This document shows positions 1-64,000 of a DNA stretch of 64,000 nt, one piece after another. Each line of letters starts with the position of its first letter. Position 1 is the first letter of the stretch. Origin of the DNA: Oscillospiraceae bacterium (GTDB lineage: Bacteria > Bacillota > Clostridia > Oscillospirales > Oscillospiraceae). The position numbers and the translations under genes were made by a program. The notes below the pieces were generated by a model that was given only the letters and a program-made list of their open reading frames with translations, made no database searches and was not told the origin of the DNA. The stretch covers positions 1 to 64,000 of the forward strand of contig SVMM01000009.1 in assembly GCA_015067435.1 (NCBI GenBank), written 5' to 3'.

Positions 1-72
1 CCGCAGCTGATGGGCGCGCTGGGCGCGGCGGAGTACGCCCGCCAGAAGGGCATGGCGAAGAAGAGCGCGTAA
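1..72 (+). CDS. C-terminal end of a probable BadF/HgdC-type ATPase (dehydratase activator), partial
   Basis: Only the last 23 residues and the TAA stop are in the window. They read PQLMGALGAAEYARQKG plus a lysine-rich tail. A PQ-x-GALGAA ending is typical of the BadF/BadG/HgdC ATPase family, which transfers one electron at the cost of ATP to 2-hydroxyacyl-CoA dehydratases or benzoyl-CoA reductases. A dehydratase subunit pair lies 6 kb downstream on the other strand, which fits this reading, but so short a tail cannot prove it. Confidence 0.45.
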   Translation, partial: PQLMGALGAAEYARQKGMAKKSA

Positions 73-91
73 GCCCATCATCAATAAAAAC

Positions 92-124
92 AACCGGAAC
101 GGTGTGCCGTTCCGGTTGCTTTTT
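92..124 (+). terminator. Rho-independent terminator
   Basis: An 11-bp perfect stem (AACCGGAACGG with CCGTTCCGGTT) and a TGTG loop are followed by GCTTTTT. It sits 20 bases after the stop of the partial rightward gene. Confidence 0.9.
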
Positions 125-164
125 GCGTAATTCTATAACCTGATTGCTCAAAGTCTATCAAAAA

Positions 165-1223
165 TCATTTTTTCGGCTTGTCGCTGTTGAGCCATGCGAC
201 GAACTCCTCCAGCGGCAGCTCGCCGGCGCTGCACTTGTCGCGCTTCGCGCGCGCCTCCACCGACCACGCGGTGAACTCCTCCCGCGTCATCAGGCCGTAG
301 CGGATGCGGGCGTTGTGCGTCTTGTACGAGCGCTTGTACTCGCGCACCGCTGGGTCCTCCATCTGCCGCTGCTCGTAGAGCCGCAGGGAGCCCATCTCGC
401 GGCAGGTCTTGGTGGAATTCTCGATCAGGCGGTCGCAGTATTCCAGCTTCGTGTGCCCGTGGGTGGCAAAGAAGCGGCCGCAATACTTGCACTTGCGCAG
501 GTGCAGATTCTCCTGCAAATAGCGGTAGAGCAGGAACTCCGTGAACGCCTCGGGGTCCTCGGTCTGGAGCACCTCGGTGACGATGTCCTCGCCGCCCTCC
601 GCGGGCACCTCCTCCTCCAGAAACTCGTCGTAGGGGAAGCCGCCCACACCCTTGACCGCCGCCAGATACTGCACCGCGTCGAAGGCGAAGGGGGGATAGG
701 ACTCCAGCCCGAACTGCTTTTGCAGCGCGAAATAGCGCAGCGCCGTGTTCTCGCCCTCGCTGATCGAAAAGACCTGCGTGACGAGCTTGTTCAGATACTC
801 CTGCATCGCGCGGTAGTACGCCATCTGGTCGATGCACTCGTCCAGCGAGATCAGGTCGCCCACCGCGTGCACCACGTGCAATCGCTGGAGCGAGGCGGCG
901 AAGGGCGCGAAGAAAGCGCTCTGGTCCAGCCAGTAGAGCGTGCAGTAAAACAGCGCGTTGAAGCTCTTTTTGAGGTAGCGCCCCTCGTTGATGGACTGTA
1001 CCGCCTCGCGGATCTTGGGCAGCATCTGATCCCAGATCGAAAGGTCGGTCTCCAGAAAGTCGCCGATGGCGGTGCCGGAGGAATACTCCTTGTGGTACAG
1101 GGTCTCCACGCCCTCGCCGTCCTCGCTGAGCGTACGCATTTCAAAGCACTCGGTCTCCGCGTCGGTATAGACCGCGCACCAGATCTTTTTGCGAGGGATC
1201 GGCTGTGTCTGATTCGGCTGCAT
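165..1223 (-). CDS. DUF6076 family protein with a zinc-finger-like Cys cluster
   Basis: A 352-residue cytoplasmic protein with no signal peptide or membrane segment. The C-terminal third has a Cys cluster (CKYCGRFF, then HGHTKLEYC) followed by a basic helical stretch, the arrangement I associate with DUF6076 proteins of Clostridia. The N-terminal two thirds are acidic and helical with no motif I recognise. The start is the ATG at 1223, ten bases after an AAGGAGG site. It is transcribed alone from its own strong promoter at 1265-1293. The function is unknown; the Cys cluster suggests metal and perhaps nucleic-acid binding, which is inference only. Confidence 0.6.
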   Translation of the reverse strand: MQPNQTQPIPRKKIWCAVYTDAETECFEMRTLSEDGEGVETLYHKEYSSGTAIGDFLETDLSIWDQMLPKIREAVQSINEGRYLKKSFNALFYCTLYWLDQSAFFAPFAASLQRLHVVHAVGDLISLDECIDQMAYYRAMQEYLNKLVTQVFSISEGENTALRYFALQKQFGLESYPPFAFDAVQYLAAVKGVGGFPYDEFLEEEVPAEGGEDIVTEVLQTEDPEAFTEFLLYRYLQENLHLRKCKYCGRFFATHGHTKLEYCDRLIENSTKTCREMGSLRLYEQRQMEDPAVREYKRSYKTHNARIRYGLMTREEFTAWSVEARAKRDKCSAGELPLEEFVAWLNSDKPKK

Positions 1224-1264
1224 AGCTGTCGAACCTCCTTTTTCTCATATGTCGCATCCTCTGG

Positions 1265-1293
1265 ATTATAGCAAAAAGACGCCGCCCAGTCAA
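1265..1293 (-). promoter_or_regulatory. Sigma-A promoter of the DUF6076 gene
   Basis: Reading leftward it is TTGACT, 17 bases, then a perfect TATAAT. The -35 box lies in the loop of the terminator hairpin of the upstream glucosidase gene, so terminator and promoter overlap physically. Confidence 0.8.
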
Positions 1294-1311
1294 GAGACCG
1301 GCGGCATCTTT
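1275..1311 (-). terminator. Terminator of the GH13 gene, overlapping the next promoter
   Basis: The leftward transcript forms a stem of AAAGATGCCGCC with GGCGGCGTCTTT (one mismatch) followed by a short T run. It lies 16 bases after the glucosidase stop. Confidence 0.75.
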
Positions 1312-1326
1312 AGTCTATTGGAAATG

Positions 1327-2988
1327 TTATGTAAAATGATAGACCCGACACTCATAGGGCTTTGTGATAAATCCATTTCTGGACAGCTCGCTGCCGTAAT
1401 TCTTCAGCAGCAGCTCGCCGCTCGCGAGATCGAAACCGCGGGGGGCTTTGAAATGCACGGGCCGCTCGACAAAAGAGCAGATGACGAGCAGTTTTTCCCG
1501 CCCAAGGCTCCGGGAGTAGACGTAGAGGCTTCCCGACCATTTCTTGTGGTCGACATAATCGCCATCGCGGATCACGCTAAGTCTCTTGCGAATGGCAATT
1601 GCATCGCGGTAAAAGCGCAGCAGAGAGTCCGGATCGCCCTCCTGCGCCGCGACGTTGATCTCGCGGTAGTTTTCGTTCACGGAGAACCACGGCGTGCCGG
1701 TGGTGAAGCCCGCGTTTTCCTCCGCGCTCCACTGCATCGGCGTGCGCGCGCTGTCGCGGGAGGCGCGGTGGCACCACTTGAGGCGGACGCTGTCGGGCAG
1801 GATGTGGGAGAACATGTGCTCGTAGTGCCAGCGGGTCTGCACGTCCTCGTAGTCCGACGCCTTTTCGGGCCGCCAGTTGACCATGCCGATCTCCTGCCCC
1901 TGGTAGATGAAGGGCGTGCCCTTCTGGAAGAGGTACGACGCCGCGAGCATCTTGCCGCTCTCGACGCGGTACTTCTCGCTGCCGTAGCGGGAGATGACGC
2001 GGGGGTGGTCGTGGTTTTCAAGGTAGAGCATGTTCCACGCCCTGCCCTCCAGCTTCTCCTGCCACTGGTCGAAGGCGCGCTTGAGGCGGCGGGCGGAGAA
2101 GGGGAGCGACGCGTAGTCGATGAGGAAGCAGTCGGCGTTCATGCATTGGAACTGGATCATGGTGTCGAGCTGGCCGTCGGTCTCGTTGATGTAGTCCAGC
2201 GCCTTGCGCGGCGCGACGAGCGGCGCCTCGCCGATGGTGAACGTGTCGTGCCCGGCGAGCGCGTCGCGCTTGAACTCGTTGAGATAGTCGTGGATGCGCG
2301 GGCCGTGGTTGTAGTGCGCGATGCCGCGCACGGTGGGCATGAAGTAGTCGTTGGGCAGGCCGTCCTTTTTGGAGATGAACGTGATGACGTCCTCGCGGAA
2401 GCCGTCCACGCCCTGATCGAGCCAGAAGCGCATGATGCGCTTGACCTCCTCGCGCACGAGGGGGTTGTCCATGTTGAGGTCGGGCTGCTTGACGGCGAAC
2501 AGGTGCAGATAGTACTGCCGCCGCACCTCGTCCCACTGCCATGCCTTGCCCTCGAACATGCTGTCCCAGTTGTTGGGCAGCTTGCCGCCCAGCCCGCCGG
2601 AGCGCCAGATGTAGTAATCGGTGTACGGCTCGATGCGGCGGCGCGACTTCTGGAACCATTCGTGCTCGTCGCTGGTGTGGTTGACGACGAGGTCCATGAT
2701 GACCTTCATGCCGCGCGCGTGCGCGCCGTCGAGCACCCTGCGGAACGCGTCCATGCCGCCGTAGAGGCTGTCGATGTCCATGTAGTCCGAGATGTCGTAG
2801 CCGCAGTCCACCCCCGGGGAGGGGTAGAGCGGCGAGAACCAGATGCCGTCGCAGCCGAGCGATTGGATATAGTCCAGCTTCTCGTACACGCCATAGAGGT
2901 CGCCCACGCCGTCGCCGTTCCCGTCGCGAAAGCTCCGCGGCCAGATCTGATAGAAGACCCTGTCCTTGTACCAGCGCGTCTTTTCCAT
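1327..2988 (-). CDS. GH13 alpha-glucosidase, oligo-1,6-glucosidase type
   Basis: A 553-residue intracellular glycoside hydrolase that releases glucose from the non-reducing end of short alpha-glucans or isomalto-oligosaccharides. The whole GH13 (beta/alpha)8 plan is visible: calcium-loop motif DGNGDGVGD near residue 22, VVNHTSDEHEWF near 101, DGFREDVI with nucleophile Asp200, TIGEAP with acid/base Glu254, and ENHDHPR with His327-Asp328. The residue after the nucleophile is Val, which in this family goes with alpha-1,6 (isomaltase) rather than alpha-1,4 preference. There is no signal peptide. Length is normal. A divergent promoter is shared with argS; no transporter or regulator gene is adjacent. 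Confidence 0.9.
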   Translation of the reverse strand: MEKTRWYKDRVFYQIWPRSFRDGNGDGVGDLYGVYEKLDYIQSLGCDGIWFSPLYPSPGVDCGYDISDYMDIDSLYGGMDAFRRVLDGAHARGMKVIMDLVVNHTSDEHEWFQKSRRRIEPYTDYYIWRSGGLGGKLPNNWDSMFEGKAWQWDEVRRQYYLHLFAVKQPDLNMDNPLVREEVKRIMRFWLDQGVDGFREDVITFISKKDGLPNDYFMPTVRGIAHYNHGPRIHDYLNEFKRDALAGHDTFTIGEAPLVAPRKALDYINETDGQLDTMIQFQCMNADCFLIDYASLPFSARRLKRAFDQWQEKLEGRAWNMLYLENHDHPRVISRYGSEKYRVESGKMLAASYLFQKGTPFIYQGQEIGMVNWRPEKASDYEDVQTRWHYEHMFSHILPDSVRLKWCHRASRDSARTPMQWSAEENAGFTTGTPWFSVNENYREINVAAQEGDPDSLLRFYRDAIAIRKRLSVIRDGDYVDHKKWSGSLYVYSRSLGREKLLVICSFVERPVHFKAPRGFDLASGELLLKNYGSELSRNGFITKPYECRVYHFT

Positions 2989-3024
2989 AGTATCCCCCGT
3001 TTCGCATGTTTTTATCTATTATCT

Positions 3025-3053
3025 ATAATAAGCTATTGCACCGCTTTTTTCAA
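3025..3053 (-). promoter_or_regulatory. Leftward promoter of the GH13 gene
   Basis: TTGAAA, 17 bases, TATTAT on the minus strand, about 37 bases before the start codon. It overlaps the rightward argS promoter. Confidence 0.7.
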
Positions 3054-3064
3054 TGTGTTAAAAT
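3036..3064 (+). promoter_or_regulatory. Rightward promoter of argS
   Basis: TTGCAC, 17 bases, TAAAAT on the plus strand, ending 40 bases before the argS start. It overlaps the leftward promoter by 18 bases, so the two polymerases compete for the same DNA. Confidence 0.7.
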
Positions 3065-3104
3065 GGCGCTTGTATCGGTAAAAACTAGTGAGAGGTGAAG
3101 AACG

Positions 3105-4847
3105 ATGAATATGATCCAAAGCGCAAAAGACCAGATCGTGGAGCTGACGAAGAAGGCCTACGCCGCCGCGGCCGCCGACGGCGCGCTGCCGGAGGGCGTG
3201 GAGACGCCGGTTTCCGTGGAAATACCCAAGGACACCGCCAACGGCGACTATACGACCACCTTCTGCCTCGCCGCGGCGAAGGCGATGCGCAAGAGCCCCC
3301 GCGACGTCGCGCAGATCCTCACGGGCAAGATGAAGCTGGAGGGCAGCTATTTCACCGGCGTGGAGATCGCCGGCCCCGGCTTCCTCAACTTCCGCCTCGG
3401 CGACAAGTGGTACGCCGACGTGCTCGCCGCCGTGGACGCCGAGAGCGACAAGTACGGCCGCGGCGAAGGGCTCAGGGGCAAGAAGTACATGGTGGAGTTC
3501 GTCTCCGCCAACCCCACAGGCCCCATGCACATGGGCAACGCGCGCGGCGGCGTGCTCGGCGACACGCTTTCCAGCGTGCTCGACTGGTCTGGCGCGGAGG
3601 TCTGGCGCGAGTTCTACGTCAACGACGCGGGCAACCAGATCGAGAAGTTCGCCAAGAGCATCGAGGCGCGCTATTTCCAGATCATCAAGGGCGAGGACGC
3701 GGTCGAGTTCCCGGAGGACGGCTACCACGGCGACGACATCCGCGAGCTGGCGCAGGCGTTCTATGAGGTGCACGGCGAGAGCTATCTGGACGTCGACGTC
3801 GAGAAGCGCCACGCCGACATGGCGCGCTTCGGTCTGGACGCCAACATCCCCAAGATGAAGACAGACCTCCTGCGCTACGGCATCAATTTCGACGAGTGGT
3901 TCTTCGAGTCCTCGCTCTACGACAGCGGCGCGGTGCCCGCGGCGATGGAGCTGCTGACCGAGCGCGGCTTCACCTACGAGAAGGACGGCGCGCTCTGGCT
4001 CAAGACGGCGGAGATCATGCGCGAGAACATGAAGCGCGAGGGCAAGACCGACGAGCAGATCGACAAGCTCGACCTCAAGGACGACGTGCTGCGCCGCGCG
4101 AACGGCTTCTACACCTACTTTGCCTCCGACATCGCCTACCACCGCAACAAGTTCGGCGAGCGCGGCTTCGACAAGGTCATCAACATCTGGGGCGCCGACC
4201 ACCACGGCCACGTCGCCCGCCTCAAGGGCGCGGTGGACGCGCTGGGGCTGGACGGCACCAACCGGCTGGACATCGTGCTGATGCAGCTCGTCAAGCTCGT
4301 GCGCGACGGCGAGGCGGTGCGCATGTCCAAGCGCACGGGCAAGACCATCTCGCTCGCGGATCTGCTCGACGAGATCCCCGTCGACGCCTGCCGCTGGTTC
4401 TTCAACACCAAGCCGGACACGCAGATGGAGTTCGACCTCGGCCTCGCCGTGCGCGAGGACAGCGAGAATCCGGTCTACTACGTCCAGTACGCGCACGCGC
4501 GCATTTGCAGCCTCTTGAAGGCGCTCGCCGACGAGGGCTGCGCCGTGCCGGCGGCGGATAAGGTTGACATAACGCTTGCCGCGACCGAGCAGGAGCGCGA
4601 GCTGGTCAAGGCGCTTGCCGGATTCCCGGAGGAGATCCGCCTTGCCGCGCGCGACTACGACCCCAGCTATATCAACCGCTATCTCGTCTCGCTCGCGGGC
4701 ACGTTCCACCGCTTCTACAACGCCTGCCGCATCAAGGGCGAGGCGGAGGGCGTCGTCGCCGTGCGCCTGAAGCTCGCGGAGGCGACGCGCCGCGTGCTGC
4801 GCAACGGCCTCGGCATCCTCGGCGTGAGCGCGCCGGAGAAGATGTAA
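3105..4847 (+). CDS. argS: Arginyl-tRNA synthetase
   Basis: A 580-residue class I aminoacyl-tRNA synthetase charging tRNA-Arg in the cytoplasm. It has the N-terminal additional domain (residues 1-110), the HIGH-type motif as HMGN in NPTGPMHMGNARGG near residue 138, the KMSKS-type loop as RMSKRTGK near 406, and a C-terminal DALR anticodon-binding domain. Length matches bacterial ArgRS. The start follows GAGAGGTGAAG. It is a single gene between its own promoter and a strong bidirectional terminator. Confidence 0.97.
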   Translation: MNMIQSAKDQIVELTKKAYAAAAADGALPEGVETPVSVEIPKDTANGDYTTTFCLAAAKAMRKSPRDVAQILTGKMKLEGSYFTGVEIAGPGFLNFRLGDKWYADVLAAVDAESDKYGRGEGLRGKKYMVEFVSANPTGPMHMGNARGGVLGDTLSSVLDWSGAEVWREFYVNDAGNQIEKFAKSIEARYFQIIKGEDAVEFPEDGYHGDDIRELAQAFYEVHGESYLDVDVEKRHADMARFGLDANIPKMKTDLLRYGINFDEWFFESSLYDSGAVPAAMELLTERGFTYEKDGALWLKTAEIMRENMKREGKTDEQIDKLDLKDDVLRRANGFYTYFASDIAYHRNKFGERGFDKVINIWGADHHGHVARLKGAVDALGLDGTNRLDIVLMQLVKLVRDGEAVRMSKRTGKTISLADLLDEIPVDACRWFFNTKPDTQMEFDLGLAVREDSENPVYYVQYAHARICSLLKALADEGCAVPAADKVDITLAATEQERELVKALAGFPEEIRLAARDYDPSYINRYLVSLAGTFHRFYNACRIKGEAEGVVAVRLKLAEATRRVLRNGLGILGVSAPEKM

Positions 4848-4871
4848 GCGCTCAAAACAACACAAACAATG

Positions 4872-4900
4872 AAACCGCGGGGCGCAAGCCCCGCGGTTTT
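4872..4900. terminator. Bidirectional terminator between argS and gap
   Basis: A 12-bp perfect stem (AAACCGCGGGGC with GCCCCGCGGTTT), a GCAA loop, and T/A runs on both sides. It serves the two convergent genes. Confidence 0.9.
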
Positions 4901-4912
4901 GTCGTTGTCGGA

Positions 4913-5959
4913 TCAGCGCTCGTCGGTAAACGTGCCGGTGGGATGGTCGACGCTGTGCATATGGGTCATCAGGTCGATGAGCTTGTTGGTGTAGCCCCAC
5001 TCGTTGTCGTACCACGCGATGAGCTTGACAAAGTTGTCGTCGAGCATGATGCCCGCCTTTTCGTCGAAAATGCAGGTCTGGGGGAAGCCGGTCAGGTCGC
5101 TGGAGACGACGGGGTCCTCCGTGCAGGTGATGATGCCCTTCATGCTGTGCTGCGCCGCGTTCTCCATGGCGACGCAGACGTCGTGATAGGTGGCGGGGGT
5201 CTTCAGCCGCGCGGTCAGGTCGACCACGGACACGTCCGTCGTCGGAACGCGGAAGCTCATGCCGGTCATGCGGCCCTTGAGCTCCGGAATGACCTCGCCG
5301 ACCGCCTTCGCCGCGCCGGTGGTGGAGGGGATGATGTTGCCCAGCACGCTGCGGCCCGTGCGCCAGTCCTTGCCGCCGCGGGAGTCGACGGGCTTCTGCT
5401 TGGCGGTGGCGGAGTGGATGGTGGACATGAGCGCCTGCTCGATGCCGAAGGTGTCGTTGATGACCTTCGCCATCGGCGCGAGGCAGTTCGTCGTGCAGGA
5501 GGCGTTGGACACCACGTCCATCTCCGGCTTGTACCACGTGTTGTTGACGCCCATGACGAACGTCGGCGTCTCGGTATCCTTCGACGGGGCGGAGAGGATG
5601 ACCTTCTTCGCGCCGTTCTTGAGGTGGACCGATGCCTTCTCCTTCGTCAGATACGCGCCGGTGGATTCGATGATGTACTCGGCATAGCAGTCGTCCCAGG
5701 GGATCTCCGCGGCGTCGGAATAGCTGTAGACGCGGATCTTCTGCCCGTTGACGATCAGGTGCTTGTCGTCGTGCTCGACCGAGCCGTAGAACGTGCGGAA
5801 CACCGAGTCGTATTTGACCTGATAGACCATGAAGTCAAGATCGGCGTTGCGCAGGTTGATGCCGCAGATGTGATAGCTGTGGCTGCCGCGCTCGATCATG
5901 CTGCGCAGTGCAATGCGTCCGATGCGTCCGAAACCGTTGATGCCAACTTGAATCGCCAT
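4913..5959 (-). CDS. gap: Glyceraldehyde-3-phosphate dehydrogenase, atypical cofactor loop
   Basis: A 348-residue glycolytic dehydrogenase that phosphorylates and oxidises glyceraldehyde-3-phosphate. The Rossmann motif INGFGRIGR (residues 7-15), the active site SCTTNC with catalytic Cys155, and the C-terminal WYDNEWGYTNKL are all present. The start is the ATG at 5959 after GGGAGGA, not the upstream in-frame ATG. Odd point: after the second strand the sequence is INLRNADLD, so the Asp that usually holds the adenosine ribose of NAD (as in IND) is Leu36 followed by Arg37. That pair could admit NADP. It is monocistronic with its own promoter. Confidence 0.95.
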   Translation of the reverse strand: MAIQVGINGFGRIGRIALRSMIERGSHSYHICGINLRNADLDFMVYQVKYDSVFRTFYGSVEHDDKHLIVNGQKIRVYSYSDAAEIPWDDCYAEYIIESTGAYLTKEKASVHLKNGAKKVILSAPSKDTETPTFVMGVNNTWYKPEMDVVSNASCTTNCLAPMAKVINDTFGIEQALMSTIHSATAKQKPVDSRGGKDWRTGRSVLGNIIPSTTGAAKAVGEVIPELKGRMTGMSFRVPTTDVSVVDLTARLKTPATYHDVCVAMENAAQHSMKGIITCTEDPVVSSDLTGFPQTCIFDEKAGIMLDDNFVKLIAWYDNEWGYTNKLIDLMTHMHSVDHPTGTFTDER

Positions 5960-6030
5960 ATTTGCCGTCCTCCCTTTATTCGGCGCCAGTTGCGGCACGC
6001 TCGCACGCGCCGCACTGCCCCATTGTCTCC

Positions 6031-6059
6031 AGTATAAGCCAAACGTACCATGAAGTCAA
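6031..6059 (-). promoter_or_regulatory. Sigma-A promoter of gap
   Basis: Leftward TTGACT, 17 bases, TATACT, about 70 bases before the gap start. It is near consensus, as expected for a highly expressed glycolytic gene. Confidence 0.85.
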
Positions 6060-6101
6060 CCATACAAGTTCCGCAAAAGAAGCCAAACCCCGCCGCGCTT
6101 T

Positions 6102-7679
6102 TCACCACGCGTTCTCGTCCGGCAGCGTTTCGATCGTGGGGTCGAGCGGCTCCTCGCGCATGACCGTGCGCATGTAGGCGTTGAGTTGGTCGCGGATCGC
6201 CTGGCGCGTGTAGACGCGCGGGTCGCACAGGTCGTGGCAGACCCAGACGAGGTGGATGCCGCGTGCGCGCGCCTGCTCCTCGAACTGGCCGTGCATGCCG
6301 TCGAGCGCCTTGCAGCTCATGTGCTCCCACATGATGACCATGTCGGCGTTGAGCTGCTCGCAGAACTCCCACAGCTCGTCGACGAGCACCTTGTAGCCGC
6401 CGTGCGTGCGGTTGCGCATAATCATGTTCTCGTTGAGCCACGCCATGTCGTAGTACGCCTGTTTGCGGTTCTCGGGCGTGTCCTCCTCGGCGATCATCTT
6501 CGTGTTCACGAGCGAGAGCATGTCGGTCAGCGGCACGATGCCCCAGCAGTGCACCATCCAGTTGAGCATGTCGATGCAGTACTGCGGCTGCACGCCCCAG
6601 ACGATCGCGCGGTGGCGGTACTCCGGCGCCATCATGCGCTTCGCGGCGTAGCCCCGCTCGGCGTATTTCGTGATCTTCGCGTCGATGGGCGGGAAGTCGG
6701 GCGAGCGCCCGCAGTTGCCCATGTAGTTCGTGTCGTTGTAGAGCGAGAACGGCGCGCCGACGAACTGCGGGTAGGGCGTCGCGTTGATCTCCAGCCACGC
6801 GAGGCGCCTGCGTGTGGCGTCGTTGACGCGCTTCGCGCACTCGAAGTAGTGCGCCCAGTCCCATTTCTCGCCCGTGTGCTCCTCCACGAAGGCGATCGCC
6901 TGCTGGATGTCCCGCGCGGCGTAGTCCTGCACGTCCGGCTCGCGGTGGCGCATGGGCGCGACGAGCTGGAACGTCGGGATGCCGTACTCGCGCTCCAGGC
7001 GCTTGGCGATGACGCCGTTGCCCATGAGCGACCCGTCGCAGGTGGTGTTGACCTGCACCGCGCACGCGCCGAGCACGGGGAAGTCGTCCTCGATGGAGAT
7101 GCCCGCCTCCGCCTCTGGCATGGGGCAGACGTCGCCGGGGATACCGAACTGCTGCGCCACATCGAGATAGTGCGTGGTAGAGTTCTGCGTGAGGAGGTTC
7201 GCGACGAACATCGTCGGCACCTCGCGCAAAATCGCCTTCACGGTCGGGAAGCCCATCATGAACGCGGTCATCGCGTTTTCGTCCGTCAGGACGCACTTCG
7301 CCGAGAACTTCTCGTCGTTGCCGGTCTTGCGGTCGCCGCGGAAGACGTTGTCCATCGTCTTCGCCACGTCGTAGACGACGAAGTCCATCGACGTGTGCAC
7401 GATGCGCAGCGCCTCGTCGCGCAGGCCCATCGTGAACTTGTCGACCATGTGCGGCACGGCGAGGTAATTCGCCATCCAGCGGTAGCGGAACATCGCCTTG
7501 ACGTTGCGGGGCTTGACGATGAACTTCGCGAGGATGGACATGATGTACAGCCATCTGCCGTAGTCGTAGAGCGTGTCGCGCGCGCCGCGCCACTCGCGGC
7601 GCACACGCACCTTGCCGCCGTCGAACAAAATGCCGAGCTGCTGGTCGCCGGGGCGCTTCCAACCCTCCTGTACCGTCAT
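6102..7679 (-). CDS. 2-hydroxyacyl-CoA dehydratase, large subunit
   Basis: A 525-residue subunit of the HgdB/FldB-like family. With its partner it would remove water from a 2-hydroxyacyl-CoA made from an amino acid, using a [4Fe-4S]-bound ketyl radical. Family features include the Cys-bearing block NTTCDGSLMGNGVIAKR, the stretch MWEHMSCKALDG, and the C-terminal HDLCDPRVYTRQAIRDQ. It is longer than the usual 380-480 residues. The start is the ATG at 7679, overlapping the stop of the partner gene by four bases, so the two are translationally coupled. The substrate cannot be told from sequence. The activator ATPase is not adjacent on this strand; the probable one ends at position 72. Confidence 0.85.
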   Translation of the reverse strand: MTVQEGWKRPGDQQLGILFDGGKVRVRREWRGARDTLYDYGRWLYIMSILAKFIVKPRNVKAMFRYRWMANYLAVPHMVDKFTMGLRDEALRIVHTSMDFVVYDVAKTMDNVFRGDRKTGNDEKFSAKCVLTDENAMTAFMMGFPTVKAILREVPTMFVANLLTQNSTTHYLDVAQQFGIPGDVCPMPEAEAGISIEDDFPVLGACAVQVNTTCDGSLMGNGVIAKRLEREYGIPTFQLVAPMRHREPDVQDYAARDIQQAIAFVEEHTGEKWDWAHYFECAKRVNDATRRRLAWLEINATPYPQFVGAPFSLYNDTNYMGNCGRSPDFPPIDAKITKYAERGYAAKRMMAPEYRHRAIVWGVQPQYCIDMLNWMVHCWGIVPLTDMLSLVNTKMIAEEDTPENRKQAYYDMAWLNENMIMRNRTHGGYKVLVDELWEFCEQLNADMVIMWEHMSCKALDGMHGQFEEQARARGIHLVWVCHDLCDPRVYTRQAIRDQLNAYMRTVMREEPLDPTIETLPDENAW

Positions 7680-8875
7680 ACCGTCGCCCCCTTCTTGAGC
7701 TTTTTGATCTCCATGCTCTCCACAAACGCCTGCACGCGGGTGCGCAGCTGGCCGGACGCGGAGGCGGAGTTGTACGGCCGATCCACCGAGAGCACGGGGA
7801 AGCCGAAGTCGTCGCGCAGCATCGTCGAGCCCATCAGCCGCTCGTACGCCCACGGGTCGCAGAACTTGACCTGCTCGTAGATGACGCCGTCGGCGCCGTA
7901 CTCGCGCGCGATGTCGTTGACGTACTCCTTGCGGCCGTAGACCTTCGCCATGTTCATCATGCGCGGGCACTGGCAGGCGTAGAGATAGTGGCGGCAGACC
8001 TGCGTGAGCGCGTCCTCGTCCGCCGTGAGCGGGATCGGATCGCGCCCCGGCAGGGAGCCGAAGCAGAACCGGTCGGCGCAGACGTAGGCGCCCGTCTCCT
8101 CGATGAGCTTAATGAGCGCGCTGTCGTCGACCTCCGAGCCGACGAGCGCCACGCGGGCGCGCCACGGCTTGTCGTCCGGCTCGCGCGTCTTGAGCTCCTC
8201 AAGCGTCTCGGCGAGCTTGTCGACGATCAGATATTTCGGACACACGTAGGTCGCGAGCGTCAGCACGTGGAACTCGTAGCCGGTGATGCGCGGCCTTTCC
8301 TCCTTGCGGAAGTCGCCGATGGCGCGGATCAGCTCACAGACGCGGTTGTGCGCCTCCACCGCCTTGCGGATGGAGGCGTCGGAGGTATCGAGGCCGTAGT
8401 GCTCCGCGAGCGGCTTCAAAATGTGGTTTTTGCACTGGAGCACGTAGAGGTCAAGGTTGTTGTCGTCCGCCTTGAGCGGGATCTCCATGTACTCCCAGAA
8501 GAACCGGTCGTTGTCCTTGCCCATGGTCTTCAAGAGCTCCATGTTCTCAATGCAGCGGTTCATCATGGTGCAGCCGTCCGGCGCGACGACGCAGTCGGCG
8601 AAGTTGAAGCCGCCCTCGATGGCGCGCTCCAGCAGCGCGCGGCTGGTTTCGCACAGAAACGCCGTCATATAGTAGGTCGAAATGTCGAGCGAGCCGGTGT
8701 GCGGCGCGAACAGGCGGATCGAAAACACCCTGTCCAGATTCAGCAGCGGCTCCGGCACGTTCTCGCAGGGATACGCGGCGCACACGCCGCCGTCGCGCTT
8801 TGCCTGCGCGATCAGTTCGTTGTTCGCCGTTTGCAGCAGGTTTTCGAAATACAGCAGATGCTTGAGATCTCTCAT
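7676..8875 (-). CDS. 2-hydroxyacyl-CoA dehydratase, small subunit
   Basis: A 399-residue partner subunit, first gene of the pair. It begins near a Cys/Pro/Glu block (VCAAYPCENVPEPLL), has the middle Cys region FADCVVAPDGCTMMNRC, and ends with FCDPWAYERLMGS, the Cys positions that hold the iron-sulfur cluster in this family. The start at 8875 follows ACAGGAGCG. The upstream in-frame extension has no ribosome site and was dropped. No membrane segment; cytoplasmic. The substrate is unknown; phenyllactyl-, hydroxyglutaryl- and lactyl-CoA are all possible. Confidence 0.85.
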   Translation of the reverse strand: MRDLKHLLYFENLLQTANNELIAQAKRDGGVCAAYPCENVPEPLLNLDRVFSIRLFAPHTGSLDISTYYMTAFLCETSRALLERAIEGGFNFADCVVAPDGCTMMNRCIENMELLKTMGKDNDRFFWEYMEIPLKADDNNLDLYVLQCKNHILKPLAEHYGLDTSDASIRKAVEAHNRVCELIRAIGDFRKEERPRITGYEFHVLTLATYVCPKYLIVDKLAETLEELKTREPDDKPWRARVALVGSEVDDSALIKLIEETGAYVCADRFCFGSLPGRDPIPLTADEDALTQVCRHYLYACQCPRMMNMAKVYGRKEYVNDIAREYGADGVIYEQVKFCDPWAYERLMGSTMLRDDFGFPVLSVDRPYNSASASGQLRTRVQAFVESMEIKKLKKGATV

Positions 8876-8978
8876 GTTATTACGCTCCTGTTTCCTGTAA
8901 TACGGTCGGTCTGGTGGTCGGCTCCTCCTTTCTCGAATACAGTCTATCAATTTGCCGCGGCAAACGCAAGAAAAGACT

Positions 8979-10109
8979 TCAGCTTCCGTCGCGCTCCGGC
9001 AGCGCCGCGGCGAGCGCCGCGGCGGCGGCGGTGTAGAGCGCGAGAGCGCGGACATACCGCGCGCTGCCCACGCCGTAGAGATAGTAGTACGGCGGGAACA
9101 GGCGGCCCGCCGGAGCCAATGCCTCGATCTCCCAAAAGACGGGGCAGAGCGTGAGCATCGCGGCGAGAAGCACGGGGATCAGCGCGCCGAGGCGCGTTTC
9201 GCTGCGGCAGAGCTTGCGCAGCAGCTCGCAGAACGCGGCGACGGACAGGCAGTAGAGCAGCAGCAGCCCCGCCTCCCGCAGCGGCGCGGTCAGCAGCCCC
9301 GCGGCGCACAGCGCGCCGTAGACGGCGAGCGCGACGGGGACCAGCGCGCACAGATGGCTCAGCAGCGGAAGAAAACGCCGCCGCGGCGCGCCGAGGCGCA
9401 AAAAGGCCCCGCGCTCCGCGTCCCGATAGGCGTACAGGCAGGAGGCGAGCCCCGTCAGCATCAGCAGCAGCGCCAGCAGGCCGCGCACGGGCGTCACCAG
9501 ATAGCCCGGCACACTCTCACGCACCGCGCCGTTGGTCGTAGAGAAGACGATGATCGGCTGCTCCATGACCTGCACGGAGTAGTATTGCGCGAAGACCTCG
9601 TCGCCCGCATCCTCCGGTACGCCCAGCGCGCGGATCAGGTGGTCGCGGAACAGCGCGTGGGACGCCTCGGGATAGACGGCGGCGGCGAGCAGCTCCCGCG
9701 CGAGCAGGAGGTAGACGTTGTCCTCCCGCTCCACCACCGTGACCATGCCGCGCGTCCTGCGGCCTGACACAAAGCGCTCCAGCTCCTCCGCCGCGCCGTC
9801 GCGGAAGATCCACGCCGCGTCCGCGTCGCCGCTCTCCACGGCGGCGCGCGCGTCGTCTTCGGTTTCGTACGCCGTGCAGCGCACGAGGCTGTCGGCGCGG
9901 AGCAGGCGCTCCGCGCTGCGCTGCGCCTCCGGTTCGTCCGTGTCGCAAACGAGCGCCACGGTGATGACGCCGCTCTCCTGCCGCGCGGCGATCGCCATCG
10001 CGCCGGAGAGCAGGGGGGCGCACAGCAGCAGGATCGGGAACACGGGACGCCGCAGCAGCCGCTTCGTCAGCAGTGCCGCCCACAGCGCGAGACGTCTGAT
10101 CGTTTTCAT
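8979..10109 (-). CDS. ABC-2 type transporter permease
   Basis: A 376-residue membrane protein with one N-terminal membrane segment (PVFPILLLCAPLLSGAMAIA), a 150-residue extracellular part, then a run of about five membrane segments, the plan of ABC-2/YhgE-type exporter permeases. The extracellular part starts ITVALVCDTDE, as in many paired ABC-2 permeases. It is the last gene of a leftward operon of ATPase, permease, permease. The substrate is not predictable; lantibiotic, drug or polymer export are all possible. Confidence 0.75.
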   Translation of the reverse strand: MKTIRRLALWAALLTKRLLRRPVFPILLLCAPLLSGAMAIAARQESGVITVALVCDTDEPEAQRSAERLLRADSLVRCTAYETEDDARAAVESGDADAAWIFRDGAAEELERFVSGRRTRGMVTVVEREDNVYLLLARELLAAAVYPEASHALFRDHLIRALGVPEDAGDEVFAQYYSVQVMEQPIIVFSTTNGAVRESVPGYLVTPVRGLLALLLMLTGLASCLYAYRDAERGAFLRLGAPRRRFLPLLSHLCALVPVALAVYGALCAAGLLTAPLREAGLLLLYCLSVAAFCELLRKLCRSETRLGALIPVLLAAMLTLCPVFWEIEALAPAGRLFPPYYYLYGVGSARYVRALALYTAAAAALAAALPERDGS

Positions 10110-10119
10110 GCCGCGCCTC

Positions 10120-11340
10120 CTAACCCGTCAGGCGCCGCTGCCGCAGCGCGGCGGCAAGCGCCAGAAACGCCGCCGTCCAGCCGAGCATGGCGAGACCGCC
10201 ACCGCCGCTGCCGCTCACCGCGCCGCTCAAGTACCGCAGCGCCGCGCCCGCGGGCAGACAGCCGCCGAGCGTCCGCAGACCCTCCGGGAAGAACGAGCGC
10301 GGATAGAAGCAGCCGGCGGCGTAGCCCTGCGCGGCGGCGTTGAGGAATTGCAGCAGGACGCCGCCCGGATTCTCCGGCGCGAGCTCGTAGAGAAAGAACT
10401 GCATCGCGCCGAGCGCCAGCACCGTCAGCGCGAGCGCGGGAAAGAGCGCGAAGGGGGAGAGGTAGCGCAGCTCCGGGATGTTCGCCGCAAAGCGCCGCAG
10501 GAGCAGGACCGCCGCCGTGCCGGCGCAGAGCGCGCCGAGCAGCGTCAGCGCGTAGTACGCGCCGAATTCGCCCGCAACCTGCCGCACCGCGCCGAAGCCC
10601 CGCGCGCGCAGCAACAGTCCCAGCTCGTCGGAGCGGCGGGAGAACAACGGGCTTGCGCCGATGCCCCACAGCAGCGCCAGCGCGACGGTGAAGCCGCAGA
10701 GGTAATACGCGGCGTAGCCCAGCGTGCCGGAGACGCCGACCGTTTCCAGTCGCAGCAGCTTGTCGCGGCCGAGCACGAGGGTGAAATAGCGGTCGATGAG
10801 TTCGTCGTCGGCAAGATAGGGGTTCATGTCGGACGGATGGTCCATGACGTAGTGGATGGCACCGTACTGGGCGTTCTGCGTCTCCGTCATCAGCCTTGCC
10901 ACCGCGCCGGCGAGCTCGGCAGCGAGGCGCGTTTCCAGCCCCGGCGCGCCGTCGGGCGTGATAAAGCGGATGGGGTGGACGTCGTCCGTGTACATGGCCT
11001 CCAGAAAGTCGTCGGGGATGACCAGATACGCGCGGAGCTTTCCGGCGCGCAGCTGCGCGAGCGCCTCCGGCTCCTCCATAATGAGGAACTCAAACTCGTC
11101 GCGCGCGGCGTCGAAGGTCTCCAGCGCGTGGATGCCCATGATGATGTACGGGTTCGCCTCGTCCGCGACCACACCGACCGGCACCCGCTGGCGCGAGGCG
11201 TCGCTTGCGCGGCGCACGGAGATCGCCGCGCCGGCGACCGACGCGGCGAGCGTGAGCAGCAGCGTGACGGCAAGCGTCCGCGGCAGCAGGCGCAGCGCCC
11301 GCTTTCCCTGCGCGAGCAGGTAGCGCATAAACCGCCTCAT
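10120..11340 (-). CDS. ABC-2 type transporter permease (paired)
   Basis: A 406-residue permease with the same plan as its downstream neighbour: N-terminal membrane segment (LAVTLLLTLAASVAGAAI), an extracellular domain starting VPVGVVADE, then a block of six hydrophobic segments from about residue 215. Its start overlaps the ATPase stop by four bases (ATGA), so it is co-translated. The two permeases probably form a heterodimer. Confidence 0.75.
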   Translation of the reverse strand: MRRFMRYLLAQGKRALRLLPRTLAVTLLLTLAASVAGAAISVRRASDASRQRVPVGVVADEANPYIIMGIHALETFDAARDEFEFLIMEEPEALAQLRAGKLRAYLVIPDDFLEAMYTDDVHPIRFITPDGAPGLETRLAAELAGAVARLMTETQNAQYGAIHYVMDHPSDMNPYLADDELIDRYFTLVLGRDKLLRLETVGVSGTLGYAAYYLCGFTVALALLWGIGASPLFSRRSDELGLLLRARGFGAVRQVAGEFGAYYALTLLGALCAGTAAVLLLRRFAANIPELRYLSPFALFPALALTVLALGAMQFFLYELAPENPGGVLLQFLNAAAQGYAAGCFYPRSFFPEGLRTLGGCLPAGAALRYLSGAVSGSGGGGLAMLGWTAAFLALAAALRQRRLTG

Positions 11341-12014
11341 GACCGTTCCAGCGCCTGTGCGAGCCGCCGCGCGTCCCCATCGTATTCATAGGGCGAGACG
11401 ACGCCGCCGCTGAGCAGGCAGCAGCGCGCGCAGAAGGCAAGCTCGCGAAGGTCGTGCGTGGCGAGCAGGATCGTGCCGCCCCGCGCGCAGTACGCGGCGA
11501 AGTAGTCGAGCAGCCGCTCCCGCGCCGCGAGATCCAGCGCGGCGGTCGGCTCGTCGAGCAGCAGCACCTGCGGGTCGCGGGAGATGGCGCAGCCGATGGA
11601 GAGGCGCTTGCGCATCCCGCCGGAGAGGCGGGACACGGGCTTCTTCAAAAAATCCTGCACGCCGAGCTCGCGCAGCATCCCGCCGTCGAGCGACGCCGCG
11701 AGCGCGTCGCGCTCGTACCACAGGCGCAGGTTGTCCAGCGCGCTGAGCTCCTCGAGCAGCGGCGTGCCCTGCGGGACATAGGCCACCGTGCGCCCCAGCG
11801 CGGGACGGGAGCGCAGCAGATCGACGCCGTCCCAGAGGAATTCGCCCCCCTGAGACGACAAAACGCCGGCGAGGACGCGCAGCAGCGTGCTTTTCCCGCT
11901 GCCGTTCGCCCCCACCAGCGCGACGGCTTCGCCGCGCTCCGCGGAGAAGGTCACTCCGCGGAGCACGGTCGTTTTGCCATAGCTTTTTTGTATGTCCCGT
12001 ATTTCTCCCGTCAT
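11337..12014 (-). CDS. ABC transporter ATP-binding protein
   Basis: A 225-residue ATPase that powers the two downstream permeases. It has Walker A GANGSGKST, the signature LSGGMRKR, Walker B VLLLDEPTAALD and the switch His in LATHD. The arrangement is that of the CcmA/NatA class that partners ABC-2 permeases. It starts one base after the stop of the zinc-ribbon gene, so all four genes form one operon. Confidence 0.9.
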   Translation of the reverse strand: MTGEIRDIQKSYGKTTVLRGVTFSAERGEAVALVGANGSGKSTLLRVLAGVLSSQGGEFLWDGVDLLRSRPALGRTVAYVPQGTPLLEELSALDNLRLWYERDALAASLDGGMLRELGVQDFLKKPVSRLSGGMRKRLSIGCAISRDPQVLLLDEPTAALDLAARERLLDYFAAYCARGGTILLATHDLRELAFCARCCLLSGGVVSPYEYDGDARRLAQALERS

Positions 12015-12015
12015 G

Positions 12016-14049
12016 TCAGAAGTTTTCTTCCAATGCCTGATCGAGCAGCTCCGTATAAGCGCCCGGCACGCCCGCGCGCTCGATGGAATCGACGATCTTC
12101 TCCGCCTTGTCGAGCGTGATGTCCTCCGCCCACTCCTCCGGCTCGACGCCGGTGACGCGGTTGACGGCCTTGCCGCTGCCGGTGGCGCACTCCACGCTGA
12201 GGGAGATGAGCATCTTGCTGCCGCTCAGCAGGCTCAGCTTGCCGTTGATCTTGTTGCGCGCGGTATCCATGTCGATGCGGATGACCAGTTCCTCCAGAAT
12301 GCCGGTCAGCTCCTCGGGTGCGTCCATGGCGGCGATCAGCTCGGAGCTGGGCGCAAACGTGATCGCGCCGACGAGGCAGCCTTCCTGAAGCTTCTTTTCA
12401 TCGAAGCCGTCGAGGCCCAAAATGCCGATGTACTCACCATCGGCCTCGACCTCCATCTCGCCGGTGAGCTTGTCGCCGCTGCGGGTGCCGTTGCCGGTGA
12501 TGGACAGCATCTCGTAGCCGCCGTCGGTGTAGGAGACCTCAACGCCGAACTTGCCGCCCTTTTCGGGCATCAGCAGGGCGACCTTGGTGTCGGCGACCTC
12601 GAAGACGCGGCCGTGCACCTCGCCGGAGCCGTCCAGATAGACGGTCATGACAAGCGTTTCGTCGCCCATCTCCTCGGGGATGGTTGCCGACTGGTCGAGC
12701 ATGCTGTCGATTTCCTTGATGAACTCGTCGTAGGACGCCTGGCCGTCCTCCTCCATCGCGTCGGAGAGGTTGATGATGATGTCCTTGATGTCGTTGTCCT
12801 TCTTGAGCATCGGGCCGACCGTCTCGACGATCTTCTGCATCGCCTCGCCGTCGACGGTGATGGTCATGACGGTGTAGTCCGCGGTGACGCCCGCGGCGGT
12901 CAGCTTGCCGCTGCTCTTCTCCACGTCGTCGATGCACTCCACGACGGCGTCAAGATACTTCTGGAGCAGCGCCTCCATCACGGAAGCGTCGGGCAGCGCC
13001 TGCAGCGCGGGATCAAGCTGCGTCATGTCCATGGACGTGATCGCATTGAGGAAGGAGCCGAGGTCGAAGTTCATGTCCTCCAGATCCATCTCCGAGATAT
13101 TCATCTTGAGATAGCGGTCGGAGAACTCCGGAACGGTGAAGAAGATATCGCCGGTCTCGATCTCCATCACGCAGTCCATCGAAAGGATGCTCGTCCCGTT
13201 GAGCAGGAGCTTGCCGCCGATGCTGCCCATGTCGTTCTTGCGGTTGACCGTGTAGGTCAGCGCGAGCTTTTGGAGCCAGCCGAGGTCGTCTCCTGGGTTG
13301 ATCTCGTCGAGATACGGGCCGACCGCGTCCACAAGCAGCTTGCGCGCCTCGTCGCCCAGCTCGATGGTCACGCTGCCGTTGAGGCTGGAGTCGTCCGTGG
13401 CGACCGTGCTCGCCACCAGATTGTCATAGGTGGACGAGACGGAGCCGGCGAGCGTCTTGACAGAGTCCTTCTCGACGTACTTGTAGTACTTCTGCGGGGC
13501 GCCGAACGAGCGCAGGAACACCCCGCGGGCGGGCGTGAAGTTCACGATGGCGAACACGCCGACCAACAGCACCGCCAGCGCGGCGACGATCATGGGCAGG
13601 CGCTTGCCGCCGAATTTGGCCGCCTTCGTGGCACCGTAGCCGCCCTGCGGCTGCTGATAGGCGTTGCCCTGCTGCCAGCCCTGCTGGCCATACGGCTGCT
13701 GGGGCTGCCCATAGGGCTGCTGGGGCTGTGCGTACGGCTGCTGCGGCTGCTGCCCATAGGGCTGCTGCGGCTGTGTGTACGACTGCTGCGGCGGCGTGTA
13801 CTGCTGCACAGGCTGCTGCATGTACGGCTGCTGGGGCGTCTGCTGTACGGGTTGCTGCACGCTCTGCTGGGGCGCCGCCTGCGGCGTCTGTTGCACGGGT
13901 TGCTGCGCGCTCTGCTGGGGCGTCACCTGCTGGGGCTGCTGGGGAGTCTGCTGCGCGCCGGCCTGCGCGAAAAAGGGGTTCTTCTCACCGCAATTGGGAC
14001 AGAATTGAGCCGAATCCGGCATCTGCGAACCGCATTTTCCACAAAACAT
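12016..14049 (-). CDS. Zinc-ribbon membrane protein with a Gln/Pro-rich linker
   Basis: A 677-residue protein. Residues 3-20 form a zinc ribbon (CGKC and CPNC, so Cys3, 6, 17, 20). Residues 30-140 are a low-complexity linker built on QQPYGQPQ repeats. One membrane segment (PMIVAALAVLLVGVFAIVNF) spans 152-170, followed by a roughly 500-residue extracellular part with no motif I recognise. The ribbon would be cytoplasmic. The start follows AAAGGAGGAAAAG. It heads the operon with the ABC exporter, so it may be an accessory or sensor for export; that is inference. The linker DNA is repetitive (about 13650-13960). Confidence 0.7.
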   Translation of the reverse strand: MFCGKCGSQMPDSAQFCPNCGEKNPFFAQAGAQQTPQQPQQVTPQQSAQQPVQQTPQAAPQQSVQQPVQQTPQQPYMQQPVQQYTPPQQSYTQPQQPYGQQPQQPYAQPQQPYGQPQQPYGQQGWQQGNAYQQPQGGYGATKAAKFGGKRLPMIVAALAVLLVGVFAIVNFTPARGVFLRSFGAPQKYYKYVEKDSVKTLAGSVSSTYDNLVASTVATDDSSLNGSVTIELGDEARKLLVDAVGPYLDEINPGDDLGWLQKLALTYTVNRKNDMGSIGGKLLLNGTSILSMDCVMEIETGDIFFTVPEFSDRYLKMNISEMDLEDMNFDLGSFLNAITSMDMTQLDPALQALPDASVMEALLQKYLDAVVECIDDVEKSSGKLTAAGVTADYTVMTITVDGEAMQKIVETVGPMLKKDNDIKDIIINLSDAMEEDGQASYDEFIKEIDSMLDQSATIPEEMGDETLVMTVYLDGSGEVHGRVFEVADTKVALLMPEKGGKFGVEVSYTDGGYEMLSITGNGTRSGDKLTGEMEVEADGEYIGILGLDGFDEKKLQEGCLVGAITFAPSSELIAAMDAPEELTGILEELVIRIDMDTARNKINGKLSLLSGSKMLISLSVECATGSGKAVNRVTGVEPEEWAEDITLDKAEKIVDSIERAGVPGAYTELLDQALEENF

Positions 14050-14079
14050 AGTTCTTTTCCTCCTTTATGGGTGGTTTGC

Positions 14080-16476
14080 TTAATCTATTGATTTTAACGC
14101 CTCGGCCATATGGATCTGGTCAAGACGGAAGTACATGGCGCCGTCCACGATCAGGACGAAGAGGAAGGTGAGCGCGACCGCGCAGACGTAGCTGACGGGC
14201 GCGACGCGCAGCTCGAAGTAGACGAGATCGACGTGGATCTGCCGGATCATGAAGGCGTGCAGCAGCCTTCCGAGCGGCAGCCCCGCCAGCGCGCCGAGCG
14301 CGGCGAGGATCAGGTTCTCGCGGAAGACGTAGGCGGCGGTCTCGGCGCCGTGGAAGCCCAGCACCTTGACCGTGGCGATCTCGCGGATGCGCTCGATGAT
14401 GTTGATATCGGTCATGTTGTAGACCACGATGAACGCCAGCGCGCCGGAGCAGACGATCGCGAGCCAGACGATGTAATTCAGCGCGTCCATCATGGCGTCC
14501 ACGCGCTCGGCGATGTCGTCCGACACCATCACGGAGATCACGCCGTCGAAGCCCAGCAGCTCCGCGGCGGTGCGGTGCAGATCGCCGCCCGGGGCGAGCC
14601 GCGAGATCAGCATGTGCCGCTCCGGCACAGCGCCCCATTGATCGGAAATTGTGTCCATGGAGAGGACGACGTAGTTGTAGAAGTAGTTGTCGAACACGCC
14701 GGAGACGGTCAGCTCCAGATAATCGCCGTCCGCGCCGCGCAGCGTGAGGGGGTCGCCCTTATCAATGCCGAGGATCTCCGCGACCTTGGTGGAGACCAGC
14801 GCCTCGCCGCGCCCGGGGTAGACCGCGTGCGCGCCGTCGTGGTGCAGGTCGACCAGCCCGTCCAGCGTGCCCTCGGGCGAGGCGGCCACGATCGCGGTTT
14901 TCGTCGTTCCGCCGGCGTCGAAGTCCATGTTGCTCTGGTAGATGAGCTGCCACTGCTCCAGCGCGCGGCCGGGGCCGTCCGAAAAGGCGCGCAGCGTGTC
15001 CGCGTCCGGCTCGGCGGCAAAGACGGCGAGGTAGTCGTAGAGCACGACCTCGTCGAACTGCGCGCTCACGATGCCGCTGATGGAGTCGCGCATCCCGTAG
15101 CCGGCGAGCAGCAGCGCCGTGCAGCCCGCGATGCCCGTCACGGTCATCAGCAGCCGCCCGTAATCCCGCAGGAGATTGCGCAGCGTCACTTTGCCGGAGA
15201 CGCCCAGACGCTTTCCCAGCGCGGGCAGCCGCTCGATCAGCGTGCGCCGCCCCGCCTTCGGGGCGCGCGGGCGCAGCAGCTGCGCGGGCATATCCCGGTC
15301 CTCCCGCCGGAAGACCAGAGCCGTCGCCAGACACGAGACCGCCAGAAACGCCGCCGTCAGCGCCGCGCCGAGCGCGTAGTCGAAACGGTAGTGCAGCGGC
15401 CCCTGCTGGTACATGATGTTGTACGCCGCCCAGATCACGCGCGGGATGACCGCGGAGCCGAGGAAAAACCCGGAAACGCAGCCGAGGACCGCGGCGGACC
15501 CGGCGTAGAGCAGATAGCTCCCCAGGATACGGCACGTGCCGAAGCCCATGGCGCGCAGCACGCCGATCTGCGTGCGCTGCTCGTCGACCATGCGCGTCAT
15601 GGTCGTGACGCACACCAGCGCCGCCACGAGGAAGAAGAACAGCGGGAAGACCCGCGCCACGCCCGCGACGATCTCCGAATCGCTCTCGAAGCTGGCGTAG
15701 CCGACGTTGGCGTTGCGGTTGACCACATAGGCACTGTCCGCGTCCACATCGCCGAGGTGCTCCGCGGCGAAGCGCGTCAGGCGCCGCTCGGTCATGCGCA
15801 GGATGCGGTCGTAGGACTCGCTGTAGGGCTGCGCCTCGGTCTCCAGCGTGAGATAGAGCTCGTTGTCGGCGGGGGAGCGGAAGCCCTCGCGCGTGAGATA
15901 GAGGAACGCGCGCACCGTGCCGCTGCCGACGGCGCTGTTCCCGCGCTCGTAGTTGATGTAGAGCGGGCTGGCGGCGACGCCGACGATGGTGTACTCGCGG
16001 TACGCGAATTCGTCCGCCGCCTCGCGAGCGTTCTTGTCGGACACGCGCACCGTGCCGCCGAGATCAGCCGCCGAAAACGCCTTGCTGTCGGCAATGCACT
16101 CATCGGGGCGCTCCGGCATCCGTCCGGCGCGCAGCGTCACATGGTTCAGCCGCTCCGTCAGCGAGTGGGCGCGAAACACCTCGTCCGAGCCGATGGCGGA
16201 GTCGAACAGCGCGTCGGCATAGATCGCCGACTCCGCCGCGCGGACGCCGCGGACGTCCGCCGCGGCGCGCACGAGCGACGCGTCGACGCCGCCCGGCAGC
16301 TCCACGCGCCAGTCGTACAGCGCGGAGGAGCGGATGTATTCGCACATTTCCGCGCGCATCGCCGGCGCGGTTTGCAGCAGCCCGGAGAGAAAGCCGGAGC
16401 CCAGCGCGATGATGGCGAGAATCGCGAGCCAGCGCCCGAAGCGCGCGCGGATCTCGCGAAAAACAAGCTTGACCAT
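14080..16476 (-). CDS. FtsX-like ABC transporter permease (MacB family)
   Basis: A 798-residue permease with an N-terminal membrane segment, a large extracellular MacB-PCD-like domain (about 40-260), three membrane segments near 275-400, a second extracellular domain and a C-terminal block of three segments. This is the two-FtsX-domain plan of clostridial peptide/lipoprotein ABC systems. It begins seven bases after the stop of its ATPase gene. Such systems act by mechanotransmission rather than classical transport. The substrate is unknown. Confidence 0.85.
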   Translation of the reverse strand: MVKLVFREIRARFGRWLAILAIIALGSGFLSGLLQTAPAMRAEMCEYIRSSALYDWRVELPGGVDASLVRAAADVRGVRAAESAIYADALFDSAIGSDEVFRAHSLTERLNHVTLRAGRMPERPDECIADSKAFSAADLGGTVRVSDKNAREAADEFAYREYTIVGVAASPLYINYERGNSAVGSGTVRAFLYLTREGFRSPADNELYLTLETEAQPYSESYDRILRMTERRLTRFAAEHLGDVDADSAYVVNRNANVGYASFESDSEIVAGVARVFPLFFFLVAALVCVTTMTRMVDEQRTQIGVLRAMGFGTCRILGSYLLYAGSAAVLGCVSGFFLGSAVIPRVIWAAYNIMYQQGPLHYRFDYALGAALTAAFLAVSCLATALVFRREDRDMPAQLLRPRAPKAGRRTLIERLPALGKRLGVSGKVTLRNLLRDYGRLLMTVTGIAGCTALLLAGYGMRDSISGIVSAQFDEVVLYDYLAVFAAEPDADTLRAFSDGPGRALEQWQLIYQSNMDFDAGGTTKTAIVAASPEGTLDGLVDLHHDGAHAVYPGRGEALVSTKVAEILGIDKGDPLTLRGADGDYLELTVSGVFDNYFYNYVVLSMDTISDQWGAVPERHMLISRLAPGGDLHRTAAELLGFDGVISVMVSDDIAERVDAMMDALNYIVWLAIVCSGALAFIVVYNMTDINIIERIREIATVKVLGFHGAETAAYVFRENLILAALGALAGLPLGRLLHAFMIRQIHVDLVYFELRVAPVSYVCAVALTFLFVLIVDGAMYFRLDQIHMAEALKSID

Positions 16477-16483
16477 GCCGCGC

Positions 16484-17185
<702 letters not shown>

Positions 17186-17246
17186 CGCACCGCTCCGTTC
17201 CGGCCCCGCCGCGCTCCAAGAGGCGACAATCCCTCATCTTGACACC

Positions 17247-17275
17247 ATATTAGTATAACGGGCGTATGAAGTCAA
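17247..17275 (-). promoter_or_regulatory. Promoter of the MacB-like ABC operon
   Basis: Leftward TTGACT, 17 bases, TAATAT. The first nine bases of the -35 region (TTGACTTCA) match those of the gap promoter. Confidence 0.8.
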
Positions 17276-17354
17276 GCCCCGCGCCCGCGCCGCCTCCGTA
17301 CGGTTAGACGGGAAACGGCGCGGTTCGGTTCCGCGCGCGGCGATGGCCGCCGTA

Positions 17355-17384
17355 AGCAAAAGACGCACCGCGGCGTCTTTTGCT
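17355..17384 (-). terminator. Terminator hairpin after the lipoprotein gene
   Basis: A 12-bp perfect stem (AGCAAAAGACGC with GCGTCTTTTGCT) with a six-base loop, 18 bases beyond the stop of the leftward lipoprotein gene. Confidence 0.7.
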
Positions 17385-17401
17385 TGTCGTGATGTTCTTT
17401 T

Positions 17402-19057
17402 TCAGCGCACCTGCGTGTAGGCGCTGCCCAGAATGCCCTGCATGTCGTCGTAATAGACATCCATGAAGGGCTGGGAATCGGCGTTTCGGAACAGAGACGC
17501 CGGGAAGTAGAGCGTAAGATGGTCGTCGCTGACATCCCAGCCGACGCCGCCCTCCGTCTCCGGCGCGCTCACCGCCGCCTTGAGCGCGGCGGGGAAGTCC
17601 GCGTCGGCTGGAACGCGGCCCTGCAGCGCGTACGTGCCGTCGGAACGCTTCATCTGTCCGGCGAGATAGGCGGCGAGCTTGTCCGCGCTGGCAAAGAGGT
17701 CGGAGAGCGAGAGGAGCTTGCCGGTCTCCGCGTCGATACGGTAGCGGACGATGCTGTATTTGCCGTAGCCGCTCTCGCCGAGGCCGAGCGTGTTCATGTG
17801 ACCGATGCGGAGGTCGAAGCTGAAGATGCCCCCGTCCAGCTTCCAGTTCTCCACGGCGTAGAGCGAGTAGCCGAAGATGCGGTCCCCGTTCTTCAGCGCC
17901 TTCTCCCAGACGGACTTCGGCGCGGACTGCATCGTGTCATAGTCCTGTTTGAGCGCCGCTTCCGCCTGCGGTTTGTACTGCGCGGCGAGGGCGTCGAGCG
18001 TCTTCATCAGCGCGCCGTGCTTGCCGTCGAGGTCGTGGAACGCGAAATACGTCACGTGCAGCGCGTAGTCGTATGCCTTGGGCCGGTCCGGCTCGACCAC
18101 GATCTCCTCGCAGTCGATACCGCTCGCCTTTTTGTAGAGCGCCGCGCCGCTGCCCACGCGCTTCATCGGCTCGGTGGAGTGGAACGAGCCGTCCTGATAG
18201 CTGTAGCCCGCGTCCACGAATGCGAAGAACAGCAGATTGTGCATCTTCGTCTGGAAGGTCCTCCAGTTTGCCGGCACGCTGTCGCCGTTCGCGGACGAGC
18301 GGATGACTTCGCCGGAGGCAAGCGTCAGCTCCAGCGTGTAGTCCGCCGCGCTCGCCGGCAGGCCGTCCGTGTGGACGTTCAGACCGTTCAGCTTGCCGAG
18401 ATCGGCGGCCTTGACGAGAGATTGCAGCTCGTCCACCGCCGTCTCGGACAGCGCGATTTCGCGGCAGAACGAGGACGAGACGCGCGCGGTGCCGTTGTCC
18501 AGCACGGTGAGGTCGTAGGCGTAATCGCCCTCATAGGGCGGCTCCGGCGGCAGGTCGCTGCCCGAATTCTTCGGCCCGCCCTCGTCGTGGAAGGAGACCT
18601 TCATCGCGCGGATGGTCAGGTCGGCGAAATCCTTCTTCGCGTTCGCGTCGCTGTTGTCCACCGGCGGGGCGTAGACGGGCGGCGCGGGCGGGACGTACGC
18701 CGTGCGCGCGAACTCGGTGCGCTTGTAGCCGCCGTCGCCGTCCAGCATCGGCTGGGTGTAGGCGATGATCTTTTCCTGCTTGGCGTCGTAGGAGATGTCC
18801 ACGAAAAAGAACAGTCCGCCATCCTCGACCTTGAACAGCGTCTCGCCGCCCTTGCGTTCGGCCTTGTACTTCACGCTTTCGGTGAAGCCGTATTCGCCCT
18901 CGCGCGTGAAGGTCAGCGTGGAGGCGCCGACCGTCAGCACGCCGCCGTTCTCATTTTGCTCATACCACGTGCCGGCGCCGGCGACGTCTGTCGTGCAGGC
19001 CGCGGATATGGCGCAGCCAAGCGTCAAAAGCATGATGATCAGCCCTTTCATCTTCAT
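17402..19057 (-). CDS. Secreted lipoprotein with a C-terminal DUF3298/RsiV-like domain
   Basis: A 551-residue protein. The start is the ATG at 19057 after AAGGAGAGGG, which gives the signal MKMKGLIIMLLTLG and a lipobox AISAAC, so it is predicted to be membrane-anchored outside the cell. The middle part is Pro-rich (about 125-145). The C-terminus contains YSIVRYRIDAETGKLLSLSD, which resembles the DUF3298 fold of RsiV and related surface proteins. There is no sigma factor gene beside it, so an anti-sigma role is not supported. A TATAAT box lies at 19098-19103 but the -35 is weak. Confidence 0.6.
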   Translation of the reverse strand: MKMKGLIIMLLTLGCAISAACTTDVAGAGTWYEQNENGGVLTVGASTLTFTREGEYGFTESVKYKAERKGGETLFKVEDGGLFFFVDISYDAKQEKIIAYTQPMLDGDGGYKRTEFARTAYVPPAPPVYAPPVDNSDANAKKDFADLTIRAMKVSFHDEGGPKNSGSDLPPEPPYEGDYAYDLTVLDNGTARVSSSFCREIALSETAVDELQSLVKAADLGKLNGLNVHTDGLPASAADYTLELTLASGEVIRSSANGDSVPANWRTFQTKMHNLLFFAFVDAGYSYQDGSFHSTEPMKRVGSGAALYKKASGIDCEEIVVEPDRPKAYDYALHVTYFAFHDLDGKHGALMKTLDALAAQYKPQAEAALKQDYDTMQSAPKSVWEKALKNGDRIFGYSLYAVENWKLDGGIFSFDLRIGHMNTLGLGESGYGKYSIVRYRIDAETGKLLSLSDLFASADKLAAYLAGQMKRSDGTYALQGRVPADADFPAALKAAVSAPETEGGVGWDVSDDHLTLYFPASLFRNADSQPFMDVYYDDMQGILGSAYTQVR

Positions 19058-19162
19058 GTTCCCTCTCCTTCTTCCGTCATTCCGGTTTCCATGATGCATT
19101 ATAGCGGGGAAACCGGCGCGGCGCATCGTACCATCGGGCAGATTTCGGGATTTTTTGTTGTG

Positions 19163-22100
19163 TCACACCATGTTCGCGGCCTGCGTGCAATACCGCATGA
19201 ACATCGTCGCGACCTGTGCTCTCGTGGCGCTGCCCTGCGGGTCGAGGACGACGACGCGCGTGCCGTTCTGCGTGCCGCTGACGACGCCCGTGCCGGCCGC
19301 CCACGAAAGCGTGTCGGCCGCCCAGGCGCTCACGCTTGCCGCGTCGGGATAGCAGTCAAGCGCCGCGCGTCTGCCGACGTCCATGCCCTGATACCGCGCA
19401 AAGCGGCAGAGCATCGCGGCAAGCTGCTCGCGCGTGACCGGATCGTCCGGCAGGAAGCCCATCGGCCACGGCGCGGTTTCCGAGGGGATCTTCTGTCCGG
19501 TGATGACGCCGGCGCTCGTCGCCCAGCGCACCGCATCGGTGTACCACATGCCCTCCGGCACGTCGGCAAACCGGATGTCCCCGCCGGCCTGCGGGCTGCC
19601 GGCGAGACGCCAGAGCATGACCGCCACCTGCGCGCGGGTGGTGGTGTCGTTCGGGCCGAACTGCGCGTGGTTGTAACCGCCCATCACGCCCTTTTCCAGC
19701 GCCCAGTGCACGCCGTCGTGATACCATGCGTGCAGATTCGTGTCGGTGAACGGCCAGATCGGGCAGGCCGCGTCGCGCGGACAAACGGGGTCCGCGGGCG
19801 GCTCGGCCGCCCGGAACGTCGCCGTCACGGTGACGCCTCTGGCGGGCTGCGTATAGGTGTAGGTCGTGTCGTCGAGCTTCATGAGCGCGACGGGGTTGCC
19901 GTCCGCGTCCACGGCGGTCAGGGTGTCGAGCGTGCAATTTTTGTTCGGACTCACGGTGATCTTCACTCTGGCGCCCTCTGCCGCGCGGCCGACATTGCTC
20001 GACGCCTTGCCGTTTGCCGCGTCGTTTACCTTGACCGGATATTTGTCCTCGCGCTCCGTATATGTATCCCGCGACTGGGGCGCGGCAGGCTGCGGCGCGG
20101 CAGGCTTGGGCGTCACGACCGGATCATAGCCGATGGCGTAGGTGGAGAAGAACTTGGCGTAGATCACAAGGAAGCCGTCGCCGACCCAGAACGTCTGATC
20201 CGTGAAGCCCGCCTCCGGACGGCTGCCCGTGATGCGCGCGAAGACATCCGCCGGTCCGTCCAGATGCCTGCGGAACACGCGGAAATTGGTGCGCCCCGCC
20301 GTGGTATAGGGGACGATGATCTCCAGCACCTCCGAGGTCTCGTGGATCGCGCTCTCCGTGGTGTCGCCGCCATCCGTCGCCTGCTTGATGACGGACACGT
20401 CGATGAAGTCCAGAATGTCCGCCTTGTCCGAGCCTGTGTTCGCGGCACCGATGACGATCTGGTCCGTCCGGGTCTTTTTCTCCTCGTCGCTGAGGCCTGC
20501 GTCCGGCGTTTTTGTCAGATCGGCCTTGCTCTCGGCTGTCAGCGTGACGACGACATTGCCGGAAGCCTCTTTCTCATGAAGCGCCGCGACGTCCAGCCCG
20601 CCGACGACGACCGCCGGGGTATTGTCGCCGCTGACCTCGACCACGCTGCTGACGGAGTAGTACGGCAGGATCACGTTGGCGGTCTGGTCGCTGCTGGTGA
20701 CGACCACGTGCTCCGTCTTGGTTTTGCCGTATTCGTCGGTGACGACGATGTTGTACTCGCCGTCGGGCACGTAGTTGAAGACATAGTTGGCGTCCGCGTC
20801 CGTCACGGTTTCCGCGAAGATCCTGTTGCCCTGCTTCAGCACGACGCTCGCGCCGGGCACGTTTTCCCGTGCATCCTCCGTGCTTGTGCCGTCCGTGTAT
20901 CTCGTGACCATGCCGAAGATCTTGTGGGTGTTCTCAGCGATCTCCTCCATGTGCGCCGCGGAGGCGCGCAGCGTGTTGCGGAGGAACTTCTTTGCGGCGG
21001 CAACGTTGGCGGCGTCGCCATAGTTGAGCCAGTTGATGTCGGCAAGCGCGGTAATGTAGCCGTTGCCCGCCGGCTGATCCATCACAAACACGTGTTCGAC
21101 GCCTTTTTCCACGCCCTTAAAGACCCAGACGGCGGTTTCCGTGTTGTTGGACACGATAGGAGCGTAGGCGGAGGGGCAGATCGCCTCGGCGCCCGCGATC
21201 AGCTCGGACTTATGATCGGTGTTCGCGATCAGCTTATGCGCCATAATGACGCCGTCTGCGATCCTGAAATCAGCGCCCAGCTCCGCCGCGAGCTTGCTCA
21301 GGGCCGCGTTGCTCTTCGCGCAAAAGCCGGAGTGTTCGCCGTTCATGATGATCCTGCCGCCCGCGTTCAGGAAGTTTCTCAACAGCTGTACGTTCGCGTT
21401 ATTATCGCCAAGCAGGGAATAATTGTCGTCGGCGTCCGGCTTGACCATCATGAGATAGACGAACTGGACGTCGGCAAGATCATCCGCCGTGAGGTCGATG
21501 CTGTCCCGTTTTTCCTTCACCGTCACGTTGACGTCGGTCATTTCGGCGTAGTAGTCCAGCATTGTGTTATACCAAGGCTCGATTTTCGAGGTATCCGGCG
21601 CCCAGAGAAGGACGGCGCGGCTGTTGCCGCCCCTGTTTTGGGAGCCGGGATCGGACAGACTGTAATAAATGTAGAGCTTGTCGCCGCCGTTGCCCAGCGC
21701 GATGCTGTCGCCGCTGCCCGCTTCGGTGCGCGCGCTTTCGTCCGCCTCATAACTGCCGACGCTGTAGCCGCCGACGTCATAGCCCGCCAGCGAGGGGATC
21801 GTATAGCTCCCCTTGGCGATGGAGCTTGCGACGGTCGGCTCCATCCAGCCGTCCGGCGTCTCCTTTACCGCATAGACCCACGCCGCGTTCCCGCAGGAGC
21901 CGGTCCCGACCGCACCCGCCGACCCAGTGGACGCCGCGGCCGGTGCGGCAGGCGAAGCGCCCTTGGCGCCGGAGCCGGAGCTGCCGCCCTGACCGCCCGC
22001 GCCGCCGCCGCCTCCGGTTCCGGCCTCGGCGCCGTCGCCGCCCGCGCCTCCGCTGCCGCCGGTCTGCCCGTCATAGAATTTAAAGCAGCTGGTTCCGGTG

Positions 22101-23206
22101 CTGCCGTCGACGTCCGTGACCTGCGTAAGATCGCCGGAGCTTATCTCGGCGGTGACGGGCGGCTGTGTTCCCGGCGCGCCGCCGCGTCCCACGGCCAGTG
22201 TCGCCGTCACGCCGGAGGCAATATAGACGCTGCCGCAGGAAATCGCGGAAACGGCGTCGGCGGTCGCTCCTGCCTCGGAAGAAACGCTGGGATCATTCGC
22301 GCCCGTGCCGGCCACCGCGGCACCGTTCGCGCCCGCGCTTCCGCTCGCACCGTTGCTTCCGATTGCCGCGCCGCCGCCGCCCGCGCCGCCGCCCGCGCCG
22401 CCGCCCGGCGCGCAGGCGAGCCAGTCATACCGGCCCGCCGAGGGATCGGCGCCCGTAGAGCCTGTTCCGTCGGCGTACGGAGTGATCGAAGAATTGGTAT
22501 AGAAATAGTAGGAATAGTACCAATTAATCTCGTCGACATATGGCGCGGTTTCCGTATGGATTTCAGCCCCGCCATAGACGTATAAAGAGGTCGTGAGGTA
22601 TCGCGTGATGCCGCCTCTTCCGCCGCTGCCCGCGCCGCCGCCGGCTCCGCCGGACGCGGAGACCGTGCCCGTGCCCAAAAACGTGAGACTGGCATCTGAC
22701 GGGACGAGTATGCCCGCGCCGCCGCCGCTTGCGCCTGCGCCGCCTGCGCCGACGCCGTCCGTCGTCATGGAGCCGACAGAGCGGACCGTGACGCCGGCGA
22801 CATCTTGCCTTGACTCCGTCATGCCCGCGCCCGTGGCGTCGGCGCCGGCCGACGCGGCGTATCCGCTGCCGCCGGTCACGGTCAGCGTGACGCCGTCGGC
22901 AAGGTAGATGTAGACGTCGGCTCCGTTTTTGATCCGGAGGCCGTTCCCGCCCGCCGACGCGCTGCTGACAGCGTCCGTTCCGGCGAAGAGCTTATTCTCG
23001 GTCAGAAAGTAAATGCCGCTGTCCAGCTCGTCTCCCGCGCTTTTGTCCGAGAGGTCGTACAGCGTCAGATTCATCGTCGCTGCCGCCGCCTGCAGATCGT
23101 CCGGCAGCGCGACAGCTCGCGCCGTCCCGCCGTACGCCTGAAACATCGAAAGCAGGAGCGCCAGCGAGAGCAGGATGCTCAGCAGTTTGTTGCTTCTGTA
23201 TTTCAT
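19163..23206 (-). CDS. Giant glycine-rich surface protein with three SLH domains
   Basis: A 1347-residue secreted protein. It has a Sec signal (LLSILLSLALLLSMFQAYGGTARA), then a roughly 400-residue region very rich in Gly, Ala and Ser, a middle domain with an LWAPDTSKIEPW block that may be Rossmann-like, and a carboxypeptidase-regulatory-like beta domain (VPGASVVLKQGNRIFAETVT). Three C-terminal S-layer homology repeats (about 1165-1345, for example WALEKGVMGGY and ATSAGVITGQ) anchor it to secondary cell-wall polymer. The start follows GGGAGGG. It is monocistronic with its own promoter. The role is probably structural or adhesive; the exact function is unknown. Confidence 0.85.
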   Translation of the reverse strand: MKYRSNKLLSILLSLALLLSMFQAYGGTARAVALPDDLQAAAATMNLTLYDLSDKSAGDELDSGIYFLTENKLFAGTDAVSSASAGGNGLRIKNGADVYIYLADGVTLTVTGGSGYAASAGADATGAGMTESRQDVAGVTVRSVGSMTTDGVGAGGAGASGGGAGILVPSDASLTFLGTGTVSASGGAGGGAGSGGRGGITRYLTTSLYVYGGAEIHTETAPYVDEINWYYSYYFYTNSSITPYADGTGSTGADPSAGRYDWLACAPGGGAGGGAGGGGAAIGSNGASGSAGANGAAVAGTGANDPSVSSEAGATADAVSAISCGSVYIASGVTATLAVGRGGAPGTQPPVTAEISSGDLTQVTDVDGSTGTSCFKFYDGQTGGSGGAGGDGAEAGTGGGGGAGGQGGSSGSGAKGASPAAPAAASTGSAGAVGTGSCGNAAWVYAVKETPDGWMEPTVASSIAKGSYTIPSLAGYDVGGYSVGSYEADESARTEAGSGDSIALGNGGDKLYIYYSLSDPGSQNRGGNSRAVLLWAPDTSKIEPWYNTMLDYYAEMTDVNVTVKEKRDSIDLTADDLADVQFVYLMMVKPDADDNYSLLGDNNANVQLLRNFLNAGGRIIMNGEHSGFCAKSNAALSKLAAELGADFRIADGVIMAHKLIANTDHKSELIAGAEAICPSAYAPIVSNNTETAVWVFKGVEKGVEHVFVMDQPAGNGYITALADINWLNYGDAANVAAAKKFLRNTLRASAAHMEEIAENTHKIFGMVTRYTDGTSTEDARENVPGASVVLKQGNRIFAETVTDADANYVFNYVPDGEYNIVVTDEYGKTKTEHVVVTSSDQTANVILPYYSVSSVVEVSGDNTPAVVVGGLDVAALHEKEASGNVVVTLTAESKADLTKTPDAGLSDEEKKTRTDQIVIGAANTGSDKADILDFIDVSVIKQATDGGDTTESAIHETSEVLEIIVPYTTAGRTNFRVFRRHLDGPADVFARITGSRPEAGFTDQTFWVGDGFLVIYAKFFSTYAIGYDPVVTPKPAAPQPAAPQSRDTYTEREDKYPVKVNDAANGKASSNVGRAAEGARVKITVSPNKNCTLDTLTAVDADGNPVALMKLDDTTYTYTQPARGVTVTATFRAAEPPADPVCPRDAACPIWPFTDTNLHAWYHDGVHWALEKGVMGGYNHAQFGPNDTTTRAQVAVMLWRLAGSPQAGGDIRFADVPEGMWYTDAVRWATSAGVITGQKIPSETAPWPMGFLPDDPVTREQLAAMLCRFARYQGMDVGRRAALDCYPDAASVSAWAADTLSWAAGTGVVSGTQNGTRVVVLDPQGSATRAQVATMFMRYCTQAANMV

Positions 23207-23268
23207 AGAGGTCCCTCCCAGAATACCGTTGCCGCCGATGGATATACTTCTGCTATTATTTCACATGT

Positions 23269-23297
23269 ATTATACGATGGAACGGCGCCGAGCGCAA
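23269..23297 (-). promoter_or_regulatory. Promoter of the SLH protein gene
   Basis: Leftward TTGCGC, 17 bases, perfect TATAAT. The rest of the 23207-23505 gap holds only an imperfect hairpin (GAGGTCG with CGACCTC, about 23419-23466) and no convincing gene. Confidence 0.75.
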
Positions 23298-23505
23298 GAC
23301 TTTTGCGCTGAAAATATTGCCGTTTCCGCGGCCGTACGCAACGCGCGCATGCGGGCAAAAGAAAAGCAGACCAGCATCTCTGCAAGTCTGCATATATGAT
23401 AAGGGTAGAGGATGGAAAGAGGTCGCTTTGGGCGTGGGATAATCCTTACGCACAAAACGACCTCGGTAGGTTATTATGGACTAGACCTCATGTTGAATAT
23501 TTCCA

Positions 23506-24177
23506 GTGATATCCACCAGAAGAATACGTTTTTCCTATTGCAGCCATACTTATCGCCCCTTTGGTAACTCCTGCCCAAGATGCAGCTTCATTCAGCGAAG
23601 GAAACTCTTGGCCCGTTTCAATACATATGACAGGCTTTTCATGCTGCTAAGTAACAATCGCCCCTTCTACCCGGAACTGCAAACGAGAAAGCGTGTTGTC
23701 AATGACTATGACTATTTCAAGCGGCTCCACGAGTGCGTTCTTAGCTTAGCTACGAAGGAACTGCGTTCATCAGACCTGATGGATCTTTTTGACATCATGC
23801 CTGTTGAGCTATCCGACGAGGAGCTCGGCGATTTCGGCGAACGCGAGTACATTCTTTATCGGATTGAACGAGAGCTAAATGTTCAGTTTAACACGCGAAA
23901 GCAGCTCGTGCTCAAAACGCTCTATAGTTACGTCAGCCACGGAGCTGGTCTGTATGATGTCGATGCGTTTTCAATGTTCGGCACGAGCAGCTTCAATCTA
24001 GTGTGGGAGCGTGTTTGCTCAGAAGTAATGGATAACCAGCTATCCGTGCGCCTTGCGCTCCGTTCCGATTGCGCCCGCGAACACCCTTGCGGAATCCTTC
24101 AGCCGCTGGTGCCGGATGCCGGTCGCGTCAAAGTGAACGGTGCGAAACGCAAACTGCATGACCGGGCCGGTCTTTGA
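23506..24177 (+). pseudogene. Remnant of an LlaJI-family restriction endonuclease
   Basis: The frame is open for 223 residues but only the middle looks like protein. From RFNTYDRLFMLL through FGTSSFNLVWERVCSEVMDNQL it resembles the central part of LlaJI-type restriction endonucleases, including the GTSSF-x-x-VWE block as I recall it. After DNQL the frame runs into Arg/Cys-rich junk, and there is no convincing N-terminus, start or ribosome site. No methyltransferase or GTPase partner is adjacent. This is the dead core of a restriction gene at the left edge of a lower-GC region. Confidence 0.5.
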
Positions 24178-24290
24178 TACGGGTAGCAGCGGCATAAGAC
24201 CGAGGGCTCGTTTTTCGGGCAAAAAGGGCTCGTTCGAGCCTTCATGTGAAGTCGGGAATGGACCCGGCAAATTTTTTTGAAAAATTTCGA

Positions 24291-24309
24291 TGTAACTATT
24301 GACATTACA
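24291..24309. promoter_or_regulatory. Inverted-repeat operator, copy 1 (probable Rrf2 site)
   Basis: TGTAACTATTGACATTACA is an inverted repeat TGTAA-N9-TTACA. It covers the -35 box of the promoter at 24299-24327. A second copy with identical arms sits at the same place in the promoter of the Rrf2 gene. Confidence 0.8.
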
Positions 24310-24327
24310 ACAGAGCCGTGATATATT
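24299..24327 (+). promoter_or_regulatory. Sigma-A promoter of the SnoaL-like gene
   Basis: TTGACA, 17 bases, TATATT. It lies 69 bases before the start codon. The -35 is inside the TGTAA-N9-TTACA operator, so a bound repressor would block polymerase. Confidence 0.85.
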
Positions 24328-24396
24328 CTCTTTGTCAGATGAAACAGCGACGGTTACAACAAGCTGACGCGAACGGAACTAAAGGAGGATACCATC

Positions 24397-25170
24397 ATGA
24401 CAAAGATTGAAAAGGCTCTGGCTCTCATCAACACTTTCGCAACCGGCGATACCGAAAAGGCTGCTTCTTTGCTGGCAGAGGGCTATATCCAGCACAACCT
24501 CGCTTACGGCACTGGTCGTGACGCTTTCGTGGGCAGCGTTGCCTACCTCGCTTCTGCTCCCGTGAAGACCACTGTCAACAACATCCGCGCCTTCGAGGAT
24601 GGCGACAGGGTGTTCCTGCAGACCGTTTACAACTTCACTGGGATGGGCGAGCAGGTGGCTTTCGACATCTTCCGCTTCGATGAAGCAGGCCTGATTGCCG
24701 AGCATTGGGACAACCTCGCTGCAAAAGCTGATCCCAATCCCTCCGGCCACACCCAGATCGATGGCTATGACAGCCTTGAGGATCTGGACAAGACCGAGGA
24801 GAACCGAGAGATCATCAAGAACTTCCTGCACGACGTGATGCAGGGCAAGGCTCCTGAGAAGACAGCTTCTTACTTTGACGGAGATACGTATATCCAGCAC
24901 AACACCGGCATTGCTGACGGTCTCTCCGGTCTCGGCTCGGCTCTGGGCGCTCTTGCGGAGCAGGGTATTCAGATGATCTATGATACGATCCATCAGGTAC
25001 TTGCGCAGGGCAACTATGTGCTGGCTGTTTCCGAGGGTACCTTCGGCGGTGCGCCGACTTCCTACTATGATCTGTGGAGGATCGAGAACGGTAAGGTTAC
25101 TGAGCATTGGGACGTCATGGAGACCATCGCGGAGAAGGACACTTGGCAGAATCAGAACGGTAAGTTCTAA
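24397..25170 (+). CDS. Tandem SnoaL/NTF2-like domain protein
   Basis: A 257-residue cytoplasmic protein made of two homologous halves. Each has a YIQHN block early (residues 28 and 168) and a hydrophobic-strand block ending EHWD (FDEAGLIAEHWDNL, then RIENGKVTEHWDVM), the mark of SnoaL-like polyketide cyclase/NTF2 folds. The chemistry is unknown; single-domain relatives bind small hydrophobic molecules. The start follows AAAGGAGG. Codon use is unlike the GC-rich flanks. It has its own operator-controlled promoter and sits next to the Rrf2 gene that probably controls it. Confidence 0.8.
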   Translation: MTKIEKALALINTFATGDTEKAASLLAEGYIQHNLAYGTGRDAFVGSVAYLASAPVKTTVNNIRAFEDGDRVFLQTVYNFTGMGEQVAFDIFRFDEAGLIAEHWDNLAAKADPNPSGHTQIDGYDSLEDLDKTEENREIIKNFLHDVMQGKAPEKTASYFDGDTYIQHNTGIADGLSGLGSALGALAEQGIQMIYDTIHQVLAQGNYVLAVSEGTFGGAPTSYYDLWRIENGKVTEHWDVMETIAEKDTWQNQNGKF

Positions 25171-25189
25171 TGTAACCGTTGAAATTACA
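25171..25189. promoter_or_regulatory. Inverted-repeat operator, copy 2 (probable Rrf2 site)
   Basis: TGTAACCGTTGAAATTACA has the same TGTAA-N9-TTACA arms as copy 1 and again covers the -35 box (TTGAAA) of a promoter. It starts directly after the SnoaL stop codon. Confidence 0.8.
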
Positions 25190-25207
25190 GCCTGTTCGTA
25201 GTAAAAT
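25179..25207 (+). promoter_or_regulatory. Promoter of the Rrf2 gene and probably the downstream cluster
   Basis: TTGAAA, 17 bases, TAAAAT, 22 bases before the Rrf2 start. The operator position relative to the -35 is identical to copy 1. Confidence 0.8.
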
Positions 25208-25228
25208 GACGACAGGAGGTGTTGCTTC

Positions 25229-25669
25229 ATGCAGATATCAAGTAGATTTACCATCGCGCTGCATATCTTCACCTGCGTCGATGTATTCAAAGACGAATAC
25301 AAGGTAACGAGTGACTTCCTTGCCGGAAGTATCAACACGAATCCTGTCGTCATACGAAAAATCCTGACACAGCTGAAAAACGCAGGTCTTATTACAGTAG
25401 CCAGAGGAACCGGTGGTGTGGAGCCAACAAGACCGCTTTCGGAGATCACATTTTACGATGTGTATCAGGCAATTGAGCCTGTTGAGAACGGAGACCTGTT
25501 CCACTTCCATGAGAGCCCAAATCCGGAATGTCCGGTAGGCAGAAATATTCACGCACTGCTTGATGATAAGTTGAAGGCCATACAAGGTGCGATGGAAGAA
25601 GAGATGCGAAAATATACGCTTCTTGATCTGCGCTCCGGGATAACGGAGCTATTGGAAAAGGAAAGCTGA
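25229..25669 (+). CDS. Rrf2 family transcriptional regulator
   Basis: A 146-residue winged-helix regulator starting MQISSRFTIALHIF, with the Rrf2 recognition region NPVVIRKILTQLKNAGLI and the wing GTGGV. It has only two Cys (16 and 101), not the clustered three that hold an iron-sulfur cluster in IscR or NsrR, so it fits the YwnA/YwgB-like class that may sense thiol-reactive or oxidative stress; that is inference. The start follows ACAGGAGGTG. Matching operators in its own and the upstream promoter imply autorepression and control of the SnoaL gene. Confidence 0.9.
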   Translation: MQISSRFTIALHIFTCVDVFKDEYKVTSDFLAGSINTNPVVIRKILTQLKNAGLITVARGTGGVEPTRPLSEITFYDVYQAIEPVENGDLFHFHESPNPECPVGRNIHALLDDKLKAIQGAMEEEMRKYTLLDLRSGITELLEKES

Positions 25670-25675
25670 CACACA

Positions 25676-25708
25676 GGCTCCGGAGGACAAGTTCTTCCGG
25701 AGCCTTTT
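25676..25708 (+). terminator. Terminator after Rrf2, probably leaky
   Basis: Stem GGCTCCGGA with TCCGGAGCC followed by TTTT. The next gene starts 14 bases later with no room for a promoter, so the downstream genes must depend on read-through. Confidence 0.8.
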
Positions 25709-25721
25709 ACGGGAGGCAACA

Positions 25722-26342
25722 ATGGAGACAAAAGACTATCTCTCTTATATCGTTCATGAAATCCACACCACCATCGTCGCTACAGTGGATGACGAGGGGC
25801 TTCCCGTTACCGCTGCTATTGATATGATGGACAGCGATGAAAACAGTCTGTATTTCCTTACCGCAAAAGGAAAAGGATTTTTTGACCGGCTTGTCAGGCG
25901 CGGCTTTCTGGCGTTGACTGCAATCAAAGGTGAAACCACGATGTCCAGTGTGGCAGTATCTGTTCGCGGCAATGTCCGTGAGCTTGGCTATGAAAGGATA
26001 CCGGAGCTGTTCAGAAAGAATCCTTATATGCATGAGATTTACCCGACCGAGGAATCTATGCGTGCCTTGACGGTGTTTCAGATCTATAAGGGAATCGGAG
26101 AATGGTTCGACCTGTCGAAGAAGCCAATTGAACGGGCTTCGTTTACCTTTGGCGGTGCCGAGAAGAAGCATGACGGCTACTTCATAACGGATGCCTGCAT
26201 CGGATGCGCCAGTTGTGCGGAAGTCTGTCCGCAGAAATGCATCATCACTGATGACATACCTTATGTTATCGAACAGGATCATTGCCTGCATTGCGGGAAC
26301 TGCATGGCGGCGTGCCCGGTCGGTGCGGTGGAAAGAAGGTAA
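25722..26342 (+). CDS. PNPOx-like flavin domain fused to a 2x[4Fe-4S] ferredoxin
   Basis: A 206-residue redox protein. Residues 5-125 match the pyridoxamine-phosphate-oxidase-like FMN-binding fold (LPVTAAIDMM, LYFLTAKGKGF). Residues 159-198 hold two complete [4Fe-4S] motifs, CIGCASCAEVC and CLHCGNCMAAC. The protein could pass electrons between flavin and clusters; partners are unknown. The start follows ACGGGAGGC. It sits between the regulator and the macrodomain gene, four bases before the latter, so it belongs to the sirtuin/macrodomain cluster. Confidence 0.85.
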   Translation: METKDYLSYIVHEIHTTIVATVDDEGLPVTAAIDMMDSDENSLYFLTAKGKGFFDRLVRRGFLALTAIKGETTMSSVAVSVRGNVRELGYERIPELFRKNPYMHEIYPTEESMRALTVFQIYKGIGEWFDLSKKPIERASFTFGGAEKKHDGYFITDACIGCASCAEVCPQKCIITDDIPYVIEQDHCLHCGNCMAACPVGAVERR

Positions 26343-26346
26343 TCAC

Positions 26347-27153
26347 ATGACAGAAAACATGACACAGGATCAGCGACTGGACTACCTCGTTGAGGAATTC
26401 AAAGTCGATTCTGGTGAGTATAAAGATTTGCAGACACCGGGTGACCGGCAAGGAAAGCGGCGCATCCTCCGTTCGCTGATGAATATCCGGATGCCGAAAA
26501 AACTGGACGATTTTGTCCTCACTGTACAGGACGAATACCTGCAGGAGCGAATTCGGAAAAACGGGATCGTGGCGCTTTCGGACATCCCGGAGATCAGAGA
26601 CGGCTTATCCATCTGGCAGGGTGACATCACGCGGCTGGCTGTGGATGCCATCGTTAATGCAGCCAATTCACAGATGCTCGGATGCTTTGTGCCGATGCAC
26701 ACCTGTATCGATAACTGCATTCATACTTTTGCCGGAGTCCAGCTGAGAGCTGAATGCGCCAGACAGATGGATCAGTTAAAAAGCAGATACGGTAGAGATT
26801 ATGAGCAGCCGACCGCCGTACCAATGCTGACGGATGCTTACAACCTCCCGGCGAAAAAAGTCATTCACATCGTCGGGCCGATTGTGCAGGGCAGACTGAC
26901 TTCCGCTCTGGAAGACGATTTGGCGGCCTGCTATCGGAATACACTTGATATGTGTCTGGAAAACGGGTTGAAATCCGTGGCCTTCTGCTGCATCTCTACA
27001 GGTGTTTTTCATTTCCCAAACAAGAGGGCTGCAGAGATTGCTGTCCAGACGGTGAAAGGTTGGTTATCCGAGCATCCGGGTACAATGGAAAGAGTGATCT
27101 TCAATGTTTTCAAAGATGAGGACAAAGCGTACTATGAACAACTTTTACGATAA
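26347..27153 (+). CDS. Zn-type macrodomain, protein-ADP-ribose hydrolase
   Basis: A 268-residue macrodomain protein of the class genetically linked to class M sirtuins. It should remove ADP-ribose from modified proteins. Visible motifs are QGDIT (91-95), NAANSQMLGCF (105-114), the metal-site block PMHTCIDNCIH with Cys113, His118 and Cys120 as likely Zn ligands, and the phosphate loop STGVFHFP (217-224). The 80-residue N-terminal helical extension is normal for this class. The ATG at 26347 was chosen because it follows the previous stop by four bases; the longer frame has no ribosome site. It overlaps the sirtuin start by 20 bases. Confidence 0.9.
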   Translation: MTENMTQDQRLDYLVEEFKVDSGEYKDLQTPGDRQGKRRILRSLMNIRMPKKLDDFVLTVQDEYLQERIRKNGIVALSDIPEIRDGLSIWQGDITRLAVDAIVNAANSQMLGCFVPMHTCIDNCIHTFAGVQLRAECARQMDQLKSRYGRDYEQPTAVPMLTDAYNLPAKKVIHIVGPIVQGRLTSALEDDLAACYRNTLDMCLENGLKSVAFCCISTGVFHFPNKRAAEIAVQTVKGWLSEHPGTMERVIFNVFKDEDKAYYEQLLR

Positions 27154-28111
27154 TGGTTATCAGGAAACCATCCAGAAGGGATTGTCCGCAGTTCGCTCCT
27201 TCCGTTCAGGCATTTCTACAGGTACAGGAAGCAGGGATGAACAGATCAAACGGCTGAAGAAGGAAATCGAAAGCGCAGATACTATTGTGATTGGAGCGGG
27301 TGCCGGATTGTCCACAGCAGCAGGGCTGACGTATTCGGGAGAGCGCTTTGAGAAATACTTCGGAGACTTTGCTGCCCGGTTTGGCATTCAGGATATGTAT
27401 TCCGGCGGATTCTATCCGTTCCCAGACGATGAGACACGCTGGGCATGGTGGGCAAGGCACATCTACTATAACCGTTATATTGATCCGCCGAAGGATGTTT
27501 ATGGAAAGTTGCTGGCACTGGTGCAGGGTAAAGATTACTTTGTCATTACCACAAACGTGGATCATCAGTTTCAAAGAGCTGGTTTCGACAAGAAGTGCCT
27601 GTTCTATACGCAAGGAGACTACGGCCTGTTCCAGAGCGTAAATCCGGCGAATCAGAAGACCTACGATAATGAGACGTGGGTCATGCAGGCAATGGAGGCG
27701 CAGGGATTCGAGAAGGATGCAGATGGTGTATGCCAAATCCCACAGAATGGTGTTTCCATGAAAATACCTACAGCACTGATTCCGAAATGCCCGGACGACG
27801 GCTCAGACATGACCATGAATCTTCGTGCGGATGATTCTTTTGTCGAGGATGAAGGCTGGCATAAAGCGTCCGCTGTTTATGCAGATTTCATCCGCAGACA
27901 TGAAGACCTGCACACGTTATATCTGGAAATTGGTGTCGGAGCCAATACGCCTGTCATCATCAAGTATCCATTCTGGGCGTTGACTGCAGAGAATCCGAAA
28001 GCGGTATATGTCTGCCTCAACTATAACGAGGCTTTCTGCCCACAGCAAATCGAAAATCAATCCATCTGCATTGATGGAGATGCGGATACAATCCTTGAGT
28101 CTCTGAAATGA
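27134..28111 (+). CDS. Class M sirtuin (SirTM), protein ADP-ribosyltransferase
   Basis: A 325-residue Sir2-fold protein. The NAD loop reads GAGAGLSTAAGLTYSG (54-69), lacking the GIPDFR of deacetylases. TTNVD gives Asn141. The position of the catalytic His in HG is Gln160 (TQGD), exactly 19 residues after the Asn, the same spacing as the Asn118/Gln137 pair I recall for Streptococcus SirTM. Arg231 in NLRADDSFVED corresponds to the third key residue. So it should transfer ADP-ribose rather than deacetylate. The start is the ATG at 27134 inside the macrodomain gene. In characterised loci the target is a lipoylated GcvH-like protein; none is encoded here. Confidence 0.9.
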   Translation: MNNFYDNGYQETIQKGLSAVRSFRSGISTGTGSRDEQIKRLKKEIESADTIVIGAGAGLSTAAGLTYSGERFEKYFGDFAARFGIQDMYSGGFYPFPDDETRWAWWARHIYYNRYIDPPKDVYGKLLALVQGKDYFVITTNVDHQFQRAGFDKKCLFYTQGDYGLFQSVNPANQKTYDNETWVMQAMEAQGFEKDADGVCQIPQNGVSMKIPTALIPKCPDDGSDMTMNLRADDSFVEDEGWHKASAVYADFIRRHEDLHTLYLEIGVGANTPVIIKYPFWALTAENPKAVYVCLNYNEAFCPQQIENQSICIDGDADTILESLK

Positions 28112-28115
28112 AAAA

Positions 28116-28159
28116 GCTCTCGGTCACCGGTGTAAAACCGTTGATCGGGGGCTCTTTTT
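28116..28159 (+). terminator. Terminator of the sirtuin/macrodomain cluster
   Basis: An 11-bp stem with G-U pairs (GCTCTCGGTCA with TGATCGGGGGC) enclosing a second small hairpin, followed by TCTTTTT. It lies directly after the sirtuin stop. Confidence 0.75.
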
Positions 28160-28169
28160 CTGCTTAAGA

Positions 28170-28517
28170 TCAGCCGTCGATGGTCTGGCCGTTCTTGAAG
28201 GTGAAAGTCAGGCGGCCATCCGCATAGGCCGTAGCGTAGTCCAGCAGGCCGCACCAGAGCTTTTCGCTGAAGGCGGTGACCTCGCCGTCCTGCTGTTTCA
28301 GAATCCGGAGGAAGTCCTCCATCGTGCCGCGCCGGTCCCGGATATCGCTGATCTGCTGTGCGACTGCATCCTTCTTGGACTCGGCCTCCTTGAACTTCTG
28401 GCTGAGTGAATCGAAGCGCTGTTTGTATTCGGTCTGGCCCTGTGCGACCGTGGCGTTCTGCCGGATCATCTGCTGGATCATGCCGTTGAGTAATCCAATT
28501 TGCCAAAATGACTGCAA
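28170..28517 (-). pseudogene. C-terminal fragment of a large serine recombinase
   Basis: 115 codons remain open. The sequence is a coiled coil (SQKFKEAESKKDAVAQQISDI) followed by FSEKLWCGLLDYATAY and an FTFKNG ending, the usual C-terminus of clostridial Tn-type serine recombinases. The catalytic resolvase domain, recombinase domain and zinc ribbon are gone. It abuts a hairpin that resembles one at the integrase end of the 35-kb prophage. It is a scar of an excised or deleted mobile element. Confidence 0.75.
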
Positions 28518-28550
28518 AAACGCCGTGAAATTTTCATTTCACGGCGTTTT
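28517..28550. terminator. Bidirectional hairpin related to that at 35475-35509
   Basis: A 15-bp perfect stem (AAAACGCCGTGAAAT with ATTTCACGGCGTTTT). It can end the leftward operon that stops at 28640. The core CGCCGTGAAAT is the same as in the hairpin at the integrase end of the prophage. Confidence 0.65.
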
Positions 28551-28639
28551 GTGGATAGAAAATCATATTTTGATAGAAAAACAGCCTATGGGTGCAAATG
28601 AGGATGCGTGGGTTCAAAGCAAACGTTTTTTTGCGTTGA

Positions 28640-29335
28640 TCAATTCTTTTTTGCGGTCTTTTCCCGCTTTTTGTCTGTTCCGAGCACAGCTTCCGCGTCG
28701 TTCATACCGATATCTGCCATACCGGCGGCGTATTCGACCATTCTGCAAAAATCCCGCGCGTCGTATTTTCTGCCCGTGATCGATGTGATCGTTTTGCCTC
28801 TGCTGAAAGCGTTCAGAGCGTCGAACGGGTCGAAGGCGTTGTGCACGGTCGTCTTGCAGCCGTCCTTATCCGTGATATACAGGCACGGCTCGTACGGCTG
28901 GCAGGTCAGCGCGAATCTTTCGCCGTTTGCGATCAGATACGGACGACCGTTCTGCTGACCGAGCGTGTAGCGCCCGTCCCGGTAAACGACGACGGCTTTA
29001 TGGACGTCCCACGGCGGGATAAAGGGCGCTTTCATTCTTTTGATCAGGTGTTCCCGATCATTCGGCGTTAATTCGCCCTGTTTGATCGCGCGGTCGAGAA
29101 GCTCGGCGTACTCGCGCTCGTCGATCTCATAAAAAGCCCGTGAAAACCTGTCGCTGTTGTGTTGGTCGAGATTCGTCCAAACCATCAGAAAGAGCTTGCC
29201 GTCGTCGGCTCTGCCGACGGCCTTTTCAATGCGGTATCGTAGCGTTCCGGGCTTCCATTCGCCCTCGAACTCTTCTTTATCGACCCAGAACCACGCGTGC
29301 CAGCCGTATCCGGAGTTTACTTTATATTCTTTCAT
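28640..29335 (-). CDS. Hypothetical protein, 231 residues
   Basis: Not recognised. It is a soluble, mixed-charge protein with many aromatic residues at the N-terminus (SGYGWHAWFWVDKEEF) and a lysine-rich tail (TDKKREKTAKKN). There is no signal peptide or membrane segment. The start follows TTTGAGGAAAA. It lies 18 bases after the SfsA gene and ends before the hairpin at 28517, so it is probably the last gene of the leftward operon. Confidence 0.6.
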   Translation of the reverse strand: MKEYKVNSGYGWHAWFWVDKEEFEGEWKPGTLRYRIEKAVGRADDGKLFLMVWTNLDQHNSDRFSRAFYEIDEREYAELLDRAIKQGELTPNDREHLIKRMKAPFIPPWDVHKAVVVYRDGRYTLGQQNGRPYLIANGERFALTCQPYEPCLYITDKDGCKTTVHNAFDPFDALNAFSRGKTITSITGRKYDARDFCRMVEYAAGMADIGMNDAEAVLGTDKKREKTAKKN

Positions 29336-29353
29336 TTTTCCTCAAATCCCGAT

Positions 29354-30079
29354 TTACAAGTCTTTACTTCTCGTCACGCTGTAAAGTGTTACCCCTTCCG
29401 GCCTGAAATCCATCTGGACCTCCCAGAACTCAACGCCTGCCTCCGATGCCGCTTTGAAGGTTTCTGACACCTCCTCATAGTGCGTTGACCTCAGCCGTTC
29501 CTTCTTTTCTGTAATGCGGTACTGAAACACCTGCAAGAAGACAGCCTTCTCATGATCCTCAAGTGATCCGGCAAGCTCCTTCAGGTGCTTTACCATCCTG
29601 TCTGTTGATGAAAACGGCTTTGGCGGAAGCGTCTTGATGTCCTTCCCGTATTTCACATTGATTGTCGTCAGCGGAGTTTTTACTTCCAGATATGTATCTC
29701 CGACTTTAAAATCCAGCTTGGATATTCCCAGATTTACTTCTCGCTGAACGCTGTCAAAATCAGAGACGATCTCGTCCAGCTCGTGTTCGTTGAAGAAGTA
29801 CTCCACCAGCCTGTTGGAAAGGATCTGATTGATCCCGACCCAGTTCTCATCATCGGACAGAAGCACCGCCTCGATATCGTATTTCAGCTTGCGTTTCGGA
29901 TCGTCATGATAGGACAGAAGACATGGCAGATTTTTATTTTCCACGTCACCGATGCGGTTCGTCGTCGGGATGTGAGCGATCAATTCTTCTCCGGCTATAT
30001 CCAACAAAGCAGTGAATTGGCTTTTCCTTTTTAGCATCGTTCCTCTGATAAGAGGTTTCTCAAAAACATATGTGCTCAT
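29354..30079 (-). CDS. sfsA: SfsA family DNA/RNA nuclease-like protein
   Basis: A 241-residue cytoplasmic protein. It has the SfsA order of an N-terminal OB-like part (LIAHIPTTNRIGDV) and a PD-(D/E)XK-like core: NQILSNRLV, REVNLGISKLDFKV, then YLEVKTPL, where Asp and Glu-x-Lys are the expected metal-site residues. E. coli SfsA was found as a maltose-gene activator and later as a nuclease. Length is normal. Its start overlaps the cupin stop by four bases, so the two are co-translated. Confidence 0.75.
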   Translation of the reverse strand: MSTYVFEKPLIRGTMLKRKSQFTALLDIAGEELIAHIPTTNRIGDVENKNLPCLLSYHDDPKRKLKYDIEAVLLSDDENWVGINQILSNRLVEYFFNEHELDEIVSDFDSVQREVNLGISKLDFKVGDTYLEVKTPLTTINVKYGKDIKTLPPKPFSSTDRMVKHLKELAGSLEDHEKAVFLQVFQYRITEKKERLRSTHYEEVSETFKAASEAGVEFWEVQMDFRPEGVTLYSVTRSKDL

Positions 30080-30405
30080 TTCTTCACCACGATAGTCAAC
30101 ATGACCAGATCTTCCTCTCCTGTGTTGACGATTGAGTGCTCAGACCCCTGGGGACAAATGTGCATAACCCCTGGTTTCAGATCTTCCTCCACTCCGCCAC
30201 AGAACGCTTTGCCTGTTCCGCTAATTATATAGTTCATATCATCGCCGGAATTCTGCTTATGATTGCCAATGCTTCCTCCCGGGTGGATCGCTGTCGGAAT
30301 GATCCTGTAGGAATCATCGTTATACATACGGGCACTCATCATACCGGTGCCGTTATCCATGCCTGGAAACGTCATGGATGCAATCTCATTGAAATCTATA
30401 CGCAT
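30076..30405 (-). CDS. Small cupin-domain protein
   Basis: A 109-residue single-cupin protein. The barrel motifs are visible: HPGGSIGNHKQNSGDDMNYIISGTG (motif 1, with two His and a Glu-site replaced by Asp) and HICPQGSEHSIVNTG (motif 2). It is likely a metal-dependent binding or isomerase domain; the substrate is unknown. The ATG at 30405 follows GGAGGAG at ideal spacing; the longer frame was dropped. It is co-translated with the SfsA gene. Confidence 0.8.
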   Translation of the reverse strand: MRIDFNEIASMTFPGMDNGTGMMSARMYNDDSYRIIPTAIHPGGSIGNHKQNSGDDMNYIISGTGKAFCGGVEEDLKPGVMHICPQGSEHSIVNTGEEDLVMLTIVVKK

Positions 30406-30428
30406 GTTCTCCTCCAAAAACTGGAATT

Positions 30429-30928
30429 TTACTTCCTGGCAATTACAATCGGTTGATAGAATCCTGATTCCTCCGGGAATTTCCAAATCACCTGACTGCA
30501 ACCACTGGATAAAAGCAGATTCGTTAATTCTTCTCTGCGGGTAGCCCGGTATTCACAAACAAACTTGCCGATCTGCAGATTCTCCTCGTCATCGATAATA
30601 AATCAAAGATGGCAATCCTTTTGTCTTCATATACAGTTCCGGGTATCCGATAGGAACGTTCAGTAACCCAATTCTGCATTCTAGCAATCAGATAGCAGAG
30701 CTTGTAGCTGCTGATATCGACCCCGCCCTCGCCTTTATAGGTATAGGTCTTGCTGGGGATGCTGTGAGACTTTAGATCTTTCTTTGGATAGGGAGAAATC
30801 AACAGGCTGTTCCCATCATCCGAAATCATAAAGCAGATACGACGTGGGCAGCCTATTCCTCTCAGCGAGTCTACGAACACATGGATACGGTAGATTTTCA
30901 GGTAAAAAGATATGTTCGTATCAGTCAT
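30429..30928 (-). pseudogene. Frameshifted gene of unknown family
   Basis: The first frame from 30928 gives 134 residues (MTDTNISFYLKIYRIHVFV to TGLPAEKN). After IAIFD near residue 108 it turns into Arg/Cys/Ser-rich sequence that looks random. The neighbouring frame continues with protein-like sequence (FIIDDEENLQIGKFV, REELTNLL, ESGFYQPIVIARK) and stops at 30429, just before the cupin ribosome site. So a one-base shift near a GATTTATTA run has probably broken an intact gene. I do not recognise the family. Confidence 0.5.
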
Positions 30929-31091
30929 AAATCGCTTTCCACGCTTCGTCGCAGAAGCCCTCCGGCTTGGAGAAATCTGCATAAAACACCTGCCCGACCT
31001 GATGTGCGGGACAGGCGCAGGTCACGCCGTACTCCTTCGCCAGTTCTTCGTCAAAAGTAGTTTTGATTACTTCAATTTTGCACTTCTTCAT
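30921..31091 (-). CDS. Short TIGR04076-like protein
   Basis: A 56-residue frame (MKKCKIEVIKTTFDEELAKE, then PAHQVGQVFYADFSKPEGFC, ending AWKAIYD) after an AAAGGAA site. It matches the first half of TIGR04076-type small proteins, which usually run to about 95 residues; here a stop follows AIYD. It overlaps the next start by eight bases. It may be a truncated but translated copy. It sits 15 bases after the histidine kinase gene. Confidence 0.6.
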   Translation of the reverse strand: MKKCKIEVIKTTFDEELAKEYGVTCACPAHQVGQVFYADFSKPEGFCDEAWKAIYD

Positions 31092-31106
31092 GATGATTCC
31101 TTTCTG

Positions 31107-32153
31107 TTACGCCTTCGGCAGCGACACTGTGAAGGTGCTTCCTTTCCCCAATTCGCTCTCGACCTCGATCTCCCCGCCGAGCAGCGTCATCACGCGGGCA
31201 ACCAGCGCGAGACCGAGGCCGTTGCCCTCCGTGGCGTGGGAGGTGTCGCCCTGATAGAACTTGTCGAAGATGCGCTTTTGCGCTTCCGCGCTCATGCCGC
31301 AGCCGGTGTCCGTGAACGAAACCAAAACCTGCTCGCCCTCCGTGCGCTCTCGCACCGTGATCGAGCCGCCCGGCTCGGTGAATTTGAGCGCGTTTGACAT
31401 GAGGTTGTTCCACACCAGCTCTAACAGGCTCTCGTCGGCGTTGATGTACGCGCTGTCCTCCAGATCGAAGTCAGGCTCGATCTCTTTCTCCTCCCACCGG
31501 CTCTCAAATTGCAGCAGGCAATCGGCAAGCTGGCGGCACACATCGTAGCGTTTGATCTCCGGCACGATCTTCTGGTTCTCGATGCGGTTCAGCCGCAGGA
31601 TGTTGGTAATCAGCTCCGTCATCCTGCCCGCCGCGTCCTCGATGGACTGCGCGTACTCCGCGCGGTCGGCGTCCGAAAGCTCGGACGCTTGCAGCAGCTC
31701 CGCGTAGTTCTTGATGACCGCCAGCGGCGTTTTCATCTCATGCGACACGTTGGAGATGAAGTCGGTCTTGAGTGTCTCCGTCGAGGAAAGCTCTCCGACC
31801 ATCGTGTTGAAATCGTCGAAGAGGACTTCAAGCTCGTCCTTCCTGCCGTCCTTTCGCATCGGGGCGAGACGCACGGAGAAATCGCCCTTCGCCACCCGCT
31901 GCGCCGCCTCGGACAGCCTGCGCACCGGACGGAGCATGTGCCGTCGGATCAGCGCGAACACGCCGACGCCCGCGGCGCTGAGTGCCAGCACCAGTCCCAC
32001 CATCGAGAAAATGAACCACTGGTTTTCCGGTACGCCCGTCTGCGCGATGTAGACCACCAGCACCGCCGAGCAGACGAACGCCATCAGCAGAAACATAATG
32101 AGGTAACTGCCCCAGGTCACTGACTTGGCGTTGATCCGAGGATCGCGCTTCAT
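31107..32153 (-). CDS. Sensor histidine kinase
   Basis: A 348-residue membrane kinase with two membrane segments (about 15-36 and 47-68) separated by only about ten residues, so there is almost no external sensor loop. A HAMP domain follows (LRPVRRLSEAAQRVAKGDF), then the H-box SNVSHEMKTPLAVI, N-box NNLMSNALKF, G1 DTGCGM and G2 GNGLGLALV. The short loop is like intramembrane-sensing kinases that watch ABC transporters or the membrane itself. Its start overlaps the regulator stop by four bases. Confidence 0.9.
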   Translation of the reverse strand: MKRDPRINAKSVTWGSYLIMFLLMAFVCSAVLVVYIAQTGVPENQWFIFSMVGLVLALSAAGVGVFALIRRHMLRPVRRLSEAAQRVAKGDFSVRLAPMRKDGRKDELEVLFDDFNTMVGELSSTETLKTDFISNVSHEMKTPLAVIKNYAELLQASELSDADRAEYAQSIEDAAGRMTELITNILRLNRIENQKIVPEIKRYDVCRQLADCLLQFESRWEEKEIEPDFDLEDSAYINADESLLELVWNNLMSNALKFTEPGGSITVRERTEGEQVLVSFTDTGCGMSAEAQKRIFDKFYQGDTSHATEGNGLGLALVARVMTLLGGEIEVESELGKGSTFTVSLPKA

Positions 32154-32821
32154 TCCACCACCGCCTTGTAGCCGAGGCCGCGCACGGTTTTGATGGTAAA
32201 GCCCTCGCAGCCGGAGAGCTTGTCGCGCAGCTTCGTGATGTAGACGTCCACGGCGCGGAGGCTCGTCTCGCTCTCCATGCCCCAGAACTCGTCCATGAGC
32301 TGCGCGCGGGAAAAGGTCTTGTTGGGATAGGACAGGAGCTTGTAGATGATGTTGAACTCCCGCGTTGTGAGCGCGATCTCCTCCCCGCCCGCGCTCGCGG
32401 TCATGGCGTCCGCGTCCAGCGTCAGGTTGCCGACGATGAGTCTCCGCTCCTGCTCGATGTGCGCGCGGCGCAGCAGCGCCTGTACGCGGAGCAGCAGCTC
32501 ATCCAGCTCGAAGGGCTTGACGATATAGTCGTCAATGCCGATCTGGAAGCCCTCGCGCTTCGCCGCGAGATCGTCCCGCGCCGACATGAATAGCAACGGG
32601 ATATTTTTGTTCAGCTCCCGCACGGTCTTTGCGAACTCGAAGCCGTCGATCCCCGGCATCATGATGTCGGAGATGATGAAGTCGTAGAGCCGGGTGTACA
32701 TCTCATCGTAGGCGTCCGACGCGCTCAGCACGCCCTTTGCCTCGTAGCCGTTCGCGCGAAGATAAGTGCAGAGCGCACGGTTGAGCTTTTCGTCGTCGTC
32801 CACCACAAGAATATGGATCAT
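32150..32821 (-). CDS. OmpR/PhoB-family response regulator
   Basis: A 223-residue regulator. The receiver domain has acidic pocket DDD (8-10), phosphorylation Asp in ISDIMMPGIDGF and Lys in VKPFE. The C-terminal winged helix has LTTREFNIIYKLL and AVDVYITKLRDKL. It is co-transcribed with the kinase. Members of this family bind direct repeats spaced 11 bp apart, and four such repeats lie 1.4 kb upstream before the epimerase gene (34180-34217), a likely target. Confidence 0.92.
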   Translation of the reverse strand: MIHILVVDDDEKLNRALCTYLRANGYEAKGVLSASDAYDEMYTRLYDFIISDIMMPGIDGFEFAKTVRELNKNIPLLFMSARDDLAAKREGFQIGIDDYIVKPFELDELLLRVQALLRRAHIEQERRLIVGNLTLDADAMTASAGGEEIALTTREFNIIYKLLSYPNKTFSRAQLMDEFWGMESETSLRAVDVYITKLRDKLSGCEGFTIKTVRGLGYKAVVE

Positions 32822-32874
32822 AGGGGCAGCCCTCCCAATCGTTTTCTTTTTGAAATCTTATCACAAATTGTAAA

Positions 32875-32919
32875 AACGCGCAATCAGGCGGGAACGGCTT
32901 TCCGTTCCCGCCTGATTGC
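32875..32919 (-). terminator. Strong terminator of the epimerase/small-peptide operon
   Basis: A perfect 18-bp stem (arms 32880-32897 and 32902-32919, four-base loop), with a T run on the leftward side. It separates the epimerase operon from the response regulator gene. Confidence 0.9.
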
Positions 32920-32922
32920 TGC

Positions 32923-33009
32923 TTACGCGTTCTTCTTGATGAAGAACACCACAGCGCCCGCAACAGCGGCAACCGCGGCCGCGATGATTGCAATCCACTT
33001 GAAACTCAT
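32923..33009 (-). CDS. 28-residue single-pass membrane peptide
   Basis: The frame reads MSFKWIAIIAAAVAAVAGAV, then VFFIKKNA and stop. It is a single hydrophobic helix with one positive residue before it and two after it. A good ribosome site (AAAGGAG, ten bases before ATG) makes translation likely. It follows the epimerase gene by 26 bases and is ended by a strong terminator, so it is the second gene of that operon. It could be a small regulator of the epimerase or of the short-loop kinase downstream; no evidence decides. Confidence 0.7.
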   Translation of the reverse strand: MSFKWIAIIAAAVAAVAGAVVFFIKKNA

Positions 33010-33035
33010 GTTCCAGCGCTCCTTTCCTCATTTCC

Positions 33036-34100
33036 TTATGCCACCGCCGCATGCTTGGCAGCGGCAATCTTTCCGGATTCCTTGAGCCACGCGATCTCGT
33101 CGCGCATCGTCTCGCGGTAGGAGCGGGTCGTGTAGCCCAGCTCGCGCCGCGCCTTGGACGAGTCGAAGTCGTTGTTGCGGGCGAGGTTATAGATGGAAAA
33201 CGTCGTCATCAGCGGCTTGGTGCCCTTGTGCTTGGCCTGCGCCTCCATCATCTTCGCCATGGCGTTTGCCGCCCAGATCGGCAGGAACATGTGCATCGGC
33301 TTGACGCCGGCTTCCTCCGCCAGCAGGTTTGCAAAGTCGTGGAAGCTGACCTCCTCGTTGCCGAGGATGTAGCACTCGCCCATGCGGCCCTTGTCCGCCG
33401 CCGCGATGATGCCGTCCGCGAGGTCGCGGGCGTCGGCGAGGTTGAACGAGCCGGCGATACCCACGGGCATCTCACCGTTCAGGATGCGGATGATCGTGCC
33501 GGTGGTCTCGCCCACAGCGTTGTCGCCGGGGCCGAGGATGCCCGTGGGATGTACGACGCAGGCGTCGAGCTCATAGTCGCGCACGGCGTCCAGCACCAGC
33601 TGCGTCGCGATGGCCTTGCTCTCGGAGTAGCAGCCGAGCACCCGCTTCGGATCGAAGTGATTGACCTCTGCAATTTTCTGACCCTTCGGCAGCTCCGGGA
33701 TCGCGCCGGTGGAGCTGACGTAGACGAGCTTCTTGCACTCACTGTGCATCACGCAGCAGTCGACGATGTTCCGGCAGCCGCCGACGTTCACGTCCATGAC
33801 CTTCTGGTTGTACTCCGGATCGACGGAGACAAGGCTCGCGATGTGCAGGCAGATGGTTTCGGTGCCCTGCGGCACGGTGAAGAACCGCTCCAGCGATTCC
33901 TTGTCGCACACGTCGCCCTCGAAGATCTCCGCTCCTGTGGGGACGTACTTGATCGCGGGGTCGCCCTTGAGGACGAAGGCGCGGACGCGCTCGCCGCGTT
34001 CAAGCAGCTTGCGGACGACGATGCCGCCCATGAAGCCCGCGGCGCTGGTGACGAGGTAAACGGTATTGTTGGTGGTATTGTGATTGATGTTGGTGTTCAT
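33036..34100 (-). CDS. NAD-dependent epimerase/dehydratase (extended SDR)
   Basis: A 354-residue Rossmann enzyme. The NAD motif is TSAAGFMGG (the usual TGxxGxxG with Ser), followed by DVCD at the second acidic site, catalytic Ser/Thr in VYVSSTGA, and the Tyr-Lys pair in CYSESKA. This order is that of extended SDRs such as dihydroflavonol-reductase-like enzymes. The substrate is unknown. The ATG at 34100 follows GGAGGCTTTATC; the longer frame was dropped. Its upstream region has four 11-bp phased TTTTGT repeats. Confidence 0.85.
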   Translation of the reverse strand: MNTNINHNTTNNTVYLVTSAAGFMGGIVVRKLLERGERVRAFVLKGDPAIKYVPTGAEIFEGDVCDKESLERFFTVPQGTETICLHIASLVSVDPEYNQKVMDVNVGGCRNIVDCCVMHSECKKLVYVSSTGAIPELPKGQKIAEVNHFDPKRVLGCYSESKAIATQLVLDAVRDYELDACVVHPTGILGPGDNAVGETTGTIIRILNGEMPVGIAGSFNLADARDLADGIIAAADKGRMGECYILGNEEVSFHDFANLLAEEAGVKPMHMFLPIWAANAMAKMMEAQAKHKGTKPLMTTFSIYNLARNNDFDSSKARRELGYTTRSYRETMRDEIAWLKESGKIAAAKHAAVA

Positions 34101-34179
34101 GATAAAGCCTCCAATTGATGATCGCGGTCTGTGCCGCGTCGGTGTTGTTTCCTTTAGGATGGCCTTATCATAGACGGGG

Positions 34180-34217
34180 TTTGTTGCTGTTTTGTCAGAG
34201 TTTTGTTTCTGTTTTGT
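34180..34217 (-). repeat. Four 11-bp phased direct repeats (PhoB-type operator)
   Basis: TTTGTT or TTTTGT blocks have their G at 34183, 34194, 34205 and 34216, so the period is exactly 11 bp. On the transcribed strand they read ACAAAA. OmpR/PhoB regulators bind such 11-bp spaced half-sites as head-to-tail dimers; four half-sites would hold two dimers. They lie about 80 bases before the epimerase start. Confidence 0.7.
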
Positions 34218-34231
34218 TAAAATGAGAGAAG

Positions 34232-34260
34232 TGGGCAAGCGCACTTTCGACGCTTGCCCA
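34232..34260. terminator. Hairpin between the divergent epimerase and MerR genes
   Basis: A 10-bp perfect stem (TGGGCAAGCG with CGCTTGCCCA) with a nine-base loop. It has only a short T run, so termination is uncertain; it could instead insulate the two divergent genes. Confidence 0.4.
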
Positions 34261-34374
34261 TTTGCCAAGGTTTTTGCTGCGGTCTGCATGCGGATCAAAG
34301 CTGTCAGAGCTCATTTTTGCTGTCTTCAAATTTCCTCGCAGTCCGTCGGGGCGTACTGTTTTTCAAAAAAGGAC

Positions 34375-34405
34375 TTGACTCTGACGTAACGTCATACTTT
34401 ATTAT
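34375..34405 (+). promoter_or_regulatory. MerR-type promoter with 19-bp spacer and dyad operator
   Basis: TTGACT, 19 bases, TATTAT. The spacer carries the palindrome TGACGTAACGTCA (34382-34394). A 19-bp spacer with a central dyad is the classic MerR-activated promoter that needs DNA untwisting, so the next gene is almost certainly autoregulated. Confidence 0.85.
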
Positions 34406-34435
34406 AGTCTTACCGCAGGCAAGGGGGCAGGTACC

Positions 34436-35161
34436 ATGATGACAGTCCACGAGGTGAGCATGCTGACAGGCGTGAGCATACGCGCTCTACAGTATTATGA
34501 CCGGATCGGGCTCTTGCGTCCGGCAAGCTATTCCGAAGCGGGATATCGTCTGTATGATGACGGGTCTCTGGAGGTCCTGCAGCAGATCCTTCTGTTCCGC
34601 GAACTGGAATTTCCGCTGAAGGAGATCAAACGGATCATCCAGGCCCCCTCCTTCGACCGGGACAAGGCGCTGGAGCAGCAGATCGAGCTGCTTCGTCTGA
34701 AAAAGGAGCACCTGGAAAAGCTGATCGACCTTGCCCGCGAAATCAAAGAAGGAGGAACAGCACAGATGGACTTTTCCGCATTTGACACCGCGAAGATGGA
34801 GGAGTACGCCGCCCAGGCAAAAGCGTCCTGGGGAACTACGTCCGCGTACCGGGAATACGAAGAGAAAACGAAGAACAGGCCGGCAGAGAAAGAACTGGAG
34901 CTTGGCGAACAGATGATGCAGATCTTCGCCGAGCTTGGCAAAGTGAAGGACGGCAGTCCCGCCTCAGAAGAAGCCCAGGCACTGGTCAGGAAGCTGCAGG
35001 CATTCATCACGGAGCACTATTACACCTGCTCCAAGGAGATCCTCTCCGGTCTTGGCCGGATGTATGCCGGCGGGGGCGAAATGACAGAGAATATCGACCG
35101 ATACGGCGGAGCGGGTACCGGCGTATTTGCGAACGAGGCAATTCAGATCTATTGTTCCTGA
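34436..35161 (+). CDS. MerR-family regulator with a TipAS ligand domain
   Basis: A 241-residue regulator. Residues 1-70 are the MerR winged helix (SMLTGVSIRALQYYDRIGLL, then GYRLYDD). A helix-rich linker follows, and residues 110-240 match the TipAS antibiotic-binding domain, including HYYTCSKEILSGLGRMY with its Cys near residue 200. TipA-type proteins bind thiopeptides and other drugs and activate efflux genes. The start is ATG 34436 or 34439 after AAGGGGGCAGG. No efflux gene is next to it, so the target is elsewhere or only itself. Confidence 0.9.
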   Translation: MMTVHEVSMLTGVSIRALQYYDRIGLLRPASYSEAGYRLYDDGSLEVLQQILLFRELEFPLKEIKRIIQAPSFDRDKALEQQIELLRLKKEHLEKLIDLAREIKEGGTAQMDFSAFDTAKMEEYAAQAKASWGTTSAYREYEEKTKNRPAEKELELGEQMMQIFAELGKVKDGSPASEEAQALVRKLQAFITEHYYTCSKEILSGLGRMYAGGGEMTENIDRYGGAGTGVFANEAIQIYCS

Positions 35162-35436
35162 CGCCCGGGAGCGTCTCCTTCATTCGTAGGAGCATCCGGC
35201 CAGCAGTTCGGGAATCAGCTTTTCTCCAGAAAACAAAAGCGGCTGTGGCAAACAGATATCTGTTTGTAGTACCTCGCCCATCCTCTGCATTTCTATAGTG
35301 TTTTGCACCACGGCTAGCCGGCTTCGAAACATTGATACGTTCATTGATTGGGTAAGTCCAATTGTTAAGCAGATGAACAATACATAAGAGAAGCAAGTGG
35401 ATGCGAACCACTCGTTTCCCATCAATCGAAAACAGC
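35162..35436. other. 275-bp gap at the left edge of the prophage-like element
   Basis: No convincing gene. A leftward 81-codon frame (35180-35425, starting MMGNEWFASTC) is open but lacks a good ribosome site and I do not recognise it. The left junction of the element must lie here or just inside the integrase 3' end. Confidence 0.4.
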
Positions 35437-37077
35437 CTATTTCTTCACAAGCAAATTCAGAAGATAAAGTTGTAAAAGCGCCGTGAAATCATTGATTTCA
35501 CGGCGCTTTATGGTGGAGGTTGACCCCTCAAATCCGAACCGCTCAGATGCTTTGAAAGTCTTGGATTTGCAGGAGGTCAAATTATATGCCGTGGTGATCT
35601 CAAAGTCGCCGTCAGGTAACGTCCATACTGTGACCGAGTTCACCATGAGGTCTATGAGCTGCCGTTTGAAACTCTCGTCGTCAATATCTCCGTCCTTGAA
35701 CTGACTGAGCCAATAGATCACTTGGTCACGGTCGAGTCTGAATATCTCCTTTTCCTCGTCGGCGATCTGCCGGTCGAGGTTTTTCTTTTGCTTTTCCAGG
35801 TCAGTCAGTCGATACATGAGGGTGTCCGAAGCGACGCCCTTTTCAATCGCGGTCGCAATGTTGTCGATGGACTTTTGTAGCTCGTCCCGTTTCTCAGTCA
35901 GAGCGGGGAGCTTCGTGTTCTTGGCAATGTCGGCTTCGGTCTGCGCTACGGCAATGTCGGCGATCTCTTCAATGAGATCATCGGAGAGCATGAGCATAGC
36001 GTCTTCGGCTACCCATGTTTCGATAAGCTCCTTTTTGAGCGTTTTCATACGGCAATTACTTGATCGCTTGCGACCGTAGCATTTGTAGTAGTTGTGTACC
36101 ACCCCTGTATGACTTGTGCCTGACTCCCCGTTCATTGCTTGACCGCAATGACCACAAAAGAGCTTCCCTGAGAGTAGGTAGTCAACCTTTGCTTTTCCTC
36201 GCGCCGGTGACTCGCTGTTCTTCTTCAAACGGCGTCCGACTTCGGCGAAGAGCTCCTTGTCGATGATTGCCGGTACGCCGTCCTCGATCTCAATGTCTTT
36301 GTAGCGATATGTGCCGATGTACCTCTTGTTTTTGAACATGGATTTGAAGCTGTTGCGGTTGAACTCGGCGTTCTTCGCCGTCCGATACCCTTTGAGATTA
36401 AAGTCTCGGCAAATGTCGGCGACCGTCCAGCCCTGGACGTACAGCTCAAACGCTTTCTGCACGATAGGAGCGGTTGCGGGGTCAATGACGAGCCGGTGGT
36501 TCTCGATCTTATATCCAAGCGGGACATGACCGCCGATGCTATGACATTTCAAAGCAGACTCCCGCATACCGCGAGTGATCTTCTGCGACAGCTCCGCAGA
36601 ATAGAACTCAGCCATTCCTTCAAGGACGCTTTCGAGAATGATACCTTCGGGGTTGTCGCTGATCTCTTCGGTGACAGAGAGAACCTTGACCCCGTTCTTC
36701 CTGAGCCGCATTTTGTAAACCGCGCTGTCGTTCCTGTTCCTCGCAAATCGGTCGAGCTTCCAGACGATAACGTATTGCCAATGCCGCTTCTCGCTGTCGG
36801 AGATCATTTGAAGGAACTGTACGCGCTTGCTTATGTCTTTTCGGGCAGAGGTTGCGCGGTCGCAGTAGATCGCAACGACTCGGTAATGCCGCAGCTTGCA
36901 GTATGCTATCGCGTCTCGGAGCTGTCCTTCGATGGATTGTTCCTTTTGCCGCTCGGAGCTGAACCGAAGGTAGAGAGCTACGTCGTAGTCGCCCTTGACG
37001 AGTACGACCATGTTCTCGTCGAATTGCGCTACCTCTTCGGGTGTCAGCATAGAGAGGTCGATAGGGTATTTCTTCAT
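35437..37077 (-). CDS. Large serine integrase
   Basis: A 546-residue recombinase. The resolvase domain has the catalytic Ser in YLRFSSERQ (near 45) and the Arg motif KLDRFARN. It is followed by the recombinase domain (GGHVPLGYKI, NKRYIGTYRYKD), a zinc ribbon (CGHCGQAM, CYGRKRSSNC) and a coiled coil from about 390 to 460. The ATG at 37077 follows GTGGAGAAAG; the upstream GTG is less likely. It would integrate and, with a directionality factor, excise the element. A bidirectional hairpin lies inside the 3' end of the frame, so the last 35 codons may not be conserved in relatives. It lies 24 bases after the repressor gene on the same strand. Confidence 0.92.
   Translation of the reverse strand: MKKYPIDLSMLTPEEVAQFDENMVVLVKGDYDVALYLRFSSERQKEQSIEGQLRDAIAYCKLRHYRVVAIYCDRATSARKDISKRVQFLQMISDSEKRHWQYVIVWKLDRFARNRNDSAVYKMRLRKNGVKVLSVTEEISDNPEGIILESVLEGMAEFYSAELSQKITRGMRESALKCHSIGGHVPLGYKIENHRLVIDPATAPIVQKAFELYVQGWTVADICRDFNLKGYRTAKNAEFNRNSFKSMFKNKRYIGTYRYKDIEIEDGVPAIIDKELFAEVGRRLKKNSESPARGKAKVDYLLSGKLFCGHCGQAMNGESGTSHTGVVHNYYKCYGRKRSSNCRMKTLKKELIETWVAEDAMLMLSDDLIEEIADIAVAQTEADIAKNTKLPALTEKRDELQKSIDNIATAIEKGVASDTLMYRLTDLEKQKKNLDRQIADEEKEIFRLDRDQVIYWLSQFKDGDIDDESFKRQLIDLMVNSVTVWTLPDGDFEITTAYNLTSCKSKTFKASERFGFEGSTSTIKRREINDFTALLQLYLLNLLVKK
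35475..35509. terminator. Bidirectional hairpin inside the integrase 3' end
   Basis: A 15-bp perfect stem (AAAGCGCCGTGAAAT with ATTTCACGGCGCTTT). It shares the CGCCGTGAAAT core with the hairpin at 28517-28550 beside the other serine-recombinase remnant. Confidence 0.65.
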
Positions 37078-37101
37078 AGCAGCTTTCTCCACTCTTCGAG
37101 A

Positions 37102-37470
37102 TTAACCAGCCGTTGACGCCGAAGCATTTTTTCTCTCTTCGTTGGTACGGTCATACTCATTCATTGCGATTTGAATGATACGGAGCTTTCCGTCTTCGTC
37201 ACAGTTTGAGAAGTAATGCACCAGCCGTTTTGTCAGACCTTCGGGCGTATCGAGTATATCCAAGAGCTGACGCTTTATATCGTCGATACCCAAGAGATAG
37301 TCGGTCGAAACGTCGAAGTATTGCGCGAGTTTAACGAGGGTGTTTCCGTCAGGAACAGTCCCGTTCTTCCAACGAGTCAAATTGCCTGGACTCATACCGA
37401 GTTCGGAGAGAAGATTACTGATCTTCACTCCTTTCTCGTCGCATAGGGCTTTTATGCGGTCGAAAAACAT
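37102..37470 (-). CDS. XRE-family phage repressor
   Basis: A 122-residue protein with an N-terminal Cro/C1 helix-turn-helix (ISNLLSELGMSPGNLTRWKNG, then LAQYFDVSTDYLLG) and a short C-terminal helical part, no protease domain. The start follows GGGAGGTAG. It is divergent from the Cro-like gene and heads the repressor-integrase operon, the standard lysogeny layout. Confidence 0.88.
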   Translation of the reverse strand: MFFDRIKALCDEKGVKISNLLSELGMSPGNLTRWKNGTVPDGNTLVKLAQYFDVSTDYLLGIDDIKRQLLDILDTPEGLTKRLVHYFSNCDEDGKLRIIQIAMNEYDRTNEERKNASASTAG

Positions 37471-37519
37471 GATACTACCTCCCTGTGAAAAATATTTTTC
37501 GCAAAGTGTAATTTTAGGG

Positions 37520-37548
37520 TTGACAATTACCTTTTGAGGTAGTATATT
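37520..37548 (+). promoter_or_regulatory. Early rightward promoter of the prophage-like element
   Basis: TTGACA, 17 bases, TATATT, in the switch region between repressor and Cro-like gene. Transcription would start near 37555, the first base of a 16-bp repeat arm. Confidence 0.8.
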
Positions 37549-37554
37549 GATAGC

Positions 37555-37705
37555 GTAATCACCAACAACTTTACAAAAGGCAATGAAATCCCCGCCCCTG
37601 CCGGTTTTCTTTTTCGGCGGGAGCTATCCAATGGTTCGTATGGGGTGGCACTCACACTATACCATTGACGACTCTCAAAGTCAAGAAAGAGTTGTTGGTG
37701 ATTAC
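37555..37705. repeat. 16-bp perfect inverted repeat around the switch region
   Basis: GTAATCACCAACAACT at 37555-37570 is repeated inverted at 37690-37705, with 119 bases between. The left arm is at the expected transcript start, the right arm 16 bases before the Cro-like ribosome site. It could be an operator pair, an mRNA stem that controls translation, or an invertible segment. The segment between arms has a second GC-rich hairpin (about 37590-37622) and no gene. Confidence 0.75.
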
Positions 37706-37732
37706 AAGAAAACAATGAAGGGAGGTAGGGAC

Positions 37733-37957
37733 ATGGGTGAGCGTCAGAGCTTGCGAGAGCGGTTGCTTCACAATCATCTTTCGTATGCGTGGCTTATCAA
37801 TATGATGAAGCTCAAAGGTTTCGAGGTTGACAAGTCCACCGTAAGCTCGGCGGTCAACGGAACGATTACCGGCGACCGTGTGACCAAGATCAACGAGATT
37901 GGTCATGCCATTCTCGACAAGTACGAGAATGAGTTTCTGAGTTCCATGAAGTCGTGA
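37733..37957 (+). CDS. Small Cro-like DNA-binding protein
   Basis: A 74-residue protein with a helix-turn-helix-like region (HNHLSYAWLINMMKLKGFEV, then STVSSAVNG). It starts after GGGAGGTAGGG and lies opposite the repressor, so it probably drives the lytic or induced state. Confidence 0.7.
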   Translation: MGERQSLRERLLHNHLSYAWLINMMKLKGFEVDKSTVSSAVNGTITGDRVTKINEIGHAILDKYENEFLSSMKS

Positions 37958-38121
37958 GCGGCTTCACACCAGAGAAACAAGCCCAAGCGTCAGCCCTCGG
38001 TATGACCGTAGCTGGCAAAGTCCGAGAGTTCTTCAAGGACAAGCAGCACCGCAAGGATTTTGAACTCTGGTACGAACGGAAGTACGGAAGACCGTACCAA
38101 TGGAAGAAGGTGAAGGTATGA
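37954..38121 (+). CDS. Small phage protein, 55 residues
   Basis: A GTG start at 37954 overlaps the previous stop (GTGA). The frame reads MSGFTPEKQAQASALG, then VAGKVREFFKD and WYERKYGRPYQWKK. It is basic and unrecognised. The overlaps with genes on both sides support translation. An internal ATG at 38002 is the alternative start. Confidence 0.6.
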   Translation: MSGFTPEKQAQASALGMTVAGKVREFFKDKQHRKDFELWYERKYGRPYQWKKVKV

Positions 38122-38339
38122 AGAAGTTTTGCGGCATCTTAGCGTTTCTCTCGTTCTTTTATGTTCTCGGCGTTGTCGGCGGCATGGAGAATGACATGAT
38201 CGGACTCGGAGAAGGTTTCGTTCGAGCAATGATCGCGCTCGTCCTTATGGCTCTGTTTGCGCGGTTCGCTGGTGCTTATGACTACGCCGACACCGAAAAA
38301 GAAGACCGCCAACAGGAACGGCACTCCTGTCGGCGGTAA
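38118..38339 (+). CDS. Small two-helix membrane protein
   Basis: A 73-residue protein with membrane segments FCGILAFLSFFYVLGVVGG and RAMIALVLMALFARFAGAY and a charged C-terminus. The ATG overlaps the previous stop (ATGA). The family is unknown; small membrane proteins at this place in phages often act in superinfection exclusion, which is inference. Confidence 0.6.
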   Translation: MKKFCGILAFLSFFYVLGVVGGMENDMIGLGEGFVRAMIALVLMALFARFAGAYDYADTEKEDRQQERHSCRR

Positions 38340-38386
38340 GCAAAATGCTCAATCCAATAATAACACAATCTATTTGGAGGTTCAAC

Positions 38387-38899
38387 ATGAAATTCAACAT
38401 TCAGATCACCGTTGAAGAGGACAAGGGCTGCAAGCCCGTTATGATCGCTCCCGTGATTGAGGACGACGAACTGCACGTCGGCGAGGTCGTTGACTTCCAG
38501 CTCACCACCGGCGAGAAAGCTCAGTTCATGGTTCAGCGCGTGGACGAAGACGGGTATCTCTGTATGCTCGTTGACTGTCTTCCCAAAGCGTACTCCATGA
38601 ACAAGGAGAACACCAACAAAGGCGGGTACGCTGAGTCCGATCTTCGCAAACTGCTGAAAGGAGAAATCCTCGATCTGTTCCCCGCTGATCTGCGGGAGCT
38701 GATGCTGCCGTTCTCGAACGGTGATCTTCTGCGTCTGCCGACCGAGAAGGAAATCTTCGGTAAGAACGAATACGGTGCGGACGAACCCGAAAGCGTCAAT
38801 GATAACTTTTGCTTTGCCGTAAAAGCTCTTTCTTCCGTTCGTCGGGGTCAAGTCGTAGATACGCATTTTAATATACTCCTTTCAACTAAGTTAAAATAA
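38387..38899 (+). CDS. DUF6273-like protein, probably truncated
   Basis: A 170-residue protein after ATTTGGAGG. The block GGYAESDLRKLLKGEILDLF and PTEKEIFGKNEYG resembles DUF6273 domains of clostridial phages. The expected C-terminal Trp-rich half is absent: after NFCFAVKALSSV the sequence changes character and stops. The 650-base gap behind it suggests a deletion removed its end and probably the replication genes. Confidence 0.6.
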   Translation: MKFNIQITVEEDKGCKPVMIAPVIEDDELHVGEVVDFQLTTGEKAQFMVQRVDEDGYLCMLVDCLPKAYSMNKENTNKGGYAESDLRKLLKGEILDLFPADLRELMLPFSNGDLLRLPTEKEIFGKNEYGADEPESVNDNFCFAVKALSSVRRGQVVDTHFNILLSTKLK

Positions 38900-39546
38900 T
38901 GGGCTAAAGTTATGCTCTGCTGTCCTCTCACGATAAAAAGAGGGGCTTGCAATGGGCTTTTCTATGGTCTATTATACACGATTTTAATTTACTGTCAAGA
39001 GGTAAATTAAAAATATATTCAAGATTTTGTTTAAGCCCTGCCGCGCTGCCGGTCGGCTGATCTTCCAGGGCTTGCGGCTGATCTGGTATTATTGCGGCTC
39101 TTCCAGGGCTTGCGGGGCTTGTCTGCCGGTTATCGCTCTGCCGGTCGGCGTCGGCTGATCTGGTCGGGGGCAGGGGGATAGAGGGACGGCAGCAGGGGCG
39201 GGGTGAGTGCGAAAAATACCGCAAAAATTAAAAAGGACTATTTAACTTTACCTCTCCTATGTTAATTTAACTATCTCCCGTTTCTTAAACTAAAAATCCA
39301 GCGCAAAAAGAAAAAGACCCCCTATTTTTGCTCTGACACCCCTCGATTTCCCCGATATTTTAATTTAATCTCGATTTTATTCAAAGAAAAAGTGAATAAT
39401 CTAAGCGTTTTGCTATAAAGTCCTCTATAGAGAGCATACTAAGAAAAACTTATGGAAAAGTGACTAATATTATTCACTTAATTTCAATTTACCTATTGAC
39501 AGTTTATTAAAATCGCTGTATACTCGCCTTGTCAGGAGGGACGAAC
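38900..39546. other. Gene-free region with GC-rich repeats and AT-rich flanks
   Basis: No gene. The 39040-39180 part is GC-rich and repetitive: TCTTCCAGGGCTTGCGG occurs at 39061-39077 and 39099-39115, GGCTGATCTGGT at 39076-39087 and 39153-39164, CTGCCGGTCGG at 39046-39056 and 39138-39148. The flanks are AT-rich with repeated TTAATTTA-like words. This could be an origin, a packaging (pac) site or a deletion scar. Confidence 0.6.
39496..39524 (+). promoter_or_regulatory. Strong promoter of the second serine recombinase
   Basis: TTGACA, 17 bases, TATACT, 22 bases before the start. It is likely to drive recombinase, lipoprotein and perhaps the terminase operon. Confidence 0.85.
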
Positions 39547-40365
39547 ATGAGTGAACTGAAAAGAGCAATCGGGTATATCCGAGTATCGACCAAGCAGCAA
39601 GCCGACGATGATAAGTACGGCATCGAAATCCAGCGGCAAGCCATACTGACCTATGCCGACGCGAACGGCTACTACATTTCCGATTGGAAGATTGACAAGT
39701 ACAGCGGCGCGAAAGACGACCGCCCTGAGCTGAACGCAATTCTCTATGGCGACGATGTGACCAACCCGCCCGTTGAAGCGGTCATTACCTTCAAGAATGA
39801 CCGTATGGCGAGGGACACCAAGCTCTACTTCTACTACCTCTACACGCTCGAAAAGCGCGGAGTGAAGCTGCTGACCGTCAACGAAGAGTTTGACGAGGGA
39901 AGCGAGTTTGCGAACATCTATCGTGCGCTGTTGCAATTTGTCGCGGAGCAGGAGCGGAAGAACATTGCGCTTCGTACCGGCAAGGGTCGGTCGATCAAAG
40001 CGTCTTGCGGCGGGTACAGCGGCGGTCGCTGTCCGTATGGGTACAAGGTGGTAGATCACCGGCTGGTTATCAATGAGGACGAGAAGCCCATTGTCGAGTA
40101 TATGTTCTATGAGAACGACAAGGGTACGCCCATGTTGACCATTGCCGAAAATCTCAATGCCCGTGGGTGCAGGACTCGTAAGGGGACGACCTTCCAGGCG
40201 GCGACGGTGAAGAGTGTTCTGAGCAATCGTCCGCTGTACGAGGGCAAGTACAAGTACGGAAAAGACATGAAGTGGGTGCAGGGAGTCCATGAGCCGATCT
40301 TGACGGCTGGTGAGCCGGTGAGCAATCCGCTTCTGTCCGAGAGCGGTAAAATCAAGTTGATATAA
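39547..40365 (+). CDS. Second serine recombinase, short form
   Basis: A 272-residue recombinase with catalytic Ser in YIRVSTKQQ (near 13), the Arg motif FKNDRMARDT and a recombinase domain (GGRCPYGYKV, NRPLYEGKYKYGK). It ends there, without the zinc ribbon and coiled coil of large integrases. The start follows TCAGGAGGG. Being opposite in strand to the integrase, it may be an invertase, a resolvase or a truncated integrase. Confidence 0.88.
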   Translation: MSELKRAIGYIRVSTKQQADDDKYGIEIQRQAILTYADANGYYISDWKIDKYSGAKDDRPELNAILYGDDVTNPPVEAVITFKNDRMARDTKLYFYYLYTLEKRGVKLLTVNEEFDEGSEFANIYRALLQFVAEQERKNIALRTGKGRSIKASCGGYSGGRCPYGYKVVDHRLVINEDEKPIVEYMFYENDKGTPMLTIAENLNARGCRTRKGTTFQAATVKSVLSNRPLYEGKYKYGKDMKWVQGVHEPILTAGEPVSNPLLSESGKIKLI

Positions 40366-40375
40366 GGGAGTGCGT

Positions 40376-41005
40376 ATGAAGAAACTGCTTATGATCTGTG
40401 TTTTGGCTCTTGCGTTGCTCCTGTCCTCCTGTGCGGCGAGTGAGCCGACGCCGAAAGCGAACCTGGCTGACAGTTTGGAGATCAAAGAATACTCCTGCGT
40501 GATCGACAAGCAGTTTGCCTACTATGTCGCCTTTGTCACCAACACGTCAGACAAGACGCTCGATGTGGAGATCAACATAACGGCGAAAGACGCTGACGGC
40601 AATATGGTCGGCTCAGGAACGGCGTCAGTTCTTGCCGTTGGCTCTGGTCAAACGTCTGGACTCTGGACGACCTTTGACGAGTGGAAGTCGATTGACAGTT
40701 TCGAGTATGTATTGAACGTCAAAGAGTCCTTTTACTTGCCGATTAAAGACATGGTATCATTCGATCATAGCGAAACAGACAGTCGAATTGTTATGTCGGC
40801 GACTAACGGCGGTGAGAAAGACGCTGAGTTCGTTTGGGTTGATGTGGTGTTTCTGAAAGATGGGAACATGGTCAACTTCCGAGAGATCATGCTGACGAAC
40901 GGCGACTGTGTTCTTCCTGCGGGGCAGACCTTGACCGGCGAGGGCGAAGTGTTTTCTCAATACGACGACCTGGTGTTTGCTTACAACGGACGTATTCATA
41001 AGTGA
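40376..41005 (+). CDS. Lipoprotein with an FxLYD-like beta domain
   Basis: A 209-residue protein with signal MKKLLMICVLALALLLSSC, lipobox LSSC, then a beta-rich domain (YVAFVTNTSDKTLDVEINIT) of the FxLYD type, repeated loosely near residue 135. It begins 10 bases after the recombinase stop. Phages of Gram-positives often carry a lipoprotein that blocks superinfection; this is a plausible but unproven role here. Confidence 0.75.
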   Translation: MKKLLMICVLALALLLSSCAASEPTPKANLADSLEIKEYSCVIDKQFAYYVAFVTNTSDKTLDVEINITAKDADGNMVGSGTASVLAVGSGQTSGLWTTFDEWKSIDSFEYVLNVKESFYLPIKDMVSFDHSETDSRIVMSATNGGEKDAEFVWVDVVFLKDGNMVNFREIMLTNGDCVLPAGQTLTGEGEVFSQYDDLVFAYNGRIHK

Positions 41006-41082
41006 TGCTTCTCGTATAGACGAGAGGAACAGCCATGACGGGCTACCTTTGGGTGGCTCGTCATTTTCTTTTGGAGGTAGAT

Positions 41083-42738
41083 ATGGACTATAAGGCAGTA
41101 ACCGGCGCGATCTTGCGCTTTATAGAGGACAAGCCGCTCGATCACGGTGCGTATACCGACCTCTTCTCTGCTGCTCGGCAATGGGAGGAAGAGGATTTTC
41201 AGGCGGCTCATGCTGTGAACGTGCAGCTTCGGGAGCTGGCGACGAAGACCCTGCGGGTATGTCCCGTTGCGGACACCGGCTTCTTCTATGAGACGTACAA
41301 AAAGTCGCTTCTCTTCGATGCGCCGTACTTCTTTGACAGCTTTTTGCTCTACATGGAGCTTGACAGGAAGCCCGAAAAGCGGTTTTACGCTCCTCGGCGG
41401 CACTATTTGAAGCCGATGGTGCAGGGTTTCCAGGACGTTCTTGACGGAAAGCTGCGGCTTTTGACGATCTCCATGCCGAAACGAGCGGGAAAATCGCAAA
41501 CGGGAATCAATTTTGTTAATATGCTCTCAGGGAAATATCCTGATCGAGCGACGCTGATGGAGGGAACGGGCGACGACCTGGTAAAGAGCTTCTACAACGG
41601 GTGTTTGGAGTATGTTCAGACGCCGAACGAGTATCTGTTCTACGACGTGTTCCCCGACGCTCGGCTGGTGCAGACCAACGCCGACATGAAAACGATCAAT
41701 CTGAAAACCCGTTCCCGCTTTCCGACGATTATGTGTCGTTCTATTGACTCCCGTCAGGTCGGTCTTTCCGAAGCGACGAACGTGCTGTACCTCGACGACT
41801 GTGTGGAAGGTCGTGAGGAAGCGAAGAACCGGCAGCGGCTTGACGATAAGTGGGAGATCATATCGGGCGATATTATGGGTCGTGCTATCGAAGGTACGCC
41901 GATGGTCTTCACCGGCACTCGCTACTCTCTGTATGACCCTATTGGTCGGGTGCAGGAGTACGCGCAGCGGGAGGGCTGGAATTGGAGGGCGATTGAGATA
42001 CCCGCCCTTGACCCGATCACCGACGAGAGCAACTACGAGTATGAGCGCGAGGGCAAAAAGGTGTTCACGACCGCCTATTTTAGAGAGCAGCGTGAGCTTT
42101 TGTCCGCAGAGCAGTTCGAGAGCGAGTTCCAACAGCAACCGTTTGAAGCGAAGGGTTTGCTCTTCAACAAGAAAGAGCTGAACTACTTTATCTCCCTGCC
42201 GGTTGATCGTGACCCCGATACGATCATTGCGGTCTGCGATACCGCCGAGAGCGGTGAAGACTCGACCTCCATGCCGGTCGCCGCGATCTACGGCGACGAG
42301 GTTTATATCATCGACGTTGTGTTTGACGATGCTCCTGCCGAAGTGACGAAACCTGAGTGCGCGAACGCGCTGATCTCGAACAGGGTTGCCGAAGCTACCT
42401 TTGAGTCGAATAATGCGGGAACGTATTATGCGCGAGACGTGGCGCAGCTCTGCGAACAGCGAGGGTATATGATCGGCATACGGACGAAGCGGACGGTCAG
42501 CAATAAGCAGACCCGTATTGAGTTCGCTGCCGACAACATCAAGAAGCATTTTTGGTTCAAGGACTCGTCTACCTACGAGAGAGGGAGTCAGTATTGGGCG
42601 TTTATGAAAGAGGTCACGACCTACACCCGCACCGGCAAAGTCCCGCACGACGACGCGCCCGACTCGCTTTCCCTGCTCGAAAACGAAATCCGAGGTCTGA
42701 TCGGGGCGAAGATCGAGGTCATAAAACGCCCCATTTAA
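41083..42738 (+). CDS. terL: Phage terminase large subunit
   Basis: A 551-residue packaging motor. The ATPase has Walker A SMPKRAGKSQTG (130-141) and Walker B NVLYLDD (233-239). The C-terminal RNase-H-like nuclease has IIAVCDTAESGED near 385 and the distal acidic pair in HDDAPDSLSLL near 530. Length is normal. The start is the ATG at 41083 after TTGGAGGTAG. No small terminase gene precedes it. It starts the late operon with the portal gene. Confidence 0.93.
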   Translation: MDYKAVTGAILRFIEDKPLDHGAYTDLFSAARQWEEEDFQAAHAVNVQLRELATKTLRVCPVADTGFFYETYKKSLLFDAPYFFDSFLLYMELDRKPEKRFYAPRRHYLKPMVQGFQDVLDGKLRLLTISMPKRAGKSQTGINFVNMLSGKYPDRATLMEGTGDDLVKSFYNGCLEYVQTPNEYLFYDVFPDARLVQTNADMKTINLKTRSRFPTIMCRSIDSRQVGLSEATNVLYLDDCVEGREEAKNRQRLDDKWEIISGDIMGRAIEGTPMVFTGTRYSLYDPIGRVQEYAQREGWNWRAIEIPALDPITDESNYEYEREGKKVFTTAYFREQRELLSAEQFESEFQQQPFEAKGLLFNKKELNYFISLPVDRDPDTIIAVCDTAESGEDSTSMPVAAIYGDEVYIIDVVFDDAPAEVTKPECANALISNRVAEATFESNNAGTYYARDVAQLCEQRGYMIGIRTKRTVSNKQTRIEFAADNIKKHFWFKDSSTYERGSQYWAFMKEVTTYTRTGKVPHDDAPDSLSLLENEIRGLIGAKIEVIKRPI

Positions 42739-42836
42739 TCGCCAATGGTTTGTTTGAAAATTATGCTTGCAATCCATTGGAGAGTGTGCTATGATTGTAT
42801 GTGTAAAAATGGGTTTCGGAAGGAGGGCGAAAGCGC

Positions 42837-44249
42837 ATGGGCTATTTTGGTCGGCGCAAGATTTTCACCGATGTTGATACGATCACGGCTGAGAACGTAG
42901 TCTCTGTGCTGCAAAAAGCTCTCACCGTTCACAATCAGAACAGGGTAGAGATCGAATACCTCTACGAGTATTACAAGGGTAAACAGCCCATTCTCTACAG
43001 GACGAAAGACGTTCGACCTGAGATTATGAACATTGTGGTCGAAAACCGCGCCAATGAGATCGTTTCTTTCAAGGTTGGCTATCTGATGGGCGAACCTATC
43101 CAATATGTCAGCCGTGGCGACGATGAAGCGATCACCGAGCGTATCAATCGGCTCAATGCCTATATGCAAGCTGAGGATAAGGCGTCGAAGGACAAGCAGC
43201 TCTCGGATTGGTCGCATATCTGCGGTACGTCCTACCGTATGGTGCTTCCTGACAGCAACGCCGGTGAAGACCCTGACGAAGCTCCGTTCGAGGTTTACAC
43301 GCTCGACCCGCGCTTTACCTTTGTGGTCTATCACAACGGCTTGGGTGAAAAGCCCGTGATGAACGTCAAGTATGTGAAGCGCGACGACGGCACGACGCTC
43401 TACAGCGTTTACACGAAGGACACCTACTTCGAGATCAACGACATGACGGCTATCGTAAAGAACGAGCCGCAAGTCCTCGGTCTTCCGATCATCGAATATC
43501 CTGCCAACGACGCTCGGCTCGGTGCTTTCGAGGTCGTGCTTCCCCTGCTCGACGCGATCAACAATGTTGACAGCAACCGGCTTGACGGCGTGGAGCAGTT
43601 CGTCCAGGCACTCATGCTCTTTCACAACGTCGATATTTCCGCGAAGGACTTTGGCGACTTGAAGAAAGAGGGCGCGTTGAAGTTCAAGGACATTGACGCG
43701 CAGCTCAAAGGCGAGATCAAGTATCTGGTCGAAGAACTCAATCAGAGTCAGACGCAGACGCTTGTCGATCACCTTTACGAGACTGTCCTGACTATCGTCG
43801 GTATGCCGAACCGCAACGGCGGTACTTCCACCAGCGATACGGGAACGGCGGTCGTCTATCGTGACGGCTGGTCTTCTGCCGAAGCGAGGGCGAAGGACTC
43901 TGAGCTGGTGTTCAAACAGTCCGAAAAGGAGTTCTTGAAGCTCGTCCTTCGTATCTGCCGCGATCTGAGCGACTTGGAATTGAAGCTCTCCAACATTGAG
44001 ATCAGGTTCACTCGCCGCAATTATGAGAATATCAACGAAAAGGCGAACGTCCTGACGGCAATGCTGAACAACAATAAGATCGCTCCGCAGCTTGCTTTCC
44101 AGCATTGCGGTATGTTCGTAGATGCTGAGAGCGCGTACCTTATGAGCAAGGCATACGCCGAAGAGCAGGAAGCGAAGGAGCTTGCGCGTCTCACCAAGAT
44201 CGCCGGTGTGAAGGACGACGACGAGGACGGTGACGAGGACGATGTATGA
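42837..44249 (+). CDS. Phage portal protein, SPP1 gp6-like
   Basis: A 470-residue portal of the SPP1-type family: VLQKALTVHNQNRVEIEYL, YYKGKQPIL, then VVENRANEIVSFKVGYLMGEP, the classic N-terminal portal block. It forms the dodecameric ring through which DNA enters the head. The C-terminal tail is very acidic (DDDEDGDEDD). Its stop overlaps the holin start, whereas phages of this type have protease and capsid genes there. Confidence 0.93.
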   Translation: MGYFGRRKIFTDVDTITAENVVSVLQKALTVHNQNRVEIEYLYEYYKGKQPILYRTKDVRPEIMNIVVENRANEIVSFKVGYLMGEPIQYVSRGDDEAITERINRLNAYMQAEDKASKDKQLSDWSHICGTSYRMVLPDSNAGEDPDEAPFEVYTLDPRFTFVVYHNGLGEKPVMNVKYVKRDDGTTLYSVYTKDTYFEINDMTAIVKNEPQVLGLPIIEYPANDARLGAFEVVLPLLDAINNVDSNRLDGVEQFVQALMLFHNVDISAKDFGDLKKEGALKFKDIDAQLKGEIKYLVEELNQSQTQTLVDHLYETVLTIVGMPNRNGGTSTSDTGTAVVYRDGWSSAEARAKDSELVFKQSEKEFLKLVLRICRDLSDLELKLSNIEIRFTRRNYENINEKANVLTAMLNNNKIAPQLAFQHCGMFVDAESAYLMSKAYAEEQEAKELARLTKIAGVKDDDEDGDEDDV

Positions 44250-44487
44250 ATACCTTGATCGTGTTCTGAAAATTCTCGTCCGTCAGATCTACGATGTGCT
44301 GAAATGGATTGCTCAGATTGTGCTTCCCGCCCTCGGTGCGCTGTACTTCGGGCTGGCGCAGATTTGGGGACTCCCCTACGGCGAAGAGATTGTCGGCACG
44401 ATCACCGTGATCGACGCTTTCATGGGCGCGCTGCTCGGTATTTCTACTGTGCAGTACAAGAAAGCGCAGGGTGAGAACAATGATTAA
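44242..44487 (+). CDS. Phage holin
   Basis: An 81-residue membrane protein with two hydrophobic stretches (IAQIVLPALGALYFGLAQIWG and IDAFMGALLGISTV) and a charged tail, as in r1t-type holins of Firmicute phages. It would open the membrane for the amidase. The ATG at 44242 lies inside the portal stop region; the upstream acidic codons supply GAGG sequences as ribosome site. Confidence 0.85.
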   Translation: MYEYLDRVLKILVRQIYDVLKWIAQIVLPALGALYFGLAQIWGLPYGEEIVGTITVIDAFMGALLGISTVQYKKAQGENND

Positions 44488-44620
44488 CGAGAATACCCCC
44501 TCTCCCTGCACCGGCGACTCCTGCCCCATTGATCTCGAAGACATGAGCGGGTTCGTTATGACCGACGAAATGCGGGACGAACTGAGCAACAACAGAGGGG
44601 AGGACGAAGGCAATGAGTAA
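44480..44620 (+). CDS. Small acidic protein between holin and amidase
   Basis: A 46-residue frame (MINENTPSPCTGDSCPIDLE, then MSGFVMTDEMRDELSNN) overlapping the holin stop and the amidase start. It is acidic with two Cys. The double overlap supports translation. It occupies the place where some phages keep a lysis regulator; the role is unknown. Confidence 0.6.
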   Translation: MINENTPSPCTGDSCPIDLEDMSGFVMTDEMRDELSNNRGEDEGNE

Positions 44621-45551
44621 TTCCCCGCTGGTCAGCTACACGCTGATCTCCCCAAACAAGAACAGTCCTCGGACAATGCCGATTGACCGTATCTCTATCC
44701 ATTGCGTTGTCGGTCAATGCTCGGTCGAAGTTCTTGGCTCTCTGTTCTATCAGTCCTCCCGTCAGGCAAGCTCCAACTACGGCGTCGGCAAGGACGGGCG
44801 TATCGGTATGTACGTCGAAGAGAAAGATCGTTCCTGGTGTACCTCTTCGGGTGCGAACGATCACCGCGCCGTGACCATCGAGGTTGCAAGCGACACGACC
44901 GCTCCCTACGCTGTGAACGACGTTGCCTTTGCCGCAATGCTCGACCTGGTGACGGACATTTGCAAGCGCAACGGCAAGAAGAAGCTGCTCTGGTTCGGCG
45001 ACAAGGACAAGACCCTCGCCTATAAACCCGCTGCCGACGAAATGGTTATGACCGTTCACCGTTGGTTTGCGAACAAGAGCTGCCCTGGCGACTATCTCTA
45101 CAACCGTCACGGCGAAATCGCTGCCGAGGTCACGAAGCGTCTCAGCGGAGCGGCTACGCAGACTCCCGCCGAGCCGACCACCAAGCCGAGTGAGACGACC
45201 ACCAGCGGCAAGCTGTACCGTGTTCAGGTCGGCTCTTACGCCAAGCGCGGTAACGCCGAAAATATGCTGGAAAAGCTGAAAGCTGCCGGTTTCAACGGCG
45301 TGATTGTCGAGGTCGAGAAGGAAAACTCTGCTCCCGCTCAGTCTCAGACTCAGACGGCGGTCAACCCGTATCGGGTGCTGATTACCGCCGATGTTCTCAA
45401 TATCCGCAAGGGCGCGTCTACCGACTATCCCGTTGTGGGTGAGGTAAAGCAGAATGGCATCTACACCATCGTTGCCGAAGAGAACGGTTTCGGCAAACTG
45501 AAAAGCGGGGCTGGCTGGATTTCCCTCGCGTACTGCCAAAAGGTCGGGTGA
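44613..45551 (+). CDS. N-acetylmuramoyl-L-alanine amidase endolysin
   Basis: A 312-residue endolysin. Residues 1-175 are an amidase-2 catalytic domain (RISIHCVVGQCSVE and VHRWFANKSCPGDYL supply the His and Cys/His zinc ligands). A Thr/Pro linker leads to a SPOR domain (YRVQVGSYAKRGNAENMLEKL) near 205-240 and an SH3-like wall-binding repeat (VLNIRKGASTDYPVVGEV) at the end. It has no signal peptide, so it needs the holin. The SPOR plus SH3 tail is common in gut Clostridia phages. Confidence 0.92.
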   Translation: MSNSPLVSYTLISPNKNSPRTMPIDRISIHCVVGQCSVEVLGSLFYQSSRQASSNYGVGKDGRIGMYVEEKDRSWCTSSGANDHRAVTIEVASDTTAPYAVNDVAFAAMLDLVTDICKRNGKKKLLWFGDKDKTLAYKPAADEMVMTVHRWFANKSCPGDYLYNRHGEIAAEVTKRLSGAATQTPAEPTTKPSETTTSGKLYRVQVGSYAKRGNAENMLEKLKAAGFNGVIVEVEKENSAPAQSQTQTAVNPYRVLITADVLNIRKGASTDYPVVGEVKQNGIYTIVAEENGFGKLKSGAGWISLAYCQKVG

Positions 45552-45763
45552 TCGGTGTGCAAGTGCTTCGAGAAGTAACGCTCGACAAGCTCATAAATCT
45601 GTACGAAGGGTTGGTCGTAACAGATCGCAAGTCGGTCATGCTCTGCGGCGAGTTCAAGGACGATGCTATGAGCGAGTTGAAGAAGCGTTGTCTCAAACAG
45701 GACAAAATGATACTCGGAGCTTTGAAGTGCGCCAAGATGCACGGCTACTCTGGCGAAGACTAA
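45548..45763 (+). CDS. Small protein after the endolysin
   Basis: A 71-residue frame with a GTG start overlapping the amidase stop (GTGA). It reads VLREVTLDKLINLYEGLVV and DDAMSELKKRCLKQDKMIL. It is soluble, charged and unrecognised. It is followed by a terminator, so it is the last gene of the late operon. Confidence 0.6.
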   Translation: MIGVQVLREVTLDKLINLYEGLVVTDRKSVMLCGEFKDDAMSELKKRCLKQDKMILGALKCAKMHGYSGED

Positions 45764-45766
45764 AAG

Positions 45767-45804
45767 AAGACACTCCCTACCGTCAAGGTAAGGAGTGTCT
45801 TTTG
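45767..45804 (+). terminator. Terminator of the prophage-like late operon
   Basis: Stem AAGACACTCC with GGAGTGTCTT plus an inner CTACC/GGTA pairing, followed by TTTTGG. A further hairpin (CGCATATC with GATATGCG, 45812-45851) fills the space before the tRNA. Confidence 0.85.
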
Positions 45805-45856
45805 GTTTGTACGCATATCAGACCCAAGAATATCAAGGGTTCGGATATGCGCTCAA

Positions 45857-45932
45857 TGGTGGACCTGAAGGGATTCGAACCCACGACCTTACGGATGCGA
45901 ACCGTACGCTCTCCCAACTGAGCTACAGGCCC
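45857..45932 (-). tRNA. tRNA-Ala (anticodon CGC)
   Basis: A 76-base cloverleaf read leftward: acceptor GGGCCTG with CAGGTCC, D-arm GCTC with GAGC, anticodon stem TACGG/CCGTA with loop TTCGCAT, T-arm GTGGG/CCC with TTCGAAT, encoded CCA. It borders the prophage-like element but is intact. Confidence 0.93.
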
Positions 45933-46024
45933 ATATTCGCTTCGCTGATCTTGTCAGCCAAAGTACAATACCACAGTTTTTTTGATTTGTAAAGCCCCAA
46001 TTTTCAAAAAATCAAAAATTTGTG

Positions 46025-46053
46025 TTGCATCTTGGCTCGGCATATAGTAAAAT
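46025..46053 (+). promoter_or_regulatory. Promoter of the SRP RNA gene
   Basis: TTGCAT, 17 bases, TAAAAT. It ends about nine bases before the SRP RNA. Confidence 0.75.
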
Positions 46054-46061
46054 ACCTTTCG

Positions 46062-46203
46062 ATGTCCTCCGCAGACTGCTGCGGAACCGGTCTTGCGCGA
46101 TGGATACCCGCGAACCATGTCAGGCGGGGAACCGAGCAGCATTAAGCGGGACCATTCATGCGCCGCAAGGGCGCCGGTTCCGTGGCAGTCTGCGGAGGAC
46201 GTT
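46062..46203 (+). ncRNA. ffs: Signal recognition particle RNA
   Basis: A long hairpin RNA. The 16-bp terminal stem pairs 46064-46079 with 46185-46200 perfectly, and inner helices (GGAACCGG with CCGGTTCC, CTTGCG with CGCAAG) continue it. The tip carries the conserved helix 8: ATGTCAGGCGGGGAACCGAG followed by CAGCA, with the GGAA tetraloop and the Ffh-binding asymmetric loop. It binds Ffh and directs membrane proteins to SecYEG. It lies upstream of dnaX as in many Firmicutes. Confidence 0.92.
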
Positions 46204-46240
46204 GCCGCTTATGCGGCAAAAACGGAAAGTATGGCTGTGT

Positions 46241-46268
46241 AAACGGCGGTTCCGCCGTTTACCGTTTT
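46241..46268 (+). terminator. Terminator of the SRP RNA gene
   Basis: Stem AAACGGCGG with CCGCCGTTT, then ACCGTTTTAT. It lies just before the dnaX ribosome site. Confidence 0.65.
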
Positions 46269-46288
46269 ATTTGCAAGGGGGTATGTTC

Positions 46289-48061
46289 TTGTATCAGGCG
46301 CTCTACCGCAAGTGGCGGCCCAAAACCTTCTCCGACGTCGTCGGACAGGAGCATATCACCTCGACGCTCAGGCGGCAGGTCGCCGAGGGGCGGCTCTCTC
46401 ACGCGTACCTGTTCACGGGTACGCGCGGCACGGGCAAGACCACCTGTGCCAAGATCCTCGCCAAGGCGGTCAACTGCGAGAATCCGCAGGACGGCGACCC
46501 CTGCAACGCGTGCCCCGCGTGCATGGGCATCGAGTCGGGCGCGTTTCTCGACGTGACGGAGATGGACGCCGCGTCCAACAACGGCGTGGACAGCGTGCGC
46601 GCCCTGCGGGACGAGGCGGTGTACGCGCCGGCGCAGGTCAAAAAACGCGTCTATATCATCGACGAGGTGCACATGCTCTCGCCCTCGGCGTTCAACGCGC
46701 TGCTCAAGATCCTGGAGGAGCCGCCGGAGCATTTGATGTTCATCCTCGCCACGACGGAGCTGCACAAGGTGCTGCCCACGATCCTCTCCCGCTGCCAGCG
46801 CTTCGCGTTCCGGCGCATCCTGCCGCGCGACATCGAGGCGCGGCTCGCCTACGTGGCGGAGCAGGAGGGTATTGACCTCAAGCCCGACGGCGCGGAGCTG
46901 CTCGCGCGCCTCTCCGACGGGGCGCTGCGCGACGCGCTGAGCCTGCTGGACCAGTGCGCGGCGACGGGCGGCAGCATCGGCGCGCAGGAGGTGCTGGACG
47001 TGCTCGGCCTCGCCGGGAACGTGCAGACGGCGCAGCTGCTGGGTTTCATTTTGCGGCGCGACGCCAAGGCGGCGCTGCTGCTGCTCCACCGTCTCTATAC
47101 CGGCGGCAAGGACGTCGGCGCGGTGCTCGGCGAGCTGTCGACGCTCGCGCGCGACCTGCTGATCTCGGCGACCGCGCCGGAGGGCGGCGCGGCGCTGCTC
47201 AGCGGCGGCTACGACGAAAAGACGCTCTCCGCGCTGCGCAGGGAATCGACCGCCGCGCGGCTTGTCCAGATCTGCACGGTTTTGCAGGAGTGCGCGGCGG
47301 GGCTGCAATTGAGCGTCAACCGCCGCACGGACGCGGAGCTGTGCCTGCTGCGCCTGTGCGACGAGAGCCTTTCCGGCGACCTGACGGCGATCAACGCCCG
47401 CATCGCGCGCATCGAGGACCAGCTTGCCGCGGGAGCGGCGTACCGTGCGCAGAACCCGCAGAGCGCCGCCGCGGAACGATCCGCGCCGGCGGTAAGCGCT
47501 CCGGAGCCGGCCGTGCAGCCGGAACCGGCGCCGGAAGCGGCGGAGGACGCGCCGCCGTGGGGGGAGGAAGCCCCGCCGCCCTACGGCGAGCCGATCGCAC
47601 CGGAGCCGAAAGCCGAACCCCAGCCGGAGCCCGCGCCCAAGTCGGCGCCGGCGACAGCTCCGACGGAAGCGCCGGAGCCGGAGGCAAAAGCGGAACCGGA
47701 GCGCGCGGCGGAATCCGCGCCGCAGCCGCAAAGTGCGAGCGCGGCGGACGACGGCACGGTGTTCCTCAAGCTGATGGAGACCTACAAAAACCGCCTGCCC
47801 ATGTTCGCCCGCGGCTTTATCTCCGCGGCGAAGGGGCGGCTCGCCGACGGCGTGCTGACCGTGTACTGCGGCTCGGACGGGCAGAAGGGAATGCTCGACA
47901 AGCCGGAGGTCGCGTCCGTCCTCGCCGAGGTAACGTCGCAGGCGGTCGGCGAGAATGTGACCGTGCGCTTCGATCCGGGCGATCCGCCGGGCGAAAAGCA
48001 CGATCCGATGCAGGACCTGCTGCAGATGGGCGGCAGATTCGACGGCTTTAAGGTCCGGTAA
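46289..48061 (+). CDS. dnaX: DNA polymerase III subunits gamma/tau
   Basis: A 590-residue clamp-loader ATPase. It has Walker A GTRGTGKTT, a Zn module (CENPQDGDPCNACPAC), Walker B IIDEVH and the SRC sensor ILSRCQ. A Pro/Ala/Glu-rich linker (about 395-510) leads to a tau-type C-terminal domain. I choose the TTG at 46289: AAGGGGG ends seven bases before it but only one base before the ATG at 46283, and MYQALYRKWRP is the usual DnaX start. It is cotranscribed with ybaB. The customary recR does not follow. Confidence 0.93.
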   Translation: MYQALYRKWRPKTFSDVVGQEHITSTLRRQVAEGRLSHAYLFTGTRGTGKTTCAKILAKAVNCENPQDGDPCNACPACMGIESGAFLDVTEMDAASNNGVDSVRALRDEAVYAPAQVKKRVYIIDEVHMLSPSAFNALLKILEEPPEHLMFILATTELHKVLPTILSRCQRFAFRRILPRDIEARLAYVAEQEGIDLKPDGAELLARLSDGALRDALSLLDQCAATGGSIGAQEVLDVLGLAGNVQTAQLLGFILRRDAKAALLLLHRLYTGGKDVGAVLGELSTLARDLLISATAPEGGAALLSGGYDEKTLSALRRESTAARLVQICTVLQECAAGLQLSVNRRTDAELCLLRLCDESLSGDLTAINARIARIEDQLAAGAAYRAQNPQSAAAERSAPAVSAPEPAVQPEPAPEAAEDAPPWGEEAPPPYGEPIAPEPKAEPQPEPAPKSAPATAPTEAPEPEAKAEPERAAESAPQPQSASAADDGTVFLKLMETYKNRLPMFARGFISAAKGRLADGVLTVYCGSDGQKGMLDKPEVASVLAEVTSQAVGENVTVRFDPGDPPGEKHDPMQDLLQMGGRFDGFKVR

Positions 48062-48116
48062 GCAATAACGCATGTACTAACGCAACAATACAATCATACA
48101 ACGGGAGGAATATACC

Positions 48117-48488
48117 ATGGCAAAGGGATACAGCGCGCGGCGCGGCTTTTCCAACGGCGGCGGCGCGTCGATGAAGCAGGCGGCGATGCAGCAGCAGCTG
48201 ATGAAGATGCAGGAGGACATGGCAAAGAAGCAGCAGGAGGTGGAGGAGAAGTCCTTCACCGCCAGCGTCGGCGGCGGCGCGGTCAGCGCGACGGTCAGCG
48301 GCAAGAAGGAGCTCACGGCGCTGACGATCAAGCCGGACGCGGTGGACCCCGAGGACGTGGAGATGCTCCAGGACATGGTGATCTCCGCCGTCAACGAGGC
48401 GCTGCGCCAGGCGGAAGAGGCGATGAACGCCAGCATGAACGACTTCACCGGCTCGCTGGGGCTCGGCGGGCTCGGCCTGGGGCTGTAA
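48117..48488 (+). CDS. ybaB: YbaB/EbfC nucleoid-associated protein
   Basis: A 123-residue DNA-binding dimer: a basic N-terminus, a Gln/Met-rich helix (MKQAAMQQQLMKMQEDMAKK), then the beta core FTASVGGGAVSATVSGKKEL and EDVEMLQDMVISAVNEAL. It ends in a Gly/Leu tail. The start follows CGGGAGGAA. It sits behind dnaX as in most bacteria. Confidence 0.93.
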   Translation: MAKGYSARRGFSNGGGASMKQAAMQQQLMKMQEDMAKKQQEVEEKSFTASVGGGAVSATVSGKKELTALTIKPDAVDPEDVEMLQDMVISAVNEALRQAEEAMNASMNDFTGSLGLGGLGLGL

Positions 48489-48504
48489 CGGGATATGCTT
48501 TCAT

Positions 48505-48540
48505 CGGGCGGGGTGGTTTCCACCCCGCCCGCGTTCTTTT
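48505..48540 (+). terminator. Terminator after ybaB
   Basis: A 12-bp GC stem (CGGGCGGGGTGG with CCACCCCGCCCG) followed by CGTTCTTTTT. Confidence 0.9.
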
Positions 48541-48561
48541 TGAACGAAATGTGAATTTTGA

Positions 48562-50643
<2,082 letters not shown>

Positions 50644-50665
50644 TCCCCTGAAAAAGCGTTTTGCA

Positions 50666-50704
50666 AGTTCCGCTGTCCGCTCCGTCGGACAGCGGAACTA
50701 TTTG
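50666..50704 (+). terminator. Terminator of groESL
   Basis: A 14-bp perfect stem (AGTTCCGCTGTCCG with CGGACAGCGGAACT), a six-base loop and a following ATTTGT. Confidence 0.85.
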
Positions 50705-50763
50705 TACGGACAAAATCTGTGATGTGCATAAATCGGGGTGTCGATATTTGTCGATTTTTAGCA

Positions 50764-50792
50764 TTGAAAACGTTTTCGAAAAGGTCTAAAAT
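50764..50792 (+). promoter_or_regulatory. cstA promoter overlapping a cre-like CcpA site
   Basis: TTGAAA, 17 bases, TAAAAT. The bases 50764-50778, TTGAAAACGTTTTCG, match the cre consensus (WTGNAANCGNWNNCW) at all but the last position and contain the palindrome GAAAACGTTTTC. A bound CcpA or LacI-type repressor would cover the -35. Confidence 0.75.
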
Positions 50793-50859
50793 TTCATGTG
50801 TCAACAGGGCAATGCAATAAAGCGGCGCCTTGAATTTCAAAAGCATAGGAGTGTTGTGT

Positions 50860-52326
50860 GTGCTTAGTTTTCTGATCTGTCTTGCGATCCTGATCGCCGG
50901 CTACTTCGTCTACGGCAAGCTGGTGGATCGCACCTTCGGTCCGGACGACCGTGAGACGCCCGCCGTTGCCATCAACGACGGCGTGGACTATGTGGTTCTT
51001 CCCCAGTGGAAGCTGTTTCTGGTTCAGCTGCTGAACATCGCCGGCCTCGGCCCGATCTTCGGCGCGATCAGCGGCGCGATGTGGGGCCCGGTGGTCTATC
51101 TGTGGATCACCTTCGGTACCATCTTCGCCGGCGCCGTGCACGACTACTTCGCCGGTATGCTCTCCGAGCGCAACAACGGCGCCTCGATCGCCGAGGTCAC
51201 CGGTATCTACCTCGGCGGCACGATGAAGAACGTCATGCGCGTGTTCGCGGTCATCCTGCTCGTCATGGTCGGCACCGTGTTCGCGGTCGGCCCCGCCGGA
51301 CTGCTGGTCAAGCTGATCGGCGAGGGCGGCGCAGAGGGCCTTCTGGTCAACAAGGTGTTCTGGCTCGCGATCATCCTGATCTACTACTTCATCGCGACCT
51401 TCGTCTCCGTTGACAAGATCATCGGCAAGATCTATCCGGTGTTCGGCATCTGCCTGATCATCATGGCCATCGGCGTTGCCTTCGGTACGCTCACCAGCGG
51501 CAAGCCCATGCCCGAGATCTTCGCGAACTTCTCCAACCAGCATCCCGACGGCACGCCGATCTGGGCGTTCATGTTCATCACCGTCGCCTGCGGCGCGATC
51601 TCCGGCTTCCACGCCACCCAGTCCCCGCTGATGGCGCGCTGCCTCAAGAGTGAGAAGCAGGGCCACTTCGTGTTCTACGGCGCGATGGTCGCCGAGGGCA
51701 TCATCGCCCTGATCTGGGCCTCCGCGGCGTGCACGCTGCTCGGCGGCGCCACGATCAAGGAGCTCGGCGGCGGCGGCGCCGGCACGGTCTTCGAGATCAG
51801 CAAGATCACGATGAGCGGCGTCGGCATGGTCCTCGCGGTGCTCGGCGTTATCGTCTGCCCGATCACCTCCGGCGATACGGCGTTCCGCGGCGCGCGCCTG
51901 ACGCTCGCCGACTGGTTCAAGATCGACCAGGGCAAGTGGCAGAACCGTCTGATGCTCTGCGTGCCCGTTCTGGGCATCGGCGCGATCCTCGGCTTCGGCA
52001 ACGTGCTCGGCAAGATCGACTACAACATCATCTGGCGTTACTTCAGCTGGTCCAACCAGACGCTGGCGATGATCGTGCTGTGGGCCGGCGCGATGTTCCT
52101 GGTTCAGGAAAAGCGGAACTTCTGGGTCTGCGCGGTGCCCGCGACCTTCATGAGCGCGGTCTCCATGACCTACTTCGTGATGGCGGGCGAGTGCCTTGGC
52201 CTGATCCCGTTCTTCAAGAACAACAAGGCGGTCGGTTATCCCGTCGGCATCATCTTTGCCGTCGCGATGCTCGCCCTGTTCATGGCGAAGTCGAAGAAGT
52301 ACACTGCGACGAACGCCATCAAGTAA
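50860..52326 (+). CDS. cstA: CstA-family carbon-starvation transporter
   Basis: A 488-residue membrane protein with about 12-14 segments. The family blocks QLLNIAGLGPIFGAISGAMWGP and HDYFAGMLSERNNGAS are clear. CstA/BtsT proteins take up pyruvate or peptides during starvation. I choose GTG 50860 because AGGAG ends eight bases before it and MLSFLICLAILIAGYFVYGK is the usual N-terminus; the frame is open to a TTG at 50830. A cre-like site in its promoter fits carbon-catabolite repression. It is shorter than E. coli CstA, as in other Clostridia. Confidence 0.9.
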   Translation: MLSFLICLAILIAGYFVYGKLVDRTFGPDDRETPAVAINDGVDYVVLPQWKLFLVQLLNIAGLGPIFGAISGAMWGPVVYLWITFGTIFAGAVHDYFAGMLSERNNGASIAEVTGIYLGGTMKNVMRVFAVILLVMVGTVFAVGPAGLLVKLIGEGGAEGLLVNKVFWLAIILIYYFIATFVSVDKIIGKIYPVFGICLIIMAIGVAFGTLTSGKPMPEIFANFSNQHPDGTPIWAFMFITVACGAISGFHATQSPLMARCLKSEKQGHFVFYGAMVAEGIIALIWASAACTLLGGATIKELGGGGAGTVFEISKITMSGVGMVLAVLGVIVCPITSGDTAFRGARLTLADWFKIDQGKWQNRLMLCVPVLGIGAILGFGNVLGKIDYNIIWRYFSWSNQTLAMIVLWAGAMFLVQEKRNFWVCAVPATFMSAVSMTYFVMAGECLGLIPFFKNNKAVGYPVGIIFAVAMLALFMAKSKKYTATNAIK

Positions 52327-52348
52327 AGCAAAACCGCAAAACAAACCA

Positions 52349-52381
52349 AAAGGGCGGGAGAGCGATCTCCCGCCCTTTTCT
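52349..52381 (+). terminator. Terminator after cstA
   Basis: Stem AAAGGGCGGGAGA with TCTCCCGCCCTTT, followed by TCTG; the T run is shared with the stem. Confidence 0.8.
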
Positions 52382-52395
52382 GAGGAGTTGACAAC

Positions 52396-53412
52396 ATGCT
52401 GTTCGCACCCAAACTGATCGGCACGACGCCGCTGGACGCGGAGACGCTCGCCGCGGACCGCAGGGACTGCCGGAAGATCGGCCCCTGCGGCGTCGGGAAA
52501 AAGGCGGTCTACATGGGCGGAAGATACGTCGAGCGCGGCTTCTACGTCACATGGGGCGACGTCAGCCGCATCTTCAAGCGCGTCGCCATGAGCAAGGGCG
52601 GCTTCACCGGCAAGGGCATGTTCGGCGCGATGGCGTATCTGGTTGTGCAGATGGCGGACGGGCGCGAGAAGCAGAGCTATTTCAAGCGCGAGGACGAGGT
52701 CGACAGGCTGCTCGCCGCCGTCGAGCGCGAGCACCCCGGCATCCCGACGCACAGCGAGGCGGCGGAGCAAAGACTGCGCGAGGCGGAGGCGGCGGAGCAG
52801 GCGCGCTATCTCAAGGAGCTGTCTCCGGAGGCGCAGGCGGCGGTGGACGAGCTGCGCGCGGCGCAGGAAAAGCTCTCGCGCCGGCGCGATCTGACCGACG
52901 CGCTGTCGTTCGCGGCGCGGCAGAAGCGTGCGATCGACGGCATCAGCCCCAACTACCGCTTCGCGGCGCTGGCGATCTTCCTGCTTGCCGTCGCGGCGGC
53001 GGCGATAGGCGTCTACATGCTGCTGAACAAGCGGGATCACGCGGGGCTGGTGGCGGCGTTCGGCTTTGCGCTGATCTTCTTCGTCAGCTCGACACGCGTG
53101 CTGCCCACCGGACGCAACAACAAGCGCTACGGACAGGAGCAGTGGGATCGCGCGCTTGCCAACATGCGCGCGCTGCTCGACGAGGAGAAGGATATCCCCG
53201 TGCCGCCGCAGTACGCGCACCCCGTGGTGCTGGAGCGTATGATCCGCATACTGCGCGAGGGGCGCGCGGCGAGCGTTCCGGAGGCGTACGAGACCATGAA
53301 GGCGGATCTCAAGGCGCTCAACCGCGACGTCACAGTGTCGCAGAAGGAGCATGACGAGGTAGTGACCGTCAAGCCGATGTTCCTGCTGTGCGGCTACGCG
53401 GACGAAGTATAA
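52396..53412 (+). CDS. Hypothetical two-segment membrane protein
   Basis: 338 residues, not recognised. A basic, PH-like N-terminal part (about 30-110: VYMGGRYVERGFYVTWGDVS), a charged coiled coil (115-165), two membrane segments (FAALAIFLLAVAAAAIGVYML and GLVAAFGFALIFFVSS, about 195-235) and a cytoplasmic helical tail. The start lies after GAGGAGTTGAC. It stands between cstA and the M32 peptidase gene on the same strand and may be co-transcribed with the latter (27 bases apart). Confidence 0.65.
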   Translation: MLFAPKLIGTTPLDAETLAADRRDCRKIGPCGVGKKAVYMGGRYVERGFYVTWGDVSRIFKRVAMSKGGFTGKGMFGAMAYLVVQMADGREKQSYFKREDEVDRLLAAVEREHPGIPTHSEAAEQRLREAEAAEQARYLKELSPEAQAAVDELRAAQEKLSRRRDLTDALSFAARQKRAIDGISPNYRFAALAIFLLAVAAAAIGVYMLLNKRDHAGLVAAFGFALIFFVSSTRVLPTGRNNKRYGQEQWDRALANMRALLDEEKDIPVPPQYAHPVVLERMIRILREGRAASVPEAYETMKADLKALNRDVTVSQKEHDEVVTVKPMFLLCGYADEV

Positions 53413-53439
53413 AAAACGAACAAGGAGGAACATCCCCCG

Positions 53440-54939
53440 ATGACCATGAACGAAGCAAAGGAAAAGCTGGTATCCGTCCAGCAGAAGATGGCGGCGTATG
53501 GCCACGCCATGAGCGTGATCTACTACGACGGCGTGACGGGCGCGCCCAAGGGCGTCGCGGACAACCGCGCGCAGACGCTCGGCATCCTCAGCCAGGAGAT
53601 GTACGAGCTTGCCACGGGTAAGGACACCATCGACATGCTGGAGTTCCTTGACGCGAACGGCGCGGAGCTGAACGAACACGAGAAGCGCGAGGTTTTCCTC
53701 ATGCTCAAGGATACCCGCCAGATGCAGAAGATCCCCAAGGACGAGTACGTCGCCTTCCAGAAGCTGATGGTCGAGGCGGACGACATCTGGCACAGGGCGA
53801 AGGAGACGAACGACTGGCCGCTGTTCGAGCCGGTGCTGGAGAAGGTCTTCGACTTCCACAAGAAGATCGCCGCATGGTGCGAGCCGGAGAAGGACGCCTA
53901 CGACTACTGGCTCGACCGCTACGAGGAGGGGCTGACGAAGGAGCGCTGCGAGGCGTTCTTCGCCGCCCTGCGCGAGCATATCGTGCCGCTGCTCAAGAAG
54001 GTGCTTTCGAAGCCGCAGCTCGACAACAGCGTGCTCAAGGGCCATTTCCCCGCCGCGGAGCAGGAGAAGTTCTCCTACGACCTGATGAAGCTCATCGGCC
54101 TCGACCTCGATCGCGTGGGCCTCGCCACGACGGAGCACCCGTTCACCACGAGCCTCGGCTCCCACCTCGACGAGCGCATCACGACGCACTACCACGAGGA
54201 CGACTTTTCCAACTCGATGTACAGCGTCGTCCACGAGGGCGGCCACGCGCTCTACGACACGGGCAGCGCCCGCGAGCTTGCCTACACGGTGCTCGACTGC
54301 GGCGTGTCCATGGGCATCCACGAGAGCCAGAGCCGCTTTTACGAGAACATCATCGGTCGCAGCCGCGCGTTCTGCGAGTACATCTTTCCGGTCGCGCAGG
54401 GCTATTTCCCGGAGCTGAAGAGCCATACCGCCGAGGAGTTCTACCGCGCCGTCAACCGCGCGGAGCCGGGCCTCATCCGCATCGAGGCGGACGAGCTGAC
54501 CTATGCGCTGCACATCATGGTGCGCTACGAGCTGGAAAAGCGCGTGTTCGCCGGCGAGCTGGAGGTTCGCGACCTGCCCGCGGAGTGGAACCGGCTCTAT
54601 CAGGAGTACCTCGGCGTGGACGTGCCCGACGACAGGCGCGGCGTGCTGCAGGACAGCCACTGGGCGGGCGGCAACATCGGCTATTTCCCGTCCTACGCCC
54701 TCGGCAGCGCCTACGGCGCGCAGTACCTGCGCAAGATGAAGGAGACCGTCGACGTCGACGCCTGCGTGCGCGCGGGCAACTTCAAGCCCATCAACGACTG
54801 GCTGCGCGAGCGCATCTGGCAGTACGGCAGCCTGATGAAGCCCGCGGAGGTCTTCCGGAACGCGACGGGGGAGGAGTTCGACCCCACGGTGTTCACGGCA
54901 TATCTGGAGGAGAAGTACACCGAGCTGTACGGACTGTGA
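53440..54939 (+). CDS. M32 family metallocarboxypeptidase
   Basis: A 499-residue cytoplasmic carboxypeptidase (thermostable carboxypeptidase Taq type). The zinc motif HEXXH is HEGGHALYD near residue 264, with the third ligand Glu in IHESQSRFYEN about 30 residues later. DELTYALHIMVRYELEK and HWAGGNIGYFPSYALG are family signatures. Length is normal. It starts after AAGGAGG. It would trim peptides, which fits an amino-acid-using anaerobe and the neighbouring CstA-type uptake gene. Confidence 0.93.
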   Translation: MTMNEAKEKLVSVQQKMAAYGHAMSVIYYDGVTGAPKGVADNRAQTLGILSQEMYELATGKDTIDMLEFLDANGAELNEHEKREVFLMLKDTRQMQKIPKDEYVAFQKLMVEADDIWHRAKETNDWPLFEPVLEKVFDFHKKIAAWCEPEKDAYDYWLDRYEEGLTKERCEAFFAALREHIVPLLKKVLSKPQLDNSVLKGHFPAAEQEKFSYDLMKLIGLDLDRVGLATTEHPFTTSLGSHLDERITTHYHEDDFSNSMYSVVHEGGHALYDTGSARELAYTVLDCGVSMGIHESQSRFYENIIGRSRAFCEYIFPVAQGYFPELKSHTAEEFYRAVNRAEPGLIRIEADELTYALHIMVRYELEKRVFAGELEVRDLPAEWNRLYQEYLGVDVPDDRRGVLQDSHWAGGNIGYFPSYALGSAYGAQYLRKMKETVDVDACVRAGNFKPINDWLRERIWQYGSLMKPAEVFRNATGEEFDPTVFTAYLEEKYTELYGL

Positions 54940-54948
54940 GAAAAAGCG

Positions 54949-54989
54949 GTTCGACGGGGCGCCTGCATGGCGCAGGCGCCCCGTCGAAC
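54949..54989. terminator. Long hairpin between the M32 gene and the tRNA cluster
   Basis: A perfect 18-bp stem (arms 54949-54966 and 54972-54989). A-runs flank it on the plus strand, so as a T-tailed terminator it works only leftward; as a strong hairpin it may still stop the M32 transcript. Confidence 0.55.
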
Positions 54990-55020
54990 GAAAAAAGCGG
55001 AAAAACATGGCGAAAAGCTC

Positions 55021-55050
55021 TTGACAAAACGGGCAGGGCTTTGGTATACT
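55021..55050 (+). promoter_or_regulatory. Promoter of the tRNA cluster
   Basis: TTGACA, 18 bases, TATACT, 31 bases before tRNA-Met. Confidence 0.85.
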
Positions 55051-55080
55051 AACCGTTGTCCTGCGCGGCAGGCGTATTTG

Positions 55081-55157
55081 GCGGCATAGCTCAGTTGGCT
55101 AGAGCATGCGGTTCATACCCGCAGTGTCCCCGGTTCGAATCCAGGTGCCGCTACCAA
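55081..55157 (+). tRNA. tRNA-Met (anticodon CAT, elongator type)
   Basis: A 77-base cloverleaf with acceptor GGCGGCA/TGCCGCT, anticodon stem TGCGG/CCGCA with loop TTCATAC, and encoded CCA. Initiator features (mismatched 1-72, GGG/CCC anticodon stem) are absent. The T-stem has one C-A mismatch (CCCGG with CCAGG). A lysidine-modified Ile tRNA is the alternative reading. Confidence 0.88.
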
Positions 55158-55324
55158 AGCCGCGGGACGTCCGAAAGGGCGTCCCGCGCGCTTAAACCCC
55201 GTATTCTCCCGTATCTCCGAGCGAAACCCAGCGAAGCGCTTTTGCGAGGAAGAGGAGGCACGACGGAGTGAACGAGACCTCGCGCTCGCGCGGGGGCGAG
55301 TGATACGGAGTCCGTGCCGACGAC
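55158..55324 (+). other. GC-rich hairpins between tRNA-Met and tRNA-Glu
   Basis: There is no gene. A hairpin GCGGGACGTCC/GGGCGTCCCGC lies at 55162-55187, and a larger imperfect one (GGCACG with CGTGCC) spans about 55256-55320. The spacer is unusually long for a tRNA operon; the hairpins may be processing signals or a REP-like repeat. Confidence 0.4.
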
Positions 55325-55399
55325 GGCCCGTTGGTCAAGTGGTTAAGACACGGCCCTTTCACGGCTGTAACATGGGTTCGAATCCCGTACGGGTCACCA
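55325..55399 (+). tRNA. tRNA-Glu (anticodon TTC)
   Basis: A 75-base cloverleaf: acceptor GGCCCGT/ACGGGTC, anticodon stem CGGCC/GGCTG with loop CTTTCAC, T-arm ATGGG/CCCGT with TTCGAAT, encoded CCA. Confidence 0.95.
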
Positions 55400-55427
55400 C
55401 GCGGGGCGCGCGGCGTCCCGCTCATAT

Positions 55428-55504
55428 GGAGGCTTAGCTCAGCTGGTTAGAGCGCCTGCTTCACACGCAGGAGGTCACTGGTTCGAGTCCAGCAGTCTCC
55501 ACCA
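55428..55504 (+). tRNA. tRNA-Val (anticodon CAC), attachment site of the island
   Basis: A 77-base cloverleaf: acceptor GGAGGCT/AGTCTCC, anticodon stem CCTGC/GCAGG with loop TTCACAC, T-arm ACTGG/CCAGC (one A-C mismatch), encoded CCA. A tyrosine integrase gene pointing toward its 3' end begins 180 bases away, the standard layout of integration into a tRNA 3' end. Confidence 0.93.
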
Positions 55505-55552
55505 GAAAAGTTCCGAAGATTGGCCGATATGGTTGATTTTCGGAACTTTTTC
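55505..55552 (+). terminator. Terminator of the tRNA cluster
   Basis: Stem AAAGTTCCGAA with TTCGGAACTTT followed by TTCTA. It starts two bases after the tRNA-Val CCA. Confidence 0.8.
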
Positions 55553-55684
55553 TATACTGTCCGTTTGATTGGACTCAAGCGTTTTCCCGCATTTTGAGGT
55601 AATTTTTCCCAATTTTGCGGGAAAAGTGTGGGAAAAATTTTTGACCACCTGCTTACAGAAATGACCAACTGCGTACAGAGGCTT

Positions 55685-56746
55685 TCACATCGCCGCGCGA
55701 ACCTTTTCGATGGTCGTCTGCTCGCGGGATGCGCGATCATAATGCGTATACACCCGGAGCGTCATATCCACCGAGCTGTGCCCGGCAAGGTACTGGATCT
55801 CCTTGATGTCCAGCCCCGCCTCAAAGAGCCGGGTGATGTAGGTGTGGCGGAGGATGTGCGCCGTGACGTGCCGCTCGGGCAGCTCGCGCTCGATCAGCCG
55901 CCACATGCTCTTATAAGAGGAGACGGTCATGGGCTGGTGGTTCTGCATGGCGAGGATGTACTGCGAGTGCGTGCGCTTCTTCTCGGCAAGCAGATGCGCT
56001 TCCAGCGTCTCGGTGAGCGGAATGTCGCGCCGACCGGCCTTGGTTTTCAGCTCGTCGGAGAGCTTTGTGCCGCCGCGCATCAGCACGGCGTTGCGGCGGA
56101 CGTGGATAAGCTTCTTCTCGAAATCCACGTCGTCCCATTTCAGCGCGAGGATTTCGCCGCGCCGCATCCCCGTGTTGAGCGCGATCAGAAGGAAGGTCTT
56201 GGCGCGCGGGTTCCTGACGCGCTCGATCAGCTTCTCGCACTCCTGCGGCGTCAGCGCAGTCTTTTCCTGCGTCTTCTTGCCACCGGGTTTGAGCATACTG
56301 CTGACCGGGGAGCGGACGATCAGGCCGTTTTCCTGCGCCGCCTTGAAAATGCTACGCAGGTTGATGAGAACCTTGGACTGCAGGCTGTTGCTCTTTCCGA
56401 CGAGCCCGGACATGATCGCCTGGATCTGCATCGGCGTGATGTCCTGCAGGCGGTAACCGCCGATGACCGGCAGGATGTGCTGGTTGAGGATGTACTTGAC
56501 CATCTCCTGGCTCTTATCACGAAGATAGGGCTTTTTGTACACGTCGTACCACATCTGCGCGAAGTGTCCGAAGGTCTCCTCGCTGCACACGTCCACGCCG
56601 GAGTGCGTGAGGATCCTGACCTCCATGACCTTGTCGTCCAGTTCCTCCTGCGTCTTGGCATAGACCTCCTTGCGCTCACCGTTGGGGAGTTGAAGTGTCT
56701 TGCGCTTGTACTGATATTTTTTCGTCTGCGTATTGTTGGTTGCCAT
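55685..56746 (-). CDS. Tyrosine integrase of the island
   Basis: A 353-residue integrase: an N-terminal AP2-like arm-binding part (YQYKRKTLQLPNGERK), a SAM-like core-binding domain (60-160), and a catalytic domain with Arg in GMRRGEIL, HILRHTYITR, GHSSVDMTL and the nucleophile Tyr in VYTHYD. It fits the Tn916/phage-type integrases that use tRNA 3' ends. The start follows AAAGGAG. It reads toward tRNA-Val. Confidence 0.93.
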   Translation of the reverse strand: MATNNTQTKKYQYKRKTLQLPNGERKEVYAKTQEELDDKVMEVRILTHSGVDVCSEETFGHFAQMWYDVYKKPYLRDKSQEMVKYILNQHILPVIGGYRLQDITPMQIQAIMSGLVGKSNSLQSKVLINLRSIFKAAQENGLIVRSPVSSMLKPGGKKTQEKTALTPQECEKLIERVRNPRAKTFLLIALNTGMRRGEILALKWDDVDFEKKLIHVRRNAVLMRGGTKLSDELKTKAGRRDIPLTETLEAHLLAEKKRTHSQYILAMQNHQPMTVSSYKSMWRLIERELPERHVTAHILRHTYITRLFEAGLDIKEIQYLAGHSSVDMTLRVYTHYDRASREQTTIEKVRAAM

Positions 56747-56949
56747 AGTTGGGCGTTCTCCTTTCGATAACGCCCTGCGGATATCGTACTACCTGTATTT
56801 TACGTCCGCAGGGGCGGAAAGACAATAGGTTTTTGCTATTTTGGCTATGCGATTTTTGCAGAAGCAGGCGGCAAAACTCGTGCAGGATCGGCACGGTTAA
56901 GCCGGATCTCAACATGCGTCTGCTGCGGTTTCTGCATGACCAGTGAGAA

Positions 56950-57381
56950 TTACAGGCCTTCGATGATGTGCAGATCTTGCCCGGATATTCTATATGTAGC
57001 CATGCCAGCCTTCGCTATAGGGAACGTTGCAGGCAGGATTCCCTTCCACGCAAAGCTGAAATGATAGATGTTTTTCTCCCGGGTGGTTCTTCCGGAATAG
57101 CGGAGAATAAAGCCCGCGTTTTCCAGCGCCCTGACGTAATTCCAAAACGATCTGGCGGCGATGCCGTATTTTTTCGCTGTGGAGGCGGGAAAGCAGAAGG
57201 TTCGGTGACCTTTGCTTTCCGTTGCCATGCAGAGATACAGGTTCTTTGCACCGTCAGGCAGGGACTGGTATGCCTTGGAATGGTACAGGGAGCTGCCGGC
57301 CTGTATGAAGCTGGTCTCGTTGTTGTCCGGGTCGGCAGACAGCCAGCCGACGATCTGAGCCTTTTTCCTGCGCCTGCTCAT
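56950..57381 (-). CDS. Helix-turn-helix-like protein beside the excisionase
   Basis: A 143-residue basic protein (MSRRRKKAQIVGWL). The middle (SLPDGAKNLYLCMATESKG, then STAKKYGIAARSFWNYVRALENAGFI) looks like a replication-initiator or DnaD-type winged helix. It overlaps the excisionase gene by four bases (ATGA), so the two are co-translated. It may be a replication or transcription factor of the island. The ATG at 57381 follows AAGGAG by 11 bases; a GTG at 57393 is the alternative. Confidence 0.6.
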   Translation of the reverse strand: MSRRRKKAQIVGWLSADPDNNETSFIQAGSSLYHSKAYQSLPDGAKNLYLCMATESKGHRTFCFPASTAKKYGIAARSFWNYVRALENAGFILRYSGRTTREKNIYHFSFAWKGILPATFPIAKAGMATYRISGQDLHIIEGL

Positions 57382-57614
57382 TGGATGCGCCACTCCTTCC
57401 TGATCTCGCTTTCGCGGGCGGGCGCGGGAACGGCGGTGCCTTCAAGGTACGCCTCCAGCGCTTCGATGGTGACGAGGTACTTCTTCCCGACCCGCACGCA
57501 GGGCACCTTCCCGGTGCGCAGCAGCGTGCGAATGGCATATTCGGTCAGGGCGGTCTGCGGATCGACGCTCTTGAAGTGCGCCGCAGCCTCCTTGATGGTT
57601 CTCGTATGGATCAT
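57378..57614 (-). CDS. Excisionase-family DNA-binding protein
   Basis: A 78-residue protein with the MerR/excisionase-like fold: TEYAIRTLLRTGKVPCVRVG, then KKYLVTIEALEAYL. It likely bends DNA to direct the integrase toward excision. The start follows CAAAGGAG. It begins the short operon that ends with the integrase. Confidence 0.82.
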   Translation of the reverse strand: MIHTRTIKEAAAHFKSVDPQTALTEYAIRTLLRTGKVPCVRVGKKYLVTIEALEAYLEGTAVPAPARESEIRKEWRIQ

Positions 57615-57770
57615 GGCGAAAACTCCTTTGCAAATTGATGATGAAGGTGCAAGGCGGATCCTTCCTTACCCCCACGTAATAAATGGAGAAAAAACGAAGC
57701 CTTTTTAAGGGAGCAGTCGTGAAGGATCGACGGTTTGCACAGAAACAGTTGCGAAATTCGCATAAGGCAC

Positions 57771-58694
57771 CTATTCAGCCTCGCCCTTGCGCTTCTTCCC
57801 AGCCGACGCGAGATAAATGTCCGTCACGTCGGCGCGCTCATGCCCAAGCAGGCGGGAGACCGCAAAGTGCGCCTCCAGCGCCCCGGTGCCGTTCTCAGTC
57901 AGAGTGTGGTACTTGACCGCCGCGTAGGTGTGCCGCAGCCCGTGGAAGGTCAGATTCGCCTCGCGGTCGGGATCGGCAATCCCGTCGCGGTGCTTGATGA
58001 TGAACAGCTGGACGCCGTTGATTGCGCGGTCGGTCGGCACGTCGTCCGGAACGAACAGTTTGTGCCCGCGCTCCGTTTTATTGAGCATCCTCCGAAGGGC
58101 AATGCGGACACGATCATCCTCAATGGGAACGGTGCGAATCTTGCCGCCCTTGCCCTTGACGGTGATGGCATCCTCGCGCAGCGCGCGCTCCGCCGTGGCT
58201 GTATCGAGCCTCATGACTTCGTGGATGCGCAGACCGGCATAGCGGCCGAGATAGAGCGCGCAGGCGATGTCGTCGCGACCCTCGCCGACCGCCTTGCCGA
58301 TCATGCGGTTGAACTCCGTCGCGCTCCACGTCCGGTCCACGCCGCCAAAGCGCCGACGCTCCAGCTCGACGCTCAACTCGTCGTTGTCCGGCAGCCGGTA
58401 CTTCGCGTTCATCTTTTCGTGGAAGAAGCGGATCGCCGCCAAGTCGGTCTTGATTGTGCTCGCCGACTTCCCATGCTCCTGCATGTACTCCACATACGCG
58501 ACAAAATGCTTCCCGCTGACGTTCGAGAGCTTCTGCATCCGATACTCCTCAGCCAAGAACCGGCAAAACCGCTTCATCGCCTCATAGTACCGATCCCTCG
58601 TCCGAAAGGCTCCCTGCCTGTTATGCCTTGCCAGCCTGTCCAGCTGGTCGACAAGAGCGTTATAGATGCCCCTGTCCTTCTCGTTGATCTTCAT
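57771..58694 (-). CDS. Second tyrosine recombinase
   Basis: A 307-residue recombinase with a SAM-like N-terminal domain (AFRTRDRYYEAMKRFCRFLA) and a catalytic domain: Arg in AGLRIHEV, FHGLRHTYA, LLGHERADVTDIYLA with the nucleophile Tyr. It has no arm-binding domain, so it is XerC/D-like in build. The ATG at 58694 follows TTTGGAGGAA; the longer frame was dropped. It may resolve, invert or transpose DNA within the island. It lies downstream of the RNA array. Confidence 0.88.
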   Translation of the reverse strand: MKINEKDRGIYNALVDQLDRLARHNRQGAFRTRDRYYEAMKRFCRFLAEEYRMQKLSNVSGKHFVAYVEYMQEHGKSASTIKTDLAAIRFFHEKMNAKYRLPDNDELSVELERRRFGGVDRTWSATEFNRMIGKAVGEGRDDIACALYLGRYAGLRIHEVMRLDTATAERALREDAITVKGKGGKIRTVPIEDDRVRIALRRMLNKTERGHKLFVPDDVPTDRAINGVQLFIIKHRDGIADPDREANLTFHGLRHTYAAVKYHTLTENGTGALEAHFAVSRLLGHERADVTDIYLASAGKKRKGEAE

Positions 58695-58854
58695 ATCGTA
58701 TTCCTCCAAAATGTCTGATTCCCAGAGAGAGCGCAATCCATCCGCCTGCATTCCCAGACCATTTCCGGCCCGTTTCCACAGAAACGCAAGCTCAAGACTG
58801 CCAGAAACCCTGATAATCAGGCACTTTGCAGGAACACCCGCGCATCTGTCTCCA

Positions 58855-59232
58855 TTATGAAATTGGGCGTTTAGTACGTTCACCGCACAGGGTATCGCTC
58901 CCTGCCGCAGCGTCAGACGAAGCTCCGGCGCTGCGCGCGGTCGACACAACCGCTGGTATCGGTCGCGGCGGAGTTGCGCCGCGTGTGTCGGTTGATCCGC
59001 CCGGCAGCGGATCGGTGCGAGGGAACGTCTGCATGACCGAAACCGCGATCAGGGACAAGCCCGCGCAGATCCATGTGCGCTTAGCGCCGGTAAGAGCGCT
59101 CTGCGCTTTCATGGAATCCGCATGACCGTGGCATACAGACCGGGACTGCCAAGATCCCTTGGTGCTCTTCGCCCCGCACCCATGGGCAGTCAAATTCTTC
59201 TCCTCTGCGGTCCTAACCAAGCTGGCGCGCAT
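58855..59232 (-). CDS. Hypothetical one-segment membrane protein
   Basis: A 125-residue frame with an excellent ribosome site (AAAGGAGG, eight bases before ATG 59232). The N-terminal 50 residues are basic and hydrophilic, then one membrane segment (WICAGLSLIAVSVMQTF, about 55-72), then a Pro/Ser/Ala-rich tail. Not recognised. It lies between RNA copy A and the second recombinase and could be expressed by read-through of copy A. Codon quality alone does not prove it is real. Confidence 0.45.
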   Translation of the reverse strand: MRASLVRTAEEKNLTAHGCGAKSTKGSWQSRSVCHGHADSMKAQSALTGAKRTWICAGLSLIAVSVMQTFPRTDPLPGGSTDTRGATPPRPIPAVVSTARSAGASSDAAAGSDTLCGERTKRPIS

Positions 59233-59312
59233 AACGCTCGCCTCCTTTCTTCGTCTCCATTCAGCCCCCTCCGGCACGGTCTTGGCAAACCGACGCCATC
59301 AGCGGAGGCAAA

Positions 59313-59500
59313 TACAAAACGAGGGCGTACATTTCGTACACTCTCGTCTCCTACAGTCGTTCTCTGGGATCACCGCCGGAAGGCAGGCTTTCCCAGATCA
59401 CATATTCAAGGCATAGACAGACTACACCCACTGCCTGAGTCACAGACTCTCGGCTCACTGCTTAGTAAGTGCCCAACGCGGGAGACAATCTAATAAGAAC
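59313..59500 (-). ncRNA. Structured RNA copy A of a three-copy array
   Basis: A leftward unit with a TACAAT -10 (59507-59512). The RNA starts with the conserved box CTTATTAGATT (59487-59497), a CCC/GGG hairpin, a second box (CTTACTAAGCAG, 59458-59469), GACTCAGGC (59433-59441), a further stem (TCTGGGA with TCCCAGA) and ends at a clear T-tailed terminator (59313-59347). Copies B and C share the same boxes. The -35 is weak. It may be a free small RNA or the leader of the gene at 59232. Confidence 0.6.
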
Positions 59501-59672
59501 AATGCCATTGTAGCGCCGCTCTTACAGATCATCTATAATACCTAAATCTATAAAGGGAAAATTGCGCATGGCTCTCAAACGCAGTGTTCATGCGGGTTTG
59601 CGGTCTCTGCGGTCTTCTAACCGACGAAAAAAGCTTTTCGTCATCTAAAAATTATCTGGGCTGTGCAGCCAT

Positions 59673-59774
59673 AAAAAAGGGTGCACTACGTCCATGGTGC
59701 CTGAGTCATCGCTCATAGGCTCACTGCTTAATAAGATCCCTCAATTCCGGGATAAGGATAATCTAATAAGAACA
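59673..59774 (-). ncRNA. Structured RNA copy B
   Basis: Same 5' core: CTTATTAGATT (59761-59771), an ATCCC/GGGAT hairpin, CTTATTAAGCAG (59724-59735), GACTCAGGC (59699-59707), ending at a run of six T. It has the best promoter of the three. A second T-rich hairpin at 59623-59642 could be a back-up terminator. Confidence 0.65.
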
Positions 59775-59780
59775 AGGTCA

Positions 59781-59809
59781 TTATACCGGATGAATTTTCA
59801 TCTGTAAAT
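59781..59809 (-). promoter_or_regulatory. Promoter of RNA copy B
   Basis: TTTACA, 17 bases, perfect TATAAT on the minus strand. In all three copies the -10 begins exactly ten bases from the CTTATTAGATT box. Confidence 0.8.
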
Positions 59810-59943
59810 GATACCAGAATCCGACCTTCCCTTTGCAAAACCCGCATGTTTGGCCGTGATTTGCCCTGCCGCATCGGATTTCAAATTCTCTCGGCTATTC
59901 GATTTCGCGGGCAAACCAGCCTTTCAGGTCGTATTCGGAAGCG

Positions 59944-60207
59944 AAAAGGGCATAGTAAGCCCTATGTCTCGCCGTTCCTCCCTCGTTTACTCCGCCCTCA
60001 TTTACTCCGCCCTGGAATCAAGTTCATTGTAGCACCACGGATCGGAGCGTGTATAGTTGGAGTTTTTCCAACAGTGAACCAAATCACGGCCGAACAGGGC
60101 AGCGCCCATGCCGACCACGCCCGAGACTCATGCTCAAGGGCCTGCTGCTTAATACGTCCCCGGCCGCTCCATCGAGGGTTGCGGGGAAAGCAAAATCTAA
60201 TAAGTAC
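59944..60207 (-). ncRNA. Structured RNA copy C
   Basis: Core boxes CTTATTAGATT (60194-60204), a CCCC/GGGG hairpin with a longer loop, TATTAAGCAG (60146-60155) and GTCTCGGGC (60119-60127). Promoter TTGCGA, 18 bases, TATACT (60214-60243). The 3' end is uncertain: a hairpin AGGGC/GCCCT with TTT near 59944-59963 is the first terminator-like signal. Confidence 0.5.
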
Positions 60208-60301
60208 ACGGATAGTATAAATCGCGGCACCAAGGCTTCGCAACAATACCGAAATCCGGCAGGAAGGGTGCAAAAACGTGCAGGGGCGATTTGCTCGGCG
60301 G

Positions 60302-60369
60302 ATTGCAACATATCACACGCGTGCAATAATTATGCTTGACAGCATTACACGCGTGTGATATGTTGCAAT
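60302..60369. repeat. 22-bp perfect inverted repeat operator
   Basis: Arms at 60302-60323 and 60348-60369 are perfect inverted copies, each with the core CACACGCGTG, separated by 24 bases. The right arm covers the spacer and -10 of the promoter of the next gene. Each arm is itself nearly palindromic, so two dimers could bind. Confidence 0.85.
60336..60364 (+). promoter_or_regulatory. Promoter of the AlbA_2 regulator gene
   Basis: TTGACA, 17 bases, TATGTT. The -10 and most of the spacer lie in the right arm of the inverted repeat. Confidence 0.75.
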
Positions 60370-60386
60370 AAACGAAACAGGAGGGG

Positions 60387-62033
60387 ATGCAAGTGGAGCG
60401 GCTTGTGCCAGCAAAGGAATCGCTGACGGTCGAATTCAAAAGCGATAAAAAAGCCATTTCCGACGAGGTTATCATTGATGCCGTGGTCGCTTTTGCAAAC
60501 ACAGAGGGGGGCGAGCTTTTTCTGGGCGTTGAGGATGATGGGAAAATCACCGGCATTCACCCGTCGCACAGGGATATTACACAGCTTGCGGCATTTATCG
60601 CGAACAAGACCATTCCCCCGCAGTCGGTACGCGTCGAACTGCTGGATGAGGCATATCCAGTGATCCGCATACAGGTGGCAAAGAGTTTTAGCATTGTCGC
60701 GTCTTCATCGGGTAAAACCCAGCGCCGCCAGATCAAGGCGGATGGAACGCCGGAAAACGTGCCGATGTACCCTTACGAGTATAATACGCGCCTGAGCGGT
60801 CTGTCCTTGTTGGATTATTCCGTTCTGCCGGTTCCCAATGCGAGCTACGATGATTTGGACCCTGTACAGCGGGAGCATCTGCGCAATATATTGCGAAGCT
60901 ATAACGGTGAAAAAACGCTGCTTGAATTGGGTGATGAAGAGCTTGACAAGGCGCTTCGTCTGGTTACGACTGTAAACGATCGGTTAGTTCCGACCTTTAC
61001 GGGAATGCTGTTGATTGGCAGACAGGAGAAAATATTGCAATACATTCCGACTGCCGAGGCGGCGTACATTGCCTTTGCGGGAACGGAAATCACGGTAAAC
61101 CAGACATTTTACCTTCCTCTGTTATCCGCGTTGGAGCGGATATTTGAGTTTGTCGATGCCAGAAACTCCGAGCGGGAGATGACCGCAGGCCTGTTTCGGC
61201 TTACGATCCCCGACTTTGATCGCCGTGCCGTGCGCGAGGCGATCATTAATGCATTTGTGCATCGGGACTACACAAGAATGGGTCGCGTGATCGTACAGTT
61301 GGATGACGATGGTCTCTCCATCACCAACCCGGGCGGCTTTATCGACGGTGTTACCATAGATAATATTTTGACGGTGGAGCCTCACGGGCGCAATCCTGCC
61401 CTGGCTGATGCGTTGAAGCGGATCGGTATGGCAGAACGTTCCGGCAGAGGCGTGGATCGTATTTTTGAGGGTTCCTTGTTGTATGGCCGTCCGCTGCCCG
61501 ACTATTCTGAGACGTCCTCAACTGCTGTACGTCTTTTTATCCCACGGGGAGTGCCAGACGAAAACTTCATCCGTATGGTATCAGAACAACAACAGCGCCG
61601 CGGGACGCTGCTCCCGTTCAATACCCTGCTGATTCTAAATGAACTCAAGCAGTTTCGCCGCATGTCGATTTCGGAGATTTCGGAGGCAACGCACATTTCG
61701 GAGGCAAAGACGCGTGCAACCGTGGAGCGCATGGCGGAAGCCGGACTGCTGGAGCCTACGGGAAGCGGAAAGAGCAGGGCTTATATTTTGAGCGCCAAAG
61801 CATATCAGGATAAGGCGGCTTATGTGCGGCAGACCGATATTGAAGCTGTGCGTTATCCAGAGCTGGTGCTGAAGCTGGCGGACGCAAAGAAGACCATCAC
61901 GAGAAAGGACGTGATTGAGCTTCTGCATGTTACGCCGCCGCAGGCATATCGCATCTTACAGAAGCTGGAAGAACGCGGCGAATTGATTAGGGAAGGGACA
62001 ACACGGAATACAACATACCATAGAAAAGGATGA
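60387..62033 (+). CDS. AlbA_2-domain ATP-binding regulator
   Basis: A 548-residue protein (or 546 from GTG 60393, better spaced from AGGAGGGG). Residues 5-120 are an AlbA_2/Schlafen-type domain (LTVEFKSDKK, VVAFANTEGGELFLGV). The middle has a GHKL-like HATPase_c_4 part (AVREAIINAFVHRDYTR, GIGMAERSGRGVDRIF-like block). The C-terminus has two winged helices (MSISEISEATHISEAKTRAT and ITRKDVIELLHVTPPQAY). It probably binds the 22-bp repeat in its own promoter. Such genes are often annotated as RecG-like helicases, wrongly. Confidence 0.85.
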   Translation: MQVERLVPAKESLTVEFKSDKKAISDEVIIDAVVAFANTEGGELFLGVEDDGKITGIHPSHRDITQLAAFIANKTIPPQSVRVELLDEAYPVIRIQVAKSFSIVASSSGKTQRRQIKADGTPENVPMYPYEYNTRLSGLSLLDYSVLPVPNASYDDLDPVQREHLRNILRSYNGEKTLLELGDEELDKALRLVTTVNDRLVPTFTGMLLIGRQEKILQYIPTAEAAYIAFAGTEITVNQTFYLPLLSALERIFEFVDARNSEREMTAGLFRLTIPDFDRRAVREAIINAFVHRDYTRMGRVIVQLDDDGLSITNPGGFIDGVTIDNILTVEPHGRNPALADALKRIGMAERSGRGVDRIFEGSLLYGRPLPDYSETSSTAVRLFIPRGVPDENFIRMVSEQQQRRGTLLPFNTLLILNELKQFRRMSISEISEATHISEAKTRATVERMAEAGLLEPTGSGKSRAYILSAKAYQDKAAYVRQTDIEAVRYPELVLKLADAKKTITRKDVIELLHVTPPQAYRILQKLEERGELIREGTTRNTTYHRKG

Positions 62034-62135
62034 AGACTGAAATCCCGCAGAAGGGTGCAAAAAGTGCCATCAAAGATGAAAATTGCCGCTCTGCGAGTCA
62101 CATCGGCTCGCCAGAGCGGCGATTCAACATAATAT

Positions 62136-62504
62136 TCAATGTGACTTATTGCCGGATGTATCCAATGTGGCCAGATATGCCGCGAGGATCGCAATGAACT
62201 CGGAGGCGGTCGGTCGGCTGTAGAGCCGATGCCTGGCGAGTTCACACAGAAGCTCCGGGTTGCTGAGCCAAGCAGTATTGGAGGCGCGGCGAAGACTGCG
62301 CTCTACCGTGCGCCAGTTGGTTCCGTATTCCTTCGCGACGGCGGGGTAGAGGATCTTGGTCGCGTAGGTGACCGACCCAGGCTGCCCTGCGGCTATCCGT
62401 ATCGCATATGCGGCGTGAAAAAAGCTGACGGACGACGCGTTCAGCCCCAGACGATACAGGATATCATAAACTTCGCTATTTTGCATTTGCAATGCTGTTT
62501 TCAT
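62136..62504 (-). CDS. Orphan Spo0A C-terminal-like DNA-binding protein
   Basis: A 122-residue protein that is almost only a Spo0A effector domain: ATKILYPAVAKEYGTNWRTV, ERSLRRASNTAW and RPTASEFIAILAAYL align with the Spo0A blocks ITKxLYPdIAKK, VERAIRHAIEVAW and KPTNSEFIAMVAD as I recall them. It has no receiver domain. The ATG at 62504 follows ACGGGAGGC. It is encoded on the island, opposite to its neighbours. It could compete with or mimic Spo0A at 0A boxes. Confidence 0.82.
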   Translation of the reverse strand: MKTALQMQNSEVYDILYRLGLNASSVSFFHAAYAIRIAAGQPGSVTYATKILYPAVAKEYGTNWRTVERSLRRASNTAWLSNPELLCELARHRLYSRPTASEFIAILAAYLATLDTSGNKSH

Positions 62505-62705
62505 AGTTGCCTCCCGTTTGTCAACAAATTCAGCCTGATTCGGCTCTACATAACTTATTTGAGGAAAAGACAAATTTGTGACATTTATTGGTCCAAAAAA
62601 TCAAATTATCCCAAATAGGTAGTGCTAACTATACCTAACTGGGCGTTCACCTTTTACCTGAAGGGAAATATAATAATACCTATCAGGAACAGGGAGGGAT
62701 CAAGC

Positions 62706-63038
62706 TTGAACACAGCGCCAGAGGGAAAATGCGTCGCAAACAACATTGCTTATTACAGAAGAAAATCCGGGTTGACACAAAAGGAACTGGGAGATATGAT
62801 CAACTGCTCAGGGAACTACATATCGCGCGTTGAGTGTCTGGATCGGGGCGTCAGCGTTACGATGCTGATCCGGATTGCGAAGGCGCTGAATGTCAGCTGT
62901 GATGCGCTGGTGCATGAGAAGCAGCCCGGGGATAATGTCCAAAATGTCTGTGCGCTTCTATATGATTGCCCGGACGCGTTTGTTGAACAAGTGGAAGAAA
63001 TGATCCGTATCATGAAAAAGCTTTCAACGGTGAGATAG
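62706..63038 (+). CDS. XRE-family regulator
   Basis: A 110-residue protein with a Cro/C1 helix-turn-helix (NNIAYYRRKSGLTQKELGDM, then GNYISRVECLDRGVSVTMLI). The start is probably the TTG at 62706 after GGGAGGGATC; the longer frame is unlikely. It lies five bases before the sigma factor gene, so it probably shares its transcript. Confidence 0.8.
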   Translation: MNTAPEGKCVANNIAYYRRKSGLTQKELGDMINCSGNYISRVECLDRGVSVTMLIRIAKALNVSCDALVHEKQPGDNVQNVCALLYDCPDAFVEQVEEMIRIMKKLSTVR

Positions 63039-63043
63039 AGAAT

Positions 63044-63637
63044 ATGAACAAAAAACCGAAGACGATGGACGATATTGCGAACAGCGAGTGGCTGGACAGC
63101 GTTATTCTTGAAAACTATAGTCGTGTTAAGAAAACAGCGTATTATACGGCGATCGGTCATGGATGCCGTTCACCAGAGCAATGGGCGGAGGATATGACGC
63201 AGGAGGTTTTCCTCCGCCTGAGCGCGCTCATGCATAAACAGAAGCTACAGGAGCACCCGAACATTACTGCGTGGCTGCTGAAAACGCTTGCAAATGTGAT
63301 CGGCTCGGACTGGCAGAAGAAATCCCGGCAGGAGATCCCGGTTGCCGAGGTTTGGTCGATTCGCCGTGAGCCGGTGTGCAGTATGGAGATCACGGATGAA
63401 TTGTTTCCTGCAGGGCTGACGGCGGAGGAACGTGAAATCCTGCTTCTCTGCCGATGTCAGGGATTATCCCATGAGGAGACCGCAAACCGCCTCGGCATTT
63501 CCCTTGAGGCGTCGCGCAAACGGTTGCAGCGCGCGGAAGCAAAGTATCGAAAAATCGTGCGGGATTCGACGCGTTTCGATGGAATCAGACAAAGCGAGAA
63601 TCCTATACTCTGCAAAGGAGGTGCGGAAAATGTCTGA
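63044..63637 (+). CDS. ECF-type sigma-70 factor
   Basis: A 197-residue sigma factor with region 2 (ENYSRVKKTAYYTAIGHGCR, DMTQEVFLRL) and region 4 (LTAEEREILLLCRCQGLSHE, ANRLGISLEASRKRLQRAE). No region 3, so it is of ECF type. It overlaps the next gene by eight bases. The target promoter is unknown. Confidence 0.88.
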   Translation: MNKKPKTMDDIANSEWLDSVILENYSRVKKTAYYTAIGHGCRSPEQWAEDMTQEVFLRLSALMHKQKLQEHPNITAWLLKTLANVIGSDWQKKSRQEIPVAEVWSIRREPVCSMEITDELFPAGLTAEEREILLLCRCQGLSHEETANRLGISLEASRKRLQRAEAKYRKIVRDSTRFDGIRQSENPILCKGGAENV

Positions 63638-64000
63638 TGCCCACAACGACCCGATGCATGGCAGAACCGGGGAGGAACTGGAGCAAATATCGGGACAGGG
63701 GAGTTCCAATGAGAACTCCGCAAGGTGGCTGACAGGCGAATTGGACAAGCTGCTTCAGAACGGATTCGGGGAGAGCGTCGACGTGGATGAGCTGGACGCG
63801 CTGCTGGATCGTCTGGACGAGGCTGTGCCCGACCAGCCGGACGTCGCTGCCTTCGACGCGGAAGAGGGACTGCGCCGTTTTCACGAGCGGCTGGAGGAAC
63901 GGGAAGCGCGCGAGGGCGACCAAACTGCCGCGAGGAGTTTTGGCTCCTCCGTGCAACCGTACCGTAAACATGGCTTTTTCAAAACCGTTTTGATCGCCGC
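63630..64000 (+). CDS. Probable anti-sigma partner, partial
   Basis: The first 123 residues are in the window. An ATG overlapping the sigma stop follows AAAGGAGG. The N-terminal part is acidic and helical (LDKLLQNGFGESVDVDELDA), then a basic stretch and the first residues of a probable membrane segment (FFKTVLIAA). Co-translation with the sigma gene and this layout suggest a membrane anti-sigma factor; the Cys/His zinc motif of classical ones is absent in the visible part. Confidence 0.6.
   Translation, partial: MSDAHNDPMHGRTGEELEQISGQGSSNENSARWLTGELDKLLQNGFGESVDVDELDALLDRLDEAVPDQPDVAAFDAEEGLRRFHERLEEREAREGDQTAARSFGSSVQPYRKHGFFKTVLIA

Follow-up and report, generated by a model that had tools for sequence, protein, structure and literature searches.

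A tandemly repeated structured RNA at the head of recombination and integration operons on mobile elements of Oscillospiraceae, with a possible role as a cis-acting antitermination leader

What is the role of three closely spaced copies of a structured RNA, each placed directly behind a promoter, on a mobile element of the Clostridia? The question is raised by positions 1 to 64,000 of contig SVMM01000009.1 (assembly GCA_015067435.1, Oscillospiraceae bacterium), a stretch of 64,000 nucleotides referred to here as the window, in which an earlier note had described three leftward units with a shared order of parts as an unnamed structured RNA. Such units, A, B and C, are present on the minus strand at 60219-60119, 59785-59699 and 59512-59433, counted from the -10 box to the end of the second hairpin (Table 1). 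Each consists of a -10 box, 9 nt, box 1 (CTTATTAGAT), a hairpin H1 with a variable loop, a CTTATTAAGCAG-like box 2 and a hairpin H2, and the RNA core is 68-89 nt long. The distance from the -10 box to box 1 is identical in all three, as had been noted. The distance between boxes 1 and 2 is variable as claimed, with start-to-start values of 48, 35 and 28 nt rather than 48, 37 and 29. What had been read as a third conserved box is the 3' side of H2: GACTCAGGC is present in copies B and C only and is replaced by GAGTCTCGGGC in copy A, because this stretch is one strand of a hairpin and not a conserved box. Box 2 of copy A reads CGTATTAAGCAG, and the exact box 1-box 2 pattern matches copy B alone, with no match in 100 shuffles of the window. 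A simple promoter scan of the window listed B (11/12) and A (9/12) and did not list C. A covariance model built from the three copies (R1) identifies, at E <= 1, these three places only in the 3.3-Mb genome.

Table 1. Positions of the units and neighbouring features in the window (H1 is given as its two strands).
Feature	Position	Strand	Basis or remark
Upstream element GATTTCGGTAT, unit A	60246..60256	-	37 nt 5' of -10
-10 box TATACT, unit A	60214..60219	-	sequence
Unit A RNA core, predicted +1 to H2 end	60119..60207	-	covariance-model match, 59.6 bits
Unit A parts	box 1 60204-60195; H1 60187-60182/60162-60157; box 2 60156-60145; H2 60141-60119	-	
Upstream element GATTCTGGTAT, unit B	59811..59821	-	36 nt 5' of -10
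-10 box TATAAT, unit B	59780..59785	-	sequence and simple promoter scan
Unit B RNA core	59699..59773	-	covariance-model match, 81.1 bits
Unit B parts	box 1 59770-59761; H1 59753-59749/59740-59736; box 2 59735-59724; H2 59720-59699	-	
Upstream element GATTTAGGTAT, unit C	59538..59548	-	36 nt 5' of -10
-10 box TACAAT, unit C	59507..59512	-	sequence
Unit C RNA core	59433..59500	-	covariance-model match, 84.4 bits
Unit C parts	box 1 59497-59488; H1 59482-59479/59475-59472; box 2 59469-59458; H2 59454-59433	-	
Terminator-like hairpin 3' of unit C, weak U tail	59325..59341	-	scan total 7 vs 5.4 in shuffles
xerDC RNA (RF03062), between units and recombinase gene	58869..59013	-	73.1 bits, gathering 72.5
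Xer-type tyrosine recombinase gene, downstream of units	57771..58694	-	NCBIfam below curated cut-offs; start by eye
HTH_17 excisionase-like gene	57378..57614	-	27.9 bits, cut-off 27; NCBIfam below cut-off
Tyrosine integrase gene at element end	55685..56746	-	domain search
Attachment repeat at tRNA 3' end	55459..55504	.	perfect 46-bp copy at contig 75461-75506, beyond the window

The units are part of a 20.0-kb element (55505-75506) inserted at a tRNA gene, the 3' end of which recurs as a 46-bp repeat at both element boundaries, in agreement with the earlier suggestion of a mobile element. On the minus strand they are followed by the xerDC RNA, the Xer-type recombinase gene, the excisionase-like gene and the integrase gene. 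The xerDC RNA shares the leader and the downstream recombinase gene with the units, in the window and in locus L015, the only two places where it reaches the gathering score, and it forms a separate family that does not overlap with the units. Several further features of the element were observed. The segment 59970-60072 (minus strand) between units A and B holds direct repeats of GGGCGGAGTAA followed by GGGAGGAACGGCG and is kept in L015 at 8411-8512 (76% over 106 nt), with similar repeats seen by eye in L008. A near-perfect, operator-like 26-bp inverted repeat at 60302-60369 lies in the interval between unit A and an SLFN_AlbA_2 regulator gene (60387), and at 62136-62573 (minus strand) the element encodes a possible regulator, a small protein whose DNA-binding domain is of Spo0A type. 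At L015 12245-12328 a c-di-GMP-I riboswitch is found near two tRNA genes, 3' of the integrase of the G285 element.

Homologues of the units exist elsewhere and share promoter spacing and structure. R1, made from three sequences, found the unit in 7/300 sampled genomes of its own family and in 4/394 of the order, the own genome included. A second model, R2, made from 11 sequences and including the promoter, matched 14/400 family genomes at E <= 0.05, of which 11 were accepted (own included), one (G020) was excluded as an apparent truncated remnant and two (G176, G041) were dropped for their coding-sequence look. At the level of the order R2 matched 5/384 genomes, one of them doubtful, with one accepted carrier in a sister family and the match in G482 dropped, again for a coding-sequence look; at class level only the own genome was matched (1/391). 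These large genome searches used stricter filters, by which weak copies may be lost. Within the genus 2/18 genomes carry the unit, own included, and the distribution is therefore patchy. One unit (61.5 bits) was found on a human faecal contig labelled as phage (MT839755.1), and tandem pairs about 150-290 nt apart also occur in G155, G210, G236, G291 and G011. A copy at 1196-1279 of locus L024, a contig of a Bacteroidales MAG (RGIG8520), has score and alignment equal to the copy in L016 (Pseudoflavonifractor phocaeensis An858), which may reflect misbinning or recent transfer. Box-pattern scans of viral contigs gave no match, blastn of unit C against plasmids and phages gave none either, and three loci with xer relatives in viral contigs were without a unit. 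Pattern matches in Methyloprofundus (17.0 bits), in Clostridium SIG253 (14.7 bits), in Chryseobacterium (11.3 bits, elsewhere in the locus) and in L021 (no model match) were judged to be chance.

No Rfam 15 family reaches its gathering score at the units, none appears in searches at E <= 10 or E <= 0.1, and no match to a known family of repeats or recombination sites was obtained. Rfam holds both EAR and STAXI. The stretch 28000-40751 of the HK022 record, in which we take both put sites to lie, gave no R2 match up to E 10 and no R1 match, and matches in the vanB element record NC_011642.1 (R2: 13.2 bits, E 0.147, 3' of int on the other strand; R1: 8.4 bits, E 1.1) were judged to be chance. In the literature searched, supplementary tables aside, no description of the motif was found, and the integrase-associated candidates of PMC8040213 may include it. 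The RNA family is apparently undescribed.

The structured RNA family is real, which is supported most strongly by H2. Across 16 units H2 has a mean identity of 31%, and in a test in which the hairpin halves were swapped between units, own halves reached -9.2 to -9.4 kcal/mol vs about -5.6 kcal/mol for swapped ones; none of 5,000 permutations (18 units) and none of 20,000 (16 units) reached the own-half value, while 273/5,000 did so in a promoter control region. Near-identical copies from G155, G236, G291 and G655 were excluded from most of these 18- and 16-unit tests, and in win_A and G039b the anchor for H2 had been moved one base by hand. A cruder swap test with contiguous stems gave 64/3,000 for H2 and 81/3,000 for H1, and shuffles of H2 in individual units were mostly not significant singly. 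H1 is less certain than H2. A stem ending 0-3 nt from box 2 is predicted in 21/21 units, a place that was prescribed in the search, and shuffles of single units reach such a stem in 0.7-28.7%. It takes forms such as UCCC/GGGA, CUCC/GGAG, AUCCC/GGGAU and GCCC/GGGC, and its swap test is weak (175 to 511 of 5,000). In a model-fitted alignment of 29 matches, which leans to the structure, 90.2% of cells pair, compared to only 31-55% when the structures are slid along the alignment. Moreover, 27 cells changed on both sides vs a shuffled mean of 10.0 (0/500 as high); two of five measures on this alignment do not beat shuffles, namely pairs changed on both sides (229/500) and further pair types (310/500). 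A three-pair mini-hairpin in box 2 was unsupported (79.8% paired, no double change). The claim of selection on RNA structure thus holds for H2, which covaries, and to a lesser degree for H1, which covaries weakly, so that of the two stem-loops near the predicted transcript start one is firm.

Box 1 follows the -10 box at 9 nt in 28/28 units tested, whichever type of promoter is present, and this constant spacing makes the conserved G of GTNTTTATTAG the very probable first base of the RNA. A GATTTNGGTAT-like element (<=3 mismatches) lies 36-37 nt 5' of the -10 box in 20/28 units, TTGACA at 17 nt takes its place in 7/28, and a single unit (G236a) has neither. The view that every copy has its own promoter fits the window and the homologues with the same spacing; it fails for the copy in L065 (G583), counted outside these 28, which is without the family's promoter and sits behind another leader RNA.

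The position of the units in their operons is also conserved. We examined 19 loci: eight of xer type, five of ssb or YqaJ/RecD type, L065, four ending at a contig end, and L062. In all eight loci that hold an xer related to that of the window (the window itself and seven further ones) units precede this gene in the same orientation, the nearest about 0.7-1.0 kb 5' of xer, with excisionase and integrase genes 3' of xer by eye in most of them. In 5/5 ssb or YqaJ/RecD-type loci the unit precedes the operon, and in L065 it precedes an operon with Rep, Tn916-type Xis and Int. The only exception among the 15 loci with a readable downstream side is L062, an isolated copy facing a convergent gene. As an example, the G154 element, in which alone VirB4/TraG-like and VirD4 genes were confirmed, has one unit before ssb and another before an operon with N6 methylase, YqaJ and RecD2; the same gene kinds were judged by eye to be present in L013, L016 and L063. 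This place at the front of operons for recombination and integration points to cis-acting leaders rather than free-standing RNAs.

Next to their place at the operon head, six leaders, all of ssb or YqaJ/RecD type (two each in G154 and G039, one each in G210C4 and MT839755.1), have a predicted strong terminator before the first gene, the T-run of which ends 125-148 nt past the predicted start. In both ssb operons a second strong terminator lies right 3' of ssb and the next gene starts 37-45 nt further on. A terminator also separates upstream genes from the unit promoter in two loci (L016, L013). Strong terminators are found mainly in conjugative-type leaders and that of L065, many xer-type units have a weak terminator or none, and few further strong ones occur inside YqaJ/RecD-type operons. 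Any terminator call within 300 nt was obtained for 15/23 non-redundant units and for none of the remaining 8, compared to 23/138 in mononucleotide shuffles.

This arrangement resembles that of HK022 put or Tn916 canT and suggests that the unit might be a cis-acting antitermination leader, a reading inferred from the arrangement of parts that we hold tentatively, at a little under an even chance. Each unit would then comprise a promoter and the first ~70-90 nt of its transcript, which would start at box 1 and fold into two hairpins flanking a conserved single-stranded box. While leaving RNA polymerase the nascent RNA would modify the polymerase, alone or together with a protein, and the modified polymerase would read through terminators before and inside the excision, ssb and recombination operons, whereas polymerases entering from elsewhere would lack the tag and stop at the terminators. 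Induction would act via the upstream element. In the window the transcript would proceed through the xerDC RNA into xer, xis and int, and after excision it would, as happens in Tn916, continue over the junction of the two ends and cover the remainder of the element. Because the tag would work in cis only, each promoter would need its own copy of the RNA. Such a cis-acting read-through tag would best explain the presence of the RNA at the 5' end of the transcript from each promoter, of either type, the distance of 0.7-1.0 kb between unit and gene and the repeats at tandem promoters.

There are precedents for such RNAs on mobile DNA, namely put, conAn2 and canT (PMC9378689, PMC8955417, PMC11658703). 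The putRNAs of HK022 (putL and putR) are described as ~70 nt in length with two stem-loops, they occur as two copies at operon heads, putL directly behind its own promoter, and they act on downstream terminators (PMC9378689). The units resemble them in size, in the two stem-loops and in the promoter-adjacent place at the operon head, and differ in host, conserved single-stranded boxes and tandem arrays. The canT RNA of Tn916 is an RNA antiterminator behind an element promoter, between orf8 and xis and with an insulator terminator; a 291-nt fragment is reported as inactive, fragments of 341 and 452 nt as active (PMC11658703). The same position, behind a promoter and 5' of excision and integration genes, is found in the window and in seven further xer loci, with a unit core of 68-89 nt as opposed to 341 and 452 nt for the active canT fragments. 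In pLS20, ConAn1/conAn2 is described as a processive antitermination system with an RNA heading a Gram-positive conjugation operon that has many internal terminators (PMC8955417). It works together with the protein ConAn1, in contrast to the units, for which a protein partner is only a possibility. EAR of Bacillus eps operons is another RNA antiterminator in Firmicutes (PMC8955417, PMC11658703), while the units are without any Rfam match. Furthermore, the conserved structured sequence EGeRS1 is repeated before several establishment operons of pLS20-family plasmids; by its description it differs from the units in its size of 400-600 bp, as against 68-89 nt, and in that no strong promoter is reported for it in PMC8708921, whereas the units lie behind a promoter.

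Alternatively, the conserved RNA might be a regulated attenuator that senses a ligand, a tRNA or an element-encoded protein and controls the adjacent terminator only. The order of promoter, motif, terminator and gene is the classic one for such a device and the conserved boxes, being unpaired, might serve as a binding site for a protein or ligand, yet the terminators argue against it. In the six leaders the 5' arm pairs within the terminator: the probability of an upstream partner is <=0.01 in 6/6, and the best upstream complementarity is no better than in shuffles in 6/6. A riboswitch-like alternative pairing was therefore not found. Moreover, neither a nearest unit ~0.7-1.0 kb away from xer nor a copy kept at each tandem promoter is needed for a local switch, and the second terminator 3' of ssb is at odds with control of the adjacent one only. 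We consider the attenuator unlikely, at roughly one chance in four; a variant of it, a protein-triggered antiterminator without alternative pairing, would merge into the reading as a cis-acting antitermination leader.

It is less probable still that the tandem promoters produce trans-acting small RNAs, which would be ended by the leader terminator and would pair with or sequester a target. The units do have their own promoters, tandem paralogues, a conserved C-rich H1 and, in the six leaders, a short predicted transcript of ~125-148 nt. However, the C-rich strand of H1 is predicted to be paired, the units lie on the same strand upstream of the operon in all readable loci except L062, and in the five leaders scanned neither inspection by eye nor a simple scan showed a promoter in the interval from terminator to gene. 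A device acting as DNA, i.e., a set of sites for a recombinase, a set of operators or an Frpo/STAXI-type promoter that works as single-stranded DNA in conjugative transfer, is very unlikely. The neighbouring genes for ssb, N6 methylase, an IMS-family polymerase and Xer resemble leading-region genes (PMC11541004), and STAXI is likewise a tandem structured motif, usually in three repeats, close to genes for SSB and XerDC integrases (PMC2864571). STAXI is described there as mainly a pseudoknot and possibly single-stranded DNA, though, and no Rfam family matched the units. The -35/-10 region does not fold as single-stranded DNA in 17 units (mean z -0.38, -0.48 and 0.08), the core as DNA has no unusual stability (mean z -0.85), the conserved hairpins lie downstream of the predicted start, and the box spacing ranges from 28 to 48 nt in the window. 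Finally, conservation for a leader peptide is extremely improbable and was ruled out on reading frame: some units read as short frames of the form M-x-L-L-D/E, but the frame of box 2 with respect to box 1 takes all three values (9, 7 and 2 of 18), start codons vary, one unit has an immediate stop and the 5' end leaves no room for a ribosome site.

Two other leaders were observed at related operons. A second unnamed structured RNA was seen in L080 at 7330-7620 (Vescimonas fastidiosa plasmid NZ_AP023417.1), in L065 at 7895-7913 and in L087 at 1275-1293; it has a promoter, a predicted three-way junction closed by GUGC/GCAC and a conserved CACACGTTGTTAAGYTTGT, with a terminator seen by eye in L080 and L087. 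It precedes an exonuclease/RecD operon in L080 and sits just 5' of the unit in L065; Rfam searches of the L080 and L087 copies up to E 0.1 gave no match, and it was found in none of 96 sampled family genomes. A third kind, in L085 at 2650-2990 (MT836313.1), combines a promoter, a structured-looking leader and terminators, and precedes a gene related at 42% identity to the ~385-aa gene that opens the YqaJ/RecD-type operon; this opening gene has no Pfam or NCBIfam match. Operons related to this recombination operon thus carry two further unnamed structured leaders in the place of the unit, so RNAs of this sort may form a larger set.

The papers cited here name few RNA-based processive antiterminators (put, EAR, conAn2 and canT). 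It is possible, with about one chance in three, that the units represent a new class, i.e., a very short processive antiterminator of Gram-positive gut bacteria that consists of RNA only and serves as an interchangeable tag at every excision, ssb and recombination promoter, common to conjugative and small integrative elements. If this is true, it would be an antiterminator much smaller than canT, the conserved core and natural variants of which would be ready material for structure-function tests. It would also account for the way in which excision and recombination genes on conjugative and small integrative elements in gut bacteria are kept silent and are yet switched on jointly.
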